Origin: Kibdelosporangium persicum
Lineage (GTDB): Bacteria > Actinomycetota > Actinomycetes > Mycobacteriales > Pseudonocardiaceae
Direction: 5' to 3'
DNA: 64,000 bases
Assembly: GCF_013280595.1 (NCBI RefSeq)
Contig: NZ_JAAATY010000035.1
Coordinates: 1-64,000 of the forward strand
Part shown: in pieces, positions 1 to 64,000 of the stretch
Numbering within the stretch: position 1 is the stretch's first letter
Layout of the letters: each line of letters begins with the position of its first letter
Translations under genes and position numbers: made by a program
Notes under the pieces: generated by a model
Database searches by the model: none
What the model saw: the letters and a program-made list of their open reading frames with translations, nothing else
What the model was told of the DNA's origin: nothing

Positions 1-515
1 CCGAGCTTCGGGTTGGCCAGGCACCACATGATCGGCATCCCGTCGCCCGTGCAGACCAGGTAGAGCTTCAGGCCCCAGTAGAACCGGGAATGCGCGGCGC
101 AGTAGCCGTAGTTCGCCCAGCCGGCCAGGTCCGAGCGTTTCACCGTCTCGCGCGACATGCCGCACGGAACAGGGGTGGCGTCGGCGATCCACACATCGTC
201 GAACCAGGACGGGCAGCACGCCGCCAGGACAAGAATCGCTTTGCACAGCAACGGATGGACGTTCTTGAGCCGCCTGTGGTAGCCGGACTGCTCCGGCAGG
301 TACGGGAACATGACCTGCCACTCGGCGCTGGAACGGATATGCCGGATCCAGCGCCGCTCGCTGGGGTACCGCAGCAGCACCTGAGCCACGGCCAAGGTGA
401 TCAGCTCGCTGTCGGACAGCAACGGCCGACGGCCGCGTCCGGTGCGGGGTGGTACCACGTGATCGTCGACCAGCACGTAGAGTGCGGTCAGGAGGGTGTT
501 CAGTTCTTTCGTCAC
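1..515 (-). CDS. IS982-type transposase, N-terminal part, cut by the window edge
   Basis: Reading the minus strand from a GTG at 515 gives an open frame of about 170 codons that continues past position 1. It starts VTKELNTLLTALYVLVDDHV and includes GRGRRPLLSDSELITLAVAQ, FDDVWIADATPVPCG and YWGLKLYLVC, the layout of IS982-family DDE transposases. The Asp in the WIADATPVP stretch is the likely first catalytic Asp. The first codons sit in a stem-loop described separately. Only the 5' end and about half of the protein are visible, so intactness and the far terminal repeat cannot be judged. A second, degraded copy of the same 5' end lies at about 698-742. Family assignment is from remembered motifs. 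Confidence 0.8.
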   Translation of the reverse strand, partial: MTKELNTLLTALYVLVDDHVVPPRTGRGRRPLLSDSELITLAVAQVLLRYPSERRWIRHIRSSAEWQVMFPYLPEQSGYHRRLKNVHPLLCKAILVLAACCPSWFDDVWIADATPVPCGMSRETVKRSDLAGWANYGYCAAHSRFYWGLKLYLVCTGDGMPIMWCLANPKL

Positions 516-538
516 ACATTGATCTTGAACACCCTCCT
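490..538 (-). repeat. Stem-loop at the start of the IS982-type transposase, copy 1
   Basis: AGGAGGGTGTTCA at 490-502 is the exact reverse complement of TGAACACCCTCCT at 526-538. This makes a 13-bp stem with a 23-nt loop. The loop contains the transposase GTG start (515-513), so in the mRNA the upstream purine-rich arm would pair with early codons. This could limit translation or mark the IS end. A diverged copy with the same loop length lies at 698-742. Confidence 0.7.
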
Positions 539-697
539 CTCATGTCCGCGCCCCGGCCTCACTTCACGTGATCTTCACGGAATCAGTCATCTAGTTCTCA
601 AGTACTTTGGTGAGACGGCCGACAGCATCAGACGGGAGGCCGCCGTCGCGCAGGGTGTCTGTGACGACGCTGCGGAACTCCTTGGAGAACCGGACGT

Positions 698-742
698 AAG
701 GGTGTTCAGGTCGGTCGTCACAAACTGATCTTGAACACCCTT
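698..742 (-). repeat. Stem-loop copy 2, remnant of a second IS982-type 5' end
   Basis: AAGGGTGTTCA at 698-708 pairs exactly with TGAACACCCTT at 732-742 around a 23-nt loop, as in copy 1. The loop again carries GTGACG on the minus strand, and the first codons read VTTDLNTL against VTKELNTL in copy 1. After that the reading frame no longer resembles the transposase, so this is a decayed or truncated IS end. Where the two copies differ, G-C has become A-T in both arms, so the pairing is kept. Confidence 0.6.
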
Positions 743-775
743 CGTCCATCTCCAGACACCGCACCGACTTAGGAC

Positions 776-1096
776 TTACTCGTCTAGGACGATCAGCGCT
801 GACAACACAGCCGCCAACGCCAACGCGATCAGCACGACCACGAACTGGCAGTACGGCAGCTTTTTCACAACTTCCAACAGTTGAGGAGCCAGCCCGGCGC
901 TGATGACGGCGAGGATCACGACTCTCACCGTGTAGATCGCCGATGAGGCCGTGTCCGCCGTCGGCACGGTCGTGAGCGCCGCACCAACGGTGGCGGCCAC
1001 GGTCAGTACACGAAAGGCCGTGGCCTCTCCGGGTGTGGTCGCCTTGGGGGTCTTGCGCAGGTCGGGTTCCTCCGTTGGAACGTGGCCGTTCATCAT
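776..1096 (-). CDS. Small membrane protein of unknown function
   Basis: A 106-residue protein. I place the start at the ATG at 1096 (an ATGATG pair) because GGAGAGG stands 7 bases upstream; the same frame is open further upstream but has no better start. The first 26 residues are polar (HVPTEEPDLRKTPKATTPGE). They are followed by three hydrophobic stretches at about residues 28-45, 52-70 and 82-103, the last being QFVVVLIALALAAVLSALIV. I do not recognise a family. It lies between IS982 remnants and the AfsR-like gene, and both of its neighbours appear unrelated. Confidence 0.6.
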   Translation of the reverse strand: MMNGHVPTEEPDLRKTPKATTPGEATAFRVLTVAATVGAALTTVPTADTASSAIYTVRVVILAVISAGLAPQLLEVVKKLPYCQFVVVLIALALAAVLSALIVLDE

Positions 1097-1348
1097 GTAA
1101 GGCACCTCTCCGGCGAGACACCGTAGGTGCGCTGGGAGCGCAGCGTCCCCTGTTGACCGGATCGTGCCGGACAATCACTCAGCAGCATTAACGGGTCGCA
1201 TGACCGCGTGCTCAATGGTCTCCGTATCGGCCGGACTCAGGTGACCGAACTGACCGGCGCACGCGTGTCGGTACTGCGGTTCTGATCTGGCCCGAGATCA
1301 ACCAGAGTGACGAGCAGCACGAAACCTTGGCTCCTGACTCACCGATGG

Positions 1349-4264
1349 TCAGCGTTCCGACCAGATGGCTTCGGTGAGTTCGTCGGCGATTTCGTCCGCT
1401 TGAGGGTCGCTGAGGTCGGTGAAGATGGTGTGGGCCTGGCGCCAGTGATCGATGGCGGCAGGGATGTTTCCGAGGGCACGGTGGGTTTTGGCCAGATTGG
1501 TGAGGGTGCGGGCGGTGGTGCGTTGATCGTCGAGTTGCCGGCTGGTGGTCATGGCACGCTTGTAGTACTCGAGAGCGATGTCGTACTGGTGTGTGTCCTG
1601 GTGGAGATCACCGAGCGTGGTGAGTGTGAATTGCAGGCCACCGTGGTCTTCCCGTCGTTGTTGGATGGCCAGCGCATCGGTGAGATAGGTAATGGCGGCT
1701 TCGGTGTCGCCGAGCCGGCGGGTGGTGTCGCCGAGATTGTTCAGGCAGATGCCCTCGCCTCGGGTGTCGCCGATGCTGCGGAAAATCGGCAGGGCGCGCT
1801 GGAAGCAGTCGGCTGCCTCGTCGAGGCGGTGGAGGTCAACGTAGACGACGCCGAGGTTGTTGAGGTTCCAGGCTTGGCCGCGCTGGTTGTTGATGCTCTC
1901 GAAGATGATCTGTGCACGCTCGTGGCAGTCGATGGCGGTGGTGTACTGCCTTAGGTCGCTGTGCGCGACACCAAGACCGTTGTACATTGTGGCCTCGCCG
2001 TGCTGGTTGCCGACGGCCTGCGCCGCTGCCAGCCCTGTGTGGTAGCTGGAGATCCAGTCGTCCCAGTAGCTGCGACGGTAGAAGAAGCTCATCATCACCC
2101 AGGCGAGTTGCCACGCCACCTCTGGCAGCCCATGTGGATGAGCGGCACGGATTGCAGCGACGAGGTTCGCTCGCTCTGCCTCGTACCAGACAAGTGCCTG
2201 CTCGTAATCACGAAACTTGGGTACGGTGCACTCGGTCGGGAGTAATTCCAGATCTGTGATGCGGGTTCGGTGGGGGTCGAAGACATCATGAGCGGCCGCG
2301 GCGGCATGCAGGTACCACGTGAGAAGTCGATGCAGCGCTTGCACGCGTTGGCCTGAGGTCTCCTCAGTATCGGCGAGGTGGCGGGCATAGGGGCGGATCA
2401 GATCGTGGAACCGGTACCTGCCGACAATTTCCTGTTGGAGTAGGTGCTCGTCCAACAGCGCTTCCAGCACTTCCTCCGCCTGCCGCCGTGTCCATCCGGC
2501 CAACGCGGCCGCCGACTCCGCGGTGATGTCGTTGCCGACGTGGAGACCCAGCAGCCGGAACATGCGCTGCTGATCAGCCGAGATCGCGCGGTATGACAGG
2601 TCGAACGTGCTGTTGAGGCCACGCGTCTGTGGCGACACACTCTGTAGTCCGTCGGCGTCACCCGCCAGTCGGTCGGCCAGGTCGGAGACCGTCCAGCGCG
2701 GTCGGGTTCGCAGCCGACGAGCGGCCAGGGTCAGCGCGATCGGCAAGTGCCCGCACAGATTCGCCACTCGTGCTGCGGCGTGTCGCTGAGTGGCGATTCT
2801 GTCGTCCGTCGCGATCTGGGCCATGAGTTGGACCGCTTCCTCGGGGGAGAGGACGTCCAAGCGCATGGCGTGCGCACCATCCAGGCTGGATAGGCTTCGG
2901 CGGCTGGTGATGAGTACGAAACAGCCGGGCCGGCCTGGCAACAGAGGACGAACCTGCTCTTCGCGTACCGCATTGTCGAGCAAGATCAACGCTCGTTTTT
3001 CCGCGAGCCGATCGCGATACAACGCCGCCCGCGACTCCACATCGGGGGGTATGTGGTCACCCGGAACACCAAGCAGCCGCAGGAAGCTTTCCAGTACGTC
3101 TGCTGGATCGGCAGGCGGGTGGTCGGCATCGAACCCACGCAGATCGGTCCACAACTGAACGTCGTCATACCGTCCCCGGTTGATCAGCCGGTGTGCCAGA
3201 TGAACCGCCAGGCGCGTCTTGCCCACGCCTGCCATGCCCTCGATAGCGGATATGACAACCGCAGTAGGCAGATCCGGCTCACCGACGTCAGCCAGTCCAT
3301 GCAACGTCGCCAGCTCTGCCTGCCGTCCGGTGAATTCGGCGATATCCATCGGTAGCTGCCGCCATGCGACAACTTCAGTCGACTCGCGTGCCGGCCGACC
3401 GGGTCTGCTCTCATGCTCGCCTTCCAGCGACGCAGAGGTTGTGGCCGGAGCGCTCGTCGAAGTGGCCGCCGCGTCGTCCGCTTCAACCACGTCGGGTGGG
3501 TCGGTGGGATTGGCCAGGGTCGGGTCGGCGTTCAGGATTCGCTGGTGCAGGTGTTGCAACTTGGCACCGGGTTCGACACCGATCTCGTCGGCCATGATGC
3601 GTCGGGTTCGCTGGTACTGCTCTAAGGCCTCGGCCTGCCGGCCGCACCGATACAGGGCCAGCATGAGTTGACTGGCCGAGCGTTCCCGCAGCGGATGCGC
3701 CGTGACGAACTCGGTCAACTCGGTGACGACCTCCGCGTCCTGACCGGCCGCCAGCGCGACGTCGAACCACTCCTCCCGCGTTGTCAGTCGATGTTCGATC
3801 AGCCACGTCGACACGGCCGCAATGCTCGCCGCATGGGGCACGTCGGCGAACGGACTACCTCGCCACAGTTGATGGGCCCGACGGAACAACTCGGCACTGC
3901 GGCGCGGTTGCCCGGCCTGCCGAGCCGACCGTGCCTCGGCAACCAGCCGCTCGAACCGCTGCACGTCCAACTCCTGATCCTCAACCTGCAGCAGATAACC
4001 GGGCTTTCGGGTCACCACCCGGTCTGCGCCACTGGGGCCGGATCGCAACGCCCGCCGCAACCGCGACACATAGCCTCGCACCAACGCCCGAGCATCCGGC
4101 GGCGGCTGATCAGGCCACAACTCGTCCACGAACTGCTCCACCGCGACCAGATCACCCGGTCGGGCCAGCAGAAGCCCACACACCAGACGGACCCGCGGCG
4201 CGCCCAGATCTACCACCTGGCCCTGATCCCGTACCTCCAACGGGCCCAACACCCAGAACTCCAC
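1349..4264 (-). CDS. AfsR/SARP-type transcriptional regulator with NB-ARC ATPase and TPR repeats
   Basis: A 971-residue regulator of the AfsR architecture. An OmpR-like winged helix (about residues 1-95, beginning EFWVLGPLEVRDQGQVVDLG) is followed by a bacterial transcriptional activation domain (about 100-250). A low-complexity Thr/Ser/Ala linker comes next, then an NB-ARC ATPase with Walker A GMAGVGKTRLAV near 342-353, and C-terminal TPR repeats (about 700-960) with repeated NNLGVVY/NNLGDTT-like helices. The start is GTG at 4264 with GGGGAGG 4 bases upstream. Proteins of this class activate secondary-metabolite promoters. The lasso peptide cluster begins 1.7 kb away in the opposite direction, so a regulatory link is possible but not shown by the sequence. 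Confidence 0.9.
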   Translation of the reverse strand: MEFWVLGPLEVRDQGQVVDLGAPRVRLVCGLLLARPGDLVAVEQFVDELWPDQPPPDARALVRGYVSRLRRALRSGPSGADRVVTRKPGYLLQVEDQELDVQRFERLVAEARSARQAGQPRRSAELFRRAHQLWRGSPFADVPHAASIAAVSTWLIEHRLTTREEWFDVALAAGQDAEVVTELTEFVTAHPLRERSASQLMLALYRCGRQAEALEQYQRTRRIMADEIGVEPGAKLQHLHQRILNADPTLANPTDPPDVVEADDAAATSTSAPATTSASLEGEHESRPGRPARESTEVVAWRQLPMDIAEFTGRQAELATLHGLADVGEPDLPTAVVISAIEGMAGVGKTRLAVHLAHRLINRGRYDDVQLWTDLRGFDADHPPADPADVLESFLRLLGVPGDHIPPDVESRAALYRDRLAEKRALILLDNAVREEQVRPLLPGRPGCFVLITSRRSLSSLDGAHAMRLDVLSPEEAVQLMAQIATDDRIATQRHAAARVANLCGHLPIALTLAARRLRTRPRWTVSDLADRLAGDADGLQSVSPQTRGLNSTFDLSYRAISADQQRMFRLLGLHVGNDITAESAAALAGWTRRQAEEVLEALLDEHLLQQEIVGRYRFHDLIRPYARHLADTEETSGQRVQALHRLLTWYLHAAAAAHDVFDPHRTRITDLELLPTECTVPKFRDYEQALVWYEAERANLVAAIRAAHPHGLPEVAWQLAWVMMSFFYRRSYWDDWISSYHTGLAAAQAVGNQHGEATMYNGLGVAHSDLRQYTTAIDCHERAQIIFESINNQRGQAWNLNNLGVVYVDLHRLDEAADCFQRALPIFRSIGDTRGEGICLNNLGDTTRRLGDTEAAITYLTDALAIQQRREDHGGLQFTLTTLGDLHQDTHQYDIALEYYKRAMTTSRQLDDQRTTARTLTNLAKTHRALGNIPAAIDHWRQAHTIFTDLSDPQADEIADELTEAIWSER

Positions 4265-5172
4265 ACTGCCTCCCCAGCAAGCGAAGCTCGTACCTGTGAC
4301 GCCCCCAGCGGCAAGCGAATCCGGGGGAGCAGCGGCACCGAATTCACATCCACGTTATAGCCACGTTCCAACCACGGCCAGCCACGACAATCGTTGTAGT
4401 AAGGAATCAACTGGTCCACACCGAGGGAAGGTCAACGATGTGGATCGACGTCACACAGAAGTGGCAATGGGGGAGGAAGCTGACATGAAGTGGAGTGTGA
4501 GGCGGTGCGACTCGTGCTTGCCTCGTCGCGTCGGTGGCCAGCGCGACGACGACCGTAGAGTCAGCCGCGGTTGAGGGCCACGCTGCGCACAGTGATCCGA
4601 TGATCGATTCCGGCGTTCAGCCGCGGTGCCTGGTCTGGTGGCGGACGACCGCCGACTACGTGGGTTGACTGCGGACTACAGTTGGGCCGGGAACGTCGTC
4701 GTAGTGGATGGCGATTTGGGCGTCGCCCGCGAGATTCAGTGCCTGCTTGACTGGGGGGTTACTACAGCGGGCCCGCTCGACGGCATTTCGGTGGAGGGGC
4801 GGGTATGCGTGAGATTTGCACAGCGCGAGTGCGGCTGGTTCGGCAATGGCATCGTCGATCCTGAGACATGGCGGCGCATCCGGAACGGCGGCGAACGTTG
4901 ACCAGCGCGCTTGATCAGTGACGACGTTGCCTCCGACGGTGCGCCGACTGGCTGGAGAACAACCCTCATCCAACGAAAGAACCCGACCACAAGTGAAAGT
5001 TCGACTGCACCTTTCGTACGCGGCTTCACTCAACCGGCGTCGGAGTGCACAACTACACTGCTTCCGATCACGCCTCGGCCACGCTGACTTGCGCGGATGA
5101 ATACAAGCTCTTCCGGCGGGCACCGCCCGCCGCTATTTCCCGCAACGCTGAGTCCCCAAGTGAGGTATAGCC
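4265..5172. other. Gene-poor 0.9-kb stretch with at most small open frames
   Basis: No recognisable gene. Two weak candidates on the plus strand: a 29-codon frame at 4485-4574 (MKWSVRRCDSCLPRR...) preceded by GGGAGGAAG at good distance, and a 91-codon GTG-initiated frame at 4626-4901 (ending DPETWRRIRNGGER) without a convincing ribosome site or known motif. Promoters for the AfsR-like gene (leftward) and the secreted protein (rightward) should lie here, but I cannot place them firmly. Confidence 0.5.
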
Positions 5173-5577
5173 ATGCGTAAAACAGTCCGAGCCATCGTCA
5201 CGACTGCCAGTGCTCTCAGCCTTGTGCTGGTGGGCGCCGGGTCCGCCGGGGCGGTTACCAACGAATCCACGAGCGAGGATTGCCGGCAAGGTAGCCGATG
5301 GGGCACCACGACGATCTCGGGTGCCCTGATGCGGTACGACATCTGCATCGAGCAGTACCACGCGAACATCCACCTGTACCTGGAGGACACCGCGAAGGAC
5401 GGGCGGCGGGTCGAGGCGTGGCTCGTGACGAGCATCAACGAGTACGAAATTTTTGAGGTAACCGGCGGATTAGGCGCCTCAGGCGAGGACAGGATCTTTC
5501 CTCAGGAGAAATCGGTGAAAGTCAAACTGTGCACCAGTGACGCGAACCGCGATCCCAAGTGTGGCAAACCGGTTTAG
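5173..5577 (+). CDS. Small secreted protein with signal peptide, function unknown
   Basis: A 134-residue protein. Its N-terminus (MRKTVRAIVTTASALSLVLV, then GAGSAGA) is a typical Sec signal with two or three basic residues, a hydrophobic core and an Ala-x-Ala-like cleavage site near residue 28. The mature part is about 106 residues with four cysteines (in SEDCRQGS, YDICIEQY, KLCTSD and PKCGKPV), which fits two disulfides outside the cell. I recognise no family. GAGGT lies about 8 bases before the ATG. A possible terminator hairpin overlaps its stop codon, so it is probably transcribed alone and not with the lasso genes downstream. Confidence 0.7.
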   Translation: MRKTVRAIVTTASALSLVLVGAGSAGAVTNESTSEDCRQGSRWGTTTISGALMRYDICIEQYHANIHLYLEDTAKDGRRVEAWLVTSINEYEIFEVTGGLGASGEDRIFPQEKSVKVKLCTSDANRDPKCGKPV

Positions 5578-5589
5578 CCGCCACCGGTT
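5567..5589 (+). terminator. Candidate intrinsic terminator after the secreted protein
   Basis: AACCGGT (5567-5573) and ACCGGTT (5583-5589) form a perfect 7-bp stem around a 9-base loop that contains the TAG stop. It is followed by CTTCT, not by a true U run. The stem is short, so moderate confidence only. Confidence 0.4.
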
Positions 5590-5995
5590 CTTCTGCCAGG
5601 TAGGTCAGAAAGGATCGGCGCTCACAGCTGCTGCACGTCGAACGGCGTTCCCGCCGTCAATCCCCGCCACGGTCTCGTCATGTCCGCTTACGCCGGAAGC
5701 AGGGTGTTAACCGATGCGGTTCGTGATCCAGCAGGAGCTGAGGTCATCGCGGTGCTGCGATGACGGGTATGCCAAGGCCGATCGGAGCGATGCGGGCCAG
5801 GCGCTTGGCCTCGTCGCGTTTCTGCCGGAGGTCGCATGCCGCGGCTGCCTCGAAGGAATCCCGCACACCACGCGGAATACGCCGCTGGAGCTGAATCCAT
5901 CGTCGGCAGTGCCCTGAGCGGGATGGGTGTAGTGGCCGCGCCACGACCCATCCGACTGGTAGGTCCACCTTGACACGAGAAAGGAGGTGAAAAAG
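5578..5995. other. Leader region before the first lasso precursor
   Basis: About 400 bases with no gene I can support. The frames present on both strands lack ribosome sites and known motifs. The promoter for the lasso operon must lie here. The last bases before 5996 hold an almost perfect Shine-Dalgarno sequence, AAGGAGGTGAAAAAG, directly upstream of the precursor ATG. Confidence 0.5.
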
Positions 5996-6121
5996 ATGGT
6001 TGAGACGACAGAGGTTCGCTACGAAGCGCCGGCGCTGGTCGAGATCGGTGGCTTCTCCGAGAAGACCCGCTGGGTTTGCGTCGGCTGGGTCCCCGACTTC
6101 TTCTGCACATTCGGCGGTTGA
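5996..6121 (+). CDS. Lasso peptide precursor A1
   Basis: A 41-codon gene with a strong ribosome site (AAGGAGGTG, 6 bases before ATG). Residues 1-25 are a leader with the lasso hallmarks: Y9-E-A-P12 (the YxxP motif bound by the recognition protein), L14/E16/G18-G19-F20, and Thr24 at position -2 before the cleavage point after Arg25. The predicted core is WVCVGWVPDFFCTFGG. Trp1 and Asp9 would form the 9-residue macrolactam ring. Cys3 lies inside the ring and Cys12 in the threaded part, so a ring-tail disulfide is possible. A partner precursor with a nearly identical leader lies at 9766, and the cyclase, recognition protein and peptidase lie between them. Trp1 lasso peptides are known (fusilassin/fuscanodin); this core is not one I recognise. 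The mature structure is inference. Confidence 0.88.
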   Translation: MVETTEVRYEAPALVEIGGFSEKTRWVCVGWVPDFFCTFGG

Positions 6122-6130
6122 TGTCGTGAG

Positions 6131-6182
6131 CGCGGTCTGGTCGTCGGTGGCGCTGTCCCGGGTCACCGACGACCAGACCGCG
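6131..6182 (+). promoter_or_regulatory. Perfect 19-bp hairpin between precursor A1 and the cyclase gene
   Basis: CGCGGTCTGGTCGTCGGTG (6131-6149) is the exact reverse complement of 6164-6182, with a 14-base loop. It begins 9 bases after the precursor stop and lies 59 bases before the cyclase start. There is no U tract, so it is better seen as a partial terminator or an mRNA-stabilising 3' structure that would yield more precursor message than enzyme message. Confidence 0.7.
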
Positions 6183-6241
6183 GCACGGATCGGCACTGAC
6201 ACGGCAGCAACGTAGACCACCGACACAGTAGGGACCTGAGA

Positions 6242-8047
6242 ATGGAGTTCGTTGTCCTGCCGGATCACCCCGCCGCTGACGAGGTGTACGCCCGGCTCCC
6301 CGAGAGGTACCGGGAGAACACGCTATATCACCACTCCGGTCGGCCTTGGCTGGCTGGCCGTTGGCCCGCTGGTGTTGTCATCGGTGCCCAGACCGGTGCG
6401 TCGAGGATCGCGCTGCTCGGTTGCGCGCGCACCACCGAACCGGAGCTTGCAGCGCAGCTCGGCAAGGTCAGTGATCTGCGGCAGTTCGATCGGCTGGTGG
6501 AGCGGACAGCGGGGTGCTTTCACTTGGTGGCCGCTATCGACGGGGTCGTCAGGGTTCAGGGCAGCCTCTCCGGCGCACGGCAACTCTTCGCCACGTCGGT
6601 GCACGGCATCAGGGTGGTGGCGAACCGGGTGTCACCGCTGCGCGAACTGCGCAGGCTGACCCTGGCCGAGGAGCACGTCGCGATGCACCTGCTCTGCTAC
6701 GTGCCACCGTGGCCGCTGAACGAGCGCAGTGTGTGGCGGGAGATCGACTGCGTTCCCTTCGGGCACTACCTCTGCCTACGCCCGGACGGAACCGCCGAAC
6801 CGGTGCGGTGGTGGAGCCCGCCGGAGCCGGATATCCCGATAGAGCAGGCTGCTCACCGGTTCCGGGAAGCGCTCGTCGCAGCGGTCGCGGCACGAACGGG
6901 TACCGCACCGGTCGTCGGTGCCGACCTCTCCGGGGGGATGGACTCGACGAGCCTCTGCTTCATCGCCGCCGGGCAAGGCGGTCGGCTGGTGACCGTACGT
7001 CGCAAGCCCATGGATCCGACGAATCCCGATGAGGCTTTCGCCAGTCGAGCCGAAACGGCCCTGCCCGATGCCGAACACGTCGTGCTCGACAGGGACACCG
7101 CCGTGTTGTATTACGACTCGCTGGATCGCGACGACCTCGAGGTGGACGAGCCGCCACCGTTCATCGCCATGCGGGCCTATGTCGACGATGTCGCCCGGCT
7201 GGTGGCCGCGCGCGGCGCAACCAGCCACATCCAAGGGCACGGTAGCGACGAACTCGCGGCCACGGGAACGACGTACGTGAACGCGCTCGCCCAGCAGAAC
7301 CCGATCAGATCGCTGCGCTCAATCCGTGCGATCCGCGCCATGCGACGCTGGTCCCTCACAACGACACTGCGCGTGGTCCGTCCTTTTCCGCCCTACGCCG
7401 AGTGGTTGCACCGGTCAGCTGACGGGCTGCTGTCCCCGCCCGACTTCGAGTCACAGGTGGGGTGGGAACCGGATCCACACCTGCCCGCATGGGCATCCCG
7501 ACAGGCCGCCGAACTGGTCCGGGACACGCTCTGCGGCTGTGCGGTGACCAATCCCCAACCCCTTTCACCGGTCCCGTTCCAGCACGACACATTGCGCTCC
7601 ATCCTGGTGAACGGATCGATCGTCCGGTTCGCGAACACGCTCGGGGCGCGTTCCGGGGTGAGTTTCGAAGCACCGTTCCTTGATGACCAGGTCGTGCGAG
7701 CGGCCTTGTCCGTCCGGCTGGCGGACCGGCACGTGGTCGGCCGCACGAAACCGCTCCTCGCAGCCGCCATGCGCGGGATCGTGCCCGAGTACATCCTCGA
7801 TAGAACCACCAAGGGCCATTTCACAGTGGACACCTACGCCGGCCGCAAGCGCCATCTCGACCGGATGCGCCAGATGTGCGAGGAATCGCATCTCGTGGCG
7901 ATGGGCCTGGTCGATCCCGCAGGCTTCCGCCGCGTGCTCTCGGGAATCATGCCGGACCCCGCGAACATCGGCCCGTTGGAGAACACGCTGGCCTGCGAGG
8001 CATGGCTCCGGTCGCTGCCTGCCGAGACCGGCCTGCGGCTGCGATGA
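6242..8047 (+). CDS. Lasso peptide cyclase (asparagine synthetase-like, C protein)
   Basis: A 601-residue ATP-dependent macrolactam synthetase. It would adenylate the core Asp9 side chain and join it to the N-terminal amine of Trp1 while the tail is threaded. The N-terminal third resembles the glutamine amidotransferase-like domain of asparagine synthetases but lacks the initiating Cys2 (it starts MEFVVLPD), as usual for lasso cyclases. The synthetase domain carries the ATP-pyrophosphatase motif SGGMDSTSL near residues 230-238. Towards the C-terminus are EAPFLDDQVV and RTTKGHF, typical of this family. The length is normal. It follows precursor A1 across a hairpin and is 22 bases upstream of the recognition protein, consistent with one operon. 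Confidence 0.92.
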   Translation: MEFVVLPDHPAADEVYARLPERYRENTLYHHSGRPWLAGRWPAGVVIGAQTGASRIALLGCARTTEPELAAQLGKVSDLRQFDRLVERTAGCFHLVAAIDGVVRVQGSLSGARQLFATSVHGIRVVANRVSPLRELRRLTLAEEHVAMHLLCYVPPWPLNERSVWREIDCVPFGHYLCLRPDGTAEPVRWWSPPEPDIPIEQAAHRFREALVAAVAARTGTAPVVGADLSGGMDSTSLCFIAAGQGGRLVTVRRKPMDPTNPDEAFASRAETALPDAEHVVLDRDTAVLYYDSLDRDDLEVDEPPPFIAMRAYVDDVARLVAARGATSHIQGHGSDELAATGTTYVNALAQQNPIRSLRSIRAIRAMRRWSLTTTLRVVRPFPPYAEWLHRSADGLLSPPDFESQVGWEPDPHLPAWASRQAAELVRDTLCGCAVTNPQPLSPVPFQHDTLRSILVNGSIVRFANTLGARSGVSFEAPFLDDQVVRAALSVRLADRHVVGRTKPLLAAAMRGIVPEYILDRTTKGHFTVDTYAGRKRHLDRMRQMCEESHLVAMGLVDPAGFRRVLSGIMPDPANIGPLENTLACEAWLRSLPAETGLRLR

Positions 8048-8069
8048 CCCAACGAACAGGAGGTCTCTC

Positions 8070-8330
8070 ATGCCAGGTATAGCACTGTCCCCGTTTGTCA
8101 CGATGGTCGAGTCCGAGGACGGGATGGTGTTCCTGCACCAGCGGACCGGACGGTACTGGCAGCTCAACGGCACGGGATCGGAGACGGTCCGGCTGCTGCT
8201 GAGCGGGGAGTCTGTGGAGTCGGCGGCGAGCCGGCTCCAGGAGAAGTACCCCGACGCGTCCGACCACGCCCTGTCAGATGTGACTGAGCTGGTCCGGCAA
8301 CTGCGAGCCGCGAAGTTGATCGCTCGATGA
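8070..8330 (+). CDS. Lasso RiPP recognition protein (PqqD-like, B1)
   Basis: An 86-residue PqqD-family protein, the stand-alone RiPP recognition element that binds the YxxP leader motif and hands the precursor to the peptidase. The start is the ATG at 8070, 7 bases after AGGAGGT; the frame upstream overlaps the cyclase and is not coding. Visible features are the early beta strands (VTMVESEDGMVFLHQRTGRY), the WQLNGTGSETVRLLLSG segment and the C-terminal helical half ending RQLRAAKLIAR, all usual for this family. The stop overlaps the B2 start by ATGA, implying coupled translation and equal amounts of both proteins. Confidence 0.9.
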   Translation: MPGIALSPFVTMVESEDGMVFLHQRTGRYWQLNGTGSETVRLLLSGESVESAASRLQEKYPDASDHALSDVTELVRQLRAAKLIAR

Positions 8331-8749
8331 GCGCGCCGATGGTCAACGAGACAGCGGATGCTCCGCCACCGCTGTGGATGCGCCCGCTCGCGCGGCTCGC
8401 AGTCCTGCTAGCCCTAGTCATCGCGAAGCTGTCACCCGAGCGCCAGTTCGCGCTGCTGAATGTCCTGCGCCGGGGTGCCCGTGCGAGCACGGTCCGGGAA
8501 ACCCACCAGGCGCGCAACGCCGTCCTGTTCTCCAGTGTGCTCTGCACTGGACCGTGGTGTCTGCAGCGGTCGATCGCCACCGCGCTTTTGTGCCGCCTGT
8601 GCGGCACCTGGCCGGAATGGTGCGTGGGAGTGCGGACCGAACCATTCCGGGCCCACGCCTGGGTCCAGGTCGACGGCACACCCGTGGACGAGGACACCGA
8701 GCAAGTCGACCAGTTCCACCGAATGGTCGTGATCCGGCCGAGATCGTGA
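8327..8749 (+). CDS. Lasso leader peptidase (transglutaminase-like, B2)
   Basis: A 140-residue transglutaminase-like cysteine protease that would remove the leader after Arg25 of the precursors. The likely catalytic triad is Cys78 (GPWCLQRS), His110 (FRAHAWV) and Asp116 (VQVDG), in the order and spacing of lasso B2 enzymes. The N-terminal part has a hydrophobic stretch (LARLAVLLALVIAKL) that could contact the membrane or B1. Its ATG overlaps the B1 stop. It is followed after 13 bases by the oxygenase gene, so the cluster continues. Confidence 0.9.
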   Translation: MSAPMVNETADAPPPLWMRPLARLAVLLALVIAKLSPERQFALLNVLRRGARASTVRETHQARNAVLFSSVLCTGPWCLQRSIATALLCRLCGTWPEWCVGVRTEPFRAHAWVQVDGTPVDEDTEQVDQFHRMVVIRPRS

Positions 8750-8762
8750 CAGGAGCACCACA

Positions 8763-9698
8763 ATGACTGTGTCACACGGGTTCGATCTGCTCACCACGCA
8801 GAACGCGAACATCGAGTCGGCCTGGGGAGTCCGGACGACCCCGGTACCGGTCGCACCGTCCTTGCTCGCCTCCGTCGAGCAGATCGCGATCGACCGACTG
8901 CTGGCGACGGAGGGACTTCGGCCGCCGTACATTTCCTTCGCACGCAACGGCAAACAGGTCCCCGATCGGGCAGTCACCGTCGGCGCGGTGCCATCAGCGG
9001 ACCCGGACGCCGGGCAGTTGGACGGAGCGAAGGCCAGGGCACTGGTAGCCGACGGAGCCACCGTGATGCTCTACCAGGCGCACCGGTGGATCGGCTCGCT
9101 CGGTGAGATCGCCGCGCGCCTGTCGTCGGCGCTGCGCGCCCGGTGCGACGTGACGGTGTTCCACACACCTGCGCACAATCCAGGACTCGCCTGGCACCGA
9201 GACGGCCAGCACGTGATCGCCGTGCAGACAGCCGGCTCGAAAGAGTGGCACGTGGAACGCAACGCGCCGACGAACTGGTGGGCCACTGGCGCTCTTGTCG
9301 GCGACGGCCCAAGCACCGAGGTCACGCACCTCACCCTCCGCCGTGGCGAGGCGCTCTACATGCCACCGGGAGTGGCACACACCGCACGCGCTACCGACGA
9401 GACAAGCACACACGTGTCGTTCGTCATCCAGGAGCCGGAGACGAAGGACCTCATGCTCGCGATGTTCGAACGTGCGTTGCAAGACGTCCGAACCAGGCTT
9501 GAGGCAGGGCCGATCGCAGAGCGAGGGGCGCGGGCAACGGCTGTGGCACGCGAACTCGCCACAACCATCCATGACCTCGACGTCGACGAGTTGCTCAGCC
9601 TGGTGGAAGAGGACGCCATGGCGACAGAGCAGCCACCTACCAGCCCGACAGAGCCTGCCCCTGGGGACGCGCTGAAGTGGAAGCTGGCTGGGGATTAG
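8763..9698 (+). CDS. JmjC/cupin-type 2-oxoglutarate-dependent oxygenase, probable lasso tailoring enzyme
   Basis: A 311-residue protein with AGGAGC 6 bases before its ATG. It carries an iron-binding facial triad typical of cupin/JmjC oxygenases: His145-x-Asp147 in LAWHRDGQH and His206 in MPPGVAHTA. The strand between them (VIAVQTAGSKEWHV) fits the double-stranded beta helix of the ribosomal-oxygenase (Cupin_4) group. The C-terminal 90 residues are helical and then low-complexity (PPTSPTEPAPGD). Relatives hydroxylate protein side chains. Sitting inside the operon between the peptidase and precursor A2, it most likely hydroxylates one or both lasso peptides. Which residue is modified cannot be told from sequence. 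This is not one of the common lasso tailoring enzymes I know. Confidence 0.75.
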   Translation: MTVSHGFDLLTTQNANIESAWGVRTTPVPVAPSLLASVEQIAIDRLLATEGLRPPYISFARNGKQVPDRAVTVGAVPSADPDAGQLDGAKARALVADGATVMLYQAHRWIGSLGEIAARLSSALRARCDVTVFHTPAHNPGLAWHRDGQHVIAVQTAGSKEWHVERNAPTNWWATGALVGDGPSTEVTHLTLRRGEALYMPPGVAHTARATDETSTHVSFVIQEPETKDLMLAMFERALQDVRTRLEAGPIAERGARATAVARELATTIHDLDVDELLSLVEEDAMATEQPPTSPTEPAPGDALKWKLAGD

Positions 9699-9765
9699 CG
9701 CTGGCGGCCCTCTCGTGCAGATCGAGCTTCAGTTCCCTTCGCTGACGAGGAAGGAGGTGAAGAGC

Positions 9766-9897
9766 ATGGACGAGACGACAGCGGATCGCTACGAGGCGCC
9801 CGCGCTGGTCGAGATCGGCGGCTTCGTGACGAAAACCCGTTGGGTGGGTGGCGGCCGGATCCCGGATCTCATCCTTACGTACATCATTGACGCCTGA
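9766..9897 (+). CDS. Lasso peptide precursor A2
   Basis: A 43-codon gene starting at the ATG at 9766 with GGAAGGAGGTGAAGAGC immediately upstream. A longer reading from 9715 in the same frame would overlap the ribosome site and is unlikely. The leader matches A1 at Y9-E-A-P12, LVEIGGF (14-20) and KTR (23-25). The predicted core is WVGGGRIPDLILTYIIDA, 18 residues, with Trp1 and Asp9 forming the ring and Pro8 just before the acceptor as in A1. It has no cysteine, so it would be a class II lasso peptide, unlike A1. Arg6 in the ring and Asp17 in the tail are features A1 lacks. It is the last gene of the cluster, 67 bases after the oxygenase. Confidence 0.88.
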   Translation: MDETTADRYEAPALVEIGGFVTKTRWVGGGRIPDLILTYIIDA

Positions 9898-9933
9898 CCC
9901 TCGTGACTCGATGTGCCGGTTCTTGGCGGCTGT

Positions 9934-10333
9934 TCATGTCCAGGCATCGTGGACGGACTTATTCGATCGGTCATTGAACGCGTACTGATAATCCCGAGTG
10001 CGCTGGCGGGCGAGCGTGTCGTTGATCATGATCGCGATGCGTTCGCCTTGCCAGTGCACCGTCGGTGCAGGAGCGCCGCGAGTGGCGCCCCGTCGATCGG
10101 AACTGAACGGCACCCTGGCGTCGCAGAGTTGCCGCTGCAGCCCGCCGCAACACCATGATCTCGACGTCCTTGCCCGCACCATGGCCACAGGAACCGTCAC
10201 CGGAAGAGCCGTACGGCACAACCGAGGCACGGGACCAGGACCTTGTCGTCAACGGCCATGAGTGTTTGTCCAGTCGTTGTCGATGGATGAGGCCGCAAGT
10301 TGCAGCGGTCGCGTCCATCATCACGGTCGTCAC
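9934..10333 (-). pseudogene. Decayed transposase/integrase remnant
   Basis: Two overlapping minus-strand frames hold pieces that read as one IS-type integrase only if frames are joined. One gives KDVEIMVLRRAAAA, the other GLQRQLCDARVPFSS and then VHWQGERIAIMI. 'EIMVLRRQL...' followed by 'R-F-S-D-R' is common at the start of IS481/IS3-type transposases in actinomycetes. No complete frame, DDE motif or terminal repeats are seen. It separates the lasso cluster from the transporter genes. The rest of 9898-10532 shows nothing I can name. Confidence 0.4.
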
Positions 10334-10532
10334 GATGGGAACTCTTTCGTACTCATCGCCGTAGGGGGCGTAGAACTACTCGCGGCGCTGGGCTCGGCGA
10401 CGATGACCATCCGGCACTGACGAGGCGCGCGAGTCCGTCGTCCCCGTGCAAGGTGAGTGTCCGGCGCCGCGCCAGCCGACGAGGACCGTTCGTTGGAGCA
10501 GTGCGATCTGATCAGTACGCAGGAGGTTTCGC

Positions 10533-10622
10533 TCAACGCCGTTTTCGCTCCAGGAACCGCAACATCAACGCGATCAGCACGAACGCCGCGATCAGGATGA
10601 GCGGGAAGATCATTTCGGACAT
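10533..10622 (-). CDS. Possible 29-residue single-span membrane protein
   Basis: A 30-codon frame, MSEMIFPLILIAAFVLIALM followed by LRFLERKRR. It has one strong hydrophobic helix and then a basic tail, the usual look of a tiny inner-membrane protein with its C-terminus inside. It lies 132 bases downstream of the ion transporter in the same direction, so it might be an accessory subunit. The ribosome site (GAGAA) is weak. Confidence 0.4.
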   Translation of the reverse strand: MSEMIFPLILIAAFVLIALMLRFLERKRR

Positions 10623-10754
10623 GGCGTGTCCATTCTCATGCGGGCTTCGACGACCGTCCATCGAGCGTATCGCTTCCCGCCGGGCAACGGAATCACGACG
10701 GCCGCCGTGCTCGGTGATCGCGTGCTGAAGTTACCGGCCTGACCTGGTTCACCA

Positions 10755-12041
10755 TCACCATACGAAGTAACGCAGCCAGAGATAGGGCGCCGCGATCACG
10801 ATGGTGATCAAGGTGACGATCACGCCTTTCTTGGTGAATTCCCAGAAGCTGATGGGACTGCCGGCTCTGGCGGCGATGCCGAGCACGACGACGTTGGCAC
10901 TGGCGCCGACGGCGGTCATGTTGCCGCCGAGGTCCGCTCCCAGTGCGAGCGACCACCACAGAGCCTGCGACTGCGCGGGGTCCGCGACACTGCCGGCCAG
11001 TTGTTGGACAAGCGGACTCATCGTCGCCACGTAGGGAATGTTGTCGATGATGCCGGACAGCACCGCGGAGACGCCAAGGATCAGCATGACCGCCAGCAGA
11101 GCGTCGCCGCCTGTCGCTTCGGTGGCCACAGTCGCGAGGTCGCCGATGACGCCTGTTTTGACCAGTGCGCCGACCATGATGAACAGGCCTGCGAAGAACA
11201 GCAGCGTCTCCCATTCGACGCCGTCCATGTAGTCCCGCGGTCGCAGGCCGGAGATCAGCACGAGCACGCCCGCGCCGAGAAGAGCCACAATGGACGGTTC
11301 GATGTGGAGCGCGGAGTGCCCGACGAACCCCGCGAACACCGCCAGCAGCACGACACCACACTTGACCAGCAGCCGCTTGTCCCGGATCGCCTCACGCTCG
11401 TTGAGCGCCATGACACCCTCGATGCGTTCCGGGTCAGCCGTGAACGAGCCACGGAACAACAGCGGCAGGATCAGTGTGAACACGATCAGCTCGACGACGA
11501 TGATCGGGGCCATGTGCACGAGGAAGTCGTTGAACGACAGGCCCGCCCGGCTGCCGATGATGATGTTCGGCGGATCGCCGATCAACGTGGCCGCGCCGCC
11601 GATGTTCGACGCCAGTACCTCGGCGATGAGGAACGGCACCGGGTTGATGCCGAGCCGTTCGCACACCAACAGGGTGACCGGCGCGATCAGCAGTACGGTG
11701 GTGACGTTGTCCAGGAACGCCGAGGCGATGGCGGTGATCAGGACCAGCAGGATCATCACGCGCAGCGGCGAGCCACCCGCCCGCTTGGCCGCCCAGATGG
11801 CGACGTATTCGAAGACACCGGTCTTGCGCAGCACACCGACGATGATCATCATGCCGAGCAGCAGGAAGATGACGTCCCAGTCGATGCCGGTCTCGTGGGA
11901 GTAGAAGGCGTCCTCGGAGCCCACGACGCCGAGCGCCAGCAGCACCGCGGCGCCGCCGAGCGCGGCCATCAGACGATGGACCTTCTCGGTGGCGATGAGG
12001 ATGTAGGCCACCACGAACACGGCGACCGCGACGGCGATCAC
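10755..12041 (-). CDS. Ion transporter of the ArsB/NhaD (IT) superfamily
   Basis: A 428-residue polytopic membrane protein with about 11-12 hydrophobic segments. Two internal repeats carry the family signatures: [20 protein letters not shown] in the first half, with [20 protein letters not shown] after it, and [18 protein letters not shown] with [20 protein letters not shown] in the second. These are the re-entrant hairpins of ArsB/NhaD/P-protein transporters. The substrate (arsenite, sodium/proton or a dicarboxylate) cannot be told. The start is GTG at 12041 with GAGGAG 8 bases upstream. The upstream CBS gene ends 10 bases before it, so the two form an operon. Confidence 0.88.
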
Positions 12042-12051
12042 CGGTCACTCC

Positions 12052-12495
12052 TCAGCGCGGTAGAGCGAGCTCCAGCAACCGGGACGCGGTGACAACCCCC
12101 AGGATCTCGCCCTTGTCGACGACCGCGACCAACGGGCAGCGCATGCGTGCCATCACCGCTGCCACTTCGATGATCGTGTCGTCGGCCTCCGCGACTGCCA
12201 GCTCCGGCCGGTCCTTGGGCAGCAGTTCCCGCACGGTGTGCCCGGACAGTTTGGTGGCCACTTTGTCGGCGAACTGCTCGTCGATCACACCGGCCAGCGC
12301 CGGGTCGTCCTGCACATAGCTCGGCACCAGGAACCGCACCACCTGGGACGCGCCGAGCACTGAGTGCGGCCTGCCGTCGGTGTCCGTCACCACCAGGCCG
12401 GGCATGCGGTGCTCGCCCATCAGCCGGGCGGCCTCCAGCGCGTCGGCGTCCAAGCTGGTGACCGGGTAGGCCTCGGCCATGTTTCGCGCTTGCAC
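12052..12495 (-). CDS. CBS-domain protein, likely regulator of the adjacent transporter
   Basis: A 147-residue protein consisting of a CBS pair: first repeat about residues 6-70 (ARLMGEHRMPGLVVTDTDGR, then SVLGASQVVRFL), second about 85-145 (DDTIIEVAAVMARMRCPLVA, then GEILGVVTASRLL). CBS pairs sense adenine nucleotides or ionic conditions and often gate transporters. It lies immediately upstream of the ion transporter in the same operon, which supports a regulatory role there. The start may be GTG at 12495 or ATG at 12480; neither has a strong ribosome site. Confidence 0.85.
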   Translation of the reverse strand: MQARNMAEAYPVTSLDADALEAARLMGEHRMPGLVVTDTDGRPHSVLGASQVVRFLVPSYVQDDPALAGVIDEQFADKVATKLSGHTVRELLPKDRPELAVAEADDTIIEVAAVMARMRCPLVAVVDKGEILGVVTASRLLELALPR

Positions 12496-12838
12496 ATCCG
12501 CAGGATACGACGGTCGAGACGCTCATGCTGACTTGCTGTCGTGGTCTTGACGCGCCGGTCGACAGGATCGTCCGGGCCGCGACGCCGGACAGGGACACGC
12601 TGAGGAGCAACACCACGCCGAACGCGAGCACCAGCACCACGGAGAAGTCTCCTCTCGCCCGACTCCGCTCCACCGTGCAGCGGAGTGCCGACCAGACTTC
12701 CCGGCGCACCGCGCGTAAAGATGCCGCAAAAATGGATCACGAGCAAATCGGCGGTCTGCTGTCTGCCGCGCGGTCCGGCACGCCTCGGGGTGGCGGCAAG
12801 GAAGCCCGTACCCCGGCGAGGGGCGCGACTGGGGCCTA
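12496..12838 (-). other. Possible membrane-protein remnant upstream of the CBS gene
   Basis: The minus strand encodes from about 12709 a run RREVWSALRCTVERSRARGD followed by a strongly hydrophobic stretch (FSVVLVLAFGVVLLLSVSLS). The frame then degenerates and runs into the CBS gene out of frame. It looks like one transmembrane segment of a broken gene, but I cannot name the family. Otherwise nothing is seen here. Confidence 0.3.
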
Positions 12839-13000
12839 GGCCGTGTTTCAAATGCCCGATCGCGATAGCCGGGCCGGATGCGGCCCCTGACGCCACCGCG
12901 GGACCGCCCAAAGACAACCAGTATTCGCGGCGATCCCGCGGCGACGCCAGGAACCGCCCCGATCCCGACTCTCATCGACCGGGACATTCGAAACACGACC
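12839..13000. mobile_element. 162-bp MITE-like element with terminal inverted repeats and TA duplication
   Basis: The left end GGCCGTGTTTCAAATG (12839-12854) and the reverse complement of the right end (12985-13000, GGTCGTGTTTCGAATG) match at 14 of 16 bases. TA flanks both ends (12837-12838 and 13001-13002), consistent with insertion at TA, as for IS630- or some IS5-type transposases. The interior has no reading frame. The right end abuts the former stop codon of the oxidoreductase pseudogene. Confidence 0.7.
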
Positions 13001-13529
13001 TAGCGAGCCAGTTCGGTCAGAAGCCCGATCGTCCGGGTCTGTTCCTCTTCCGCCCGAGGGGCATCACGACGAGTTCGGTGGCGCCGGCGTCGAACAGTTG
13101 GCTGATCTGGTGCTCGACAGTGGTTTCATCACCGATGAGGACCGCGTCCTCGGGACCGGACGCGCGACCTCGGTCAAGCATGGCGCGGTAGCTGGGCATC
13201 TGTCCGACCATCCCGAAGTGCTCGGCGACCCATGCCCGGCGATCGTCCCCGTGGGACGTGACACAGGCGACTGTGGCGGCGACGACACGAGGTACCTTGC
13301 TGCCAGCCGCAGGGGCAAGCGGGTGCCGGGGGTAGGTCGGTACCACCGCGGTACCGAGCTCGATGCCGGGCACTTGCCTTCCGGCGACCGCCAGTGTGGT
13401 CAGCGCGTCCCGGCCGGTGCGCTGCGCCAGCCAGACTCCGGCAAGACCGGCCGTGGCCGCGGCGCGCATCTGGTCGATGACCGTCTCCAGGGATGGTCCC
13501 ATCTCATCCACGCCGAGTCCGATGCGCAT
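13000..13529 (-). pseudogene. LLM-class F420-dependent oxidoreductase, internally deleted and frameshifted
   Basis: From the ATG at 13529 the frame begins MRIGLGVDEMGPSLETVIDQ and continues to LAVAGRQVPGIELGTAVVPT, a normal luciferase-like (LLM) N-terminus. It then jumps from HPLAPAA directly to VPRVVAATVACVTSHGDDRR, which belongs near residue 200 of such enzymes, so roughly 100-130 central residues are missing. Near the 3' end, AELVVMPLG is followed by an off-frame RKRNRPGRSGF. Restoring one base would give a family-like ending (EEEQTRTIGLLTELAR) and a stop at 13002-13000, where the MITE begins. A catalytically useful protein is very unlikely. Confidence 0.75.
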
Positions 13530-13700
13530 CGGGTGACTGTAACGGCGTGTCCCGACGTTCCTTGTGCCAGAAAGTAATTCCGTCCGGGCATTCTGCCCGG
13601 ACGGGCAAACCCGGACTCGCGCCAGTACCCGTGCGCAAGCCCGGCGGTAGGTGATCTTCGCCTGGCGGAGCCTTACGGACATCGGCGATGACGGACCGCC

Positions 13701-14360
13701 TCACAGTGCGGCCTGGTTGAGCTCGGTCAGTGTGATGACACCGTCGTCGAGTGCTCGGGTGACGAGGTCGCTCTTGGTGCGGGCGGCACGGCCGACCGTC
13801 GCGTACTTCACCCGTGCCCTGGTGATGTGCGTGTCGACGGTCTTGACGGTGATGTGGAGCTTCGCGGCGACGAGTTCCTTGGACGTCGAGGCGAACCAGG
13901 CACGCAGGACCTCCACCTCGCGCGGGGACAGGCGCGGCTTGCTGGGTGCGTCGTCCGCGCCGGGCAGTGGCGCAACGGTGTATGGCAGGCCTCGCGCGGC
14001 CGCGCGGATCGCCGGCACGAGGTGCTCCGGACCTTCACGCTTGGTCAGGTACGCGAGTGCGCCGAGGTCGACGCACTTCGTCGCGGTCGCATGGTCGGCG
14101 CGTGGCGAGTACACGACCACCCGGCGTCCACTGTCGACCAGCCGGCGAAGCTCACCGAAGTCCGGCGTCCCGGGCACCAGCTCCAGGTCGAAGATCACCA
14201 CGTCCGCGGTGGCGCCCGGCCCGGTCCACACGTCGGCCAGCCGCGCCCCGGCGTCGACGAGACGGATCGGCGGATCGGCCCGCTCACACCAGTACCGCAC
14301 GCCCGCCACGATGACCGCGTGGTCGTCCACGATCACCGCTGTGATCAACTCGGCTGCCAT
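13701..14360 (-). CDS. LuxR/NarL-type response regulator
   Basis: A 219-residue two-domain protein. The receiver domain has the acidic pair Asp12-Asp13, the phospho-acceptor Asp58 in VVIFDLEL, and Lys107 in AYLTKREG. The C-terminal LuxR helix-turn-helix occupies about residues 140-205 (LSPREVEVLRAWFASTSKEL, then VKTVDTHITRARVKYATV). No sensor kinase is next to it, so its signal is unknown. It is divergent from the nSTAND1-WD40 gene, with about 330 bases between them. That gap shows no further gene and should hold both promoters. The start at 14360 has GGAAGGAGG upstream. Confidence 0.88.
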   Translation of the reverse strand: MAAELITAVIVDDHAVIVAGVRYWCERADPPIRLVDAGARLADVWTGPGATADVVIFDLELVPGTPDFGELRRLVDSGRRVVVYSPRADHATATKCVDLGALAYLTKREGPEHLVPAIRAAARGLPYTVAPLPGADDAPSKPRLSPREVEVLRAWFASTSKELVAAKLHITVKTVDTHITRARVKYATVGRAARTKSDLVTRALDDGVITLTELNQAAL

Positions 14361-14694
14361 GGGGCCTCCTTCCAGGGAGAGCGTGTGAGGCGGTGCGGGC
14401 GAGCGGACTGCTTCGGTCGCGTCCCGGTCACTCCGATCCCCGCTTCCCGCCCCGCAGCCCGTACGGCTCGACGCTCCCGATCACGCTTGCTGTCCTCCTC
14501 AGAGCTGTCTGGAAATCCCGACGAACCTCGCGTATGGCGACGACCGGTGGTCGGTCCTGCGGACCGACCACCCCCGGACCGGGACGGGCGAACGCTACGA
14601 CGCGGATCCGGGTGAGCAGGGACCCTGCGGCGCATTAGCGCAGGTCAGGCAGTAAAGTGGATTGTCCGGTCCGGCCGGTCAGCAGTGTTGAGAG

Positions 14695-17600
14695 GTGGGG
14701 GGGTTGACCGAACACGACCGCGAGGCCCGTGAGCTGTTCACCGACCGGTTCACCCTTCTGCTGGCGATCGCCGGTGACCCACCGCTGCGTCGGGTCGCGC
14801 ACTGGGCGGCGAGTTCACGCGTGACGGACGACCGGCTCCAGCCGGTCGTCGTCCCCGCGCAGCGCATCAGCGATTGGCGGCGCGGTCGCAATGTTCCGGC
14901 TCGGTTCCGACAACTGGCCGCCGTGCTGGTGCCGTTGATCCGGAAAGCCTCCTCAGCCACGCCGCAGCCTCCGGTGGACGGCTTGTACGACATGCGCGCG
15001 TGGGAAGACTGGTGGAAAGCGGCCGCGTCGAGCCGGGCGAAGACGCAGGACCGCGAAACCGGCTCGTCGTCGGACACGCCGGAAGACCCACTGTGCCCCT
15101 ACCGCGGTCTGGCTTCGTTCCGGCCGGAGGATTCCGGCTGGTTCTTCGGCAGGGGGAAGGCCACGGCGGAACTGACGGCACGGCTGGAGCAGGGCGCGGA
15201 CACCGGCGGGATCGTGATGGTCATCGGTGCCTCCGGTGTCGGCAAGTCCTCGTTGCTGCAAGCCGGTCTGGCCTCCGCCGCGGCCGACGACTGGCATGTC
15301 ACCACCGTGGTGCCGGGCGCGGAGCCGCTGGCGGAGCTGACTCGCCGGATCCCCGAACTTCGGGGCGTCGTCTCCCCGGAGGCGCACGAAGCCGGGCTCA
15401 CCTCGGCAGTGCGCGCCGCGGCCGTCGAACACGTGCGGCGAGCGGGGGAAGGCGCCGCGCGGGTGGTGCTGATCATGGACCAGTTCGAGGAGGTCTTCAC
15501 CGCGTGCGATGACGAGGACGAGGTGCGGACCTTCGTCCAGGTGCTGCACGCCCTCTCCGAGAGCGGCGTCGTGCTGGTCGTCCTGGGCGTTCGCGCCGAC
15601 TTCTACGAGCATTGCCTGGACCACCCCGAACTCGCGGAAGCACTGCAGAACCGGTCGATGGCGCTGGGGCCCATGACGGTGTCGGAACTGCGTGACGCGA
15701 TCACCCTGCCCGCCAGGAAGGTCGGCCTGAAGATGGAGCAGGGCCTGGTCGATCTCCTGCTCCAGGATCTCGGCGTGAGCGGGGGACGACGCCAGGCCAC
15801 CTACACCGCGGGCGCGTTGCCCTTGCTGTCCCACGCGCTGCTGGCCACGTGGCAACGCAGACAGGGCGGCAAACTGACCATCGCCGGATATCGCGCCACC
15901 GGCGGTATCCGGGGCGCGATCGCGACGACCGCGGAGCGGGCCTGGGCCGAACTGGCCGACACCGAGCGCGCGGCGGCGCGCTCCGTGCTCCTCCGGTTGG
16001 TGCACGTGGGTTCGGACACCAATGACACCCGCAGACGCGCCACCAGGGACGAACTCGTGGAGATCTCCCCGGAACGGGCGACACGTGTCCTGGAGGTCCT
16101 GACACGCTCGCGACTCGTCACGCTGGACTCGGGATCCGTCGAGATCACCCACGAAGCGCTGCTCCGGGCCTGGCCACGGCTGCGCGAGTGGATCGACCAG
16201 GACAGGGAAGGCAACCTGGTACGCCAGCGCATCGAGAGCGATGCGCGAAGCTGGGACGTCCAGGGACGCGACGTGTCATCGCTGTACCGGGGCGCACGGC
16301 TGGAAAGCTCGGTGCAGTGGGCGGGATCGGTGGAACTCACCCGCACCGCCCGGGACTTCCTGGCCGCGTCGACCAAGCACCGGCTCAGGAACACGTGGCG
16401 GGTGCGCGCCGCGGTGGCTGCTGTCTGCGTGTTCGCGCTGATCGCGGCGACCGCGGCGGTCGTGGCTTTCAACCAGCGCAACGACGCCGAGTTCCGCCAG
16501 CTCGTCGCCGAGGCCGACCGGCTGCGGGCAACGGACCCCTCGCTCGCCGCACAGCTCGACCTGGTGGCCCACCGCCTGCGCCCGGATGACGAACAGGTCC
16601 GGTCAAGGCTCGTGGCCGGGCAGAACACCCCTCTCTCGACACCGCTGAAAGGCCACACCGGGGACGTCTACCAGACCTCGTTCAGCCCCGACGGCCGGCT
16701 GCTCGCGACCGCGAGCCAGGACCACACGGTCCGGTTATGGGACGTGCAGGACAGGAGCCGCCCCCGTCCGCTCGGTGCGCCGCTCACGGGCCACAGCAGC
16801 TGGGTGTCGACAGCGGTTTTCAGCCCGGACGGGCGCACACTGGTCACCGCGGGCGACGACGAGACCCTGAGGCTGTGGGACGTCTCCGACCCCCGGAACC
16901 CCGAGCCGCTCGGCGCACCCGTCGACGGCCGGGGCGGCACGATCTACCAGGTCGCTTTCAGCGCCGACGGGAACACCTTCGCCGCCGCGAACGAGGACGC
17001 GACAGTCCGCCTGTGGGACGTCCGCGACCGCGGCAACCCGGCACCGGCCGGCGAACCGCTCACCGGAGCCTCGGGCCCGGTGCGGACGGTGGCCTTCAGC
17101 CCCGACTCCGCGAAGGTCGTCGCCGGGAGCAATGACGGGACAGTGCGATCGTGGACCCTCGGCGAACCGGGCCGGCCGGTGTCGCCCGGATGGGCGGTCC
17201 AGGCCCACAGCGCGACGGTTCACTCCGTCGCGTTCAGCCCGGACGGGCGCCTGGTCGCCAGCGGCGGGGACAAGGTGGTGCGGCTGTGGCGGGTGGGGAA
17301 CGACCAGGCGCTTGAAGAAGTCGGCCAAGCCCTCGTGGGCCACACCGCGTCAGTGTGGCAGGTGGTCTTCAGCCCCGACGGGCGGCAGCTCGCCAGCGTG
17401 GCGTCGGACGGCAACGCGCGGTTGTGGAACGTCTCGGAACCCACGCAAGCGAGCCAGATCGGACAGCCGCTCACAGCACACGGCGGTGGCGCCTTCTCGA
17501 TCGGGTTCAGCCCCGACGGCCGGTCGCTGGCCACCGGCACCGCCGACAACACCGTCCGGTTGTGGTCGTTGCCACCGGGTGTGCTGGTCGGGCACCACTC

Positions 17601-18624
17601 CGCCGTGAACGCACTCGGGTTCAGCCTCGACGGCCGGGTGCTGGCCAGCGGCTCGTCCGACAAGACGGTCAGGTTGTGGGACATGTCGGACCCACGGCTG
17701 CCGAAACCGTCCGGCGGTCCGATCACCGCCCACACCAGTTACGTCAGCCACCTCGCGATCGACCTGCGCGGACGCACCTTGGTGACGGTGTCCGGCGACC
17801 GGACCACGAGGCTGTGGGACGTCGCCGGCCCGGGACACCCGGCGGCGCTGGGTTCACTCCCCGGGGAGATCCGCTATGGCGGCGCGGTCGCCTTCCACCC
17901 AGGGGGCGACCTCCTCGCCACGGGAAACGACGACTACTCGACCGTGCTCTGGGACATGTCCGACCGGGCGAACCCACGACCGCTCCAGCCCGTCCTGGAC
18001 GGGCACACGGACTACGTCCGGAAGATCGCGTTCAGCGGGGACGGAAGTCTTCTCGCCACGGCGAGTGCGGACAAGACCGTCCAGCTCTGGCGTGTCACAC
18101 CTACGGGAGCCGAACGCGCGCAGACGATCCGCGGTCACACCGACGGCGTGCTGTCGGTGGCGTTCAGCCCGGACGGCGCCGTGCTGGCGACGGCTTCCGA
18201 CGACAGGACCGTCCAGTTGTGGGACGTCCGGGACTTGGACCGCGTCGTACGGCTCGGCACACCGTTGGGAGGACACCAGGCCTCCGTGACATCGGTGGCG
18301 TTCACCGCGGACGGACGCACGCTCGCGACCGGAAGTGCCGACGGGGCGATCCGCCTGTGGGACGTGAGCGAGCCAAGCAGCCCAGATCCGCTCGGCGACC
18401 CGTTCACCACCACGAGCGAAGCGGACGTCCAGGTCGCCTTCGACCCCGTTGATCACCAGCTGGCCACGGGATCAGGCGACGGAGTCGTTCGCTTGTGGGA
18501 CTTGGACCACGCATACGCCGTGGACCGCATCTGCTCCACGACGAGGGCGGTTCTGGACGCGGAGTTGTGGGAGCAGTACGTTCCCCAGTTCGCCTACGAC
18601 CCACCGTGTCCGGTCGACGGGTAG
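14695..18624 (+). CDS. nSTAND1 ATPase with transmembrane segment and 14 WD40 repeats
   Basis: A 1309-residue protein. An N-terminal helix-turn-helix-like domain (about 1-95, with RISDWRRGRNVPARF) is followed by the marker CPYRGLASFRPEDSGWFFGR and an nSTAND1 ATPase. Walker A is GASGVGKSS near 177-185 and Walker B LIMDQFEEVF near 259-268. A hydrophobic span (VRAAVAAVCVFALIAATAAV) near 565-590 precedes the C-terminal half. I count 14 xRLWDV-type repeat ends there, enough for two seven-bladed propellers. Proteins of this class are signal-transducing switches, and some act in conflict systems. No effector partner is adjacent. The start is GTG at 14695 or TTG at 14704; GAGAGG precedes them closely. 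Confidence 0.88.
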   Translation: MGGLTEHDREARELFTDRFTLLLAIAGDPPLRRVAHWAASSRVTDDRLQPVVVPAQRISDWRRGRNVPARFRQLAAVLVPLIRKASSATPQPPVDGLYDMRAWEDWWKAAASSRAKTQDRETGSSSDTPEDPLCPYRGLASFRPEDSGWFFGRGKATAELTARLEQGADTGGIVMVIGASGVGKSSLLQAGLASAAADDWHVTTVVPGAEPLAELTRRIPELRGVVSPEAHEAGLTSAVRAAAVEHVRRAGEGAARVVLIMDQFEEVFTACDDEDEVRTFVQVLHALSESGVVLVVLGVRADFYEHCLDHPELAEALQNRSMALGPMTVSELRDAITLPARKVGLKMEQGLVDLLLQDLGVSGGRRQATYTAGALPLLSHALLATWQRRQGGKLTIAGYRATGGIRGAIATTAERAWAELADTERAAARSVLLRLVHVGSDTNDTRRRATRDELVEISPERATRVLEVLTRSRLVTLDSGSVEITHEALLRAWPRLREWIDQDREGNLVRQRIESDARSWDVQGRDVSSLYRGARLESSVQWAGSVELTRTARDFLAASTKHRLRNTWRVRAAVAAVCVFALIAATAAVVAFNQRNDAEFRQLVAEADRLRATDPSLAAQLDLVAHRLRPDDEQVRSRLVAGQNTPLSTPLKGHTGDVYQTSFSPDGRLLATASQDHTVRLWDVQDRSRPRPLGAPLTGHSSWVSTAVFSPDGRTLVTAGDDETLRLWDVSDPRNPEPLGAPVDGRGGTIYQVAFSADGNTFAAANEDATVRLWDVRDRGNPAPAGEPLTGASGPVRTVAFSPDSAKVVAGSNDGTVRSWTLGEPGRPVSPGWAVQAHSATVHSVAFSPDGRLVASGGDKVVRLWRVGNDQALEEVGQALVGHTASVWQVVFSPDGRQLASVASDGNARLWNVSEPTQASQIGQPLTAHGGGAFSIGFSPDGRSLATGTADNTVRLWSLPPGVLVGHHSAVNALGFSLDGRVLASGSSDKTVRLWDMSDPRLPKPSGGPITAHTSYVSHLAIDLRGRTLVTVSGDRTTRLWDVAGPGHPAALGSLPGEIRYGGAVAFHPGGDLLATGNDDYSTVLWDMSDRANPRPLQPVLDGHTDYVRKIAFSGDGSLLATASADKTVQLWRVTPTGAERAQTIRGHTDGVLSVAFSPDGAVLATASDDRTVQLWDVRDLDRVVRLGTPLGGHQASVTSVAFTADGRTLATGSADGAIRLWDVSEPSSPDPLGDPFTTTSEADVQVAFDPVDHQLATGSGDGVVRLWDLDHAYAVDRICSTTRAVLDAELWEQYVPQFAYDPPCPVDG

Positions 18625-18788
18625 CTGTCGGTCGCTGTGCTTGCTGGAACAGGCCTGGGTGCTCGTGCAGGAGAACAGGGCGGACACCGCTGGCGCCAAT
18701 GACAGTACTTGGGATGCGCCGGGCGGATGTCCATTTGAGACCCGTTGTGCCGGGCCGGAAACACCGATCTGCGAACAGTCCCGGACGG

Positions 18789-19166
18789 CTATCGCTCGCG
18801 GTAGAGCACGAGGTGTTCGTGGTAGAGGACTCCGTCGCGGACGTCACCGGTAGCGGTGAAGCCCAGGTCGTCGACGTAGTCGATGTGGGTGCCGGTGACG
18901 GTGTAGCGGCCGGTGTAGGCGCGTTTGCGGCCGTCACGTTCTTCCTCGTATCGGCCGGTGGGCAGGAGTTCCTGGCGAATACGGCCGTCGGCGGTGACCC
19001 ACATGCCGAGGTACGGGTGTGTGCTGGCGGGTGATGGCCCGGTTTTCCGGCCGTTGTCAGCAGGGCGGTGGTCGGCGCAGGCGGCCAGGGTGCCGGTTAT
19101 CGCGAGGAGGGAGAGCAGGGTTCTGATCACGGTTCTGGTCCTGTCGGTGAAGGATGCGCGGTTCAC
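18789..19166 (-). CDS. Atu4866-family lipoprotein
   Basis: A 125-residue protein. Its N-terminus holds a lipoprotein signal, with VIRTLLSLLAITGTLAAC ending in the lipobox Leu-Ala-Ala-Cys near residue 30. A start at the GTG at 19130 would give a more standard signal length than 19166. The mature part is an Atu4866-type domain: YLGMWVTADGRIRQELLPTG, RYEEERDGRKRAYTGRY and HIDYVDDLGFTATGDVRDG. The function of this family is unknown. A truncated copy of the same domain is fused to the SDR encoded 44 bases away, upstream in the same direction. Confidence 0.8.
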   Translation of the reverse strand: MNRASFTDRTRTVIRTLLSLLAITGTLAACADHRPADNGRKTGPSPASTHPYLGMWVTADGRIRQELLPTGRYEEERDGRKRAYTGRYTVTGTHIDYVDDLGFTATGDVRDGVLYHEHLVLYRER

Positions 19167-19209
19167 GGACCGTGCTGGTTCTTCTTGGGCTGCTTGACCT
19201 CGTACTGGG

Positions 19210-20004
19210 TCAGCGGCGGGTGAGTCGGTAGCCGGCGTGGTGTAGTTCGCCGTCGCGGAACTCTCCGTACGCCCAGAAGCCGAGGTCGTCGAGGTAGTCG
19301 ATGCGGGTGCCGTTGACCCAGTAGCGGCCGGTGTAGGCGCTCGGGCGGTCGCCGCGCGCTTCGTCGTAGCGGCCGTCTGGCAACAGGTTCTGTCGCAGGA
19401 AGTCGTTCTGGTCCGTGTCGACCATGCCGGGCTCGATGGTGGCCACGCGGACGTTCTGCGGCCCGAGCTCCACGCGCAACAGCCGGGTGAGATGGCTGAT
19501 GTAGGCCTTGGTTCCGGAGTAGACCGAGAACTTCTCCAGAATCCGGGTGGCCGCGATCGAGGACGTGGTGATCAGGTCCGCCGGTTTTCCCGCCGCCGCG
19601 GCGGCGGTCAGATGCGGTACGAAGGCACCGATGACGTTCATCACCCCGGTGATGTTCAGGTCGATCTGCCGTTGCCAGTCGTCCTGGCGCAGGTCGGTGA
19701 TGGGCGAGATGAGCTGGACGCCGGCGTTGTTGACCACAAGGTCCGCTGTGCCCAGCTGGTCTGCGACCTGCCGCGCGGCGGCGTGTACGGCCTCCCGGCC
19801 GGTGACGTCGACCGGAACGGCGACAGCGGTGCCGCCGCCGTTGATGGAAGCCACCAGGGCGTCGAGCTTTTCCTTGCGGCGAGCCAGAACGGCGACCTTC
19901 GCGCCGAGTCGCGCCAGGCGCGTGGCGGCGCCGATGCCGCTGGAGGCGCCGGAGATCACGGCCACGCGCCCGGTCAAGGGCGTGCCGGTGAGCAGAGCGG
20001 ACAT
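19210..20004 (-). CDS. Chimeric protein: SDR oxidoreductase body joined to an Atu4866-family tail
   Basis: A 264-residue in-frame chimera. Residues 1-200 are a classical short-chain dehydrogenase: the cofactor motif SGASSGIG, the NNAG motif (VVNNAGVQ), the catalytic Ser-Tyr-Lys (TTSSIAATR then YSGTKAY) and the post-catalytic IEPGMVDTD. At about residue 200 (NDFLRQNLLPDGRY) the sequence changes into the second part of an Atu4866 domain (AYTGRYWVNGTRIDYLDDLG) and ends there. The last 50 or so SDR residues, including the substrate loop, are absent. Helix 1 after GIG is also short by about two residues (AATRLARLGAKV). AGGAGGG lies 10 bases before the ATG. A deletion that joined an SDR gene to a following Atu4866 gene is the simplest explanation; activity is doubtful. 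Confidence 0.8.
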   Translation of the reverse strand: MSALLTGTPLTGRVAVISGASSGIGAATRLARLGAKVAVLARRKEKLDALVASINGGGTAVAVPVDVTGREAVHAAARQVADQLGTADLVVNNAGVQLISPITDLRQDDWQRQIDLNITGVMNVIGAFVPHLTAAAAAGKPADLITTSSIAATRILEKFSVYSGTKAYISHLTRLLRVELGPQNVRVATIEPGMVDTDQNDFLRQNLLPDGRYDEARGDRPSAYTGRYWVNGTRIDYLDDLGFWAYGEFRDGELHHAGYRLTRR

Positions 20005-20062
20005 GTTCTGGAATCCCTCCTGCGAGTGAGCGTGTGCCCGGGAACGGGCGGGCGAAGCGCGG

Positions 20063-20908
20063 TCAGACCTGGACGGCGTCCTGGTAGGCGGTGGCGGCGG
20101 ACTTGTCGCGCCACGGGGCCAGGTCCTGTTCGATCTGTGCCATCTTGACCCGCAGCCGCTCGAGGGTGTCGGGCCCGAGGTACAGGTGGGTGGGCAGCTT
20201 GTCCCCGCTGGTGACCTCGCGGATCAGGGCGGCTGCCTTCACCGGGTCTCCGAGCTGGGTGTGGTTGGCCGTGCCGGCCCAGTCGAGGGTGTCGTGCGCG
20301 GGTGTGCCGTCGTAGTCGGCGATGCGCTGGGCGGCAAGCGAAAGCGAGCTGGCGTCGAGGAAGTCGGTGCGCAGCACGCCCGGCTCCACCACCATGGACT
20401 GGATGCCGAACGGCGCCAGCTCTGCCGACAACGCCTCACTGATCCCGGCCACGGCGAACTTCGACGCGCTGTACATGCTCACGCCCGGTTCGCCCTCGAA
20501 GCCCGAGCGCGATCCGATGTGGACGAGTTTGCCCGATCCCTGACGACGCATCAGGGGCAGCACCGCGCGGGTCATGGTGATCAGGCCGAAGACGTTCAGG
20601 TCGAACAGCGACCGCGCCTCGGCGTCGGTGATCTCCTCCAGCGCGCCGAGCAGGCCCCGGCCCGCGTTGTTGACCAGCACGTCGATCCGGCCGAACCGGT
20701 CGGCGGCGGCCTGTACGGCGGCGGGAACGGCCTCGGCGTCGGTGACGTCCAGCTCGACGGTCAGCGTGTTGGCCGCTGCCTTCAGGTCCTCGGGCACCCG
20801 ATCCGGATTGCGTACGGCGACAACGACATCGTCGCCATCGTGCAGCGCGGCACGGGCGATCTCCGCACCCAGCCCACGGGACGCTCCGGTGATGAACCAA
20901 GTAGCCAC
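20063..20908 (-). CDS. Short-chain dehydrogenase/reductase
   Basis: A 281-residue classical SDR. The start is the GTG at 20908 with GGAAGGAG 10 bases upstream; the longer open frame to 20962 has no ribosome site. Motifs are the cofactor loop TGASRGLG, VELDVTD for the adenine site, VNNAGRG, the catalytic triad Ser-Tyr-Lys (IGSRSGFEG and YSASKFA) and VEPGVLRTDF. The substrate is unknown. It lies 58 bases upstream of the chimeric SDR gene in the same direction and downstream of the leftward regulator gene, so the three may share a transcript. Confidence 0.87.
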   Translation of the reverse strand: MATWFITGASRGLGAEIARAALHDGDDVVVAVRNPDRVPEDLKAAANTLTVELDVTDAEAVPAAVQAAADRFGRIDVLVNNAGRGLLGALEEITDAEARSLFDLNVFGLITMTRAVLPLMRRQGSGKLVHIGSRSGFEGEPGVSMYSASKFAVAGISEALSAELAPFGIQSMVVEPGVLRTDFLDASSLSLAAQRIADYDGTPAHDTLDWAGTANHTQLGDPVKAAALIREVTSGDKLPTHLYLGPDTLERLRVKMAQIEQDLAPWRDKSAATAYQDAVQV

Positions 20909-21030
20909 GACTGTCTCGCTCCTTCCGGTTGTCCTGCCTGTGTGGCGAGGCCGTCTCGCCACCGGCGAATCCGAGTCTGCCGAGGTGGACGGGCCGGAAG
21001 AAGGCCGGAGGTTTCCTGGGAGTGGCGTAC

Positions 21031-21852
21031 CTAGGAAAGCGTCACGCGGGCGCGCAGCCGCTCGAAGGCATGGGCGGTCGGGGACGCCGGCTCGGCCTGG
21101 TAGACGACGAGTTGCTGGTGCGGAGCGCCGTTGACGGTGAACGTGGAGAAGAGGATGTGCAAGTCACCCACATCCGGGTGGCGCAGGTGTTTGCCCTCCT
21201 GGGTCTTGGGTTTCACCTCGTGGCGGGTCCACAGCTCGGCGAACTCCGGGCTGCCGGCGGACAGTTCGGCTACGACCTCGGCGATGCGCGTGCTGTCGGG
21301 ATCGTGTCCGTACGCGGCGCGGATCTCAGCCACGCACGAGTGCGCCGCGCGTTCCCATTCCTGGTAGAACTCCCGCCCGGCCGGGTCCAGGAACACCATA
21401 CGGGCCAGGTTGTCCGCCGAGGCGAAGCCCTCATGCAGCGCGGCGGCCATCCGGTTGCCCGCCAGGATGTCCAGTGCGGGCCCCACCACGAAGGCGGGCG
21501 AGGTGGGCCAGCTGTCCATCAGTTGAAGCAGTTGAGCACTGACCGGCAGGCCGTCCGTGTGGCGCCACACCCTGGCCTCCGATGGCTGAACCAGCAGCCA
21601 CAGGTGCTCGGTGGCCGCGGCGTCAAGCCGCAGGGCTCGCGCCACGGCATCGACGACCTGCGGCGAAGGGCTGGACTCGCGGCCCTGCTCCAGGCGCATG
21701 TAGTAGTCGCTGCTCATGCCTGCCAGAACCGCGACCTCCTCGCGACGCAGGCCTTTGACCCGGCGCCGGCCCTGCTCGGGCAGTCCCACGTCCTGCGGCC
21801 GGAGCGCTTCGCGCCGGGCACGCAGGAAGTCGCCCAGAGGCGTACCACTCAC
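21031..21852 (-). CDS. Helix-turn-helix regulator with MmyB-type ligand-binding domain
   Basis: A 273-residue regulator. An Xre-like helix-turn-helix (about residues 1-75; RRVKGLRREEVAVLAGMSSD then YYMRLEQGRE) is followed by the MmyB-like domain (about 105-270; SPAFVVGPALDILAGNRMAA, then FLDPAGREFYQEW). The MmyB domain is thought to bind small hydrophobic ligands. Members of this class often repress a neighbouring SDR gene, which fits the SDR genes downstream on the same strand. It is divergent from a homologous regulator at 22009; their shared 156-bp gap probably holds both promoters and operators. Confidence 0.88.
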   Translation of the reverse strand: MSGTPLGDFLRARREALRPQDVGLPEQGRRRVKGLRREEVAVLAGMSSDYYMRLEQGRESSPSPQVVDAVARALRLDAAATEHLWLLVQPSEARVWRHTDGLPVSAQLLQLMDSWPTSPAFVVGPALDILAGNRMAAALHEGFASADNLARMVFLDPAGREFYQEWERAAHSCVAEIRAAYGHDPDSTRIAEVVAELSAGSPEFAELWTRHEVKPKTQEGKHLRHPDVGDLHILFSTFTVNGAPHQQLVVYQAEPASPTAHAFERLRARVTLS

Positions 21853-22008
21853 TTCGCACCCCCGCCGGCTGTACGGATGATCACGCTCGTTCCTTCCGCT
21901 GTGCGTCGTCGACGTCGTGAAGTTGCCCCACGGACGGCATTCCTAACCAGTTGGCTGGGTGTGACGCGGCCAGGCTGGAAGCCTGTCACGTCTCCTAACC
22001 TCGACCGC

Positions 22009-22833
22009 ATGGACGGTGAGCGCAACACCGCGCTGGGCGAGTTCCTGCGCGCCCGCCGTGCTCTGGTGCGGCCGGAGCAGGTCGGGCTGAGCGTCGACGG
22101 CCGCCGCCGAGTCCCTGGTCTGCGCCGCGACGAGGTCGCGTGGCTGGCCGGACTGAGCGCGGGCTACTACGCCCGGCTGGAACAGGGGCACGAACGTCCG
22201 ACCCGCCGGACCGTGGAGAGCTTGAAGCGGGCACTGTGCCTGGACGAGAGCGGCTCGACGGAACTGCACCGACTGGCCCGGCCCACCGTCGGCCGGCGGT
22301 CACGTGAGCAGGCCGGCCGGGTCAGCTCCACTGTCCTGGCCCTGCTCAACGACTGGACCTCGGCGCCCGCCTACGTCCTCGACTGGAGCCACGACGTCCT
22401 CGCCCGCAACGCGCTCGCGGCCGCGCTGCACAGCCGTTTCGTCCACAGCGACAACCTGCTCCGCATGATCTTCCTCGACCCCGCCGGCCGGGAGTTCTTC
22501 CGCGACTGGGCCAGCACGGCCCGCGCCGCCATCCGGGACCTGCGGCAGGCCACCGCCCACCCCGGGGCCGACGAGCGCGGACTGCGGGAACTGATCGGTG
22601 AACTGTCCATAGCCAGCCCGGAGTTCCGCCGGCTGTGGGCCGGACGTGAGCCCCGCGGCACGATCGCCTACGGCAGCCACTTCTTCCACCCCGCCGTCGG
22701 CGAGTTGTGCCTGCGCACGGAAGTTTTCCCGATCACCAGTGCGCCAGGCCAGCGACTGGTCGCCCAGCCGGCCGAACCCCGGTCCCGCTCGGCCGACTCG
22801 CTGGCCATGCTGGGCGTGACCGGCTCGGGGTGA
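22009..22833 (+). CDS. Second MmyB-type helix-turn-helix regulator
   Basis: A 274-residue paralogue of the divergent regulator at 21031-21852. Shared landmarks are LGEFLRARRALVRPEQVGL, RRVPGLRRDEVAWLAGLSAG then YYARLEQG, SAPAYVLDWSHDVLARN and MIFLDPAGREFFRDW. The start is the ATG at 22009; the frame is open far upstream but overlaps the opposite-strand regulator and is not coding there. No SDR or other target follows it directly, so its target may be the divergent promoter itself. Confidence 0.87.
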   Translation: MDGERNTALGEFLRARRALVRPEQVGLSVDGRRRVPGLRRDEVAWLAGLSAGYYARLEQGHERPTRRTVESLKRALCLDESGSTELHRLARPTVGRRSREQAGRVSSTVLALLNDWTSAPAYVLDWSHDVLARNALAAALHSRFVHSDNLLRMIFLDPAGREFFRDWASTARAAIRDLRQATAHPGADERGLRELIGELSIASPEFRRLWAGREPRGTIAYGSHFFHPAVGELCLRTEVFPITSAPGQRLVAQPAEPRSRSADSLAMLGVTGSG

Positions 22834-23168
22834 GCCAACGGGTTCACCGATAGCCTCGGCGAAGTGCTCGAATTTCGACCTTGAGCCGTACGCCGCCGTG
22901 GACGCGGATCGATACGTGCGCCGGACGTTCTGCAGCTGGGAACGGTTCGGCTGGCGTTCGCTGCTCGTCCAGCGGTGCGAGCATGTCTTCCCGGACGAGG
23001 AGATGGCCGTCGGCCGGGTCGGGTGCCCGTACGACCCAGCCACGCTGTTCACAGCGTTTGTTCAGCCGCATTGGCCGGCCGACGAGGTGACGGCCGTGGA
23101 AACTGATGGCTCCTGACGCGATGCGCTGACGCAGGAGGCGATGATCGCTGGTCTGCTGCTGGCGCGGG
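22834..23168. other. Gap between the second MmyB regulator and the defence island
   Basis: About 335 bases. Short frames exist on both strands (for example plus-strand 22898-23116, DADRYVRRTFCSWERFGWRS...), but none has a ribosome site or a recognisable motif. I see no gene here that I can support. It marks the left border of the defence island. Confidence 0.4.
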
Positions 23169-26100
23169 TCAGTCCTCCGGTAGATCCATCAGGTCGTCGA
23201 GAGCGGGTTGGTTCGCCTCGGCCAGCGCCGCTTTGGCCGCTGCACGCAGGGTGGCGGCCAAAGGCTCGTCGTCGTTCGTGCAGTGAAGCAACTGCGCTGC
23301 GTCTGCGGTGGCGACGGCTGCGGGGTCGCGGAGCGCTGCTTGGTCAAGGCGCAGGTAGACCTCGCGTTCGACAGGGTTGTCCACGTGCCGGGCGATGGGG
23401 ACCAGTCCTTTGATGATCCCTAGCGCGAGTTGCCAGGGAAGGGCTTCGGCGAGGTCGTCGAGGTCAGCTTCCGGGTGCAGGTGGCGGGCGATGTCGACGA
23501 CTGCCCGGATGACGTCGGCGGTGCGTTGCGCCGCATACGCGATCGGGCCCGGGTCCCGAATACCCGCCTGCGGCCGCAGATGGAGGGTCAGGGCGGTCTC
23601 GATCTTGGAGATCGGTTGGCCCGTTGACCACATCTGACAGGCGAGGGCGCGGCGTACCCGGCCGACGCCGGAACCGTTCTGGCTGCGGGGGCCCAGCAGT
23701 GCGGCTGTCACCGCGGGTGCGCACCGCTGCCGGGGCAGTTGCCGGGCGAACTCGTCATATTCGCGGTGCCAGTTGGCGGACGGTTTGGCGAAGCGCACGT
23801 CGTCGACCTCGGTGACCAGTTGCGCCGCGCCAAGCAGGGTCATCCTGGTCAACTCGGTGTCCGCCACCGCACTGAGGGTCGCGGCCAACACGCGGGCCGA
23901 CGCGACACTCAGGCCACTGCGGACCACGATCTCGCCGAGCGAGGTGAGCCGGTGGCCATTGTCGGCGGTGGTCAGGAAACCCTCTTCGCGCAGCGAGTCG
24001 ACCACCGCCCGCACCGTGTCGGGTGGGAAGGGGGCGGCGGTTCGGGCGGCCTGGCTCTGGAAGGCGCCGAAGGTCCAGCTCAGAAAGTCTGTTGCCCCAG
24101 CAGCGTCGGCGCCTTCGGGTTCGTCGGCGAGGCTCCTGAGCACGGTGAGGACCAGACTGTCCCAGTCGAGATCGGCGACGAGCAGCGCGGAGCGTGCGGG
24201 TTCGGGTCCGGCGTTCACGTAGTCGCGCCAGATCCGCTGGGCGTCGACACCGCCGTTGGATACGACGATCGCCCGCCCCGGGACGTCCCGGCCCGTGTCG
24301 CGCCCGGCCCGGCCTGCCATGTTCTTGTACTCCGAGGAGGTGTAAGGCCTGCCCGATCGCCCGGGGTGTTCCAGCTCGCACACCACGACCGAGTCCGCCG
24401 AGAGGTTCACTCCCTGGGCGAGGGTCGTTGTGGCGACCACAACCCGGATTTCTCCCGCTTCGTTGCGAAACCCCTGCACGACCGCCTGCTGCTCGGACTC
24501 ACGGAGATCGGTGTTGTGGAATGCCACGCCGCCACCGAGGCAGTCGCGCAGCATCTCGCCCACCCGGGACACATCTCCCTTGGGCAGGGCGCCGAGCACA
24601 GACTTGGCCGCAGGCAAGCCCAAACGGTCAGCGAGCCGCCGGGCGAAGGCACGGGTACCTGCCCGGCTGGAGCGGAACACAAGGACCCGGTCTCCCTGCT
24701 CCACCAACTTGCGGACCAGCCGCTCCACAAGGTCGTCCCCGACGGTCACCCCGGAACGAGGGAGCAGCCGCTGTTCAGCCTCCGTCCCCTGCACATCCTT
24801 GCCTCCGTGGGTCCGGTACAGGTAGGTGCCGTCCGGGCTGAGGACGCCTTCCGAGAGCGGGATGGCGCGATCGGTGAACTCCACCAGGGTTGCGCCGAGC
24901 CAGGCGGCTAGTTTGTCAGGGTCGCCCAGCACTGCCGAGAGCCCGACGAGCTGCGGAGTGGGCAAGCCCCGGTGGACCGCACGTCGCAAACGGGTGAAGA
25001 GCAGTTCCAACCGGGGCCCGCGGTCCGGCAGCAGCAAGGACTGGATCTCGTCGACGATCAGGACCCCAGCGCGTTCCACCAAACCGGGAAGCCCGGACAG
25101 CAAACCGATGAAGGTCTCGTAGGTCACCACGGCGATCTGATACGAGCCGGTGATCAGGTCACTCACCTGGTCGCGCAGTCCGCCGGTTGCCCGTACCACC
25201 CGGATCCCGAGCGGGTCGTACGCCTTCTGGAATTTCTCGTACTGTTCATTGACCAAGGCGCGGCTCGGCAGCAGGAACACGGCCTTGCGGTTGTGTGCAG
25301 CCGCGTGCAGCGCGACAATCTCACCGACAAGAGTCTTTCCGCTCGCGGTCGGCGCGCTGACCAAGACGTCGCAGCCGTTCAGCAGCCCGCCGCGATTGAC
25401 GGCGGCGACCTGCACGTCGTTGAGCTTGCCGACTCGGTCCCGCCACAGCTCGGCCACCGGCGAGGGGACGCCGTGGGCGACAAGGGACATCAGATCCTTG
25501 TTGGCCGGAGGCGGCTGGAAGTGGGCGCCGATCTCCTGGTACTTCGGGCCTGGTGACAGCGGCGGGAAGCGGGTCAGGCTCATCGTCCCCCCGAAAGTGG
25601 GGTGCTGCTTGCGGCGCCTCGTCCCGGTCTCCTCGGCGGTGACCCGATCCAGTACGTGCTTCACCAACGACGGCAGGCACACCTTGCCCCGGTTGTCCAG
25701 GACGTCGTCGGCGCCCATCAACCCCTGGATGAGGTGGTGGGTCAGAATCCCGTGCTGGTAACGCGGTGACTCGAACGCCTCCTCGTCTGCCGAGGCTGCA
25801 CCGAGGAAGACCCGTCCCTGACCGCTGATCGAGCGCACAACCTCCCAGGCGTCCGTCTCGTCCGACCGGGCGGTGCTGCCGTCGTCCGGCTCGAAGAACG
25901 TCCGCGCCAGCATGCCGCCGGAGAAGCAGCAGTCGAGTACGACGACCAGCAGCCGTGCGCGGATCGCCCGAACCAGTGCGACCAACTTGGTCAGCGGCAG
26001 CGCCGTCTCAGCGAAACGCCCGGGTACAGCGTCGTGGGTCGCCAGTTCCCGCGACGGCGTCCCGTGGCCGGAGAAGGTGATGACGACGAAGTCGTCGTCA

Positions 26101-26309
26101 CCGCTGGTCTCGGCGATGCGGCCGAGTTCGGCGGTCACTCTGGCCGTGGTGGCCTCTTCGTTCTGGACGAGAACGCAGTCACCGCGCACGTTGTCGGAGA
26201 ACAGCGCGTGGAGCACTCGCGCGTCGCGTCCCGCGAAGTTCAGGCGCCGGAAGGCGGGGTCATGGTAGTTGTCGATTCCGATGAAGAGTCCATGGAAGGT
26301 GCCGCTCAC
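23169..26309 (-). CDS. Caspase-like peptidase fused to a Ski2/Hel308-type superfamily 2 helicase
   Basis: A 1046-residue fusion. The start is the GTG at 26309 because it overlaps the upstream gene's stop as GTGA; the frame further upstream is only overlap. Residues 1-240 form a caspase/metacaspase (C14) domain (GLFIGIDNYHDPAFRRLNFA) with the catalytic His82 in TFSGHGTP and Cys128 in LDCCFSGG. Residues 290-720 form a helicase: Walker A SAPTASGKT near 317-325, the DExH-type box as DEIQ, motif V TTTLAQGVNLSADSV and motif VI as NMAGRAGRD. The remaining C-terminal third is winged-helix/helical, as in Ski2-like enzymes. Both active sites look intact. A helicase that senses foreign nucleic acid and triggers a caspase is the likely logic, but that is inference. 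Confidence 0.88.
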   Translation of the reverse strand: MSGTFHGLFIGIDNYHDPAFRRLNFAGRDARVLHALFSDNVRGDCVLVQNEEATTARVTAELGRIAETSGDDDFVVITFSGHGTPSRELATHDAVPGRFAETALPLTKLVALVRAIRARLLVVVLDCCFSGGMLARTFFEPDDGSTARSDETDAWEVVRSISGQGRVFLGAASADEEAFESPRYQHGILTHHLIQGLMGADDVLDNRGKVCLPSLVKHVLDRVTAEETGTRRRKQHPTFGGTMSLTRFPPLSPGPKYQEIGAHFQPPPANKDLMSLVAHGVPSPVAELWRDRVGKLNDVQVAAVNRGGLLNGCDVLVSAPTASGKTLVGEIVALHAAAHNRKAVFLLPSRALVNEQYEKFQKAYDPLGIRVVRATGGLRDQVSDLITGSYQIAVVTYETFIGLLSGLPGLVERAGVLIVDEIQSLLLPDRGPRLELLFTRLRRAVHRGLPTPQLVGLSAVLGDPDKLAAWLGATLVEFTDRAIPLSEGVLSPDGTYLYRTHGGKDVQGTEAEQRLLPRSGVTVGDDLVERLVRKLVEQGDRVLVFRSSRAGTRAFARRLADRLGLPAAKSVLGALPKGDVSRVGEMLRDCLGGGVAFHNTDLRESEQQAVVQGFRNEAGEIRVVVATTTLAQGVNLSADSVVVCELEHPGRSGRPYTSSEYKNMAGRAGRDTGRDVPGRAIVVSNGGVDAQRIWRDYVNAGPEPARSALLVADLDWDSLVLTVLRSLADEPEGADAAGATDFLSWTFGAFQSQAARTAAPFPPDTVRAVVDSLREEGFLTTADNGHRLTSLGEIVVRSGLSVASARVLAATLSAVADTELTRMTLLGAAQLVTEVDDVRFAKPSANWHREYDEFARQLPRQRCAPAVTAALLGPRSQNGSGVGRVRRALACQMWSTGQPISKIETALTLHLRPQAGIRDPGPIAYAAQRTADVIRAVVDIARHLHPEADLDDLAEALPWQLALGIIKGLVPIARHVDNPVEREVYLRLDQAALRDPAAVATADAAQLLHCTNDDEPLAATLRAAAKAALAEANQPALDDLMDLPED

Positions 26310-27475
26310 CGCTGACCCCACCCCTGCCAGGGCTGGGTCGCCCGGATCGTCTTGAGCAGGTATTCGATCTCGGTCCTGGTAAGCGCCTCGACGATGTAGT
26401 GGTCCATGGTGGCCGGGTGCAGGAACATCGGGATGTCGTCGGTCGAACAACCCGGCAAGACGATGGGAAGGAGGTAGCTTCGCCATTCCGGGTGCTTCTG
26501 AAGCAGGTTTCTGATCACCCCGAGTTCACTGCGGATGCCCGGGTGACCGGTGGACTCGTAGGTTCCTTCGCCGACTGCCTTGCACGTCGGCGAGGCGATG
26601 ACGGCAACGAAGTCCGCTTCCCGGATCTCACGCAGTGCCCAGTGGTCCCACTCCGTGCGGGGTCCCTCTTGGTCTTTGTCGATTCTTGGGTCCAAGCCGC
26701 TTTCGCGCAGGAGGTCGGCGAAATCCCGGACCTTTTTCTTATGCGTCTCGTCCTCGTGCGCATAGCAGATGAAGACCCGGGGTGATGGTCGGGGAAGGCC
26801 GACTCCCGAACCGCCACGCTTTTCGGCCTCGACAAGAGGTGATCGGGTGGACTCGGTCAGCGAGATGCTGAACTCCGTCGACTTCGGCACTGGGTGGAAG
26901 TCGTCTCCGTCGGCGAGCCGCGGTTCGAAGCGCGCGGTCAGCCGGAATTTCTGCTCAGTTCGCCCTCCGGGCGTGAGCAGCACGATCCACGCCGAATAGG
27001 AGCCGGGACGGACCCCGGTTCTGCCCGGAGCGACGTGCAGCCACCGGATCGAGTCGCCAGAGGCGCCGTAAACGTGAACCGGGCCGTCGGTCGGCGGGAT
27101 GTGGACCAGAGCGGCGCTGTTGTCGACCGGGACGAACTCCAGGTTGCGGCTGAGCGCGTAGGAAGTGGCGGGTTGGGGTTCAGTGGCTCCGCGGGGCACC
27201 GCGGCGACGACCGTTGAGTCGCGGTCTGCCAACGGGAAGCCGATCTCGAACCAGCGCATGACCGGGGCACCGGGGTCGATGCGCAGGTCGTAGTTGATCT
27301 TTACAAGGTGTGCGGCCTTACCGGGAAACGCCGCGTGCACCCCGGCTACGGGGTGCACGTGCCAGCGACTGAGACGCAGGGCGCCGAAGACCACCTCCTC
27401 CGGCCCTGTGTCGATCCGCCGCCCACTGTTGTCCACAAGGGTCAATGGGACACCGATGCCGTCTTCCGGCCGCAT
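26306..27475 (-). CDS. SEFIR (TIR-like) domain protein coupled to the caspase-helicase
   Basis: A 389-residue protein. The start is the ATG at 27475, five bases after AAAGGAG. The C-terminal 158 residues (about 232-389) are a SEFIR domain: VFICYAHEDETHKKKVRDFA, LRESGLDPRIDKDQ and EADFVAVIASPTCK. SEFIR domains are TIR relatives used for homotypic signalling or as effectors. The N-terminal 200 residues look beta-rich (WHVHPVAGVHAAFPGKAAHL, VHVYGASGDSIRWLHV, GSYSAWIVLLTPGG) and match no family I know; they could be a ligand-sensing domain. Its TGA overlaps the next gene's GTG, so the two proteins are made together and probably interact. Confidence 0.8.
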   Translation of the reverse strand: MRPEDGIGVPLTLVDNSGRRIDTGPEEVVFGALRLSRWHVHPVAGVHAAFPGKAAHLVKINYDLRIDPGAPVMRWFEIGFPLADRDSTVVAAVPRGATEPQPATSYALSRNLEFVPVDNSAALVHIPPTDGPVHVYGASGDSIRWLHVAPGRTGVRPGSYSAWIVLLTPGGRTEQKFRLTARFEPRLADGDDFHPVPKSTEFSISLTESTRSPLVEAEKRGGSGVGLPRPSPRVFICYAHEDETHKKKVRDFADLLRESGLDPRIDKDQEGPRTEWDHWALREIREADFVAVIASPTCKAVGEGTYESTGHPGIRSELGVIRNLLQKHPEWRSYLLPIVLPGCSTDDIPMFLHPATMDHYIVEALTRTEIEYLLKTIRATQPWQGWGQR

Positions 27476-27745
27476 GCCCGCTCCTTTCTGATCGGCGAGA
27501 TGTGGGCGACAGATTAGACACATGAATCGCAGTGCTCGGGCATCGGGGGAGCGGTGTCATACATGTGTCACAGAATTGACGATATCGGCAAGGGCAAATG
27601 AATTTGCTCGACCGGTTACACCTGTGGTTTGCTGCGTGCCGCAGGGTCCCAGTTGCACCGGCTGTCGTTCTTTCGGTGGCCGGGGCACGTATTCGTCTCG
27701 GTCGGCATTGTTCACCGACAGGTCCCTGGGAAGGTTGCATTCGTG
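27476..27745. promoter_or_regulatory. Divergent promoter region between the SEFIR/caspase and pPIWI_RE operons
   Basis: A 270-bp gap, clearly more AT-rich than its neighbours, from which two defence operons diverge. A TTGACG at 27576-27581 with a weak -10-like TGAATT 17 bases later could serve the rightward operon. The imperfect dyad around GTGTCATACATGTGTCAC (27554-27571) could be an operator. No coding frame here is convincing. Confidence 0.4.
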
Positions 27746-28900
27746 ATGGAAACTCTGGACGAAACAGTTCCGCTGGACCGTTCTGCGGACGACCAACGGC
27801 GCGCTCAGGCCATTACTGCGTGTTGTCTCGCGGCGGCTGTGCTCGGCGACCCGGATTTGCCTGGGGACCGGCGTGCCCGCGCGCTGATGAGCTGTCTTGG
27901 AGTGCTCACCGCCGCGCACCCCATCGGCGAGGCTCCGCCCATGGCTCGCTTCCGCGCGGGACTGCGCGGGCCGTTGGGCAACCTGCTGCCCCGCGACGTG
28001 GACACCACTGGGATCGCAGGACTGGAACTGCTCGACAAACAGGGCCGCTTCACCGACGAGGCGGAGGATCTGTGCAGAGAGTTCCTGATGCCCTCCGCCG
28101 CGCTGGAAGAGCACTGGCCATGGGAACGGGTCGCTGCGGAGCAGGAGGAGCGACGGGTCTACGAAGTGCTGCGCAGGCTCCCGGAGGCGCAATATGCGCA
28201 TTTGCGCGCCCAGCTAGTCGATCGGCCCGTCGACGACCTCCGTGCCTTGCGGCGCATCTGGGACACCCTGTTGCCGCAGTTCTACGAACCGGTCGCAGGC
28301 TGGTCGTGGCAGCAGGTGCGTGGATGGTTCTTCCAATGCCCGGACTGCGGGTGGCCGATGCGCGTGCTCGGCAGCGGGCCGGTCGTGGACGTCCGGTGCG
28401 AAGCGCACGCTCGCCGCGGCGTGGCCTACACCTGCCGGGTCGACGCCCGTACGGACGGTGCTCCAGAACTGCGGCCCGTGGGCGAGCGCGCTGTGCCCGT
28501 GGCGGCGCAGCCCGCCACCAGGGAGTCGATGGCGGTGTCCCGCATCGTCTGGCGATATGTGACGTTGCCAGGTCTGTTGGAGTGCAGGCTGCGTGATCAT
28601 GCACGGAGACTTGGGGCGGAGGTGACGATGTGGCCACACCAGGACCGCTACGACCTCAAGATCGAGTTTGGCGCGCAGGTGTGGCGAGTGGACGCCAAGG
28701 CGTGGGCATCCCCGGTCGCGTTGGGTGAGGCATTGCGCAGCGCCCGTCCCGCTGCCCCGGATCTGATGATCGTCGTCCCGGACCACCAGCGTTCGAGTTT
28801 GGAATTGCTGCGGCACATGATCGGCGGCCGTGGGTACCGGGTCGAGACGGCCAAGGACCTCATGGCCGAGTTGACCAAGATCGCGGCGGTGATGGCGTGA
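27746..28900 (+). CDS. pPIWI_RE-associated nuclease (zinc ribbon plus REase-fold domain)
   Basis: First gene of a three-gene pPIWI_RE operon; 384 residues from the ATG at 27746 (GGAAGG 12 bases before). The N-terminal half is helical. A zinc-ribbon-like segment follows near 198-235 (CPDCGWPM, then VRCEAHARR and YTCRVD). The C-terminal 120 residues look like a restriction-endonuclease fold, with the probable active site in YDLKIEF and VWRVDAKAW (an Asp followed by Asp-x-Lys) near 302-320. In the known pPIWI_RE systems an REase of this kind accompanies the PIWI protein and the helicase. The stop overlaps the helicase start as GTGA. Confidence 0.75.
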   Translation: METLDETVPLDRSADDQRRAQAITACCLAAAVLGDPDLPGDRRARALMSCLGVLTAAHPIGEAPPMARFRAGLRGPLGNLLPRDVDTTGIAGLELLDKQGRFTDEAEDLCREFLMPSAALEEHWPWERVAAEQEERRVYEVLRRLPEAQYAHLRAQLVDRPVDDLRALRRIWDTLLPQFYEPVAGWSWQQVRGWFFQCPDCGWPMRVLGSGPVVDVRCEAHARRGVAYTCRVDARTDGAPELRPVGERAVPVAAQPATRESMAVSRIVWRYVTLPGLLECRLRDHARRLGAEVTMWPHQDRYDLKIEFGAQVWRVDAKAWASPVALGEALRSARPAAPDLMIVVPDHQRSSLELLRHMIGGRGYRVETAKDLMAELTKIAAVMA

Positions 28901-31900
28901 CTGTCCCGACCGCTCCCACCGGAATCGCGACCCAGATCGCCTGTGCCCTCGCCGAGGAGTTCTTCGGGTTCCCCGACCCCGACGGCCGCACAGCTGTGCC
29001 GCTGGACGCCGCGGCACTGGTCGCCGCGGGCAGGCTGGATCTGTGGCGGGGCTGGGCCAAGCAAACCGCGGCCACTAGGCGGCTGGTGGGCCGGTTCCTG
29101 CGGGTGCGGCCGAACGAGATCGGGGCGCATCGCCGGTTCACTGAGATGGCCCGTGCGTTGCGCGCGGACACCGACAGCCCGTACGGAGTTCCCGAAGACG
29201 TGCCTGACGACGAGGTCGTGGCGGTCGTGGCCCGGCACGGGCAGCGGCCGCTCGACCTCGTCAGGCGCCTGCTCGACGAAGCCGAGGTCAAGTATGTGCA
29301 GGGCAGGCGCCCACTACCCGTCGCAGGGCCGGGCAGGTGGAGCTTCGGGTGGCGTGGACAGTCCGTTGTGGACCTTTCACCCGCTGTGAAGGGTGGCGTC
29401 GTGGACCCGATTGTCCTCGACACCACCCCTCCCGTTGCGGAAGTGACCGTCAAGCCGGAGGAGCTACGGCGGCTGGCCGACGAGATCGCAACGCGCCGCG
29501 GTGAGAGACCATGGCAGGCCCGGGTCCTCCACGAGTTGTTCGCCGGACTGCGCACCGACAATGACGTCCCGGTGCACGAGCTCCTGCTGCGGCCAGGCGG
29601 AATCCGCCTGCTCAACGCTCCGACCGGGGTCGGCAAGTCCGTCCTCATCAGACTGCTCGCACTGCATCTGGCCCGATCTGGTGTCCCCGTCGCGATCGTG
29701 GTCGGCACCGTCCACGAAGCCATGGAGACCGCCGACAAGATCTCCAGCGACCTGCAGACTCTGGACTTGCCCCGTCGCTGCACCGCGCTGGTCTCACCCA
29801 GGCGCCTTGCGGAGAAAGCGGCACAGGCGGCCGACCGAGGGCAGTGGGCCAGGTTCGACACTTTGGCCTACGGCTGTGCTCTCTCGGCGTTGGTGGTCGA
29901 CGGGCCGCAACCCGTCGCCCCGGACGAGCCGTGCACTGGATTGCGGCCCATGGTTGAGCAGCCAGGTGTTGAGGAGAAGCGACAGCCCGCGCCTCGGCAC
30001 GCCTGCCCGTATCTGGGAGTGTGCGGCCGCCACCAGGGTCTGCGAGATGCGGCGGCCGCCGACATCATCGTCACCAACCACCACAACCTCGTCCACGGCA
30101 CGGTTCCGGTGCCCGTTCGGGTCGACGGGGTCGAGCTGAACCGGCTGCCGGTCCAGGAGTTTCTCCTGCGCCGGTGTGCGGTGCTGCTGGCCGACGAAGT
30201 CGACCTGCTGCAGAGCAACATGTTCGACGCGGGCGCCCGCCAGCTCAAGCTCGCGGCCAGCGGTACGGTGGCCGAGCTGCCCCTGGTCCGGTTGGACACC
30301 GAGCGGACCATGCTGCTTCCGGCCGAGGACCGCGCGGTCGTGCCGCCGCTGACGCGCACCCGGTTCCTGGCCGACCAGTTCCTCAACTACGTCCTGGAGG
30401 GCGACCTGTGGCTGGGGGACGCACGCCCGGCTGCTCATGGTCCGCGCAAATCGTCCTCCGGAAGCGCGGACTCGGGCTGGCACCTGCCTGGCTCCCGCGA
30501 CCGGATGCTGCTCAAGCACCTATTCGAACTCGACGACAGCACTGAGAACGCCCAGGACGTGGCGGTGCCGGCCGAGGTCTACCAGCAGTTCAACGCGCTG
30601 TTCCCGGACATCGGCGGGACCGGTGGCGCGGACCTGCCGGAGTGGCTTCGCGAGGTCGCCGACCTTCTGGCGTCGGCGGTCAGCAACGACAGCGGCCAAG
30701 ACCACATCCGGGAAGTCCGGCACCGTCTCCATGAGGTACTCGAACCGCACGTGGCAGAGGCGAAAGACCGTCGGGATGTGGTCAACGCGCTGCTGGTCCG
30801 TACATGGCTCGGCGCACTGCACCAGGCGTTGACCCGCCTCACCTTCGCGGTCGCCGCGCCGGGGACGGAGATGCCGGCCGCGCGTGTGCTCGCCGAGCAG
30901 TTGGGGACCGTGGCCCAGCATCAGGCGATCCCGTACGGCCCTCTGGGGTATCTGCTGTTCGGGTTCCGCGTCGACAGAGTCGAAGATCCCCGGCTTGGCG
31001 GGACCCTGTCCGTACAGGCCGTCGGAGGCGACCCGCACACCACGGTCGCCCAATTGGGTGGCACGGTCGCACTGGCCGCAGCTGGAGTGGAACGCGTGGT
31101 GCTGGGCCTGTCGGCCACCGCGTACTTCCCCGGCGCCGGGCGCGAGCACATCCGGGCGTGCGTCACCTATGCAATGACCGACGCCAAGCCAGGGACGTTC
31201 TCCACGCGGGCAGGCGAGGCACTGGATGAGCAGTACCAGACCATCCACATCGGCGGCCGGGCAGAAGCCGGGAAGGACGCGGCGATCCGCGCGCTCGGCG
31301 CGTCGCTGTGGGACCAGCACATCGATGCGCACCTGCGGACGCTGGCAGCGACCGAACCGGACCGCGAACTGTGCATGCTGGTCGGCAACTCCTATCGGCA
31401 CGCCGTCCTGCTTGCGGCCGGAATCGCGAGCAGGACAGCAGACCCGGGCTGGGTGGCGGTTGTTGTCCCCCGGCACGGCTCTCCGTCACCGGTCGTGCTG
31501 CCCGCCGAGGTCGTCACGGTGACGATCGACGAGCTGGAGTCGCTGCCACACAAGCACCCTGGGGTCAAGGTGTGCATCGCGCCGCTGAGCCTGGTGGCCC
31601 GAGGCCTCAACATCCTGGTGCCTGGCGACCAGCGCTCGGCACTGGCGTCGGTGTGGGTCTGCGTGCGCCCGCCCGCCCAGGTCACCGACTCCGCAGAGAT
31701 GTTCGCCAGCGTCAACGCGTACGCGCTGGGCAAGAACGAGCCGAGCGTTGACCCGGTGGCGGTGTGGGTCGAGCAGCGCAAGCGCGCGTTCTTCCGGCTC
31801 TTCCACATCCTCACCAGCGACCCGCGTTTCAGCAGGCTCAGCCGAGCGCTCAAGGCCGAGGCAGTCGCCGGGATGCTCGTCGAGATGATCCAGTTGGCGG

Positions 31901-32112
31901 GCCGGGCGCGGCGAGGTGGCACTCCGGTGCAGCTGTTCCTGGCGGACGGAGCGTTCCATGATCCGAAGCACGGCACCGACATCCCGGGCTTGCTCCGCTA
32001 TTACTACGCGAACCTCAGCCCTGTCGAACAACGCGAACTGCGCCGCATCTACGGCTCGACGCTCGTGTCCTGGTTGGACTTCGCGGGCATCGGCGACGAG
32101 GAGGACCGGTGA
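28897..32112 (+). CDS. DinG/XPD-like superfamily 2 helicase of the pPIWI_RE system
   Basis: A 1071-residue helicase. Walker A is NAPTGVGKSVL and the Walker B region LLADEVDLL. Four cysteines at 327, 346, 370 and 376 (CPYLGVC at the end) are placed like the iron-sulphur cluster of XPD/DinG helicases, and they precede the typical DIIVTNHHNL. The C-terminal RecA-like half contains VVLGLSATAYFP and the terminal motif IQLAGRARRGG. It is longer than DinG because of N-terminal and central additions. It overlaps both neighbours by GTGA (28897-28900 and 32109-32112), implying coupled synthesis. It would unwind or remodel the nucleic-acid target for the PIWI and nuclease subunits. Confidence 0.87.
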   Translation: MTVPTAPTGIATQIACALAEEFFGFPDPDGRTAVPLDAAALVAAGRLDLWRGWAKQTAATRRLVGRFLRVRPNEIGAHRRFTEMARALRADTDSPYGVPEDVPDDEVVAVVARHGQRPLDLVRRLLDEAEVKYVQGRRPLPVAGPGRWSFGWRGQSVVDLSPAVKGGVVDPIVLDTTPPVAEVTVKPEELRRLADEIATRRGERPWQARVLHELFAGLRTDNDVPVHELLLRPGGIRLLNAPTGVGKSVLIRLLALHLARSGVPVAIVVGTVHEAMETADKISSDLQTLDLPRRCTALVSPRRLAEKAAQAADRGQWARFDTLAYGCALSALVVDGPQPVAPDEPCTGLRPMVEQPGVEEKRQPAPRHACPYLGVCGRHQGLRDAAAADIIVTNHHNLVHGTVPVPVRVDGVELNRLPVQEFLLRRCAVLLADEVDLLQSNMFDAGARQLKLAASGTVAELPLVRLDTERTMLLPAEDRAVVPPLTRTRFLADQFLNYVLEGDLWLGDARPAAHGPRKSSSGSADSGWHLPGSRDRMLLKHLFELDDSTENAQDVAVPAEVYQQFNALFPDIGGTGGADLPEWLREVADLLASAVSNDSGQDHIREVRHRLHEVLEPHVAEAKDRRDVVNALLVRTWLGALHQALTRLTFAVAAPGTEMPAARVLAEQLGTVAQHQAIPYGPLGYLLFGFRVDRVEDPRLGGTLSVQAVGGDPHTTVAQLGGTVALAAAGVERVVLGLSATAYFPGAGREHIRACVTYAMTDAKPGTFSTRAGEALDEQYQTIHIGGRAEAGKDAAIRALGASLWDQHIDAHLRTLAATEPDRELCMLVGNSYRHAVLLAAGIASRTADPGWVAVVVPRHGSPSPVVLPAEVVTVTIDELESLPHKHPGVKVCIAPLSLVARGLNILVPGDQRSALASVWVCVRPPAQVTDSAEMFASVNAYALGKNEPSVDPVAVWVEQRKRAFFRLFHILTSDPRFSRLSRALKAEAVAGMLVEMIQLAGRARRGGTPVQLFLADGAFHDPKHGTDIPGLLRYYYANLSPVEQRELRRIYGSTLVSWLDFAGIGDEEDR

Positions 32113-34709
32113 CCGCCGGCAACAAGGAACTGCCCCTACTGGCCTTCCCGTTGACGGAAGTGCTGCACGGGTCAGCGCACATCCATCAACTCCCTGACCG
32201 CGTCGACGAAGTGTGGATGCGGCTACGCGGCCGTTACCGGGAAAGAGTGCGCTGGAACGTCAACCTCCCGTACTCGGGTCTGGCGACTGCACTGCGCGCC
32301 TACAGCGGCGCCTGCGTGAACCTGTTTCCTGCCAGCAAGCACGAGGCGCCGCGACGGCTGGTATCCAGCAAGCCCCTCGACCGGCGTGACGTCCGTGACG
32401 CCGTGATGCTATGGGAGCAGGCCGTGCTCGGTGTACCCGACGAGGAGATCACCTTCGGCTACGCGAGCGAGTTGGCGGATCTGGTCGCTGACAACCTGGT
32501 CGGCGAGCGAGTGTCGCTCGCCGACCAGGTACGCCATGTCGGTGATCAGCCCGACGCGCCGAACTGGGTCTACGACGCCGCCACTTGGCAGGTCGCCCGC
32601 AAGCTGGCGGGCAACGTGTGGCGGGTCGATGGTCGTGAGGTGTCGCTGCGGGCCGATACCGACGGCAACTTGCTGGTCTGGGACCCGGATGCGTTGTGGT
32701 CCGGCGTGTGGAAGGCGGATGGCGACCGCTGCTACGCCGCGCTTCGGATCCGCCTGCTGATGAAGACGCTGCCGGGCATGAGGACTCCGGTCGTGGTGCT
32801 CGACCCGTCGGTGGCGCGGTTGAGCCGGTGGCTCAACGGTGCCCGCACCGCCTGGCTGGCGCCGCGCCGCAACGAGGACCCGCTGCTCCGCCTTGCCGTG
32901 GAAGGCCGGAACCGCGTTGGCAGGATCGAGACGACGAGCCGTATCGCGCTGTCGGTTTCGCACAGGCTCCGCGGGGAGAACCTGCTCGAACCAGGTGACC
33001 TTGACCTCACCGGGCCGCCAGGCCGATTGCGAGCGCTGGTGCGCAAGTCCGTGCGATTTCCGGTCGGTCGCGGCGTGGGCATGTACACCGTGCGCGAACT
33101 GAGCCGCCACGCCGCGGAAGTGCTCGAAGTGCCGAACGTGACAGCCCGCGAGGTGAAAGGACACCGGTTCTCCGTCCAGGCCAAGCGGATCGTCGCGGCG
33201 GGCCGAGACGTCGATCTACTCGACGAGAGCGGATTGCCTGCGGTCATCAAGGCCTCTGGCGGCGAGCGGCTACGTGTCCTGGTCCTTTATGGCACTCAGC
33301 GCACCCGTGCCCGGGTGCAGCGGCTGCTCGCTCATCACTTCGCCCGGACCGACCTCGCAGAGGGCATCCAGGAGGACACTCTGGTCCAGGTCGGGGCGCA
33401 CGTGGAGGTCGTGTTCCACCACGCGGCGCGGTTACTGGCCCACGGTGAACACCGGCAGCGGCCGGGGGAGCTGGATCAGGTCCGGCATCTCGCCGCGCCG
33501 GACGGGACGCGGGTCCTGGTGCTGTGCGAGACCGAGTACGACGGCCGGACGCCGGAGGGGGATGCGAAGCCTGTGGTCAACCGGCTGCTCGCCGAGCGCG
33601 GCGCACTGGCCCAGTTCCTCGCGACAGCACCGGAGACCAAGGCAGTGGCGGACCCCGCGAAGGACCACGCGGGCAACAACGCGGTGGCCGACCTGCTGCG
33701 AGCTGCTGGTCTGGTCCACCCAAGAATGACCAGTGCGCTGTCTTCGGGCAGCCTCGGGATGACAGAGCCGGTCGCGTACGTCGGACTGCACGTCCGGGCT
33801 CAGCGTGGGGAGGCGTGGATCAAGGGTGAGCCGAAGCTGAGTTGGTCGTTGGTCGCCATGGTCCCGGACGGCGAGCATTGGCGAATCCTGGCCTACCAGT
33901 CCGCGCCGCATCCGAAGATCGGCAAGAGGACCGGGTGGCAGGACTACTTCACCGTGAACACCGCGTTCCGCGCGCTACCGTTGCCTGGCGGCAAGCGCCA
34001 GGACGAGAGCCTGCTAGTGGCGATTGACACTGCTCTCGGCCAGTTGCGCCCGCACGTGGCTACCGGGTCGGGGTACGTACTGATGGTCTCCGGTGACAGC
34101 TCACGGTCGTTGTGGCCGCTGCTGGCCAACAAGAACCTTGATCTCGAACCAGACTCCGCGGGCCGCGTCGGTGATCGCCGAGCCCTGCCTGGCTGGGACG
34201 CGGCTCTCGGACACCGCCCGCGGGCCGTGGTACGAGTGACCTCGGGAACACGCGACCTGCCACGTCCGGTCGAAGTGCGCAGCCCTGACACGGCGGCCGG
34301 GAACGGTTGGCGTGTCGGCAAGACGACGCGGTCGCTGTACCAGCTCGCCGATTCCGCGAACACGTGGATTTTGGCCAACATCCCACGCCCGTTCGCCGGC
34401 GGCGGGTGGCACAGCCGGGCAGGACTCGACATCGGGCGGTGGTCCGCGGACGCGGAAACAGGCAGGCACACGTGGTATGCCCACACCAGCACTGAGATCG
34501 TGGTCGTCGGCGCGAACTCGGACCCGCTGCGTTACGCCGTCGCGGCGGCGCGGCTGTGCGACCACGCGGTGTCCTGGGACGGGCGCACCAGCTACCCCGC
34601 ACCGGTTCACCTGGCAGCGCTGATGGACCGCAACCATCCCGAGTATCGACGAACCGTGGACTGGGACGACGAAACGGAGTATGAGGAAACCGATGAGACG
34701 ACGAGCTAG
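32109..34709 (+). CDS. pPIWI_RE protein (prokaryotic PIWI-family, defence)
   Basis: An 866-residue protein, third gene of the operon. I identify it from the gene trio and from its C-terminal RNase H-like half: EPVAYVGLHVRAQRGEAWIK near 553-572, GSGYVLMVSGDSSRSLWPLL near 654-672, then IPRPFAGGGWHSRAG and STEIVVVGANSDPL with an acidic residue in the first strand. The family name refers to a conserved Arg and Glu. At the first strand, where active PIWI enzymes have Asp, a His appears (GLHVRA), so this copy may bind but not cut, leaving cleavage to the REase subunit. That alignment is by eye only. The N-terminal half, including the guide-binding part, is not resolved. Confidence 0.78.
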   Translation: MTAGNKELPLLAFPLTEVLHGSAHIHQLPDRVDEVWMRLRGRYRERVRWNVNLPYSGLATALRAYSGACVNLFPASKHEAPRRLVSSKPLDRRDVRDAVMLWEQAVLGVPDEEITFGYASELADLVADNLVGERVSLADQVRHVGDQPDAPNWVYDAATWQVARKLAGNVWRVDGREVSLRADTDGNLLVWDPDALWSGVWKADGDRCYAALRIRLLMKTLPGMRTPVVVLDPSVARLSRWLNGARTAWLAPRRNEDPLLRLAVEGRNRVGRIETTSRIALSVSHRLRGENLLEPGDLDLTGPPGRLRALVRKSVRFPVGRGVGMYTVRELSRHAAEVLEVPNVTAREVKGHRFSVQAKRIVAAGRDVDLLDESGLPAVIKASGGERLRVLVLYGTQRTRARVQRLLAHHFARTDLAEGIQEDTLVQVGAHVEVVFHHAARLLAHGEHRQRPGELDQVRHLAAPDGTRVLVLCETEYDGRTPEGDAKPVVNRLLAERGALAQFLATAPETKAVADPAKDHAGNNAVADLLRAAGLVHPRMTSALSSGSLGMTEPVAYVGLHVRAQRGEAWIKGEPKLSWSLVAMVPDGEHWRILAYQSAPHPKIGKRTGWQDYFTVNTAFRALPLPGGKRQDESLLVAIDTALGQLRPHVATGSGYVLMVSGDSSRSLWPLLANKNLDLEPDSAGRVGDRRALPGWDAALGHRPRAVVRVTSGTRDLPRPVEVRSPDTAAGNGWRVGKTTRSLYQLADSANTWILANIPRPFAGGGWHSRAGLDIGRWSADAETGRHTWYAHTSTEIVVVGANSDPLRYAVAAARLCDHAVSWDGRTSYPAPVHLAALMDRNHPEYRRTVDWDDETEYEETDETTS

Positions 34710-34925
34710 TGGTCGAGCAGATCTGCATGAAACCCCGGCGCCATGCTCGGCAGCGGAGTCGGTCGCGTCCTCGGAAGAGGTCGTCCGCGCCCAACGAACG
34801 CCTGACGCATATGAAAGTTTGTGGGCAGATGTTGGTCTGACTGGGCGAAAGGTCGTCTGAGGTATGTCCGAAGCGGTAGTGTCGCCATGTAATTGTTCTT
34901 CATGCGGCTGCCGGAGAATCCGTAC

Positions 34926-35591
34926 ATGACGAATGAAGGTCCCCCGCTCACCCTCCCGGAAAGATCAGCTCTCCTCGCGTTGATGACCTTTGTCGGCGAG
35001 GCGTCGAACACGGAGATCAAGGACAGATACCGGTTCACAATCGACAAGGGCACTCGCGAGCGCCTGAAAGAACTCGACCTTATCACCGTCCATCAGGCAA
35101 GACAGCTGCGTAACGCCTATGTCCACACGTTGACCGAGGAGGGCTGGAGGCGCTGCCGGGAGGAACTGGATGCGGAGCCGTCGGGGCGCGTGGACAAGGG
35201 GTATCGCTTGCTTTACGGGGTGCTACGGCTGCTTGGTGAACATTTGACCAGGTGGGATCTGAAGCTCGCTGATCTCTTCAACGAGAAACCGCAGCCCGAT
35301 TCGGTGGAAACCCGCGGTTATGCAGATTCGGATATTGACGAGGAGATACGTTCCGCCTATCGTGTTTTGGCCGCGCAGCCACGTGCGTGGGTCAGTTTGA
35401 CACGGCTGCGCGAGAAGCTCGCCCACCTGTCGCGCGGAGAGCTGGACGCCGGCCTGGTGCGGCTCAACATGAATCCGCAGGCGCAACTGATTCCCGAGGA
35501 GAACCAGAAGGTCCTGACGGTTGCCGACCAGGCAGCCGCGATCCGGCTCGGCGGCGAGGACAAGCACGTGCTGTCGATCGACGTCACGTGA
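34926..35591 (+). CDS. Winged-helix protein, first gene of an ATPase-AIPR operon
   Basis: A 221-residue protein from the ATG at 34926 (GGAG 10 bases upstream); ATG at 34902 is an alternative without a ribosome site. The N-terminal 85 residues form a winged helix (ALLALMTFVGEASNTEIKDR, LKELDLITVHQARQLRNAYV, LTEEGWRRCREEL). The rest is helical with a second possible winged-helix-like part (VSLTRLREKLAHLSRGELDA). It is separated from the pPIWI_RE operon by 216 bases and precedes the ATPase gene by 7 bases. It may be a DNA-binding or sensor subunit of the system, or its regulator. I do not recognise a named family. Confidence 0.65.
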   Translation: MTNEGPPLTLPERSALLALMTFVGEASNTEIKDRYRFTIDKGTRERLKELDLITVHQARQLRNAYVHTLTEEGWRRCREELDAEPSGRVDKGYRLLYGVLRLLGEHLTRWDLKLADLFNEKPQPDSVETRGYADSDIDEEIRSAYRVLAAQPRAWVSLTRLREKLAHLSRGELDAGLVRLNMNPQAQLIPEENQKVLTVADQAAAIRLGGEDKHVLSIDVT

Positions 35592-35598
35592 GGCTGCC

Positions 35599-38500
35599 AT
35601 GGACGACCTCGAACGCCGCTTACTGGAGAGCCTGCGAATCAACTGGGCCCCGACACCCGAGGACGTGTGGGCACCGCCCGCTGCGCACGTCGACGGCCTT
35701 CATGACCGCACGCTGCGCACAGTCATGGACGCTTTCGCAGATGCCGAGGCCAGCGATGGTTCCAGCCCCCTCGGCGTCGCCGTCACGGGTCAGCACGGCT
35801 CGGGAAAGACCCACATGCTGAGCGTGATACGAGTCGAGGTACAGCGCCGCGGCGGTTACTTCTTCCTGGTGAGTCTGTTGCACGGCAAGGACTTCTGGCA
35901 GAACATCACCCACGCGCTGCGCACCGGGCTGTACCGTCCCGGCCCGGACGGCGAACGGCAGTTGGCCGTCGTGTTGCGTCGGCTCGCCGACTGTCTCGAC
36001 CTGCCCGACGAGATCCGCGAGCAGGTCACCGGCCAGCGGATGCCCACCCGGCAGGGTCTCTTTCAGCTTGCTGCCGCGCTGGATGATCACGACATGCTCT
36101 GGGGCCACGAGTGCCGGAACACCGTGAAAGCCATGGCACTGCTCGTGGCGCCGGACCCGATGGCTCGTGAGATCGGCGAGTCGTACCTCATGTCCGGTAG
36201 TGAGACCCAGCCCGGCGAGCGCGCCGAATGGGGTATCCAGCCGGACACCAGGCCCGCACAGCAGATGGTCGGCGAGATATCCAGGCTGCTGTCGCTGACC
36301 GGGCCAAGCCTGCTCGCTGTCGACCAGATCGACACGCTGATGGCGCAGTCGACCCAGGCCACGGACCTGGGTGTGGTGAGCCCTGTCAGCCAACCCGATG
36401 ACCACCTGCTGGAGGGGCTCGGCGTGGGGCTGATGGATCTGCGGCAGACCACCCACCGCACGGTCACCGTGGTGGCCTGCCAACCCCACGTTTGGCAACG
36501 GATAGGCAGCCACACCAACATCACGGTGAAGGAACGTTTCCGTCAGGAGTCCAGGCTGAACAACGTGCCATCCGTCGCCGTCGGGCAGGCGCTCGTCGAG
36601 ACACGGTTTCGCTCGCTGTTCGCCGAGGCCGATTTCGACCCGGAGTACCCGTCCTGGCCGGTCCGGCCGTCAGCTTTTGCCGCGGCCCCGCACTTCACGC
36701 CCCGTGAGTTGTTCAAACGGATCGACGATCACGTTCGGTCCTGCCTGGACACCGGTGTCTTCCGCGAGCTGACCAACCTGCTGGAGGAGTCTCCGCCGCC
36801 CGCCGAGCGGGTATGTGCCCCGGCGCCCGCGCTGAACACTGTGGCGGCAGCGTACGCCGACCTGCTGGCCAACGCCGATCCCACGGCAGCCGTTCAGCAG
36901 AGGACTGAGGACGAGCGGATGCCTGCGTTGCTGGCCGCGGGGCTGCGCTCGTACATGTACGAACAGGGCAAGTACCGCGACCGGTACTCGCTCGACCCGC
37001 CGCCGGGGGACAACCCATCGCTGCACGCACGGTTGCGGTACATGGTCGACGAGCAGACCGGCGACCAGATGCACTGGTCCTTCCGGGCCATTTCCTCGTC
37101 CAACCACCTGAACGCGCAGAACCGTATCGAGCGGTTGCAGATCAACGCCGGTCTTGACCCGGACGTACCCAAGCGCAGGGCCTACCTGCTGCGCACCGGC
37201 GGCTGGTCAATGGGAACGCCGAAAACCAAACGGATGCTGGCGAACTTCAAGTCCGCGGGCGGCGTGCTCATCGACCCGGTATCCGCCGAGGACCTCCGGG
37301 TCTTCGCTGCTTTGGAACGGATGTGGGAGAAGCCGGGCGCGGATCTGTGGGTCTGGTTGGAACAGCACAAGCCGGCCAGCCAGACCACCCTGTTCAGGCA
37401 GGTGTTCGGCGAGCCCGATCTCTCGACGCAACAGCAGCCCGAGCCGGTAGTGCCAGAGCCCTCGCAGCAGGCGGTCTGGCCGGACATGGATCCGGACTCG
37501 GTCGCTCCGCCAACCGACACGGGATCGACGATCCCGCTGGGAACCAGCGTCGACACCGGCCGGCCGCTGATGGTCGGCCTGGAGTCGCTCCGCAAGCACA
37601 CCGCGATCTTCGCCGGGTCCGGGTCTGGGAAGACCGTGCTTATCCGCAGGCTGGTTGAGGAGTGTGCACTACGGGGCGTGTCATCCATCGTGCTCGATCC
37701 CAACAACGACCTTGCCCGGCTGGGCGACGCCTGGCCGCAGGCTCCCGACGGGTGGCAGGACGAGGACGCGGCCAGGTCAGTGGAGTACCGGGACGGCACC
37801 GACGTCGTTATCTGGACGCCTCGCCGGGAGGCCGGCCGGCCGTTGACCTTCCAGCCCCTGCCGGACCTCTCGGCGGTCGTGGGTGATCCGGACGAATTCT
37901 CGCTGGCGCTGGACACAGCGGTCGCTGCCCTGGCGCCACGGGCACGGGCGGACGGATCCACAGCGAAAGCAGAACGAGCACGCGCGGTCCTCCGTGAGGC
38001 GTTGGCATGGTTCGCCCGCAAGGGAGGCACCCGACTACACGCGTTTCTCAACCTGCTCGCCGACCTGCCCGACGACATAACGACACTCAGCAAAGCCCAC
38101 GACATGGCTGCCGACATGGCTCAGACCCTGATGGCCGCCAGGATCAACGACCCGTTGTTCGGAGGTACAGGTGAGCCGCTGGACCCGGGTGTCCTGTTGA
38201 CTCCGCCACCCGGCAAGCACGCCCGCGTCTCGGTGATTAGCCTTATCGGCCTGCCGACCGACCAACAGCGGCAGAACTTCGTCAACCAGCTGCAGATGGC
38301 GCTGTTCGCGTGGATCAAACAGAACCCGGCCGGTGACCGGCCGTTGGGCGGCCTGCTCGTGATGGACGAGGCCCAGACCTTGGCGCCGTCCGGGATGATG
38401 ACCGCCAGCACCGCGAGTACGCTCGCCCTGGCGTCTCAGGCCCGCAAGTACGGCCTGGGCCTGGTCTTCGCCACCCAGGCCCCGAAGGGCATCCACAACC

Positions 38501-38754
38501 GGATCGTCGGCAACGCGGCCACGCAGTACTTCGGCTTCATCAACAGCCCGGTCCAGGTGGCCGCAGCCAGGGAGATGGCGGCGGCCAAGGGGAGTGCTGT
38601 GCTGGACATCTCCCGGCTCAACGCTGGCGAGTTCTACGTGGTCGCCGAAGGACGTCCCTTCCAGAAGGTCATCGTGCCGATGTGCCTGAGCCACCACCCG
38701 TCGAGTGCGTTGACCTCGGAGGAAGTCCTGTCCAGGGCACGTGCCACCGGCTGA
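35599..38754 (+). CDS. Large protein with two P-loop ATPases, the second HerA/FtsK-like
   Basis: A 1051-residue protein from the ATG at 35599 (GTGAGG just upstream). The N-terminal ATPase has Walker A GQHGSGKT at 64-71 and Walker B LLAVDQID near 239-246, in the style of AAA/ORC-type ATPases. A helical middle and a Pro/Gln-rich linker (about 615-650, QQQPEPVVPEPSQQ) follow. The C-terminal ATPase is HerA/VirB4-like: FAGSGSGKT near 670-678, Walker B LLVMDEAQTL near 917-926, and the downstream FATQAPKGIHNRIVGNA that marks these DNA translocases. HerA-type pumps partner with nucleases in several defence systems; here the following gene encodes an AIPR protein. Two ATPases in one chain is unusual among those I know. 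Confidence 0.82.
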   Translation: MDDLERRLLESLRINWAPTPEDVWAPPAAHVDGLHDRTLRTVMDAFADAEASDGSSPLGVAVTGQHGSGKTHMLSVIRVEVQRRGGYFFLVSLLHGKDFWQNITHALRTGLYRPGPDGERQLAVVLRRLADCLDLPDEIREQVTGQRMPTRQGLFQLAAALDDHDMLWGHECRNTVKAMALLVAPDPMAREIGESYLMSGSETQPGERAEWGIQPDTRPAQQMVGEISRLLSLTGPSLLAVDQIDTLMAQSTQATDLGVVSPVSQPDDHLLEGLGVGLMDLRQTTHRTVTVVACQPHVWQRIGSHTNITVKERFRQESRLNNVPSVAVGQALVETRFRSLFAEADFDPEYPSWPVRPSAFAAAPHFTPRELFKRIDDHVRSCLDTGVFRELTNLLEESPPPAERVCAPAPALNTVAAAYADLLANADPTAAVQQRTEDERMPALLAAGLRSYMYEQGKYRDRYSLDPPPGDNPSLHARLRYMVDEQTGDQMHWSFRAISSSNHLNAQNRIERLQINAGLDPDVPKRRAYLLRTGGWSMGTPKTKRMLANFKSAGGVLIDPVSAEDLRVFAALERMWEKPGADLWVWLEQHKPASQTTLFRQVFGEPDLSTQQQPEPVVPEPSQQAVWPDMDPDSVAPPTDTGSTIPLGTSVDTGRPLMVGLESLRKHTAIFAGSGSGKTVLIRRLVEECALRGVSSIVLDPNNDLARLGDAWPQAPDGWQDEDAARSVEYRDGTDVVIWTPRREAGRPLTFQPLPDLSAVVGDPDEFSLALDTAVAALAPRARADGSTAKAERARAVLREALAWFARKGGTRLHAFLNLLADLPDDITTLSKAHDMAADMAQTLMAARINDPLFGGTGEPLDPGVLLTPPPGKHARVSVISLIGLPTDQQRQNFVNQLQMALFAWIKQNPAGDRPLGGLLVMDEAQTLAPSGMMTASTASTLALASQARKYGLGLVFATQAPKGIHNRIVGNAATQYFGFINSPVQVAAAREMAAAKGSAVLDISRLNAGEFYVVAEGRPFQKVIVPMCLSHHPSSALTSEEVLSRARATG

Positions 38755-38764
38755 AGGAGTCACC

Positions 38765-40483
38765 GTGGACCTCGTCATCCAGGGCTTGGTCAAGGAGTTC
38801 CAAAAGGTACACAACCTGGGCGAGCTGCCGCCGGGCGAGGCTTTCGAGGCGTTCGCCGCGTACTGCGTGCTCAACTCGTACTACGAGGACGAGTTCAACC
38901 CGGACGCCTTCCGCACGGGCGGTGGCAACGACCTGGGCATCGACGCGGTGGGAATTCTGGTCAACGGCGAACTGCTGCACGACGCCGCGGACGTCCGGCA
39001 GGCGGTGGCGGACGCCCGCCAGTTGGACATCCGGATTGTCGTGGTCCAGGCCAAGACCACCACTGGATTCGAGACCAAGGTGGTCTCCGACCTGGCCGAG
39101 AACCTGCGTCACGTCGTTCAGCCAGGCAAGGTCCGCTACGCCGCCTCCGAGGATGTCACCAACTTCCGTGACGGTCTCCAAGCCATCTACGACAACATCG
39201 CCAAGCTGTCCGGTGCGCTGCCCCAACTGCACATGCATTACGTGACGACCGGACATCAAGTCGCGGACATGGTTGCGGCGAAAGCCCGTTCGGCTGAGGA
39301 CAGCCTGATGGAGCTCGGCCGGTTCGACGCCGTGCTGTTCCAGTGTGTGACCAGCGCGGACCTGCGGGCTCTCTATCGGCGGGCCACCACCAAGGCAGCC
39401 GCCACGTTCCCCATGCCGAAGAAGGTTCCGCTGCCGAAGGTGCCCGGTGTGGAGCAGTCGCTGTTGGGTGTGGTGGCAGCCGGCGACCTGGTCGAGTGTG
39501 TGCTCACTGACGAGACCAACCGACTGCGCAAGGCCCTGTTCTACGAGAACGTCCGTGACTTCCAGGGGTACAACGAGGTCAACAAGCAGATCCGGGACAC
39601 GCTGCTGGACCCAGTGCGGCGCGAGCGGTTCGCGGTCCTGAACAACGGAATCACGATCGTCAGCCGGGCACTCACGGTGATCGGCGACGAGGTTCATGTG
39701 GACGACTTCCAAATTGTGAACGGCTGCCAGACCTGTCATGTCCTGTTCGACCAGCGGGAACTGCTCACCAATGCCGTCCAGGTCAGCGTCCGGATCGTGC
39801 ACTCGCAGGACGAGGACGTGATCAACGGGATCGTCGCCGCCACCAACCGGCAGACCGTGATCAGCGAAGAGGATCTCACGGTTCGTGAGGACTTCCATCG
39901 GTTGCTGGAGGACTATTTCCTGCACGGCAAGGATGAGCAGCGCAGGCTCTACTACGAACGCCGCACCAAGCAGTACAGCGAACGCAAGGACGTCGAGAAG
40001 ACCCGCGTGATCACCCGGGCCCAGCTGACCCGCGCGTACCTGGCGATGTTCCTGGACGAGCCGGCCAAGCTGGGCCACTACAAGGCGCTCGTCGCGGCCA
40101 GGGGCAAAGAACTCTTCGTCGAAGGTCAGCCGCCAGGGCTCTACTACACTGCCGCGGCCACGTCGTACCGCCTGGAGTGGTTGTTCCGGAACCGACGCAT
40201 TCCCACCGACTGGACGCCGGCCCGCTACCACCTTCTGGCCGCGATCAAGCTGCGCTTGATCGGCACGCGGCCGGTCTCTCGCAGTCCCAGGGCGGCCGAG
40301 CAGGAGTGTGAAAAGATCCTCAACATCGTCTGGGACGCCGCGGCCTCCGAACAACTGGTGCTGGACCTGCTGCACCCCCTCCAACGCGCGGTCGAGGCCG
40401 AACGAGCTAGTGGCGTTCCGTTAGGTGAGATGGTACGGACGCAACGGTTTGCCGACCGGTTTCGGCGGGAGGTCACCAAGTAG
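38765..40483 (+). CDS. AIPR-family abortive-infection protein with a nuclease-like N-terminus
   Basis: A 572-residue protein. The start is the GTG at 38765 with GAAGGAG 6 bases upstream; an in-frame GTG at 38741 lies inside the ATPase gene. The N-terminal 110 residues look like an Mrr-type PD-(D/E)xK nuclease core: Asp60 in GNDLGIDAVG, then Gln95-Ala-Lys97 in IRIVVVQAKTT. The body carries the AIPR signature: RFAVLNNGITIVS, then VDDFQIVNGCQTCHVLF and VAATNRQTVI. AIPR proteins are linked to phage abortive infection. The operon partner is a HerA-type ATPase, so the nuclease is probably loaded or powered by it. A strong hairpin spans the stop codon. Confidence 0.85.
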   Translation: MDLVIQGLVKEFQKVHNLGELPPGEAFEAFAAYCVLNSYYEDEFNPDAFRTGGGNDLGIDAVGILVNGELLHDAADVRQAVADARQLDIRIVVVQAKTTTGFETKVVSDLAENLRHVVQPGKVRYAASEDVTNFRDGLQAIYDNIAKLSGALPQLHMHYVTTGHQVADMVAAKARSAEDSLMELGRFDAVLFQCVTSADLRALYRRATTKAAATFPMPKKVPLPKVPGVEQSLLGVVAAGDLVECVLTDETNRLRKALFYENVRDFQGYNEVNKQIRDTLLDPVRRERFAVLNNGITIVSRALTVIGDEVHVDDFQIVNGCQTCHVLFDQRELLTNAVQVSVRIVHSQDEDVINGIVAATNRQTVISEEDLTVREDFHRLLEDYFLHGKDEQRRLYYERRTKQYSERKDVEKTRVITRAQLTRAYLAMFLDEPAKLGHYKALVAARGKELFVEGQPPGLYYTAAATSYRLEWLFRNRRIPTDWTPARYHLLAAIKLRLIGTRPVSRSPRAAEQECEKILNIVWDAAASEQLVLDLLHPLQRAVEAERASGVPLGEMVRTQRFADRFRREVTK

Positions 40484-40499
40484 TTGAGGACCTCCCGCC
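40464..40499 (+). terminator. Terminator hairpin at the end of the ATPase-AIPR operon
   Basis: GGCGGGAGGTC (40464-40474) pairs perfectly with GACCTCCCGCC (40489-40499) around a 14-base loop that contains the AIPR stop codon. There is no U run, as is common in actinomycetes. It is placed between the convergent AIPR and ABC-permease genes and could act for the AIPR operon. Confidence 0.7.
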
Positions 40500-40691
40500 A
40501 CTTGCAGAGATGATTTCCCCGTCCGGGCGCCGGGACGAACGGGGAAGCGCGGACCTCGTGCCCATTCTGCTGAGATCGCCTCGACCCTGGTCGCAGAGGA
40601 ACAAGCCAGACCCATCTCGGAACTATTGCGCCGACAGCCACCGCTTACACGGAGGCGACACCGAGAACGCCACCCAACGGTCGTAGACGCC

Positions 40692-42284
40692 TCAGCCGAG
40701 GTCACGGCGACGGAGACCAGCCATCCCGGCTGTCACCAGGCCGGCCACGACGACGACGAACCACAGCAACGGGACGACGGCGAACTCCGCGCTCGGCAGC
40801 GCCGGGGTCTGCGCGAACGGGGAAATCCACATGAGACTCTCGCTGGCGCCACCGTAGGCCACAGCGAATTCGAGGAGGAAGCACAGGCCGAGCACGGCGT
40901 AGGCAGCAGGCGCGGCGAAGCGGGGTGCGATGCCGTACAACGCCGCCGCGATGGCGGCCAGTACCAGGATCGAGGGCGCCCGGACCACGGCAGCGGCGAG
41001 CAGCCGCGGCAACTCGGCACCCACGTCGCCGGTGGCCAGGCCGTAGATCAGGCCCATGCCAAGACCGAGGCCGGCCAGCACAATGACCGTGCCCGCCGCG
41101 GCCACGAACAAATGCCCGCCCGCCCAACGGAGCCGGCTGACCGGTCCACTGAGGACGGTGTCGGCCCGGGTGGACAGCTCCTCGGCCCGCAGCCGCAGGG
41201 TCGCCTGGATCGCGTAGATCGTCACCACCTGGCTCAGCAGGTAGATGATCAGTGCGAAGAAGCTGTCCACCGGACGACCGCCGCCGCCTATCTGCGCCAT
41301 CAAGTCACGCAGTGCCTGGCTGTCATCGACTTGGTCGGTGATGGCGTCGGCGGTGGTGCCGAGCACAGCGCCGAACGCGGTGACGGCGACCGCCCAGGCG
41401 ATCAGCAGGCCGCGGTGCAACCGCCAGGCCAGGGCCAACGCGGACCGCAGCCGGGGAGCCGCGGTGGCCGGACCGAGCCGGGCAGGCAAGATCCCGGCGC
41501 CGAGGTCGCGGCGCGCGGAGATCGCGTAGGCCGCGGCCACGAGCAACGCCACCAGTCCGGCGACGAGCGCCAACGGCCACCACTGGTCGCCGGCGAAGGG
41601 ACGCATCTCTTGGGTCCAGCCGAAGGGGGACAGCCACCGCAGCCATGACGTCTCGCCCGCGTCGGCGATCGCCCGGATCGCGTAGCAGACACCCACGCCC
41701 GCGGCAGCGAGACCGATGGCGGCCCGCGAACTCGCGGTGAGTTGCGCCGCCAGTGCGGCGAGCGCGGCGGCGACACAGCCGGCGGCGGCGAACGACAGGG
41801 CGAGTGTCAGCGACCCGCCGATCGGCAGCCCCTGGGCGGCGAAGCCCAGCGTCATCAGGACGGCCGCGCCCAGGTTTGCGGCGAACGCCACGAGCAGGGC
41901 CGCGGCCAGCGCGGCGTGTCTGCCCACCACGGTCGAGCCGAGCAGTTCGCTGCGGCCGGACTCCTCCTCAGCCCTGGTGTGCCGGACGATCAGCAGCAGG
42001 CTCGCCAGCGACAGCAGCAGCGCGACCTGCCCACGGATCCGCCAGGCACCGATCCCCGCGGCGGAGGGGTCGAAGATCGGGCCGATCATCATCAGCTGCG
42101 CCGGGTTGCCGTTGGTGGTGCTGAGGAATTCGAGGCGGGCCGCCTCGGTCGGATAGGTGCCCTGCACCGACGCAAGCACCCCGATCGCGAACAACGCGGC
42201 AAGGCCGAACCACGCCGGGAGCCGCACCCGGTCGCGGCGAACGATCAACCGGACGAGCCCGCCGGTGCCGGTCAGCGTGGTCAT
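40692..42284 (-). CDS. ABC-2 type multidrug exporter permease
   Basis: A 530-residue membrane protein with about 12 hydrophobic segments in two halves of six, each with a large soluble stretch ([20 protein letters not shown] and [20 protein letters not shown]). This is the usual double-length permease of actinomycete ABC exporters related to TetAB(46)-type drug pumps. The start is the ATG at 42284, overlapping the ATPase stop by ATGA; the frame is open much further upstream only as a shadow of the ATPase gene. It works with the ATPase encoded just before it. The substrate is unknown. It is controlled most likely by the divergent GbsR/MarR-like regulator. Confidence 0.88.
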
Positions 42285-43195
42285 CGGGCCGCCACCTCCT
42301 GCTCGGCGCGCAGGTCGTCCCCGTAGTGGCGCAGGAACATCTCCTCCAGCGTGGGCGGCTGGCTGACCAGGCTCTGGACACCGGCCGCGGCCAGCTCTCG
42401 CATCAGCTCGGCCAGCCCGTCGCCGTCGACCTGGCAGCGCACCCGGCGACCATCCACTTCGAGAACACGCACCCCAGGCACATCCCCGAGCCTTGGCATG
42501 GCCCCGGTCAGCTCGGCCGTGACCGTGGTGCGGGTGAGTCGGCGCATCTCGGCGAGCGTGCCGGACTCCACGGTGCGGCCGCGCCGGATGATGCTGACCC
42601 GGTCGCACAGCGCCTCGACCTCGGACAGGATGTGGCTGGACAGCAGCACTGTCCGCCCGCGGCGGCGCTCGTCAGCGACGCACTCCTGGAACACCGCCTC
42701 CATCAACGGATCCAGCCCTGAGGTGGGCTCGTCCAGGACCAGCAGCTCCACATTGGACGCGAACGCGGCGACCAGGGCCACCTTCTGCCGGTTGCCCTTG
42801 GAGTAGGTGCCGCCTTTCTTGCGCGGGTCCAGTTCGAACCGGTCCAGCAGGTCGGCTTTGCGCCGCTGGTCGATCCCGCCACGCATCCGGCCGAGCAGGT
42901 CGATCACCTCGCCGCCGGTCAGGTTCGGCCACAGTGTCACGTCCCCGGGCACGTAGGCGAGCCGACGGTGCAACTCCGTCGCGTCGGCCCATGGGTCGCC
43001 ACCGAGCAGCCGGGCCTGACCGCTGTCCGCCCGCAACTGACCCAGCAGGACTCGGATGGTCGTGGACTTCCCCGCGCCGTTCGGGCCGAGGAAACCGTGC
43101 ACCTCGCCGGTCAGGACGGTCAGGTCGAGACCGTCGAGCGCCCTGGTCTGGCCAAATGTCTTGACCAGCCCGGACACCGAGATCGTGTTCGTCAT
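42281..43195 (-). CDS. ABC transporter ATP-binding protein
   Basis: A 304-residue ATPase partner of the permease. Walker A is GPNGAGKST, the signature is present as YSKGNRQKV (a variant of LSGGQ), Walker [11 protein letters not shown] and the switch His lies in [10 protein letters not shown]. The C-terminal 90 residues form the regulatory extension usual in drug-export ATPases ([19 protein letters not shown]). ATG at 43195 is taken as the start; ATG at 43213 six codons earlier is possible. Coupled to the permease by a 4-base overlap. The 114-bp gap to the divergent regulator holds the promoter, with a short TACACTACACATAGTTCATG stretch that might be part of an operator. Confidence 0.9.
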
Positions 43196-43309
43196 GACGG
43201 GTACACTACACATAGTTCATGAATTTTGTGAACTTCAAGAACGATGTGAGCGGCGGGCCCGCGCGAGCGATCGCTAGGCTCTCTGCCCGAGATGGAGGGA
43301 GAACCAGGC

Positions 43310-43783
43310 GTGAACGACGGAACCAACCAGGACTCCGACGAGCGACGCTTCCTCGAGCGGTTCGCCGTGGTCCTGTCCGACTCCGGCTACCCGCGCATGG
43401 CCGCCCGCGTGTTCTCCGCACTCCTGCTGTCCCCCAACGGCAAGCGCACCGCCGCCGAGCTCGTCGAACTGCTCGGCGTCGGCCCGTCAGCCATCTCCGG
43501 CGGCATCAACTACCTCCTGCGCACCGGCATGGCGGTCCGCGAACGAGACCCCGGCCAACGCCGCGACCACTACGGCGTCCACCAACTGGCTTGGTTCGAA
43601 GCGCTGACCTCGAGCGACAACGTGTACCGGCGCTTCGAAGACGTCGCCCACGAAGGCACGAAGATCTTCGGCACCCGGACCGAGGTAGGCGCCCGCCTGG
43701 CACAGACCGAGCGCTTCTTCGCCTTCCTGCGCGAGGAGATCCCCCAGCTCATGCGCAAATGGAGGGAACTGGACGGGACCTGA
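43310..43783 (+). CDS. GbsR/MarR-type regulator of the divergent ABC exporter
   Basis: A 157-residue winged-helix protein. The start is the GTG at 43310, preceded by GGAGGGAGA; ATG at 43292 is the alternative. Features are FLERFAVVLSDSGYPRMAAR, FSALLLSPNGKRTAAELVEL, LGVGPSAISGGINYLLRTGM and RERDPGQRRDHYGVH, the winged-helix core of the GbsR-like MarR group that is commonly found divergent from ABC-2 exporters in actinomycetes. It probably represses the exporter operon until a ligand binds. The 259 bases between its end and the next gene hold nothing I can name. Confidence 0.85.
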   Translation: MNDGTNQDSDERRFLERFAVVLSDSGYPRMAARVFSALLLSPNGKRTAAELVELLGVGPSAISGGINYLLRTGMAVRERDPGQRRDHYGVHQLAWFEALTSSDNVYRRFEDVAHEGTKIFGTRTEVGARLAQTERFFAFLREEIPQLMRKWRELDGT

Positions 43784-44042
43784 AGCCATGTGGCCGGCCG
43801 GGAGAACAGTTCCGGACGGCCGACCTGGCCGTACTGCGGCCGCCGGACAGCAGTGCCTGTGTCGGCGCGGTGCTCCAGGTAGCGCCGCAACCGGTCTCTG
43901 CGTCGAACGTCATCCCGCGCTGGACCGCCACCCGCACGAACCAAGTGAGCCGTGACCGGCCCGCAGTGACGGTTCGGTCGGGGCGGATGAACACCCCATG
44001 CCCGCTACTGGTGGTCCTTGCCGCACGCTCCGGCTGACGCCG

Positions 44043-47000
44043 TCAGAATCGGAGGCTCTGGACTGCGGCGAAGCGGTTCTTGACGTTGTCGGTGAGCCGT
44101 TTCAAGCCGAGCAGTTCCAACACAGCGCGCTGCGACGCCTCGACGCCGGTGTTTCCGTCCCGTTCAGCGACGTGGTCGAGCAGGGCCGCCAGTTCCTTCG
44201 GAGGCACTTCATCGAAGGACCGCGGTCCCAGGTGGCGCGTCCGCACCTCCGGTTGTTCGGGCAGCCGGTAGGTGCGCGGTTTGACCCCGCTCTCACCGAG
44301 CGGGTTGTCTTCAACGAGCCGTCCTTCCCGGACTGCCTGCGCGATCGCCTTGTTCAACTCGCTCGCGATCGGCTTCGTGACTCTGATCGCGCCCGAAGCG
44401 CGGACGTAGGCGGTGTGCAGCCGGCTCCCCAACACGGGTCCCTCAGCTTCGACCAGGCGCATCAAGCCCTCGAGCAACTCCCGCCGTGACGCTTCAGCAA
44501 CCTGGATCACCGTTCCGTCGAACTGCCGGTACTCCGCAAGCACCGCGTCCGAAGCGGGTGGCATCCGCTCCTCGGCTACCAAGGCCGGTGACTCGTCTTC
44601 GTGCGCCACAACAAACGGCAGGGACGCGTCCGCTTCGGCAACCGGTGCCTCGGACTCCGGTACGACGGGCTCAACCACGACCTGCGAGGGCACGGTCTGC
44701 TCTGGCGTTATCCGCTCGGCAGCCGGTTCGGACGTCGCCGGCTCAAGCTCGATCGTCGCTTGCGTGGGCTCAACGATCGCCGGCGACGGACGCGGCACCT
44801 CGGCGTCGGGCACCCAGCCGGAGGGGTGGATGTCCAATTCGTGCAACGCCGTCCACAGCCGGGCCAGGACCGCGGGCCGGTCGGCGTAGAACTCCGATTC
44901 GCGGATACGGAAGAACCGCCAGCCGCACCGTTCCAGGTCACGCTGCCGGGCGAGATCGCGTTCGTAGGCCTCCGGGCCGTGCCACGCGTCGCCGTCACAC
45001 TCGACCGCCAGCCTGGTCTTGCCGCCCACTACCACCAGGTCGATCCGGTAGCCCTCGGCCGGGTACTCGGGGATGACGCTGTACCCGCGGTCCACGAGTC
45101 TGTTGAACACCCGCTGCTCGAACAACGAGTCGAACGGCTCCACCCGCCGATCCTCGGGGACAACCGTGTGCCTGGCGTCGTCCTGGTGCCCCACGTGCCC
45201 GGACACCGCATAGCAGTAGTCCAGCAACTGGAACCGCATGTCCTCGGGGTTTCCGAGGTCGGACAGGCGCAGTGAGTGGAACACCCACATCTGGTCCTTG
45301 GCGCGGGACGCGGCCACGTTGAAGCGTTGGACGTTCAGATCCTGGGTCAGCGCGCCGATTCGCTTGCCGGGCTCCGCGGCCTTGACCATGGACAGGAACA
45401 TCACGTTGCGCTCGGAGCCCTGGAAGTCGGCCGAGTCGCCGCATCGCAGGTCGCGTGCTTTCCATTCCTCCTTCGGGATGCGCTCCAGCAGGCGCTTCTC
45501 GATCGCCTTGGCCTGTGCCCGGCCGAGCAGCGACACGACGCCGAACGTCAGGCCGTCGTAGCGGGGATCGGTGATGCACTTCTCGATTTGCTCGACGATG
45601 GCGTCCGCTTCCACGGGGTTGACCTTGTCGGTCACACCGCGCTCGTAGCCGTTGTCGAGGAACACCGGCTTGATCGGCTCCAGGCGGTCCGCGCCGTACT
45701 GGCGTACGGGCACCAGCCGGATGCCGTCGGGCTCGTAGGCGATCCGGTTGGAGAAGCCGATGATCTCGGGCACGCAGCGCCGGTGCTCGATGAGCGTGGT
45801 CATACCCTCGAAACGCATCTTCGCCTCGTCGAACAGGCTGCGCTTAGGGTCTTGCCACGACGCACGGTATGGGTCGTCCCACAGGTACTGGTCGGCGAGG
45901 TCACGCAACTGCTGCTGGTCAATACCCACGGCCGTGGGCGAGACCTGCTTGTCGTCGCCGATGACCACGATCTTGGGCGCGAGGTACTGCAGGAACGTCG
46001 CTTCCAGACCCGCCTGCGAAGCCTCGTCGACCACCACGACGTCGAACATGTCCGGCTGGACGCGCAACTGCTCGGCGATCCGGTACACGGGCATGATCCA
46101 CACCGGGACCGTCGGGCGGCAGCGGTCCATGGCCGCCTTGATGTCGGCCCTGCGCTTGTCGGCATAGATGCCGGTCCCTTTGCCGAGCAGCTTGACCAGC
46201 TGGGCGTACTGGAGCAGGTCGGCACGGGCCTTGCCGGAAAGCCGCTCGGGTGCCACGGCGTGTCCCCATGCCCGTTCTGCCGCAAGCTGTTCGACCCGGC
46301 GGCGCAGCTCTTCCTCGGTGCGCAGCACGTCAGACTGGAGGGCGTTGACGTCCTCGGCACGGTACCCGCGTACCCATGCTCGTGCCACGGTCCACGCCCA
46401 CGTCGCGTCCCAATCGGCCAGCCTCTCCATCCAGCTGGGGTCATGTGGGTCGGCGGACACGGCCTCATACACGCCGGGTAGCAAGCGAACCAGGGCCGCC
46501 GCGATCTCATCGCGCCGACGCGCCAACCGAGCGACCTCAGTCAGACGCACCAGCCTCTGGTGGGCGGCCGCGTACGACTCGTGGTCCCGCTCTTCGACAG
46601 CTTGCATCAACTGCTTCACGCACGGTGCGGCATCCGCCCACTGCGCCACATCGGCAATGGTCCGCGCGACCTCCAGAAGCGGCGCGGTAGCAGCGGTGCG
46701 TGCGTCGGAAGCCGCAGCAGCGTCAACGAGCCGGGCATAGGTCTGAACGGCGTCAAGGTCAGTCCAATTCGGACGCGGGAGTCCGAGTCCTGCCAAGCCG
46801 CGTTCCTCTGCTTCGAGGGCTTCCCCCAGCGTCAGCACACGGCGCAGTTGCGCGAGCTCGGTCACGTGCCACTGCAGCCGTTCGCTCAGGGTGTCCTCTG
46901 CGGGAATGCGCACTGAATCGGGCCACGCCTTGTCCAGCGCGCCCAGCGTCCTGGTGGCGTCGGCCCACGTCATGAACATGTCGAGCTGGTCGGCCCTGGT

Positions 47001-49241
47001 GGGCGGAACGCCGTTGACCCGCACCGCCTGGAACAAAGGCTGGGCCTGCTTCACCGCCTTGGGAGTGAAGGCACCCAGCTTGGGCGAGCCGTCCGGGTTG
47101 GTTTTGAGGCTGCCGCCATCGCCGACGTGCGCACGAAGCGCACCGGCCAGCGCAACGAGCGTGCCCACTTCGGCGCTGCCGACGTGCACCTCGGTGAGCG
47201 GGCCGAGCCGGTCGACGAGCGGGCCCACGCGCTCGATGAGCTGGGCGACCTGCTCCCCGCGCGACCGCCAGATGGCCGCACGGCCGGCGAGCACATCGGA
47301 CAGTGCGTCGTTCATCCACTCCTCGCGCCGCCGGGACAAGTCCTCGGCCTCCCGCGCGAAACCGTTGAGCCGCTGCCGCAGCACAGTTCGAGTGGCCTGG
47401 TCCAGGCGACGGACGGCATCGAACGCCGTGTGCCGTGTGAGGCTGCCGTGTCCCTCTTCCGCGGAAATTGCCTGCCGTTCCGCGGTCACCAGAGCGACGA
47501 ACGCGTTGGGTTCAGGCACATCCGCGAGAGACAGCAGCCTGAGCCGCGACTCGGACTCGTCAGCGTTCAGAGCTTCGTCCACGACGCTTCGATGCCAGTC
47601 GACTATGTCGCTCGCCGGGACCGGCGAGGGGCCGACGTCGGTCACAGCAGTCAGGCCGGTCATCCACTCGAAGCGGTCCTGTTCCGCTTCCACACGCTGC
47701 GCGATGGCGGCGAGCGTGCCGCGATAGCCGCCGATCTCGTGCTCGGCTACCTCTTCGCCGCGTGCATCGACTAGCCGGCGGTACAGCCCAGCGCGACGTC
47801 GGCGAAGACCTTCGATCGCCGCGAGATGATCCTCGACTGCCCGCCGCGCGACCTCAGCGTCATACTCGCCGGCCACGTGGCTGATCCGCTCGACGGCGAC
47901 CTTGAGCTCCGCCAGGTCCGAACGAGAGGAGCCGACGACCGACACGGCCAGTGGTGCGATGGATTCGGGCAGTTTCGCCCGTACCTCTTTCAAGGCGCGA
48001 TCGGTGTGCGCCGTGACCAGCACCCGCTTGCCCTGCGCGAGCAGGTGGGACAGCAGAGCGGCGACGGTGTGGGTCTTACCCGTTCCGGGCGGGCCCTGAA
48101 CAAGGGTCTGGGCCTTCGCGTCGACCTGCGCGAGGACTCGCAGCTGCCGATCGTTGACCGGCAAAGGCAGAAAGGGATCGGTGTCCACCTCAACGAGTGC
48201 GCCCGGTTCGGGCGAGCGCTCAGCCGCCGGCCGATGGTCGGGATCGACGAGCGGGAGCAGTCCATCCGGGACGACGCCGGACTCGGCGAGCTGCACTGCG
48301 ACCGAATCGAGGATGTCGACGATCCCTTGCCGGGAACGCCTACGCAGAATGACTGCGGGCGCGAACGCCGCCACGGCGTGCGCCACTGGCTTCTGCGGGT
48401 CGTCCTCGTCGACGTAGGCAGCGTCGCCGTCAAGGGCGTGCACCAGTCGCCGCACCACACCGCCCACAACGTCGCGGTGCACAACAGCGACGTCGAGCTC
48501 GCGGGCCTCGTTCCTGATCTGCACGACGTGTTGCGGATTGGCCACCCGACCGGGGTCGAGCATGTCCAGCTCGACGTTCAAGCCGTCCGCGACCTCCGCC
48601 TGGTGGAGGGACAACCGTCCGGTGTCGTCGTCGAAGTGGATCACGGCGGGCACGGTGATGAGGTGCCGCCGGACGACATGGTGAGCAGCCGGTGCCCAGG
48701 ACAGGCATCCGACACCAGCCACCAGTTCGAGTTCCTCCGAGTGTCCCGACGCGGCGACGTAAGCGGAGAACAGGTCATTGTAGACGTTCCGAACCGGTCG
48801 ATCTGTCCGTTCACCCTCGGCCCAGAGCGACCATCGAGCCATCCACTCCGCATGGGCATCACGGATCTCGGGCACGTCGATGAGCACCGTGCGCCGCTCT
48901 CCTTCACCGATTTCCTCGCGCAGGCGCGGCGGGGTGTCCGGGTCGTCCCATATTCCAGCCAGCCACAGCCGAAGCTCCGCGTCAGGCTCGGGCGGATCCT
49001 GGTAGGCGACCCGCTCCACAGTGAGCAAGGCGCTGCCGGGCTCTGGCGCGTCCTCGTGGTGCGCGGGTCGAATCGCAGGGTGCTCGGGCAACTGCCCGAA
49101 CCACAGCACCGACTCGTAGCTGTCGGTCGTGCGAGGCGGATTGGACTTGAGCTGTTGGCTTCGCGCGAGGAACTCGAAAAGCCTTACCGCCCGATCGACC
49201 GCAGTGCTCTGCGGATTCGGAGCAGCGCCGTCGTTCACCAC
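44043..49241 (-). CDS. Giant superfamily 1 helicase with Vsr-like nuclease and C-terminal winged helix
   Basis: A 1732-residue protein. The start is the GTG at 49241, with AGGAAGG 7 bases upstream. The N-terminal part contains a UPF1-like helicase split by a long coiled-coil insertion: Walker A QGPPGTGKTHTVAALL near 381-396 and, after about 650 residues, VVVVDEASQAGL. Motif III-VI pieces follow (VIGDDKQVSP, LRCGDSADFQGSERN, VAASRAKDQMWVF). Near 1367-1460 is a Vsr/MTES_1575-type endonuclease (SLFEQRVFNRLVDRGYSVIP, RIDLVVVGGKTRLAVECDGD, WRFFRIRESEFY). A Glu/Pro/Ala/Val-rich linker leads to a C-terminal winged-helix region similar to DUF3320. Such stand-alone helicase-nucleases occur in defence islands, and this one probably acts on foreign DNA without partners. 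Confidence 0.85.
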   Translation of the reverse strand: MVNDGAAPNPQSTAVDRAVRLFEFLARSQQLKSNPPRTTDSYESVLWFGQLPEHPAIRPAHHEDAPEPGSALLTVERVAYQDPPEPDAELRLWLAGIWDDPDTPPRLREEIGEGERRTVLIDVPEIRDAHAEWMARWSLWAEGERTDRPVRNVYNDLFSAYVAASGHSEELELVAGVGCLSWAPAAHHVVRRHLITVPAVIHFDDDTGRLSLHQAEVADGLNVELDMLDPGRVANPQHVVQIRNEARELDVAVVHRDVVGGVVRRLVHALDGDAAYVDEDDPQKPVAHAVAAFAPAVILRRRSRQGIVDILDSVAVQLAESGVVPDGLLPLVDPDHRPAAERSPEPGALVEVDTDPFLPLPVNDRQLRVLAQVDAKAQTLVQGPPGTGKTHTVAALLSHLLAQGKRVLVTAHTDRALKEVRAKLPESIAPLAVSVVGSSRSDLAELKVAVERISHVAGEYDAEVARRAVEDHLAAIEGLRRRRAGLYRRLVDARGEEVAEHEIGGYRGTLAAIAQRVEAEQDRFEWMTGLTAVTDVGPSPVPASDIVDWHRSVVDEALNADESESRLRLLSLADVPEPNAFVALVTAERQAISAEEGHGSLTRHTAFDAVRRLDQATRTVLRQRLNGFAREAEDLSRRREEWMNDALSDVLAGRAAIWRSRGEQVAQLIERVGPLVDRLGPLTEVHVGSAEVGTLVALAGALRAHVGDGGSLKTNPDGSPKLGAFTPKAVKQAQPLFQAVRVNGVPPTRADQLDMFMTWADATRTLGALDKAWPDSVRIPAEDTLSERLQWHVTELAQLRRVLTLGEALEAEERGLAGLGLPRPNWTDLDAVQTYARLVDAAAASDARTAATAPLLEVARTIADVAQWADAAPCVKQLMQAVEERDHESYAAAHQRLVRLTEVARLARRRDEIAAALVRLLPGVYEAVSADPHDPSWMERLADWDATWAWTVARAWVRGYRAEDVNALQSDVLRTEEELRRRVEQLAAERAWGHAVAPERLSGKARADLLQYAQLVKLLGKGTGIYADKRRADIKAAMDRCRPTVPVWIMPVYRIAEQLRVQPDMFDVVVVDEASQAGLEATFLQYLAPKIVVIGDDKQVSPTAVGIDQQQLRDLADQYLWDDPYRASWQDPKRSLFDEAKMRFEGMTTLIEHRRCVPEIIGFSNRIAYEPDGIRLVPVRQYGADRLEPIKPVFLDNGYERGVTDKVNPVEADAIVEQIEKCITDPRYDGLTFGVVSLLGRAQAKAIEKRLLERIPKEEWKARDLRCGDSADFQGSERNVMFLSMVKAAEPGKRIGALTQDLNVQRFNVAASRAKDQMWVFHSLRLSDLGNPEDMRFQLLDYCYAVSGHVGHQDDARHTVVPEDRRVEPFDSLFEQRVFNRLVDRGYSVIPEYPAEGYRIDLVVVGGKTRLAVECDGDAWHGPEAYERDLARQRDLERCGWRFFRIRESEFYADRPAVLARLWTALHELDIHPSGWVPDAEVPRPSPAIVEPTQATIELEPATSEPAAERITPEQTVPSQVVVEPVVPESEAPVAEADASLPFVVAHEDESPALVAEERMPPASDAVLAEYRQFDGTVIQVAEASRRELLEGLMRLVEAEGPVLGSRLHTAYVRASGAIRVTKPIASELNKAIAQAVREGRLVEDNPLGESGVKPRTYRLPEQPEVRTRHLGPRSFDEVPPKELAALLDHVAERDGNTGVEASQRAVLELLGLKRLTDNVKNRFAAVQSLRF

Positions 49242-49808
49242 AGCCGTCCCTTCCTCTCTGACCGACAATGGTGCTCATCGCTCCGAACACGCCCGGCGAT
49301 ACAGCCGACACCACACCGTTATAAACCCTGGCTCTGCGGTGTTCGACGCACGTGTTTATCAGCATTGCTCACCACGAGTCTCAGGCACAATTCGCTCATC
49401 GACTGGCGCGAATGCGCTCAACCGAGCTGGACTTGAAGCCCTTCACGACCGAGATCACGATCCTGCTCTGCGGAGTCGTACAGTGGTCGCTCCAGCTCAA
49501 AGTTACCCACTCCGGAGGCGACCCGAATAATGCCGTGCGAGGATCGGATCGACTCGTACACGACACAGCAGCACAGAACTGAAAGTTTCAGTCATCAATG
49601 AAAGGTTGCTCGTTCAGGTGACGGCTTATCCACACGGTCGGCATTGTCGGTGCTTACGCGGTAGAGATCGTTCATCGCGCTCTGGTTCGGACATGTCGGT
49701 GCTGCGAAGGCACTGGCACTTGAACGGATCGTTCGGTTGTAGCCGCAGGCCTTCCCGCTCTTCCCGGGCACAACGCGGTGGCTGTGCTCGGGTTGTCCTG
49801 ACGGTCGG
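49242..49808. other. Gap between the helicase-nuclease and the catabolic operon
   Basis: About 570 bases. Short plus-strand frames such as 49352-49582 (LKPFTTEITILLCGVVQWSL) lack ribosome sites and known motifs. The promoter of the giant helicase gene must lie at the left side. The base composition around 49520-49640 is lower in GC than elsewhere, so it may be foreign or decayed DNA. I see no gene that I can support. Confidence 0.4.
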
Positions 49809-50855
49809 TCAGACCTGTTCGCCCAGTTTGAACTCCTTCTGCTGCCGCGTTGTGTAGGAGAATCCGTCCGCGCCGATCGTGACGTCGGCTTCGTGGGCCT
49901 CTGAGCGTGCGATCAGGGGCTGTGGTTTCCCGTCGAGGTCGAGCACGGTCGACGCCTCGGAGTACCAGCTTGGCACCACGGGATTGCCCCACCAGTCACG
50001 GCGCTGGTTGTCGTGGACGTCCCAGGTGATCACCGGGTTGTCCGGGTCACCGGTGTAGTAGTCGTGGGTGTAGAGCTCGATGCGGTGTCCGTCGGGATCG
50101 CGGAGGTAGAGGTAGAACGCGTTCGAGACGCCGTGCCGGCCCGGGCCACGCTCGATCATGCCCGATTTCCGCAGTGCGCCGAGGTGATCGCAGATGTGCA
50201 GGATCTGGTGGCGCTCGTGACTCGCGAACGCGATGTGGTGCAGCCGGGGCCCGTCGCCGCCGGTGAGGGCGACGTCGTGGACGGTCGGCTTGCGGAACAT
50301 CCAGGCCGCGTACACCGTGCCTTCGTCGTCCTGGATGTCCTCCGACACGCGGAAACCAAGCCCCTCGTAGTACTTCCGTGCCGCCGGGACGTCAGGCGTG
50401 TCGAGGTTGAAATGGTCCAGCCGCGCCAGCGCTCCGGCACCGTGCACGTCGTAGCGCTGGGTGAAACGCTCGACGTGCTCGGCCTCGTGGAAGAACTCGA
50501 CTGGGAAACCGAGGGGGTCCTCGACGCGTACGGCCTCTCCAATGCCGCGGGTGGCGCCCGCCGCACGGCGTTCCACGCGTACGCCCAGTTCTCCGTAGTA
50601 CGCTTCGGCGAGATCGAGGTCCGCCGCCGACCGGACACGGTAGGCGAGTACGGCGAGCGCGGGCAGATCGCCCTTGCGCAGCACCAGTGAATGGTGCAGG
50701 TATTCCTCGAACGCCCGCAGGTACAGTGCTTCGTCGTCCTCGTATGTCACCACGAGCCCGAGCACGCCGACGTAGAAGTCACGGGAGGCCGGCAGATCAG
50801 TGACGACAAGTTCGGCGTAGGCGCAGCGGATGACGTCCGGCGGGCTCGTGGTCAT
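49809..50855 (-). CDS. hpaD: 3,4-Dihydroxyphenylacetate 2,3-dioxygenase (homoprotocatechuate meta-cleavage)
   Basis: A 348-residue vicinal-oxygen-chelate extradiol dioxygenase. It opens homoprotocatechuate to 5-carboxymethyl-2-hydroxymuconate semialdehyde. The metal ligands are His148 (ARLDHFNLD), His207 (RLHHIAFA) and Glu260 (HRIELYTHD). Their spacing of 59 and 53 residues is the same as I remember for the Brevibacterium enzyme (155/214/267). A further family mark is the C-terminal WDVHDNQRRDWWGNPVVPSW. It is the last gene of the hpa operon, and its ATG overlaps the hpaE stop (ATGA). Confidence 0.92.
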   Translation of the reverse strand: MTTSPPDVIRCAYAELVVTDLPASRDFYVGVLGLVVTYEDDEALYLRAFEEYLHHSLVLRKGDLPALAVLAYRVRSAADLDLAEAYYGELGVRVERRAAGATRGIGEAVRVEDPLGFPVEFFHEAEHVERFTQRYDVHGAGALARLDHFNLDTPDVPAARKYYEGLGFRVSEDIQDDEGTVYAAWMFRKPTVHDVALTGGDGPRLHHIAFASHERHQILHICDHLGALRKSGMIERGPGRHGVSNAFYLYLRDPDGHRIELYTHDYYTGDPDNPVITWDVHDNQRRDWWGNPVVPSWYSEASTVLDLDGKPQPLIARSEAHEADVTIGADGFSYTTRQQKEFKLGEQV

Positions 50856-52363
50856 GACTGTCCCTTCTGGACGGTTCCGAACCGGGGCGTGTGCACCGGT
50901 CCGAGCGTGACGTGGATCGCCTGCTGATGGGTGTAGAAGTCGAGCGAGCGGTAGCCGCCCTCCTTGCCGAGCCCGGACGCCTTCACCCCGCCGAACGGCG
51001 TGCGCAGGTCCCGGACGTTGTGCGAGTTCAGCCAGACCATCCCGGCCTCGACCGACTGCGCGAAGGTGTGGGCGCGCTCCAGCTTGGCCGTCCAGAGGTA
51101 GGCGGCCAGGCCGTACCTGACGCTGTTGGCCAGCGCCAAGGCCTCCGCCTCGGTGTCGAACGGGGTCAGCGAGACCACCGGTCCGAAGATCTCCTCCTGG
51201 AAGATCCGGGCGTCCGGGGCGACGTCGGCGAAAACCGTGGGGGCGACGTAGTTTCCGGTGCTCAGACCGGGCGGACGGCCGCCGCCGGCCAGCAGCCGGC
51301 CTTCGGACTTGCCGAGCTCGACGTAACTCATCACCTTCTCGTAGTGCTCGGGGTGCACGAGGGCGCCGACTTCGGTGGCAGGGTCGTGGGGGTCACCGAC
51401 GACGATGTTGCGCGCCCGCTCCGCGTAGCGCTCGCAGAACTCGTCGTAGATCGGGCGCTCGACGAGGATGCGGCTGCCCGCGGTACAACGTTCGCCGTTG
51501 AGGGAGAACACGCCGAACAGTGTCGAGTCGAGCGCGGCGTCCAGATCGGCGTCGGCGAACACGATCACCGGGGACTTGCCGCCCAGCTCCATCGACATTC
51601 CCTTGAGGCCGGCCGCGCAGTTGCGGAAGATCGTCTGCCCGGTCGTGGTCTCACCGGTGAACGAGATCAGCGGGACGTCCGGGTGCTTGACGAGCGCGTC
51701 GCCTGCCTCCTCACCGAAGCCGTTGACGAGGTTGAAGACCCCGTCCGGTACGCCCGCGCCGGCGAAGATGCCCGCCCACAGGCTCGCCGACAGCGGCGTG
51801 AACTCGGCGGGCTTCAGCACGACTGTGCAGCCGGACGCCAGCGCCGGTGCCAGCTTCCAGCTCTCCAGCATGAACGGCGTGTTCCACGGCGTGATCAGCC
51901 CGGCGACACCGACCGGCTTGCGGTGCACGTAGTTCACCTGGCCGCCGGGCACCTCGTAGGTGTCATCGGCCTGCGCCACGATCAGATCCGCGAAGAACCG
52001 GAAGTTCTCCGCGGCGCGCCGAGCCTGGCCGAGCGCCTGGGTGATCGGCAGCCCGGTGTCGAACGTCTCCAGCTCGGCGAGCCTGGCGTCCTGGGCCTCG
52101 ACCGCGTCGGCGATCTTGTTCAGCACCCGGGCCCTGGCGCGCGGAACCATGTGTGGCCACGGTCCGTCGGTGAACGCGGTGCGCGCGGCGGCGACAGCGC
52201 GATCGACGTCCTCGGCCTGTCCCGCCGCCGCGGTGACGTACGGCTCGTTCGACGCCGGGGCGAGCACGTCGAAGGTCTTGCCCGAGACACTGTCGAGGAG
52301 CTCACCGCCGATGTAGTGCTGGAGCCGTCCGGGCAGGCCGTCCGGAACGTGACGGGTCGTCAT
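50852..52363 (-). CDS. hpaE: 5-Carboxymethyl-2-hydroxymuconate semialdehyde dehydrogenase
   Basis: A 503-residue aldehyde dehydrogenase, the step after HpaD. The start is the ATG at 52363 with GGAAGG 6 bases before; longer frames upstream overlap the aldolase. Motifs are NYVHRKPVGVAGLITPWNTP, the catalytic Glu in MELGGKSP and the catalytic Cys in NGERCTAGSR, with IFQEEIFGPVVSLTPF further on. The assignment to HpaE rests on position between HpaD and the other hpa genes and on the TAGSR-type Cys motif typical of this subgroup. The ATG overlaps the aldolase stop by 4 bases. Confidence 0.9.
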   Translation of the reverse strand: MTTRHVPDGLPGRLQHYIGGELLDSVSGKTFDVLAPASNEPYVTAAAGQAEDVDRAVAAARTAFTDGPWPHMVPRARARVLNKIADAVEAQDARLAELETFDTGLPITQALGQARRAAENFRFFADLIVAQADDTYEVPGGQVNYVHRKPVGVAGLITPWNTPFMLESWKLAPALASGCTVVLKPAEFTPLSASLWAGIFAGAGVPDGVFNLVNGFGEEAGDALVKHPDVPLISFTGETTTGQTIFRNCAAGLKGMSMELGGKSPVIVFADADLDAALDSTLFGVFSLNGERCTAGSRILVERPIYDEFCERYAERARNIVVGDPHDPATEVGALVHPEHYEKVMSYVELGKSEGRLLAGGGRPPGLSTGNYVAPTVFADVAPDARIFQEEIFGPVVSLTPFDTEAEALALANSVRYGLAAYLWTAKLERAHTFAQSVEAGMVWLNSHNVRDLRTPFGGVKASGLGKEGGYRSLDFYTHQQAIHVTLGPVHTPRFGTVQKGQS

Positions 52364-53319
52364 GCTTTTCCTTCCCCGGTGGATCGCACGGTGAAGCCCT
52401 CGGCCGGGCTGAGGTACTTCGCGCCTTCGGTCATCAGCTCGGTGATCCGGGCGAGGCCGGGTCCGGTCGGCGGGATCAACGGCGGCCGGACGTGCCCGGA
52501 CCCGATCAGCCCGCGCTGCCGCAGGACCCACTTGCCCGGCGCCGGGTTGGTCTCCACGAACAACAGGTCGGCCAGGGGATGCAGGCCGTAGTGGATCTCC
52601 CGGGCGCGCTCGTGGTCACCCGACTCCCACGCGGTGTACATCTCGGCGCAGGCGGCAGGCGCGATGTTGGCCGTCGCACTGACGAATCCAGCGCCGCCGA
52701 GAGCCAGCAGCGGCAGGCACAGCAACTCGATCCCGGACCACACCAGCAGTTCCCGCCCGCACAGGTGCAGCACGCGGGAGAAGTGCTCGAAGTCCTTCGT
52801 CGTCTCCTTGATGCCGACGAAGTTGTCGCACGAACGGAACAGCCGTGCGACCGTCTCCGGCGCGATGTCGACGGCGGTGCGGCTGGGCACGTTGTAGGCG
52901 ACGATCGGCAGCTCGGGGAACTCTGTCGCGACCGTGCGATACCAGACGTACAGAGCTTCCTGGGTCGGCCGCGCGTAGTAAGGCGTGATCACCAGCACCG
53001 CGTCGGCGCCGGCGTCACGAGCGGCAGCGGTCAGTTCCAGTGTCTCGTCAAGCTTCGCGGTGCCGGTGCCCGGGACGAAGGGGACCCGGTCATCGACCGC
53101 CGCGCCCACCGTGCGGATTGCCTCGGCGCGCTCGGCGACGGTCTGGGCGCCGGGTTCGCCGGTGGAGCCGCCGATCGAGATACCGTGAGTGCCGGACGCG
53201 AGTTGCCAGTGCACCAGGTTGACGAGCCCTTCGTGGTCCACCGCGCCCTCAGCGGTGAACGGCGTCATCAGCGGTGCGATCGACCCGCGGATGGCGTGGG
53301 GGTCGGACCGGAATCGCAT
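52360..53319 (-). CDS. DapA-family aldolase of the homoprotocatechuate operon
   Basis: A 319-residue class I aldolase of the dihydrodipicolinate synthase family. The Schiff-base Lys lies in NFVGIKETTKD, the proton-relay Tyr in IVAYNVPSRT and the substrate-binding loop is GGSTGEPGAQTVAER (a Gly-Ser-Thr-Gly-Glu variant). True lysine-pathway DapA genes are not found in such operons. The likely job is cleavage of the C7 keto-acid (2,4-dihydroxyhept-2-enedioate) to pyruvate and succinate semialdehyde, the step usually done by the unrelated HpaI, but this is inference from context. It overlaps hpaE by 4 bases and follows the GntR gene by 15. Confidence 0.8.
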   Translation of the reverse strand: MRFRSDPHAIRGSIAPLMTPFTAEGAVDHEGLVNLVHWQLASGTHGISIGGSTGEPGAQTVAERAEAIRTVGAAVDDRVPFVPGTGTAKLDETLELTAAARDAGADAVLVITPYYARPTQEALYVWYRTVATEFPELPIVAYNVPSRTAVDIAPETVARLFRSCDNFVGIKETTKDFEHFSRVLHLCGRELLVWSGIELLCLPLLALGGAGFVSATANIAPAACAEMYTAWESGDHERAREIHYGLHPLADLLFVETNPAPGKWVLRQRGLIGSGHVRPPLIPPTGPGLARITELMTEGAKYLSPAEGFTVRSTGEGKA

Positions 53320-53334
53320 GGGTTTCCTTCCAGG

Positions 53335-54042
53335 TCAGTGGTGGCGGGCAGCCTCGTGGTCGAGGAACGCCGCCAAGGTCGCCAGCCGGTGGGCCCGCAC
53401 GGCCTGTTCGATCTCGGCCGCGGGGGCGCCGCGCGTGAGCAGGTCGAGGATGGTTTCGTGTTCGGCCACGGATTGCCGGGCGCGGCCGGGGACGAAGCTG
53501 AACGTCGACGTGCGCAGCCCGCTCAGCCGGTTCCAGCAACGCTGGACGAGGTCAAGCACCTGCGGGTTGGGGCACGGCCGGAACAGCACGCTGTGGAAAT
53601 CGTGGTTGAGCGCGGTGAACCGCGCCGGTTCGAAGTCACCGAGGCAGTCGGCGAGTTCGTCGTTCAGACGGCGTGCTTCGGCCAGCGCGTCAGCAGACAA
53701 CAACGGCGCGGCGAGAGAGGCGGCGTATCCTTCCACCAACGCCAGCGTCTCCATCGTGTGCTGGTACTCGCTGTTGTCGACCATCGCGACGTGCGCGCCG
53801 ACGTTGCGCTCGTAGGTCACCAGCCCTTCGGCCTCCAGCAGCCGCACGGCTTCCCGGACCGGGACGACGCTGACACCGAGTTCCTGGGCGAGGTTGCCGA
53901 GCACGAGCCGGTAGCCGGGGGAGAAGGTGCCGTCGGCGATCCTAACCTTGATCCAGTGGTAGGCGATGCGTGACTTGCTCATCGCCTTGTTGTTCACCGG
54001 TTTGTTGTTCGCCGCCTTGTTGTTCACCGCTTCGCGAGCCAT
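53335..54042 (-). CDS. GntR/FadR-type regulator of the catabolic operon
   Basis: A 235-residue regulator. The N-terminal winged helix (about 22-85; GYRLVLGNLAQELGVSVVPV, REAVRLLEAEGLVTYERNVG) is followed by the FCD helical ligand domain (LVEGYAASLAAPLL, ALNHDFHSVLF, AEHETILDLLTRG; metal-binding Asp/His in the NHDFH motif). It lies inside the operon it probably controls. ATG at 54042 overlaps the end of the HpaG-type gene by 19 bases and includes three 5-residue repeats (VNNKA, ANNKP, VNNKA). An internal ATG at 53982 would exclude the repeats. Confidence 0.88.
   Translation of the reverse strand: MAREAVNNKAANNKPVNNKAMSKSRIAYHWIKVRIADGTFSPGYRLVLGNLAQELGVSVVPVREAVRLLEAEGLVTYERNVGAHVAMVDNSEYQHTMETLALVEGYAASLAAPLLSADALAEARRLNDELADCLGDFEPARFTALNHDFHSVLFRPCPNPQVLDLVQRCWNRLSGLRTSTFSFVPGRARQSVAEHETILDLLTRGAPAAEIEQAVRAHRLATLAAFLDHEAARHH
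53983..54027 (-). repeat. Three 15-bp tandem repeats at the 5' end of the GntR gene
   Basis: Units CGCCTTGTTGTTCAC (53983-53997 and 54013-54027, identical) and CGGTTTGTTGTTCGC (53998-54012) encode VNNKA-ANNKP-VNNKA. The number of repeats could vary by slippage without changing the frame. Confidence 0.85.
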
Positions 54043-55454
54043 TCGGCGTACCTCCCGCGCCAGTACTCGTCCATGGGGTACAGCCCTTCGACGCGTTCGC
54101 CGGCGGCGACCTGTTCGGCGATGAACGTCTCCTGCCGTTCCTGTTCGATCGCCGCGCCGACGACTTCCTCGATCAGGTGCGGCGGAATGACCAGGACACC
54201 GTCGTCATCGCCTACGATGACGTCACCTGGGCATACCGCGGCGCCGCCGCAGGAAATCGCGATGTCGATGTCCCAGGGCACGTGCCGTCGGCCGAGAACG
54301 GCAGGGTGCGCCCCGGTATGGTAGACCGGAATGTCCAATGAGGACACGGCGGCGAGGTCGCGGACGCCGCCGTCGGTCACGATCCCGGCCGCGCCCTGGA
54401 CCTGGGCGCGCAGCGCGAGGATGTCGCCGACCGTCCCAGTGCCGCGTTCCCCACGGGCCTCCATGACCAGGACATCGCCGGGACCGAGTGCGTCGATCAC
54501 GAGCTTCTGTGCGTTGTACCCGCTTCCGTGTTCGCGGAACAGGTCTTCGCGGTACGGCAGGTAGCGCAGTGTTCGTGCGCGGCCGGTGAGCCGGACGCCG
54601 GGGCGGGTCGAGGTGAGGCCGTCGATCGACACCGCGTTGTACCCGCGTTTGCGCAGCTGCGCGGAAAGCGTCGCGACACCCACGGATTCGATCCGTTCCC
54701 GTAGTGACGCGTTCAGCGTGAACTCTGGCTCGGCCTTGCCGTACGCGTCCCTGCGTTGCTGGTCGTCCACCCGGGGGAGTGCCCCGTACGGTCCGAAAGG
54801 GACTGTCCCTTGGGTGATCGGTGTGACCAAGCGGCCGGTGGTGCGCCCCTCGGTGTCGACCTCGACCTCGATCACGTCACCGGGACCGGCGACCGAGGCG
54901 CCCGCCGGGGTGCCGGTCAGCATGACGTCACCGGGTTCGAGGGTGATCAGCTGGGACAGGTCGGCGACCAGCCTGCCGAAGTCGAACAGCAGATCAGCGG
55001 TGGTGTCGTGCTGGACGAGTTCGCCGTTGAGCCAGGTGCGTAGCCGTAGCGCGGCGGGATCGATGTCAGCGGCGGGCAGCACCTCGGGGCCGATCGGGGT
55101 GAACCCGTCACCGCCCTTCGAACGCAGGTTGCTGCCTTTGTCGGCGTAGCGAAGATCGTAGACGCCGAAGTCGTTGGCAGCCGTGACTCCGGCGACGTAC
55201 GACCAGCCGTCCGCCGGGGTGACGCGGCGGGCCGCCCTGCCGATGATGAGCGCGATCTCGCCTTCGAACCCGAGCAGTTCGGTCCCCGCCGGGCGTTCGA
55301 GCACGGCGCCGCTCGCCGCGACCGATGTCGGCGGCTTGAGGAAGTACGACGGCTGATCGGGAACGCGGCCGCGCTGTGCGGCGCGGGAGCGGTAGTTGAG
55401 GTGCAGCGCGATGATCTTGCCGGGCCGCTCCGGGAAGGGGACTGGGCTGGTCAT
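54024..55454 (-). CDS. hpaG: HpaG-type isomerase/decarboxylase (FAH family) fused to an RraA-like domain
   Basis: A 476-residue two-domain protein. Residues 1-250 form a fumarylacetoacetase-family hydrolase: KIIALHLNYRSRAAQRGRVP, FEGEIALIIGRAARRVTPAD, and GDVMLTGTPAGASVAGPGDV with the usual metal and oxyanion residues. It would isomerise and decarboxylate 5-oxopent-3-ene-tricarboxylate. Residues 265-470 form an RraA/HMG-aldolase-like domain: NAVSIDGLTS, VLVMEARGERGTGTVGDILA, AGIVTDGGVRDLAAVSSLDI and VVGDDDGVLVIP. RraA-like aldolases split oxaloacetate-type or 4-hydroxy-2-oxo acids, so the fusion may cover an extra step. The start is the ATG at 55454; an AT-rich site lies 25 bases upstream. 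Confidence 0.85.
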   Translation of the reverse strand: MTSPVPFPERPGKIIALHLNYRSRAAQRGRVPDQPSYFLKPPTSVAASGAVLERPAGTELLGFEGEIALIIGRAARRVTPADGWSYVAGVTAANDFGVYDLRYADKGSNLRSKGGDGFTPIGPEVLPAADIDPAALRLRTWLNGELVQHDTTADLLFDFGRLVADLSQLITLEPGDVMLTGTPAGASVAGPGDVIEVEVDTEGRTTGRLVTPITQGTVPFGPYGALPRVDDQQRRDAYGKAEPEFTLNASLRERIESVGVATLSAQLRKRGYNAVSIDGLTSTRPGVRLTGRARTLRYLPYREDLFREHGSGYNAQKLVIDALGPGDVLVMEARGERGTGTVGDILALRAQVQGAAGIVTDGGVRDLAAVSSLDIPVYHTGAHPAVLGRRHVPWDIDIAISCGGAAVCPGDVIVGDDDGVLVIPPHLIEEVVGAAIEQERQETFIAEQVAAGERVEGLYPMDEYWRGRYAEWLAKR

Positions 55455-55479
55455 ACACCGTTCCTGCCTGCTGACGGGC

Positions 55480-55502
55480 AAAATATCACAAATAATATAC
55501 GA
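55480..55502 (-). promoter_or_regulatory. AT-rich promoter/operator before hpaG
   Basis: The minus strand reads TCGTATATTATTTGTGATAT here, the most AT-rich spot in the region. TATATT could be a -10 box, and the imperfect ATAT...ATAT symmetry is compatible with a GntR-type operator for the operon's regulator. It lies between the aldehyde dehydrogenase stop (55521) and the hpaG start. Confidence 0.4.
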
Positions 55503-55520
55503 TCTGGCGCGGGTGGACGC

Positions 55521-56957
55521 TCAGTAGCCGTAGTGCATCCACACGGACTTGATCTCGGTGTAGGCGTCGAGCGCCCAGGGACCCATCTCGCGGCCCCAGC
55601 CGGAAGCCTTGTAGCCGCCCCACGGCGCGGCCATGTCGGGGATCGGAGGCATGTTGACGAACACCGCGCCTGCCCGGATCCCGTCGGCGTAACGCTGCGC
55701 GGTACGGATGTCGTGGGTCCAGACCGTCGCGGCCAGGCCGTACTCCGTGTCGTTCGCGCGGCTGAGCACCTCGTCCTCGTCGTCGTAGGACGTGACGGCC
55801 AGAACTGGGCCGAAGATCTCCTCGCGCATGATCGCCATACCGTCGGTGACACCGGCGAACAGCGTCGGAGCGTAGAAAAAGCCGTCTCCGTCGACCGGAC
55901 GCCCACCGGTGACCAACTCGGCGCCCTCGTCCTCGCCGGTCGTGACCAACGAGTCGACGTACTCACGGTGCTTCTGCGACACCAGCGGACCCAGTTGCGT
56001 GGCTTCGTCGCTGCCGGGCCCGAGCCGCAGGCTGTCCAGGCCACGCGCCATCTTCTCGACGAACTCCTGTTCGCGTTTGCGGTCGACGTAGAACCGCGTG
56101 CAGGCCGCGCAAACCTGACCGGTGTTGAGCGTCGCCCCGGCGAGATTGCCCGCCACCGCCGCGTCGATGTCCGCGTCGGCGGCGATGATGCTCGGCGCCT
56201 TCCCGCCCAGTTCGAGAGTGAGCCGCTTGAGGTTGGACGCCGCGCCGGCCGCGGTGATCAGCTTCCCGACCGCCGTGGACCCGGTGTAGGAAACGTGATC
56301 GACGTCCGGGTGCGCGCTGAGCATGGCGCCGACCGAGCCGTCTCCGGTGACGAGATTGACCACACCAGCAGGGAATCCGGCTTCCTGTGCCAGTTCGACG
56401 AGCCGGATGCTGGTCAGCGGCGTGACCTCGCTCGGCTTGATCACCACGGTGTTGCCGGTCGCCAGCGCGGGAGCGAGCTTCCAGGTGAGGATCATCAACG
56501 GGAAGTTCCACGGCGTGATCAGGGCGTTCACCCCGACCGGCTCGCGGCGCGTGTAGTGCAGGGTGTCCGGAAAGGACACCGGATTGGTGGTGCCCTGCAG
56601 CTTGGTCACCCAGCCCGCGAAGTACCTCAGGTGCTCGGCCGCGCCCGTGACACTCACCTGCCGGGACACGCCGATCGGCTGGCCCTGGTCGCGGGTCTCC
56701 AGCAGGGCCAGCTCCTCGTGGTGCTCGTCGACGAGCCTGGCCAGCCGGAACAGCAGCGCGGCGCGCTCGACCGGCAGGAGCCCGGCCCACTCGGGCACGG
56801 ACAAGGCCCGGCGGGCAGCCGCGACGGCGGCGTCGACGTCGGCCTGGGACGCCGTGCCGACCTCCTCGATCACCTGGCCGGTGGCCGGGTCATGGGTCGG
56901 GAGGGCACCGCCACCTGCCTCGGTCCACTGTCCATCGACGAACAGGCGTGTCGCCAT
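55521..56957 (-). CDS. Aldehyde dehydrogenase, probably acting on an arylacetaldehyde
   Basis: A 478-residue NAD(P)-dependent aldehyde dehydrogenase. The start is the ATG at 56957, 8 bases after GGAAGGA; the frame extends further upstream only as a shadow of the GMC gene. Key parts are ALITPWNFPLMILTWKLAPA, the catalytic Glu in LELGGKAPSI, the catalytic Cys in TGQVCAACTRF and EEIFGPVLAVTSYDDE. With an amine oxidase in the neighbourhood and the homoprotocatechuate operon downstream, oxidation of 4-hydroxy- or 3,4-dihydroxyphenylacetaldehyde to the acid is the most likely role, by inference. It is divergent from the GMC oxidoreductase. Confidence 0.87.
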   Translation of the reverse strand: MATRLFVDGQWTEAGGGALPTHDPATGQVIEEVGTASQADVDAAVAAARRALSVPEWAGLLPVERAALLFRLARLVDEHHEELALLETRDQGQPIGVSRQVSVTGAAEHLRYFAGWVTKLQGTTNPVSFPDTLHYTRREPVGVNALITPWNFPLMILTWKLAPALATGNTVVIKPSEVTPLTSIRLVELAQEAGFPAGVVNLVTGDGSVGAMLSAHPDVDHVSYTGSTAVGKLITAAGAASNLKRLTLELGGKAPSIIAADADIDAAVAGNLAGATLNTGQVCAACTRFYVDRKREQEFVEKMARGLDSLRLGPGSDEATQLGPLVSQKHREYVDSLVTTGEDEGAELVTGGRPVDGDGFFYAPTLFAGVTDGMAIMREEIFGPVLAVTSYDDEDEVLSRANDTEYGLAATVWTHDIRTAQRYADGIRAGAVFVNMPPIPDMAAPWGGYKASGWGREMGPWALDAYTEIKSVWMHYGY

Positions 56958-57095
56958 CGCGAATCCTTCCTTGGCCTTGTGGTGCGGCGAGTATCGGCCG
57001 CCGGGCGGCCGGAGGTCTTGTCCGCTCCCGCATGCCGGTTGACTGGAGGCGAAGGGATTCGCCGTGCCACCCGTGACGCGGACCACGCTGGACGC

Positions 57096-58541
57096 ATGGA
57101 CGTGATCGTGGTGGGTGCGGGCTCGGCCGGTTCGGTGGTCGCCCGGCGGCTGGTGGACGCGGGCGCGGCGGTGACCTTGCTCGAAGCGGGCGGCGAGGAC
57201 ACGAATCCCGCCATCCACGACCCGTCGCGTGCCGGTGAGCTGTGGCACGGCCCCGAGGATTGGGACTATTACACGGTTCCTCAGCCGCACGCGGCGAATC
57301 GCAGGCTGCACCTGCCACGGGGCAAGGTGCTTGGCGGCTGCCATGCGCTCAACGCGATGATCTGGGTCCGGGGAGCACCTGCCGACTACGACGGCTGGCA
57401 GCTGCCCGGCTGGGCCTGGGCCGACGTCCGGCCGGTGTTCGAGCGGATCGAGAAGGACCTGCTGGACATCGTGCCGAACGAGCCGCTGCACCCGATCCAG
57501 GAGTCCATTGTGGATGCGGCGGTGCAGATCGGCCTGCCGGTCAACCCGGACTACAACAGCGGAACGCTCGACGGTGTGTCCGTCCAGCGGATCACGATGC
57601 GCGACGGGCGCCGTCGCGACACATGGCATGCCTACGGACTTCCGGTTGCCGACCGGATGACCGTCCACACGGGCGCATTGGTCCATCGGATTCGCTTCGA
57701 CGGCACGCGCGCCACCGGGGTGACTGTGTCGGTCGGCGGTGAGGTGCGGGACTTGTCCGCGGATTTAGTCGTGCTCGCGGCGGGTGCGCTGGCTTCGCCC
57801 GCGATCCTGTTGCGCAGTGGTGTCGGCCCGGCCGCGGATCTGGCCGCGCTCGGCATCGACGTCGTCGCCGATCTGCCCGGGGTCGGGAAGAACCTGCACG
57901 ACCACCTGCTCTCACCGGTGATCTTCGCGACGGATCGCCGTGAGGTGGAGCCACCCACGCCGGGTCGCTCGGTGACCCAGACGCACTTGTTCTGGCGCAG
58001 CCACCCGGGGCTCGCAGTGCCTGACACACAGCCGATCTGTTTCAGTGTCCCGATGTACGAGTCGTGGATGACCGGACCGGAGACCGGTTTCTCGCTGATG
58101 GCGGGCATGGTGTCGCCGCGTAGCCGTGGCAGTCTACGGCTGTCCGGGCCGGAGGCCGACGACGAAGTGCTCATCGATCTCGCCGCCCTGGCCGAGCCCG
58201 CGGACTTCGAGAGCCTGGTGGCGTCGGTGGAACAGTGCCGCGAGATCGGCCGCGCCCCGGCGTTGGCGCGGGCGTGGGGCGCGCGGGAGCTGTACCCGGG
58301 GCCTCGCGACGACGTGCGGGAGTACGTGCGCCGCACCGCCATCACGTACCACCACCAGGTCGGCACCTGCCGGATGGGCGTCGACGAACAGTCCGTTGTG
58401 GACCCCACGCTGGCCGTGCACGGTTTGAGCGGCCTGCGGATCGCGGACGCGTCGGTGCTGCCCCAGGTCACGACTGGGAACACCAACGCGCCCGCGGTGC
58501 TGATCGGCGAGCGGGCCGCCACCTTCATCCTTGACTGCTGA
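57096..58541 (+). CDS. GMC-family FAD oxidoreductase (choline dehydrogenase-like)
   Basis: A 481-residue flavoenzyme. The N-terminal FAD motif is VIVVGAGSAGSVVARRL, then LPRGKVLGGCHALNAMIWVR (the GMC signature 1 region). LVVLAAGALASPAILLRSGV matches signature 2. The C-terminal active-site His lies in TYHHQVGTCRMG and the second His/Asn in TTGNTNAPAVLIGERAA. It oxidises an alcohol, but the substrate is unknown. The length is somewhat short for the family (usually 520-560). The start is the ATG at 57096; the open frame that continues upstream lies antisense to the aldehyde dehydrogenase and is not coding. It ends 4 bases from the convergent amidohydrolase. Confidence 0.88.
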   Translation: MDVIVVGAGSAGSVVARRLVDAGAAVTLLEAGGEDTNPAIHDPSRAGELWHGPEDWDYYTVPQPHAANRRLHLPRGKVLGGCHALNAMIWVRGAPADYDGWQLPGWAWADVRPVFERIEKDLLDIVPNEPLHPIQESIVDAAVQIGLPVNPDYNSGTLDGVSVQRITMRDGRRRDTWHAYGLPVADRMTVHTGALVHRIRFDGTRATGVTVSVGGEVRDLSADLVVLAAGALASPAILLRSGVGPAADLAALGIDVVADLPGVGKNLHDHLLSPVIFATDRREVEPPTPGRSVTQTHLFWRSHPGLAVPDTQPICFSVPMYESWMTGPETGFSLMAGMVSPRSRGSLRLSGPEADDEVLIDLAALAEPADFESLVASVEQCREIGRAPALARAWGARELYPGPRDDVREYVRRTAITYHHQVGTCRMGVDEQSVVDPTLAVHGLSGLRIADASVLPQVTTGNTNAPAVLIGERAATFILDC

Positions 58542-58545
58542 GCGG

Positions 58546-60150
58546 TCAGCGCTGGAACACGCGTCGCCCCGCGAACCACGTTTCGACGGCCTGTGTCCCG
58601 GCGACGTCCGCGGTCCGGAACGGATTCCGGTCCAGCACCACGAAATCGGCCGAGCGGCCCGGCGTCAACGCCCCGGTGACGTCGTCGAGTCCGCACGCGC
58701 GAGCCCCGCCGAGGGTGAACACCTCAATCGCCTCGGCCAACGTGATCGCCTGCGCGGGCCAGAGCGCGCCGGGCCGCCGGCCGTACGGGTCCTGGCGCGT
58801 GACCAGACCCGCGATGCCCTCCCAGGCGTTCGGCGACTCGCTGACCGGCCAGTCCGAACCACCAGCGACCAGGGCTCCACTGTCGAGCAGCGCTCGGTTC
58901 GGCTGCATCCGCGCGGCTCGCTCGGCGGGCAGCACTCCGGCGATCGCCTCCGGGATGACGCCGGGCACCCACAGGAACGGCGAGATGTCCGCGGCGACCC
59001 CGAGCTCGGCGAACCGCGGGAGGTCGTCCGGGTGCACGAACTGGCCGTGCGCCACGTGAAATCTGGTCTCGGTGTACCCCTCGGCCCGGATCGTCGAGAC
59101 GGCGTCGAGCAACAGCCGCACCGATGCGTCGCCGGTACAGTGCACCTTCGCGGAGAACCCCGCCTTGGCCGCGGTACGCAGCCAGCCGGTCAGCTCCTCT
59201 CCGGACATCGTCGTGGCGCCGTGGAAGCACGTCCCGTGGACCTCGTCGGGCAGGTATGGCTCCAGGAACGCGGCCGTGCGGGTCGGTGGCACACCGTCGA
59301 GGAAGATCTTCACGAAATCCGGCCGGTGGTGCTCGGTGCGGTACCTCCCAGCGAGCTCCAGCAGCGGCGCCCCGATCGGGTCGTAGCCGAAGATCGGGTC
59401 GTTGACCAGCAGCGACGACACCACCCAGGCGTTGAGCTCGCCCGCGTCGTCCAGGGACTTCAGCGCACCGAGGATGTCGGCCGACACGCCGGCGTCCTGG
59501 AACGCGGTGACGCCGTGGGCGTGCAGGATCTCGATCGCGCGCCGTGAAGCCCGGCGGTGCTGGTCCGCGGTGAGCCCACCGGCCGCCCGCTCGACCGCGA
59601 CGCCCGCGGCTTCCAGGAGCAGGCCGCTGGGTTCACCGTCGTCACGGCTGATCACGCCGCCCGGCGGGTCAGGGGTCGCGGCGGTGATCCCGGCCAGCTC
59701 CAAGGCACGACTGCTGACCCAGCGGTTGTGCCTGCTGTCGTCGGCAAGCGCGACCGGGCGCCCGCCCGCGGCCTCGTCGAGCGCGTGTCGCGCGGACGAC
59801 CGCGACAGTGTCTCGACCAAAGTGGACGCCCATGCGCCGCCGACGAGCCACTCGTCAGGGCCAAGGTCACGGGCTCGCGCGCGGACCGCGTCGAGGATGT
59901 CCTCGAAGCTCGCGTCCACGGCGAAGGTGAGCTCGAACAGCTCCGCGCGGCCTGCCATGGCATGGTGGTTGTGCACGTCGACCAAGCCGGGCAGGACGAA
60001 CGCCCCGTCAAGGTCGATGATCTCGGTGTTCGGCCCACGGCCGGTGTCGTCGACGATCTTCCCGTCCGTGACGGCGAGGCTGGCCGCCCACGGCCGCGCT
60101 GGGTCCATCGTGTACACGACGGCGTTGGTGAGGATGAGGTCAGCGGCCAT
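58546..60150 (-). CDS. Amidohydrolase of the YtcJ type
   Basis: A 534-residue metal-dependent hydrolase. It shows the first metal motif LPGLVDVHNHHAM, FVKIFLDGVPPT in the middle of the barrel, FSAKVHCTGDASVRLLLDAV and TRFHVAHGQFVHPDDL (His ligands) and the late Asp in LVAGGSDWPVSESPN, with the C-terminal LTPGRSADFVVLDRNP. YtcJ-like enzymes hydrolyse N-substituted amides; the substrate here is unknown. It overlaps the MoaF-like gene by 11 bases, so it is the last gene of the amine oxidase operon. It may release the amine that the oxidase consumes, an inference from position. Confidence 0.87.
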   Translation of the reverse strand: MAADLILTNAVVYTMDPARPWAASLAVTDGKIVDDTGRGPNTEIIDLDGAFVLPGLVDVHNHHAMAGRAELFELTFAVDASFEDILDAVRARARDLGPDEWLVGGAWASTLVETLSRSSARHALDEAAGGRPVALADDSRHNRWVSSRALELAGITAATPDPPGGVISRDDGEPSGLLLEAAGVAVERAAGGLTADQHRRASRRAIEILHAHGVTAFQDAGVSADILGALKSLDDAGELNAWVVSSLLVNDPIFGYDPIGAPLLELAGRYRTEHHRPDFVKIFLDGVPPTRTAAFLEPYLPDEVHGTCFHGATTMSGEELTGWLRTAAKAGFSAKVHCTGDASVRLLLDAVSTIRAEGYTETRFHVAHGQFVHPDDLPRFAELGVAADISPFLWVPGVIPEAIAGVLPAERAARMQPNRALLDSGALVAGGSDWPVSESPNAWEGIAGLVTRQDPYGRRPGALWPAQAITLAEAIEVFTLGGARACGLDDVTGALTPGRSADFVVLDRNPFRTADVAGTQAVETWFAGRRVFQR

Positions 60151-60928
60151 GGCTCGCCGGGTCGAGGTCTTCGGGGTGGACGGTGGTGCTCAGCAACCGC
60201 CCGTGGGCGCCGAAGGTGAAGTGCGCCGGGTGCTCTCCGGTGCCGTCCAGTCCGAAAAGGACGCCGTGGGACCGAAGCGCGCGGGCGTCACGGTGGTCGG
60301 CGATCGTCACCGACGCGCACGGGATCACCTTCTCGCGCCACGTGAACACGTAGATTCCGGGCCGGACCCGGTAAACCGAGTTCTCGTCGGTGTCGGCCAG
60401 CCCGCGCTCGGGACCGGCCAGGCATTGCCAGGTGTACCAGTGCGAGCTCAGATAGACGTGTTCGTAGGCGTGTTGTTCGCTGTACACCCACAACGCCCGG
60501 CGGCCGATGAGGGCGGTGGTCGGTGCCATCACCTGGCCGCGCGGCGCGGCGCCGTCGATCGTGGCGGGCCGGAACTCCTGAGTGACGCGCGGGGTTCCGC
60601 TGTCACCGATCCTGGTGGTGATGATCAACGCCCGTCCATCACGGACGTCGAGGATCAGCGACATGGCCTGGCGAGGTTCCGCCGCCGGGTGGAACTGGAC
60701 GTAGTAGAGGTCGTCGTCGACGAGGAACGTCTCACAGGGATCGGTCCCGCCGTCCCATTCGACGCGCGTGCCGGTGAACCTGGCCGTGCGATCCGGCCCG
60801 CTGGCGTCGTCGTGCAGGACGAACACCTGACCGTGCAGGTCGCCGACCACGGGCGCCTTGTTCGCATCGAATCCCGGCGCGAGTCCGTCGAGGGGGAGCC
60901 ACGTGGAAGTGTCGGAAAGAGCAGTCAT
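60140..60928 (-). CDS. MoaF-family protein (beta-barrel, amine-oxidase associated)
   Basis: A 262-residue protein made of two similar lipocalin-like halves. The C-terminal half carries the recognisable MoaF features (SEQHAYEHVYLSSHWYTWQC, YRVRPGIYVFTWREKVIPCA, SHGVLFGLDG). MoaF was named from the monoamine regulon of Klebsiella, where it accompanies a tyramine oxidase, and here too it directly follows a copper amine oxidase gene (12-base gap). Its biochemical role is not settled; binding of an aromatic substrate or product is plausible. The start is the ATG at 60928. Confidence 0.8.
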   Translation of the reverse strand: MTALSDTSTWLPLDGLAPGFDANKAPVVGDLHGQVFVLHDDASGPDRTARFTGTRVEWDGGTDPCETFLVDDDLYYVQFHPAAEPRQAMSLILDVRDGRALIITTRIGDSGTPRVTQEFRPATIDGAAPRGQVMAPTTALIGRRALWVYSEQHAYEHVYLSSHWYTWQCLAGPERGLADTDENSVYRVRPGIYVFTWREKVIPCASVTIADHRDARALRSHGVLFGLDGTGEHPAHFTFGAHGRLLSTTVHPEDLDPASHGR

Positions 60929-60940
60929 GGCATCGCTTTC

Positions 60941-62797
60941 TCAGCAGTGATGGCCGGCGGGCAGGTCGAGGGCGGGGTTGCGGTCGCTGAAGCCGTACGG
61001 GCGCAACAGGAAACCCGACCGGTCGACCGGCATCACCGGCCAGTCTTCGGGCCTGGGCACGTGGGTCGGGCCGAACACGTGCCACAGCACGAGGTCGGTG
61101 CCGGTCAGGTCGCGGTCGGCGGCGGTCCACTCGGGCAGGCCCGCGCCGCCGGGGTGGGCGTTGGGCCGTTCTCCGGCGGGATATCGCTCGTCCTCGTGAA
61201 ACCGCGTCGCCCACAGGTGCCGGGTCGCGAAGGCCGCCCGGCCGTGCACGGAGGCCTCGGGCTGGGCCATCAACGTTGCCGACGGGCGCGGCACCAACTG
61301 GTACGCGGTCGGCTTGCCAAGCCGGTTGACGCGGTCCGCGCTGCGGATTTCCCAGACCCGGGCTCGGCTCGGGTCGGCCAGGCGCATCGCCTCGCGCTCG
61401 GTCCGCAGCTGGGTGCTGCGCCAGGTGAACGCGTTGCCGTACGGGTTCTCCGGGCCGGTAGGCACGCCGATGACGTCGACTTCGTACAGGCTGTTGCGCT
61501 CGCCGTCCACCTCGACGTCGAGCCGGGCACAGAACAGGTGCTGGTGCACCGGCGCGAACAGGCCGGGCGCGATCTCAGTCGCGTGTGGCTGCGCCTGCCC
61601 GGTGGCACCGGCGCCGCAGAACACGACACCGGTGGCCTTGGCCTCCAGCTCGATCGTGCCGTCGAGGTAGAAGTACCAGTAGAAGCCGTAGTCGTAGTTG
61701 CCGATGGTGGAGATGGACGAGACGACCAGCCGCCGCGACCGGCGGACCTCCGGCCGGCCACCGAGGTCGGTGTGTTTCCAGAGGATGCCGTCGTCTTCCT
61801 CGTGCAGGCAGACCGCCTGCGGGATCTCGACCGGCTCGCCGTGGTCGTCGGCGACCCACGCCGGGAAGTAGTGGATCACGCCCAGGCAGTCGCAGCCCTG
61901 CCGCAGGTTGTTGCCGTTCTTGCCGAACTGGTACTCGCCCGCGTCGAAGTAGCTGATCCAGAACCGGCCGGGCGCGATGTCACCGTAGGGCACCACCATC
62001 TCCGCGACCGACGCCCGGTACAGCACCGGACGGTCCTGGAAGCCCACCTGGTGCAGGGTCAGGCCTTCGCGGGCGTTGAAGCCGACGCGCAACCGCCAGC
62101 CCTCCCAGGTGATCTCGGACCCGTCGACGGTGAAGCTCGGCCCGTCGGGCTGGGTGATCTCGATCGGCCTGAGCGACGTCCGCGCCGGGACACCGGTGTA
62201 GCGGCCGTGTTCGGCGGGGACAGGCACGTCGCCCTCGTCCTCGACCCGCAGCACTTCCCGCGTGGTGAGGTCGATGTGCGTGATCAAGCCCTCGACGGGG
62301 TGCGCCCACGGGCTGTCGTCGGCGTCTTCGCGCAGGAAGGTCAGCGACCGTATCACGCGGCCGGTCTCGTCGGCGCGGCCGAAGTACCCGGGCGCCAGTG
62401 GTGCGCAGAAGGCGTGCTCGATCCGGTGGGCGAGACCTCGCCGGGCCATCGCCGCCTGCCACTGTTCCGATGCCTTCGTCAGCCTTTCGGCGAGGTCGTA
62501 CTCCTCGAACAGGTACGCGGGCTGCCCTTCGGCTTCCGCCCAGTCGTCCCAGGACACCAGTTCGTGGCGGGAGACCGAGACGACGGCCTCGCCTGCCCGG
62601 CCAGTGGCGGTGTCCAGCAGCGTGTAGCGGATGCGCCGGTCGGCATCGCCCGCGCGCACCTCGTCCTTGGCGGGCTCGACCGGGAGCACCTGCGGGAACC
62701 GGATGGTGTCGCCGACGAGACCTGCCTCGGCGAGGACCGCGCGCCCGGCGGACAGTTCCGCGGTGGTCAGGGGATCGAGTGGGTGCGGGGTGCTCAC
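60941..62797 (-). CDS. Copper amine oxidase (primary amine/tyramine oxidase)
   Basis: A 618-residue copper/topaquinone amine oxidase. The Tyr that becomes topaquinone lies in ISTIGNYDYGFYWYF (the Asn-Tyr-Asp/Glu motif). The copper-binding His pair is in APVHQHLFCARLDV, with a third His expected in the C-terminal WHVFGPTHVPRPEDWPVMP. The catalytic base Asp lies in the WISYFDAGEY strand region. The start is the GTG at 62797; the open frame to 63265 overlaps the divergent SDR and is not coding. The enzyme oxidises a primary amine to aldehyde, ammonia and peroxide. It heads the operon with MoaF and the amidohydrolase. Tyramine, phenethylamine or dopamine are likely substrates given the hpa genes. 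Confidence 0.92.
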   Translation of the reverse strand: MSTPHPLDPLTTAELSAGRAVLAEAGLVGDTIRFPQVLPVEPAKDEVRAGDADRRIRYTLLDTATGRAGEAVVSVSRHELVSWDDWAEAEGQPAYLFEEYDLAERLTKASEQWQAAMARRGLAHRIEHAFCAPLAPGYFGRADETGRVIRSLTFLREDADDSPWAHPVEGLITHIDLTTREVLRVEDEGDVPVPAEHGRYTGVPARTSLRPIEITQPDGPSFTVDGSEITWEGWRLRVGFNAREGLTLHQVGFQDRPVLYRASVAEMVVPYGDIAPGRFWISYFDAGEYQFGKNGNNLRQGCDCLGVIHYFPAWVADDHGEPVEIPQAVCLHEEDDGILWKHTDLGGRPEVRRSRRLVVSSISTIGNYDYGFYWYFYLDGTIELEAKATGVVFCGAGATGQAQPHATEIAPGLFAPVHQHLFCARLDVEVDGERNSLYEVDVIGVPTGPENPYGNAFTWRSTQLRTEREAMRLADPSRARVWEIRSADRVNRLGKPTAYQLVPRPSATLMAQPEASVHGRAAFATRHLWATRFHEDERYPAGERPNAHPGGAGLPEWTAADRDLTGTDLVLWHVFGPTHVPRPEDWPVMPVDRSGFLLRPYGFSDRNPALDLPAGHHC

Positions 62798-62911
62798 CCG
62801 GTCAGTCTCAGCCGGTTCGCACGGGCGCGGGAACCGTCCGTGCGGCGGCGGACAACAAGGGTGCGCTCGCGGCCAACCACACGGTGGGCCAGCCCGGACA
62901 GGATGGACCAC

Positions 62912-63628
62912 ATGCGAATCGACCTGGCGGGCCGGGCGGTGCTGATCACCGGCGCGGCTTCGGGCATCGGCCTGGCCTGTGCCCGGGCGTTCCTCGCCGA
63001 GGGGGCGCGTGTCGGGCTCGTCGATCGGAACACCCCGCCGGTACTGGACGGTGACGTCTTCGCAGTCCGTGCGGACGTCACCGACGAGCCGGACCTGGCG
63101 GACGGCGTCGCCGCCGTCGCCCGGCACTTCGGCGGTCTCGACGTCGTCGTCGGCTGTGCCGGGATCTCCGGCCCCGTCGGCAGACCACTGGCCGAAACGT
63201 CGGCCGACGAGGTGGCCGCGGTGCTCGCGGTCAACGTCACCGGGCAGATCCTGGTGGTCAAGCACGCATTGCCGTGGCTGGCCAAGGACCCGTCAGTCGT
63301 GCTGCTGGGCAGCGACTCGGCGTTCACGGCGGCGCCGGGCATGGTGCCTTACTGCGCGTCCAAAGGTGCCGTGGTGGCACTGACCCGGGCTCTCGCGGTG
63401 GAACTGCCGGGCGTGCGGGTCAACTGCGTGTGTCCTTCGGTCGTCGACACGCCCATGGCACGCGGCGACCTCGGCTCCATCCTGGACGCCCCGGGATTTC
63501 CGGTGCAGGCGGCGGACGACGTCGCCCGGCAGGTGCTGTTCCTCGCCTCCCCGGCCTCGCGGCCGATCAACGGCCAGGCCGTGCTCGCCGACTTCGGCAT
63601 GTCGGCACGTTCGGCGTTTCCCGCCTAG
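62912..63628 (+). CDS. Short-chain dehydrogenase/reductase
   Basis: A 238-residue SDR. Cofactor motif TGAASGIGLACARAF, VRADVTD, VVVGCAGISGP (a Cys in place of the usual Asn-Asn), catalytic Ser in LLGSDSAFTA with Tyr-Lys in VPYCASKGAVV, and VCPSVVDTPMA. The start is the ATG at 62912; an in-frame ATG at 62903 is possible. It is divergent from the amine oxidase across 114 bases and is followed after 14 bases by another SDR, so the two probably form an operon. The substrate is unknown. Confidence 0.87.
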   Translation: MRIDLAGRAVLITGAASGIGLACARAFLAEGARVGLVDRNTPPVLDGDVFAVRADVTDEPDLADGVAAVARHFGGLDVVVGCAGISGPVGRPLAETSADEVAAVLAVNVTGQILVVKHALPWLAKDPSVVLLGSDSAFTAAPGMVPYCASKGAVVALTRALAVELPGVRVNCVCPSVVDTPMARGDLGSILDAPGFPVQAADDVARQVLFLASPASRPINGQAVLADFGMSARSAFPA

Positions 63629-63642
63629 GAAAGGATCGACAG

Positions 63643-64000
63643 TGGACAGAGTGGTGGCGGTCACCGGTGGTGGAACCGGAATCGGGGCCGCGGTCGCCCG
63701 CCGTTATGCGACCGAAGGCGCCCAGGTGGTGGTGCTCGGGCGACGCCGCGAACCACTGGAGAAGGTGGCTGCCGAAACCGGTGCGCACATCATCGCCTGT
63801 GACGCGAGCGTACGTGCGGACGCCGAGAACGCGATCGCGGAAATCGTCGACCAGTTCGGGCGGTTGGACGTGGCGGTCGCCAACGCGGGCGGGCACGGAC
63901 TGTCCTCTGTGGTCGACACCGGCGACGACGAGTGGGAGCTCGCCCTGCGCTCGAACCTGTCGAGCGCGTTCGTGTTCTGCCGCGCGGCCTTGCCGCGGCT
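63643..64000 (+). CDS. Second SDR of the pair, cut by the window edge
   Basis: From the GTG at 63643 (AGGAAAGGATC just upstream) the frame runs off the right edge after about 119 codons. It begins VDRVVAVTGGGTGIGAAVAR and includes the NAG motif as VANAGGHGL and the helix DTGDDEWELALRSNLSSAFV, so it is a classical SDR. The catalytic Ser-Tyr-Lys is beyond the window. It probably forms an operon with the SDR before it. Confidence 0.85.

Follow-up and report, generated by a model that had tools for sequence, protein, structure and literature searches.

The locus considered here raises the question of what a SEFIR protein, a caspase-type domain and a helicase might be doing together in two coupled genes. 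Both genes lie in the window, that is, the whole 64,000-nucleotide stretch of Kibdelosporangium persicum DNA that was analysed. An earlier note on this DNA had read them as a suicidal defence module matching no named system.

Gene pair and its surroundings

The two genes (Table 1) overlap by four bases, as had been claimed, and an NTGA overlap of this kind is kept in all six loci in which SEFIR and caspase-helicase genes are adjacent (the window counted), the SEFIR gene being the first of the two in adjacent pairs. The pair lies beside a pPIWI-RE triad (27743-34709) that runs in the opposite direction, and the three genes of a pPIWI-RE system, encoding REase, DinG and pPIWI-RE, are all present. 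These genes, about 270 bp off, went unmentioned in the earlier note. Among further genes of defence type in the window are those for AbiU/AIPR and a HerA-like ATPase, and one whose large product matches PDC-S37/Hhe profiles. With both pPIWI-RE and AbiU/AIPR at hand, the supposed link to a defence neighbourhood holds.

Table 1. Features of the gene pair and the adjoining pPIWI-RE genes (positions in the window)
Feature	Position	Strand	Remarks
N-domain-SEFIR gene, 389 aa	26306..27475	-	ATG at 27475, stop at 26306; AAAGGAG RBS just upstream of ATG
Unrecognised beta-rich N-terminal domain, ~212 aa	26838..27475	-	also present in CHAT-linked proteins
SEFIR domain	26414..26779	-	Pfam match, PF08357 stretch
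GTGA overlap, SEFIR stop and caspase-helicase start	26306..26309	-	four bases common to both genes
Caspase-Hel308-like helicase fusion gene, 1046 aa	23169..26309	-	GTG start at 26309, stop at 23169
Caspase domain with His82/Cys128	25635..26288	-	NF047832 stretch, below model cut-off
Hel308-type helicase	23793..25469	-	PRK02362 stretch; Hel308 profile and fold matches run on towards the C-terminus
Divergent intergenic region, ~267 bp	27476..27742	.	blocks conserved in five loci
pPIWI-RE-associated REase (PprRE)	27743..28900	+	E 2.5e-20; start GTG 27743 or ATG 27746, inferred
PprDinG helicase	28897..32112	+	E 1.5e-109
pPIWI-RE protein, X, MID and RNaseH/PIWI domains	32109..34709	+	PprPIWI E 3.2e-81

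Caspase-helicase fusion

The larger protein matches NF047832 (caspase, EACC1-associated) with an E-value of 7e-26, its 91 bits staying below the cut-off of 140. His82, Cys128, Walker Lys325, Asp420, Glu421, Arg667 and Arg670 are each found in 38 of 38 aligned homologues, which had been selected as full-length matches. Judged from its sequence, the protein is a fusion of a caspase-type domain having an intact His/Cys dyad with a complete Hel308-type helicase, in agreement with the anatomy first described. The profile match to Hel308 (2zj2) spans positions 292-1005 of 1015 (E 9e-103), and nine Hel308/Hjm chains are among the 50 Foldseek matches listed, with TMt of 0.81-0.88. The label 'Ski2-type' given earlier is correct at the superfamily level, the closest family being Hel308/PolQ. 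The score against the NCBIfam Hel308 equivalog model is 196 bits, with the cut-off at 1200, and by this model the helicase is Hel308-like and not a Hel308 orthologue. Caspase-helicases occur on plasmids too, several of them near other defence genes; all 12 plasmid records holding most of the protein are annotated as helicase only, so that the caspase half is easily overlooked.

SEFIR protein and its N-terminal domain

The only Pfam matches of the 389-residue protein are SEFIR and TIR_2, of which SEFIR is the best and passes its cut-off (42.9 bits against 23). The family profile also matches the SEFIR structure 5y8f from B. cereus (E 1.3e-7), and Glu317 is invariant (11/11). The preceding part, some 212 residues that are nearly all beta in the AlphaFold2 model, is indeed unrecognised: it has no Pfam match at E<=0.05, in four relatives carrying it there is none at E<=1, and a profile search of PDB sequences gave no match at E<=1. 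The linker to SEFIR (219-229) is modelled with low confidence, and no conserved cleavage site could be named in it.

All nine full-length N-domains in 397 genomes of the order are found near either a caspase-helicase (five) or a CHAT protease (four), both of them caspase-clan proteases; a tenth copy, a 120-aa fragment, was left out of this count. Two of the CHAT-linked proteins, L219 and L220, are N-domain-SEFIR proteins adjoining CHAT, in genomes (G139 and G125) without a PF13032 match. The other two have another C-terminal part: in L221 and L222, the N-domain is joined to a domain read as cyclase-like, and TPR-CHAT genes adjoin on the same strand. Being common to both contexts, the N-domain offers a handle for finding further protease-signal pairs. 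On plasmids, no N-domain-SEFIR was found at E<=1e-10, the one matching record having the SEFIR part only.

Distribution of the family

Our tree has 54 rows, namely 53 distinct members of the caspase-helicase family and the distant L125, kept as an outlier; nine near-identical or duplicate loci (L081-L086, L093, L101 and L112) and loci with a caspase-helicase score of 900 or less were left out. Incomplete among the 53 are L051 (no caspase in frame), L078 (contig end), L098 (cut short) and L111 (split, two frames). pPIWI-RE adjoins 13 of the 53, and these 13, together with one SEFIR-paired member lacking pPIWI, form a single actinomycete clade (SH-aLRT 100). The exception is L072 of genome G021, whose single pPIWI-RE match is on a contig other than that of the pair. 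Since 13 of the 14 clade members adjoin pPIWI-RE genes, the pair is hardly free-standing; in the limited literature searched, the pair itself matches no named system, in agreement with the earlier note.

Within the clade, the SEFIR gene shows the four-base overlap in six members, is at another place of the cluster in five and was not found in three, so that the co-occurrence elsewhere, on which the earlier note depended, is observed in six adjacent pairs (the window among them) and five further loci. In five loci (L063-L066, L047/L140), SEFIR adjoins the pPIWI gene and not the caspase-helicase. Outside the clade, no N-domain-SEFIR gene was found in the available flanks of 39 family members. 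In the alphaproteobacterial loci L088, L106, L233 and L234, the neighbours of the caspase-helicase include two TIR genes and a caspase gene.

Among the 397 genomes, seven of ten caspase-helicase loci have a pPIWI-RE gene no more than 10 kb away, and in one of the ten, L051 (G362), no caspase can be recognised in the frame of the helicase. Viewed from the pPIWI-RE side, seven of 34 match places lie beside a caspase-helicase, none of 20 other regions (21 of the 34 places) has one, and the genomes of the remaining six places have no caspase-helicase at E<=1e-30 except G400, whose copy is on another contig. As several contigs are short, all these neighbour counts are minimum values. Linkage to pPIWI-RE is found, in the same divergent arrangement, in more than one family of actinomycetes (several in all), and seven other clade members also have PprPDDEXK. 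Distances co-vary between caspase-helicase and pPIWI (r=0.79, 12 loci) and between SEFIR and caspase-helicase (r=0.97, 9 loci), which may reflect vertical descent only.

Possible mode of action

On the strength of gene content and conservation, we tentatively favour the idea that the pair might be an accessory, probably suicidal, module of the pPIWI-RE defence system. The Hel308 part would load onto abnormal single-stranded or forked DNA coming from phage replication or from pPIWI-RE nucleases, and its ATP-driven movement or clustering would release the caspase, which could then cut cell proteins or act on the SEFIR partner. The N-domain might be a docking or restraining part, and the SEFIR enzyme, which probably consumes NAD+ or makes a signal, would join the protease in stopping the infected cell. 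That a signal protein and a suicide protease together amount to abortive infection, as the earlier note suggested, is an inference. There is a precedent in HamMAB, in which, according to passages of PMC12799240, a fused protease driven by a DNA-triggered helicase complex activates a pro-nuclease. Because the HamB match of our protein spans the helicase core only, the analogy to Hachiman is functional and not familial. The absence of a detected N-domain-SEFIR gene in three clade members and in the available flanks of 39 others means that SEFIR cannot be the sole output. Also counting against the accessory-module reading are SEFIR lying next to pPIWI in five loci, L051 being without a recognisable caspase and the linker offering no conserved cleavage site that could be named.

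If the accessory module is real, bacteria have a single polypeptide in which caspase activity is linked to the surveying of DNA, and a candidate death arm is added to pPIWI-RE. More doubtful is the broader proposal that caspase-Hel308 proteins might be widespread, undescribed DNA-sensing initiator caspases, which in actinomycetes would have joined the Argonaute-like PIWI-RE system and an N-domain-SEFIR enzyme into a three-arm immune circuit, a bacterial counterpart of the animal nucleic-acid sensor, caspase and SEFIR adaptor.

Alternative explanations

Events might run in the reverse order, on the pattern of type IV Thoeris, with infection sensed by the N-domain, SEFIR making an NAD+-derived nucleotide signal that switches the caspase on, and the helicase serving as a second input or brake. 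We regard this as rather unlikely. It would fit the SEFIR gene preceding the caspase-helicase gene, the N-domain being joined also to a putative signal-making, cyclase-like domain next to TPR-CHAT, and the TIR and caspase genes of the four alphaproteobacterial loci; moreover, passages of PMC12847820 have the type IV Thoeris TIR product N7-cADPR activating a caspase-like protease. However, 39 of the 53 family members are outside the SEFIR clade and show no N-domain-SEFIR partner in the available flanks, and the TIR loci come with a caspase gene besides and could represent distinct systems.

Associations of pAgo with TIR are a known theme, and the SEFIR protein could similarly be an effector of the pPIWI-RE protein, as in SPARTA, leaving the caspase-helicase as a separate backup. 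The five loci with SEFIR beside the pPIWI gene argue for this arrangement, but the overlap with the caspase-helicase gene in six loci, including L072, and the two CHAT-adjoining N-domain-SEFIR proteins in genomes without a PF13032 match make it improbable. We also give little credence to independent defence genes merely being stacked in an island: the other defence-type genes of the window and the plasmid caspase-helicases near such genes are what stacking would predict, yet several families of actinomycetes show the linkage in one and the same divergent layout, the four-base overlap is conserved, and the 20 other pPIWI-RE regions have no caspase-helicase. Finally, a gasdermin-like release of a pore-forming N-domain by the caspase, brought to mind by leukocidin-type pore formers as the top Foldseek matches of the SEFIR model (best E 3.4e-8), is highly improbable, as TM-scores by target of 0.18-0.44 and rmsd of about 9.5-29 A over the 50 matches listed are those of unrelated beta sandwiches.

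Comparison with known systems

In the limited literature searched, we found no published description of a caspase-helicase fusion or a SEFIR-caspase pair. Similar in layout are the EACC1-caspase systems (Kaur et al. 2020, PMC7159879), which likewise have two genes, with the caspase N-terminal in the second and a variable C-terminal partner. Their first gene encodes the single-TM EACC1, whereas ours encodes N-domain-SEFIR with only SEFIR and TIR_2 Pfam matches, and passages of the paper have no Hel308-type partner. In type IV Thoeris (passages of PMC12847820 and PMC12799240), a TIR-superfamily protein is also encoded with a caspase-like protease; here it is SEFIR and not TIR by best Pfam match, there is an extra N-terminal domain and the caspase is fused to a helicase. 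The SEFIR protein has no PADLOC match to ThsB at E<=0.01. A Thoeris partner was considered at L098 and set aside, the truncated caspase-helicase there running into a ThsB_TIR remnant and a putative SIR2-type gene. bSEFIR (PADLOC) has the SEFIR domain in common with our protein, but the best match is limited to positions 38-104 of the 412 in the profile (67 residues), and the rest of the protein is without a match.

Hachiman was rejected despite many PADLOC HamB matches: the profile match to HamB ends with the helicase core, that to Hel308 runs on nearly to the C-terminal limit of the profile, and HamA is not among the matches listed for the 13 window proteins (for the fusion, the best 25 of 43 families). 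Judging from passages of PMC12799240, protease-carrying HamMAB resembles the module proposed here in tying a DNA-sensing helicase to a protease, and canu, which has the MBL-fold pro-nuclease CanC, in its caspase acting on a partner effector; the differences are that our caspase is fused to a Hel308-type helicase instead of HamB and that the partner is SEFIR.

The pPIWI-RE system (Burroughs et al. 2013, PMC3702460; PADLOC Ppr genes) was proposed, in the abstract of that paper, as a restriction system; neither caspase nor Hel308 occurs in its main text. The same REase/DinG/pPIWI-RE triad is present here. What one clade adds to it are the caspase-helicase and SEFIR genes, and the entire cluster is an extended version of this named system.

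The two genes and their surroundings

Positions of the pair and of adjoining genes in the window
Feature	Position	Strand	Remarks
Caspase-helicase gene	26309 to 23169	-	GTG start
SEFIR gene	27475 to 26306	-	ATG start; AAAGGAG ahead of start
REase (pPIWI-RE triad)	27743-28900	+	
DinG (pPIWI-RE triad)	28897-32112	+	
pPIWI (pPIWI-RE triad)	32109-34709	+	
HerA-like ATPase (mad8-like)	35521-38754		profile matches
AbiU/AIPR	38741-40483		profile matches

Judging from sequence and models, the parts of the pair would be a DNA motor, a protease and a SEFIR enzyme or adaptor. In the caspase-helicase fusion, DEAD and Helicase_C are named by Pfam; the caspase part matches NCBIfam NF047832 (91 bits, below the cut-off of 140) and the helicase part matches the Hel308-type PRK02362 (E 1.9e-71; 241 bits, below the cut-off of 887). 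Across the 38 aligned family members selected as full-length, His82, Cys128, Lys325, Asp420, Glu421, Arg667 and Arg670 are each kept in all 38. Against the PDB, the fusion profile matched Hel308 (2zj2) at positions 292-1005 of 1015 (E 9e-103) and HamB at 301-683 only, and the AlphaFold2 model (mean pLDDT 86.1) gave TMt values of 0.81-0.88 with the Hel308 chains among the matches listed. The SEFIR domain is likewise named by Pfam (42.9 bits, cut-off 23); the family profile matched the B. cereus SEFIR structure 5y8f, and the AlphaFold2 model of the whole protein (mean pLDDT 78.8) matched the ACT1 SEFIR chain 9ot1_E in Foldseek (TMt 0.62). Glu317, invariant in all 11 aligned sequences, is aligned with a Glu of 5y8f, at what we take to be the position of the catalytic Glu of TIR NADases.

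The pPIWI-RE triad lies divergent to the pair, ~267 bp off, and its DinG and pPIWI genes, with starts as listed, each overlap the preceding gene by four bases. Blocks of the region between the pair and the pPIWI-RE genes are conserved in five loci, which would fit shared regulation. Among the defence-type genes at 35521-49268 there is also a 1741-aa protein with PDC-S37/Hhe/Mko profile matches, and at 19210-20004 an Atu4866 domain is fused to a short-chain dehydrogenase. Contig C45 of the same genome (L186) holds two more pPIWI-RE systems, one distant from and one close to that of the window, with a CHAT match between both PF13032 matches; since their DinG and pPIWI matches are broken over several frames, both systems have apparently decayed.

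Association with pPIWI-RE genes

In profile searches of flanks, 13 distinct family members had pPIWI-RE genes alongside (L104 was counted by its REase and DinG, its PIWI part being recognised by PF13032). Together with L072 these form one group with SH-aLRT support of 100 in a tree of 54 rows, built by a quick method and with long branches at L072, L100 and L104. Within this clade, SEFIR is directly upstream of the caspase-helicase in six loci (the window, L045, L060-L062 and L072), all six pairs sharing a four-base overlap NTGA. It lies beyond pPIWI in five (L063-L066, and L047 with L140). In the other three (L048 with L141, L100 with L142, L104 with L143) flank searches did not find it. A PprPDDEXK-type gene, identified by a PADLOC match for L063 and by similarity to L063 elsewhere, stands between REase and caspase-helicase in seven loci; none was detected among the loci grouping with the window. 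Near the caspase-helicase of eight clade loci (L061, L063-L066, L047, L060, L072) there is an HTH-NB-ARC-TPR regulator-like gene, based on Pfam for L064 and L066 and on similarity for the others; none was found in window positions 13000-44000.

PF13032 is present in 27 of the 397 genomes of the order sample, and it lies <10 kb from the caspase-helicase at seven of ten order loci (G000, G313, G222, G317, G145, G230, G400); it was not found within 10 kb at the remaining three (G021, G008, G362). In a 9-Mb genome with a single pPIWI-RE gene, the probability of lying by chance no more than 15 kb from it, on either side, would be ~0.003. Caspase-helicase was not found in 20 other pPIWI-RE regions (21 of 34 match places), two of which (L191, L192) had weaker helicase-only matches; most pPIWI-RE systems thus do without it. 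Distance matrices of caspase-helicase agreed with those of pPIWI (r=0.79, 12 loci), DinG (r=0.83) and REase (r=0.86; both 13 loci), and those of SEFIR with caspase-helicase (r=0.97) and pPIWI (r=0.92; both nine loci), each with p=0.0002 by permutation. Common vertical descent could also produce such agreement.

Distribution of the family and of the N-domain

At E<=1e-30, caspase-helicase matches were found in 10 of 397 order genomes, including the window's own and G362, whose match is without the caspase part, and in 5 of 394 class genomes, including the window's own, G021 again and the partial G624. No full-length relative was found in the seven other genomes of the genus that were searched. 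From 163 relatives met with in genome contigs, 80 loci were retained; in the last of those listed, likeness is confined to the caspase region, and the full-length relatives among the loci listed belong to Actinomycetota, Pseudomonadota, Planctomycetota, Chloroflexota, Bacteroidota, Acidobacteriota and candidate phyla. Twelve plasmid records carry at least 80% of the caspase-helicase, annotated as helicase only, and a thirteenth, archaeal, matches the helicase part alone. Near-identical caspase-helicases occur across different alphaproteobacterial genera (L080 and L095, with end branches of 0 and 0.003; L081-L086, L093 and L101, with the same match values for most), probably through recent transfer. 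In L051 the helicase is in open frame with no recognisable caspase and an Mrr-type gene adjoins it; in L098, apparently after a recombination event in a hotspot of defence genes, a shortened caspase-helicase precedes a ThsB_TIR remnant and a SIR2-like gene.

Loci that fall outside the pPIWI clade differ in the genes directly next to the caspase-helicase. An Mrr-type nuclease, assigned by Pfam in L067 and L073 and by similarity in the rest, adjoins the caspase-helicase in eight loci, including the partial L118; a Tle1-like phospholipase is downstream in L079, L110 and L087; a 200-aa protein, matching the PDC-S54 profile in L233, the one tested, is found beside it in L096, L106, L233 and L234; and two TIR genes plus a caspase gene accompany it in four alphaproteobacterial loci (L088, L106, L233, L234). 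On a Fibrella plasmid (L237), one of six plasmid regions examined, a class II Argonaute and a helical REase follow 1.3 to 5 kb downstream. Directly upstream in L074, L075 and L078 (Planctomycetota, Myxococcota) is a ~400-aa protein, for which Pfam gave no match in L074 and L075, the two examined.

Profile A3, made from the N-domain (the beta-rich N-terminal part of the SEFIR protein), matched ten places in the 397 order genomes, nine of them full-length copies and one a fragment. Five of the nine are in clusters with caspase-helicase, the G317 copy ~10 kb from it, and the other four adjoin proteases of the CHAT type, a member of the caspase clan. Two of these (L219, L220) are N-domain-SEFIR proteins divergent from the CHAT gene; in L221 and L222 the N-domain has a different C-terminal part and TPR-CHAT genes adjoin on the same strand. 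CHAT was identified by Pfam in L220 and L221 and by a purpose-built profile in L219 and L222, L222 being among the sequences used to build it. From its motifs, the part that follows the N-domain in L221 and L222 may be read as a class III nucleotide cyclase; it received no Pfam name at E<=1. If other genomes resemble the window's in CHAT number (nine matches in 10.35 Mb, two being pieces of one), four chance neighbours of this kind would be most unlikely.

Possible mechanism and known systems

A search of the literature for the fusion by name gave no match, and it is not described in the parts consulted of PMC7159879, PMC8195603, PMC3702460, PMC12799240, PMC12847820, PMC13142454, PMC7641849 and PMC10991935. 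Since the fusion is found in many lineages that lack N-domain-SEFIR, its helicase would have to suffice for control of the caspase. We therefore lean, tentatively, toward an order in which DNA sensing by the helicase would control the fused caspase. The reverse order, with SEFIR acting first, has its precedent in type IV Thoeris, as far as the consulted part of PMC12847820 describes it. The PIWI-RE protein of Pseudomonas stutzeri acts as an RNA-guided DNA nuclease (PMC10991935, consulted in part), so it is tempting to speculate that cut DNA for the helicase could come from the pPIWI-RE arm. The helicase-first order finds its precedent in HamMAB, in which, according to the part of PMC12799240 consulted, a helicase complex senses DNA and drives a protease, which in turn activates a pro-nuclease.
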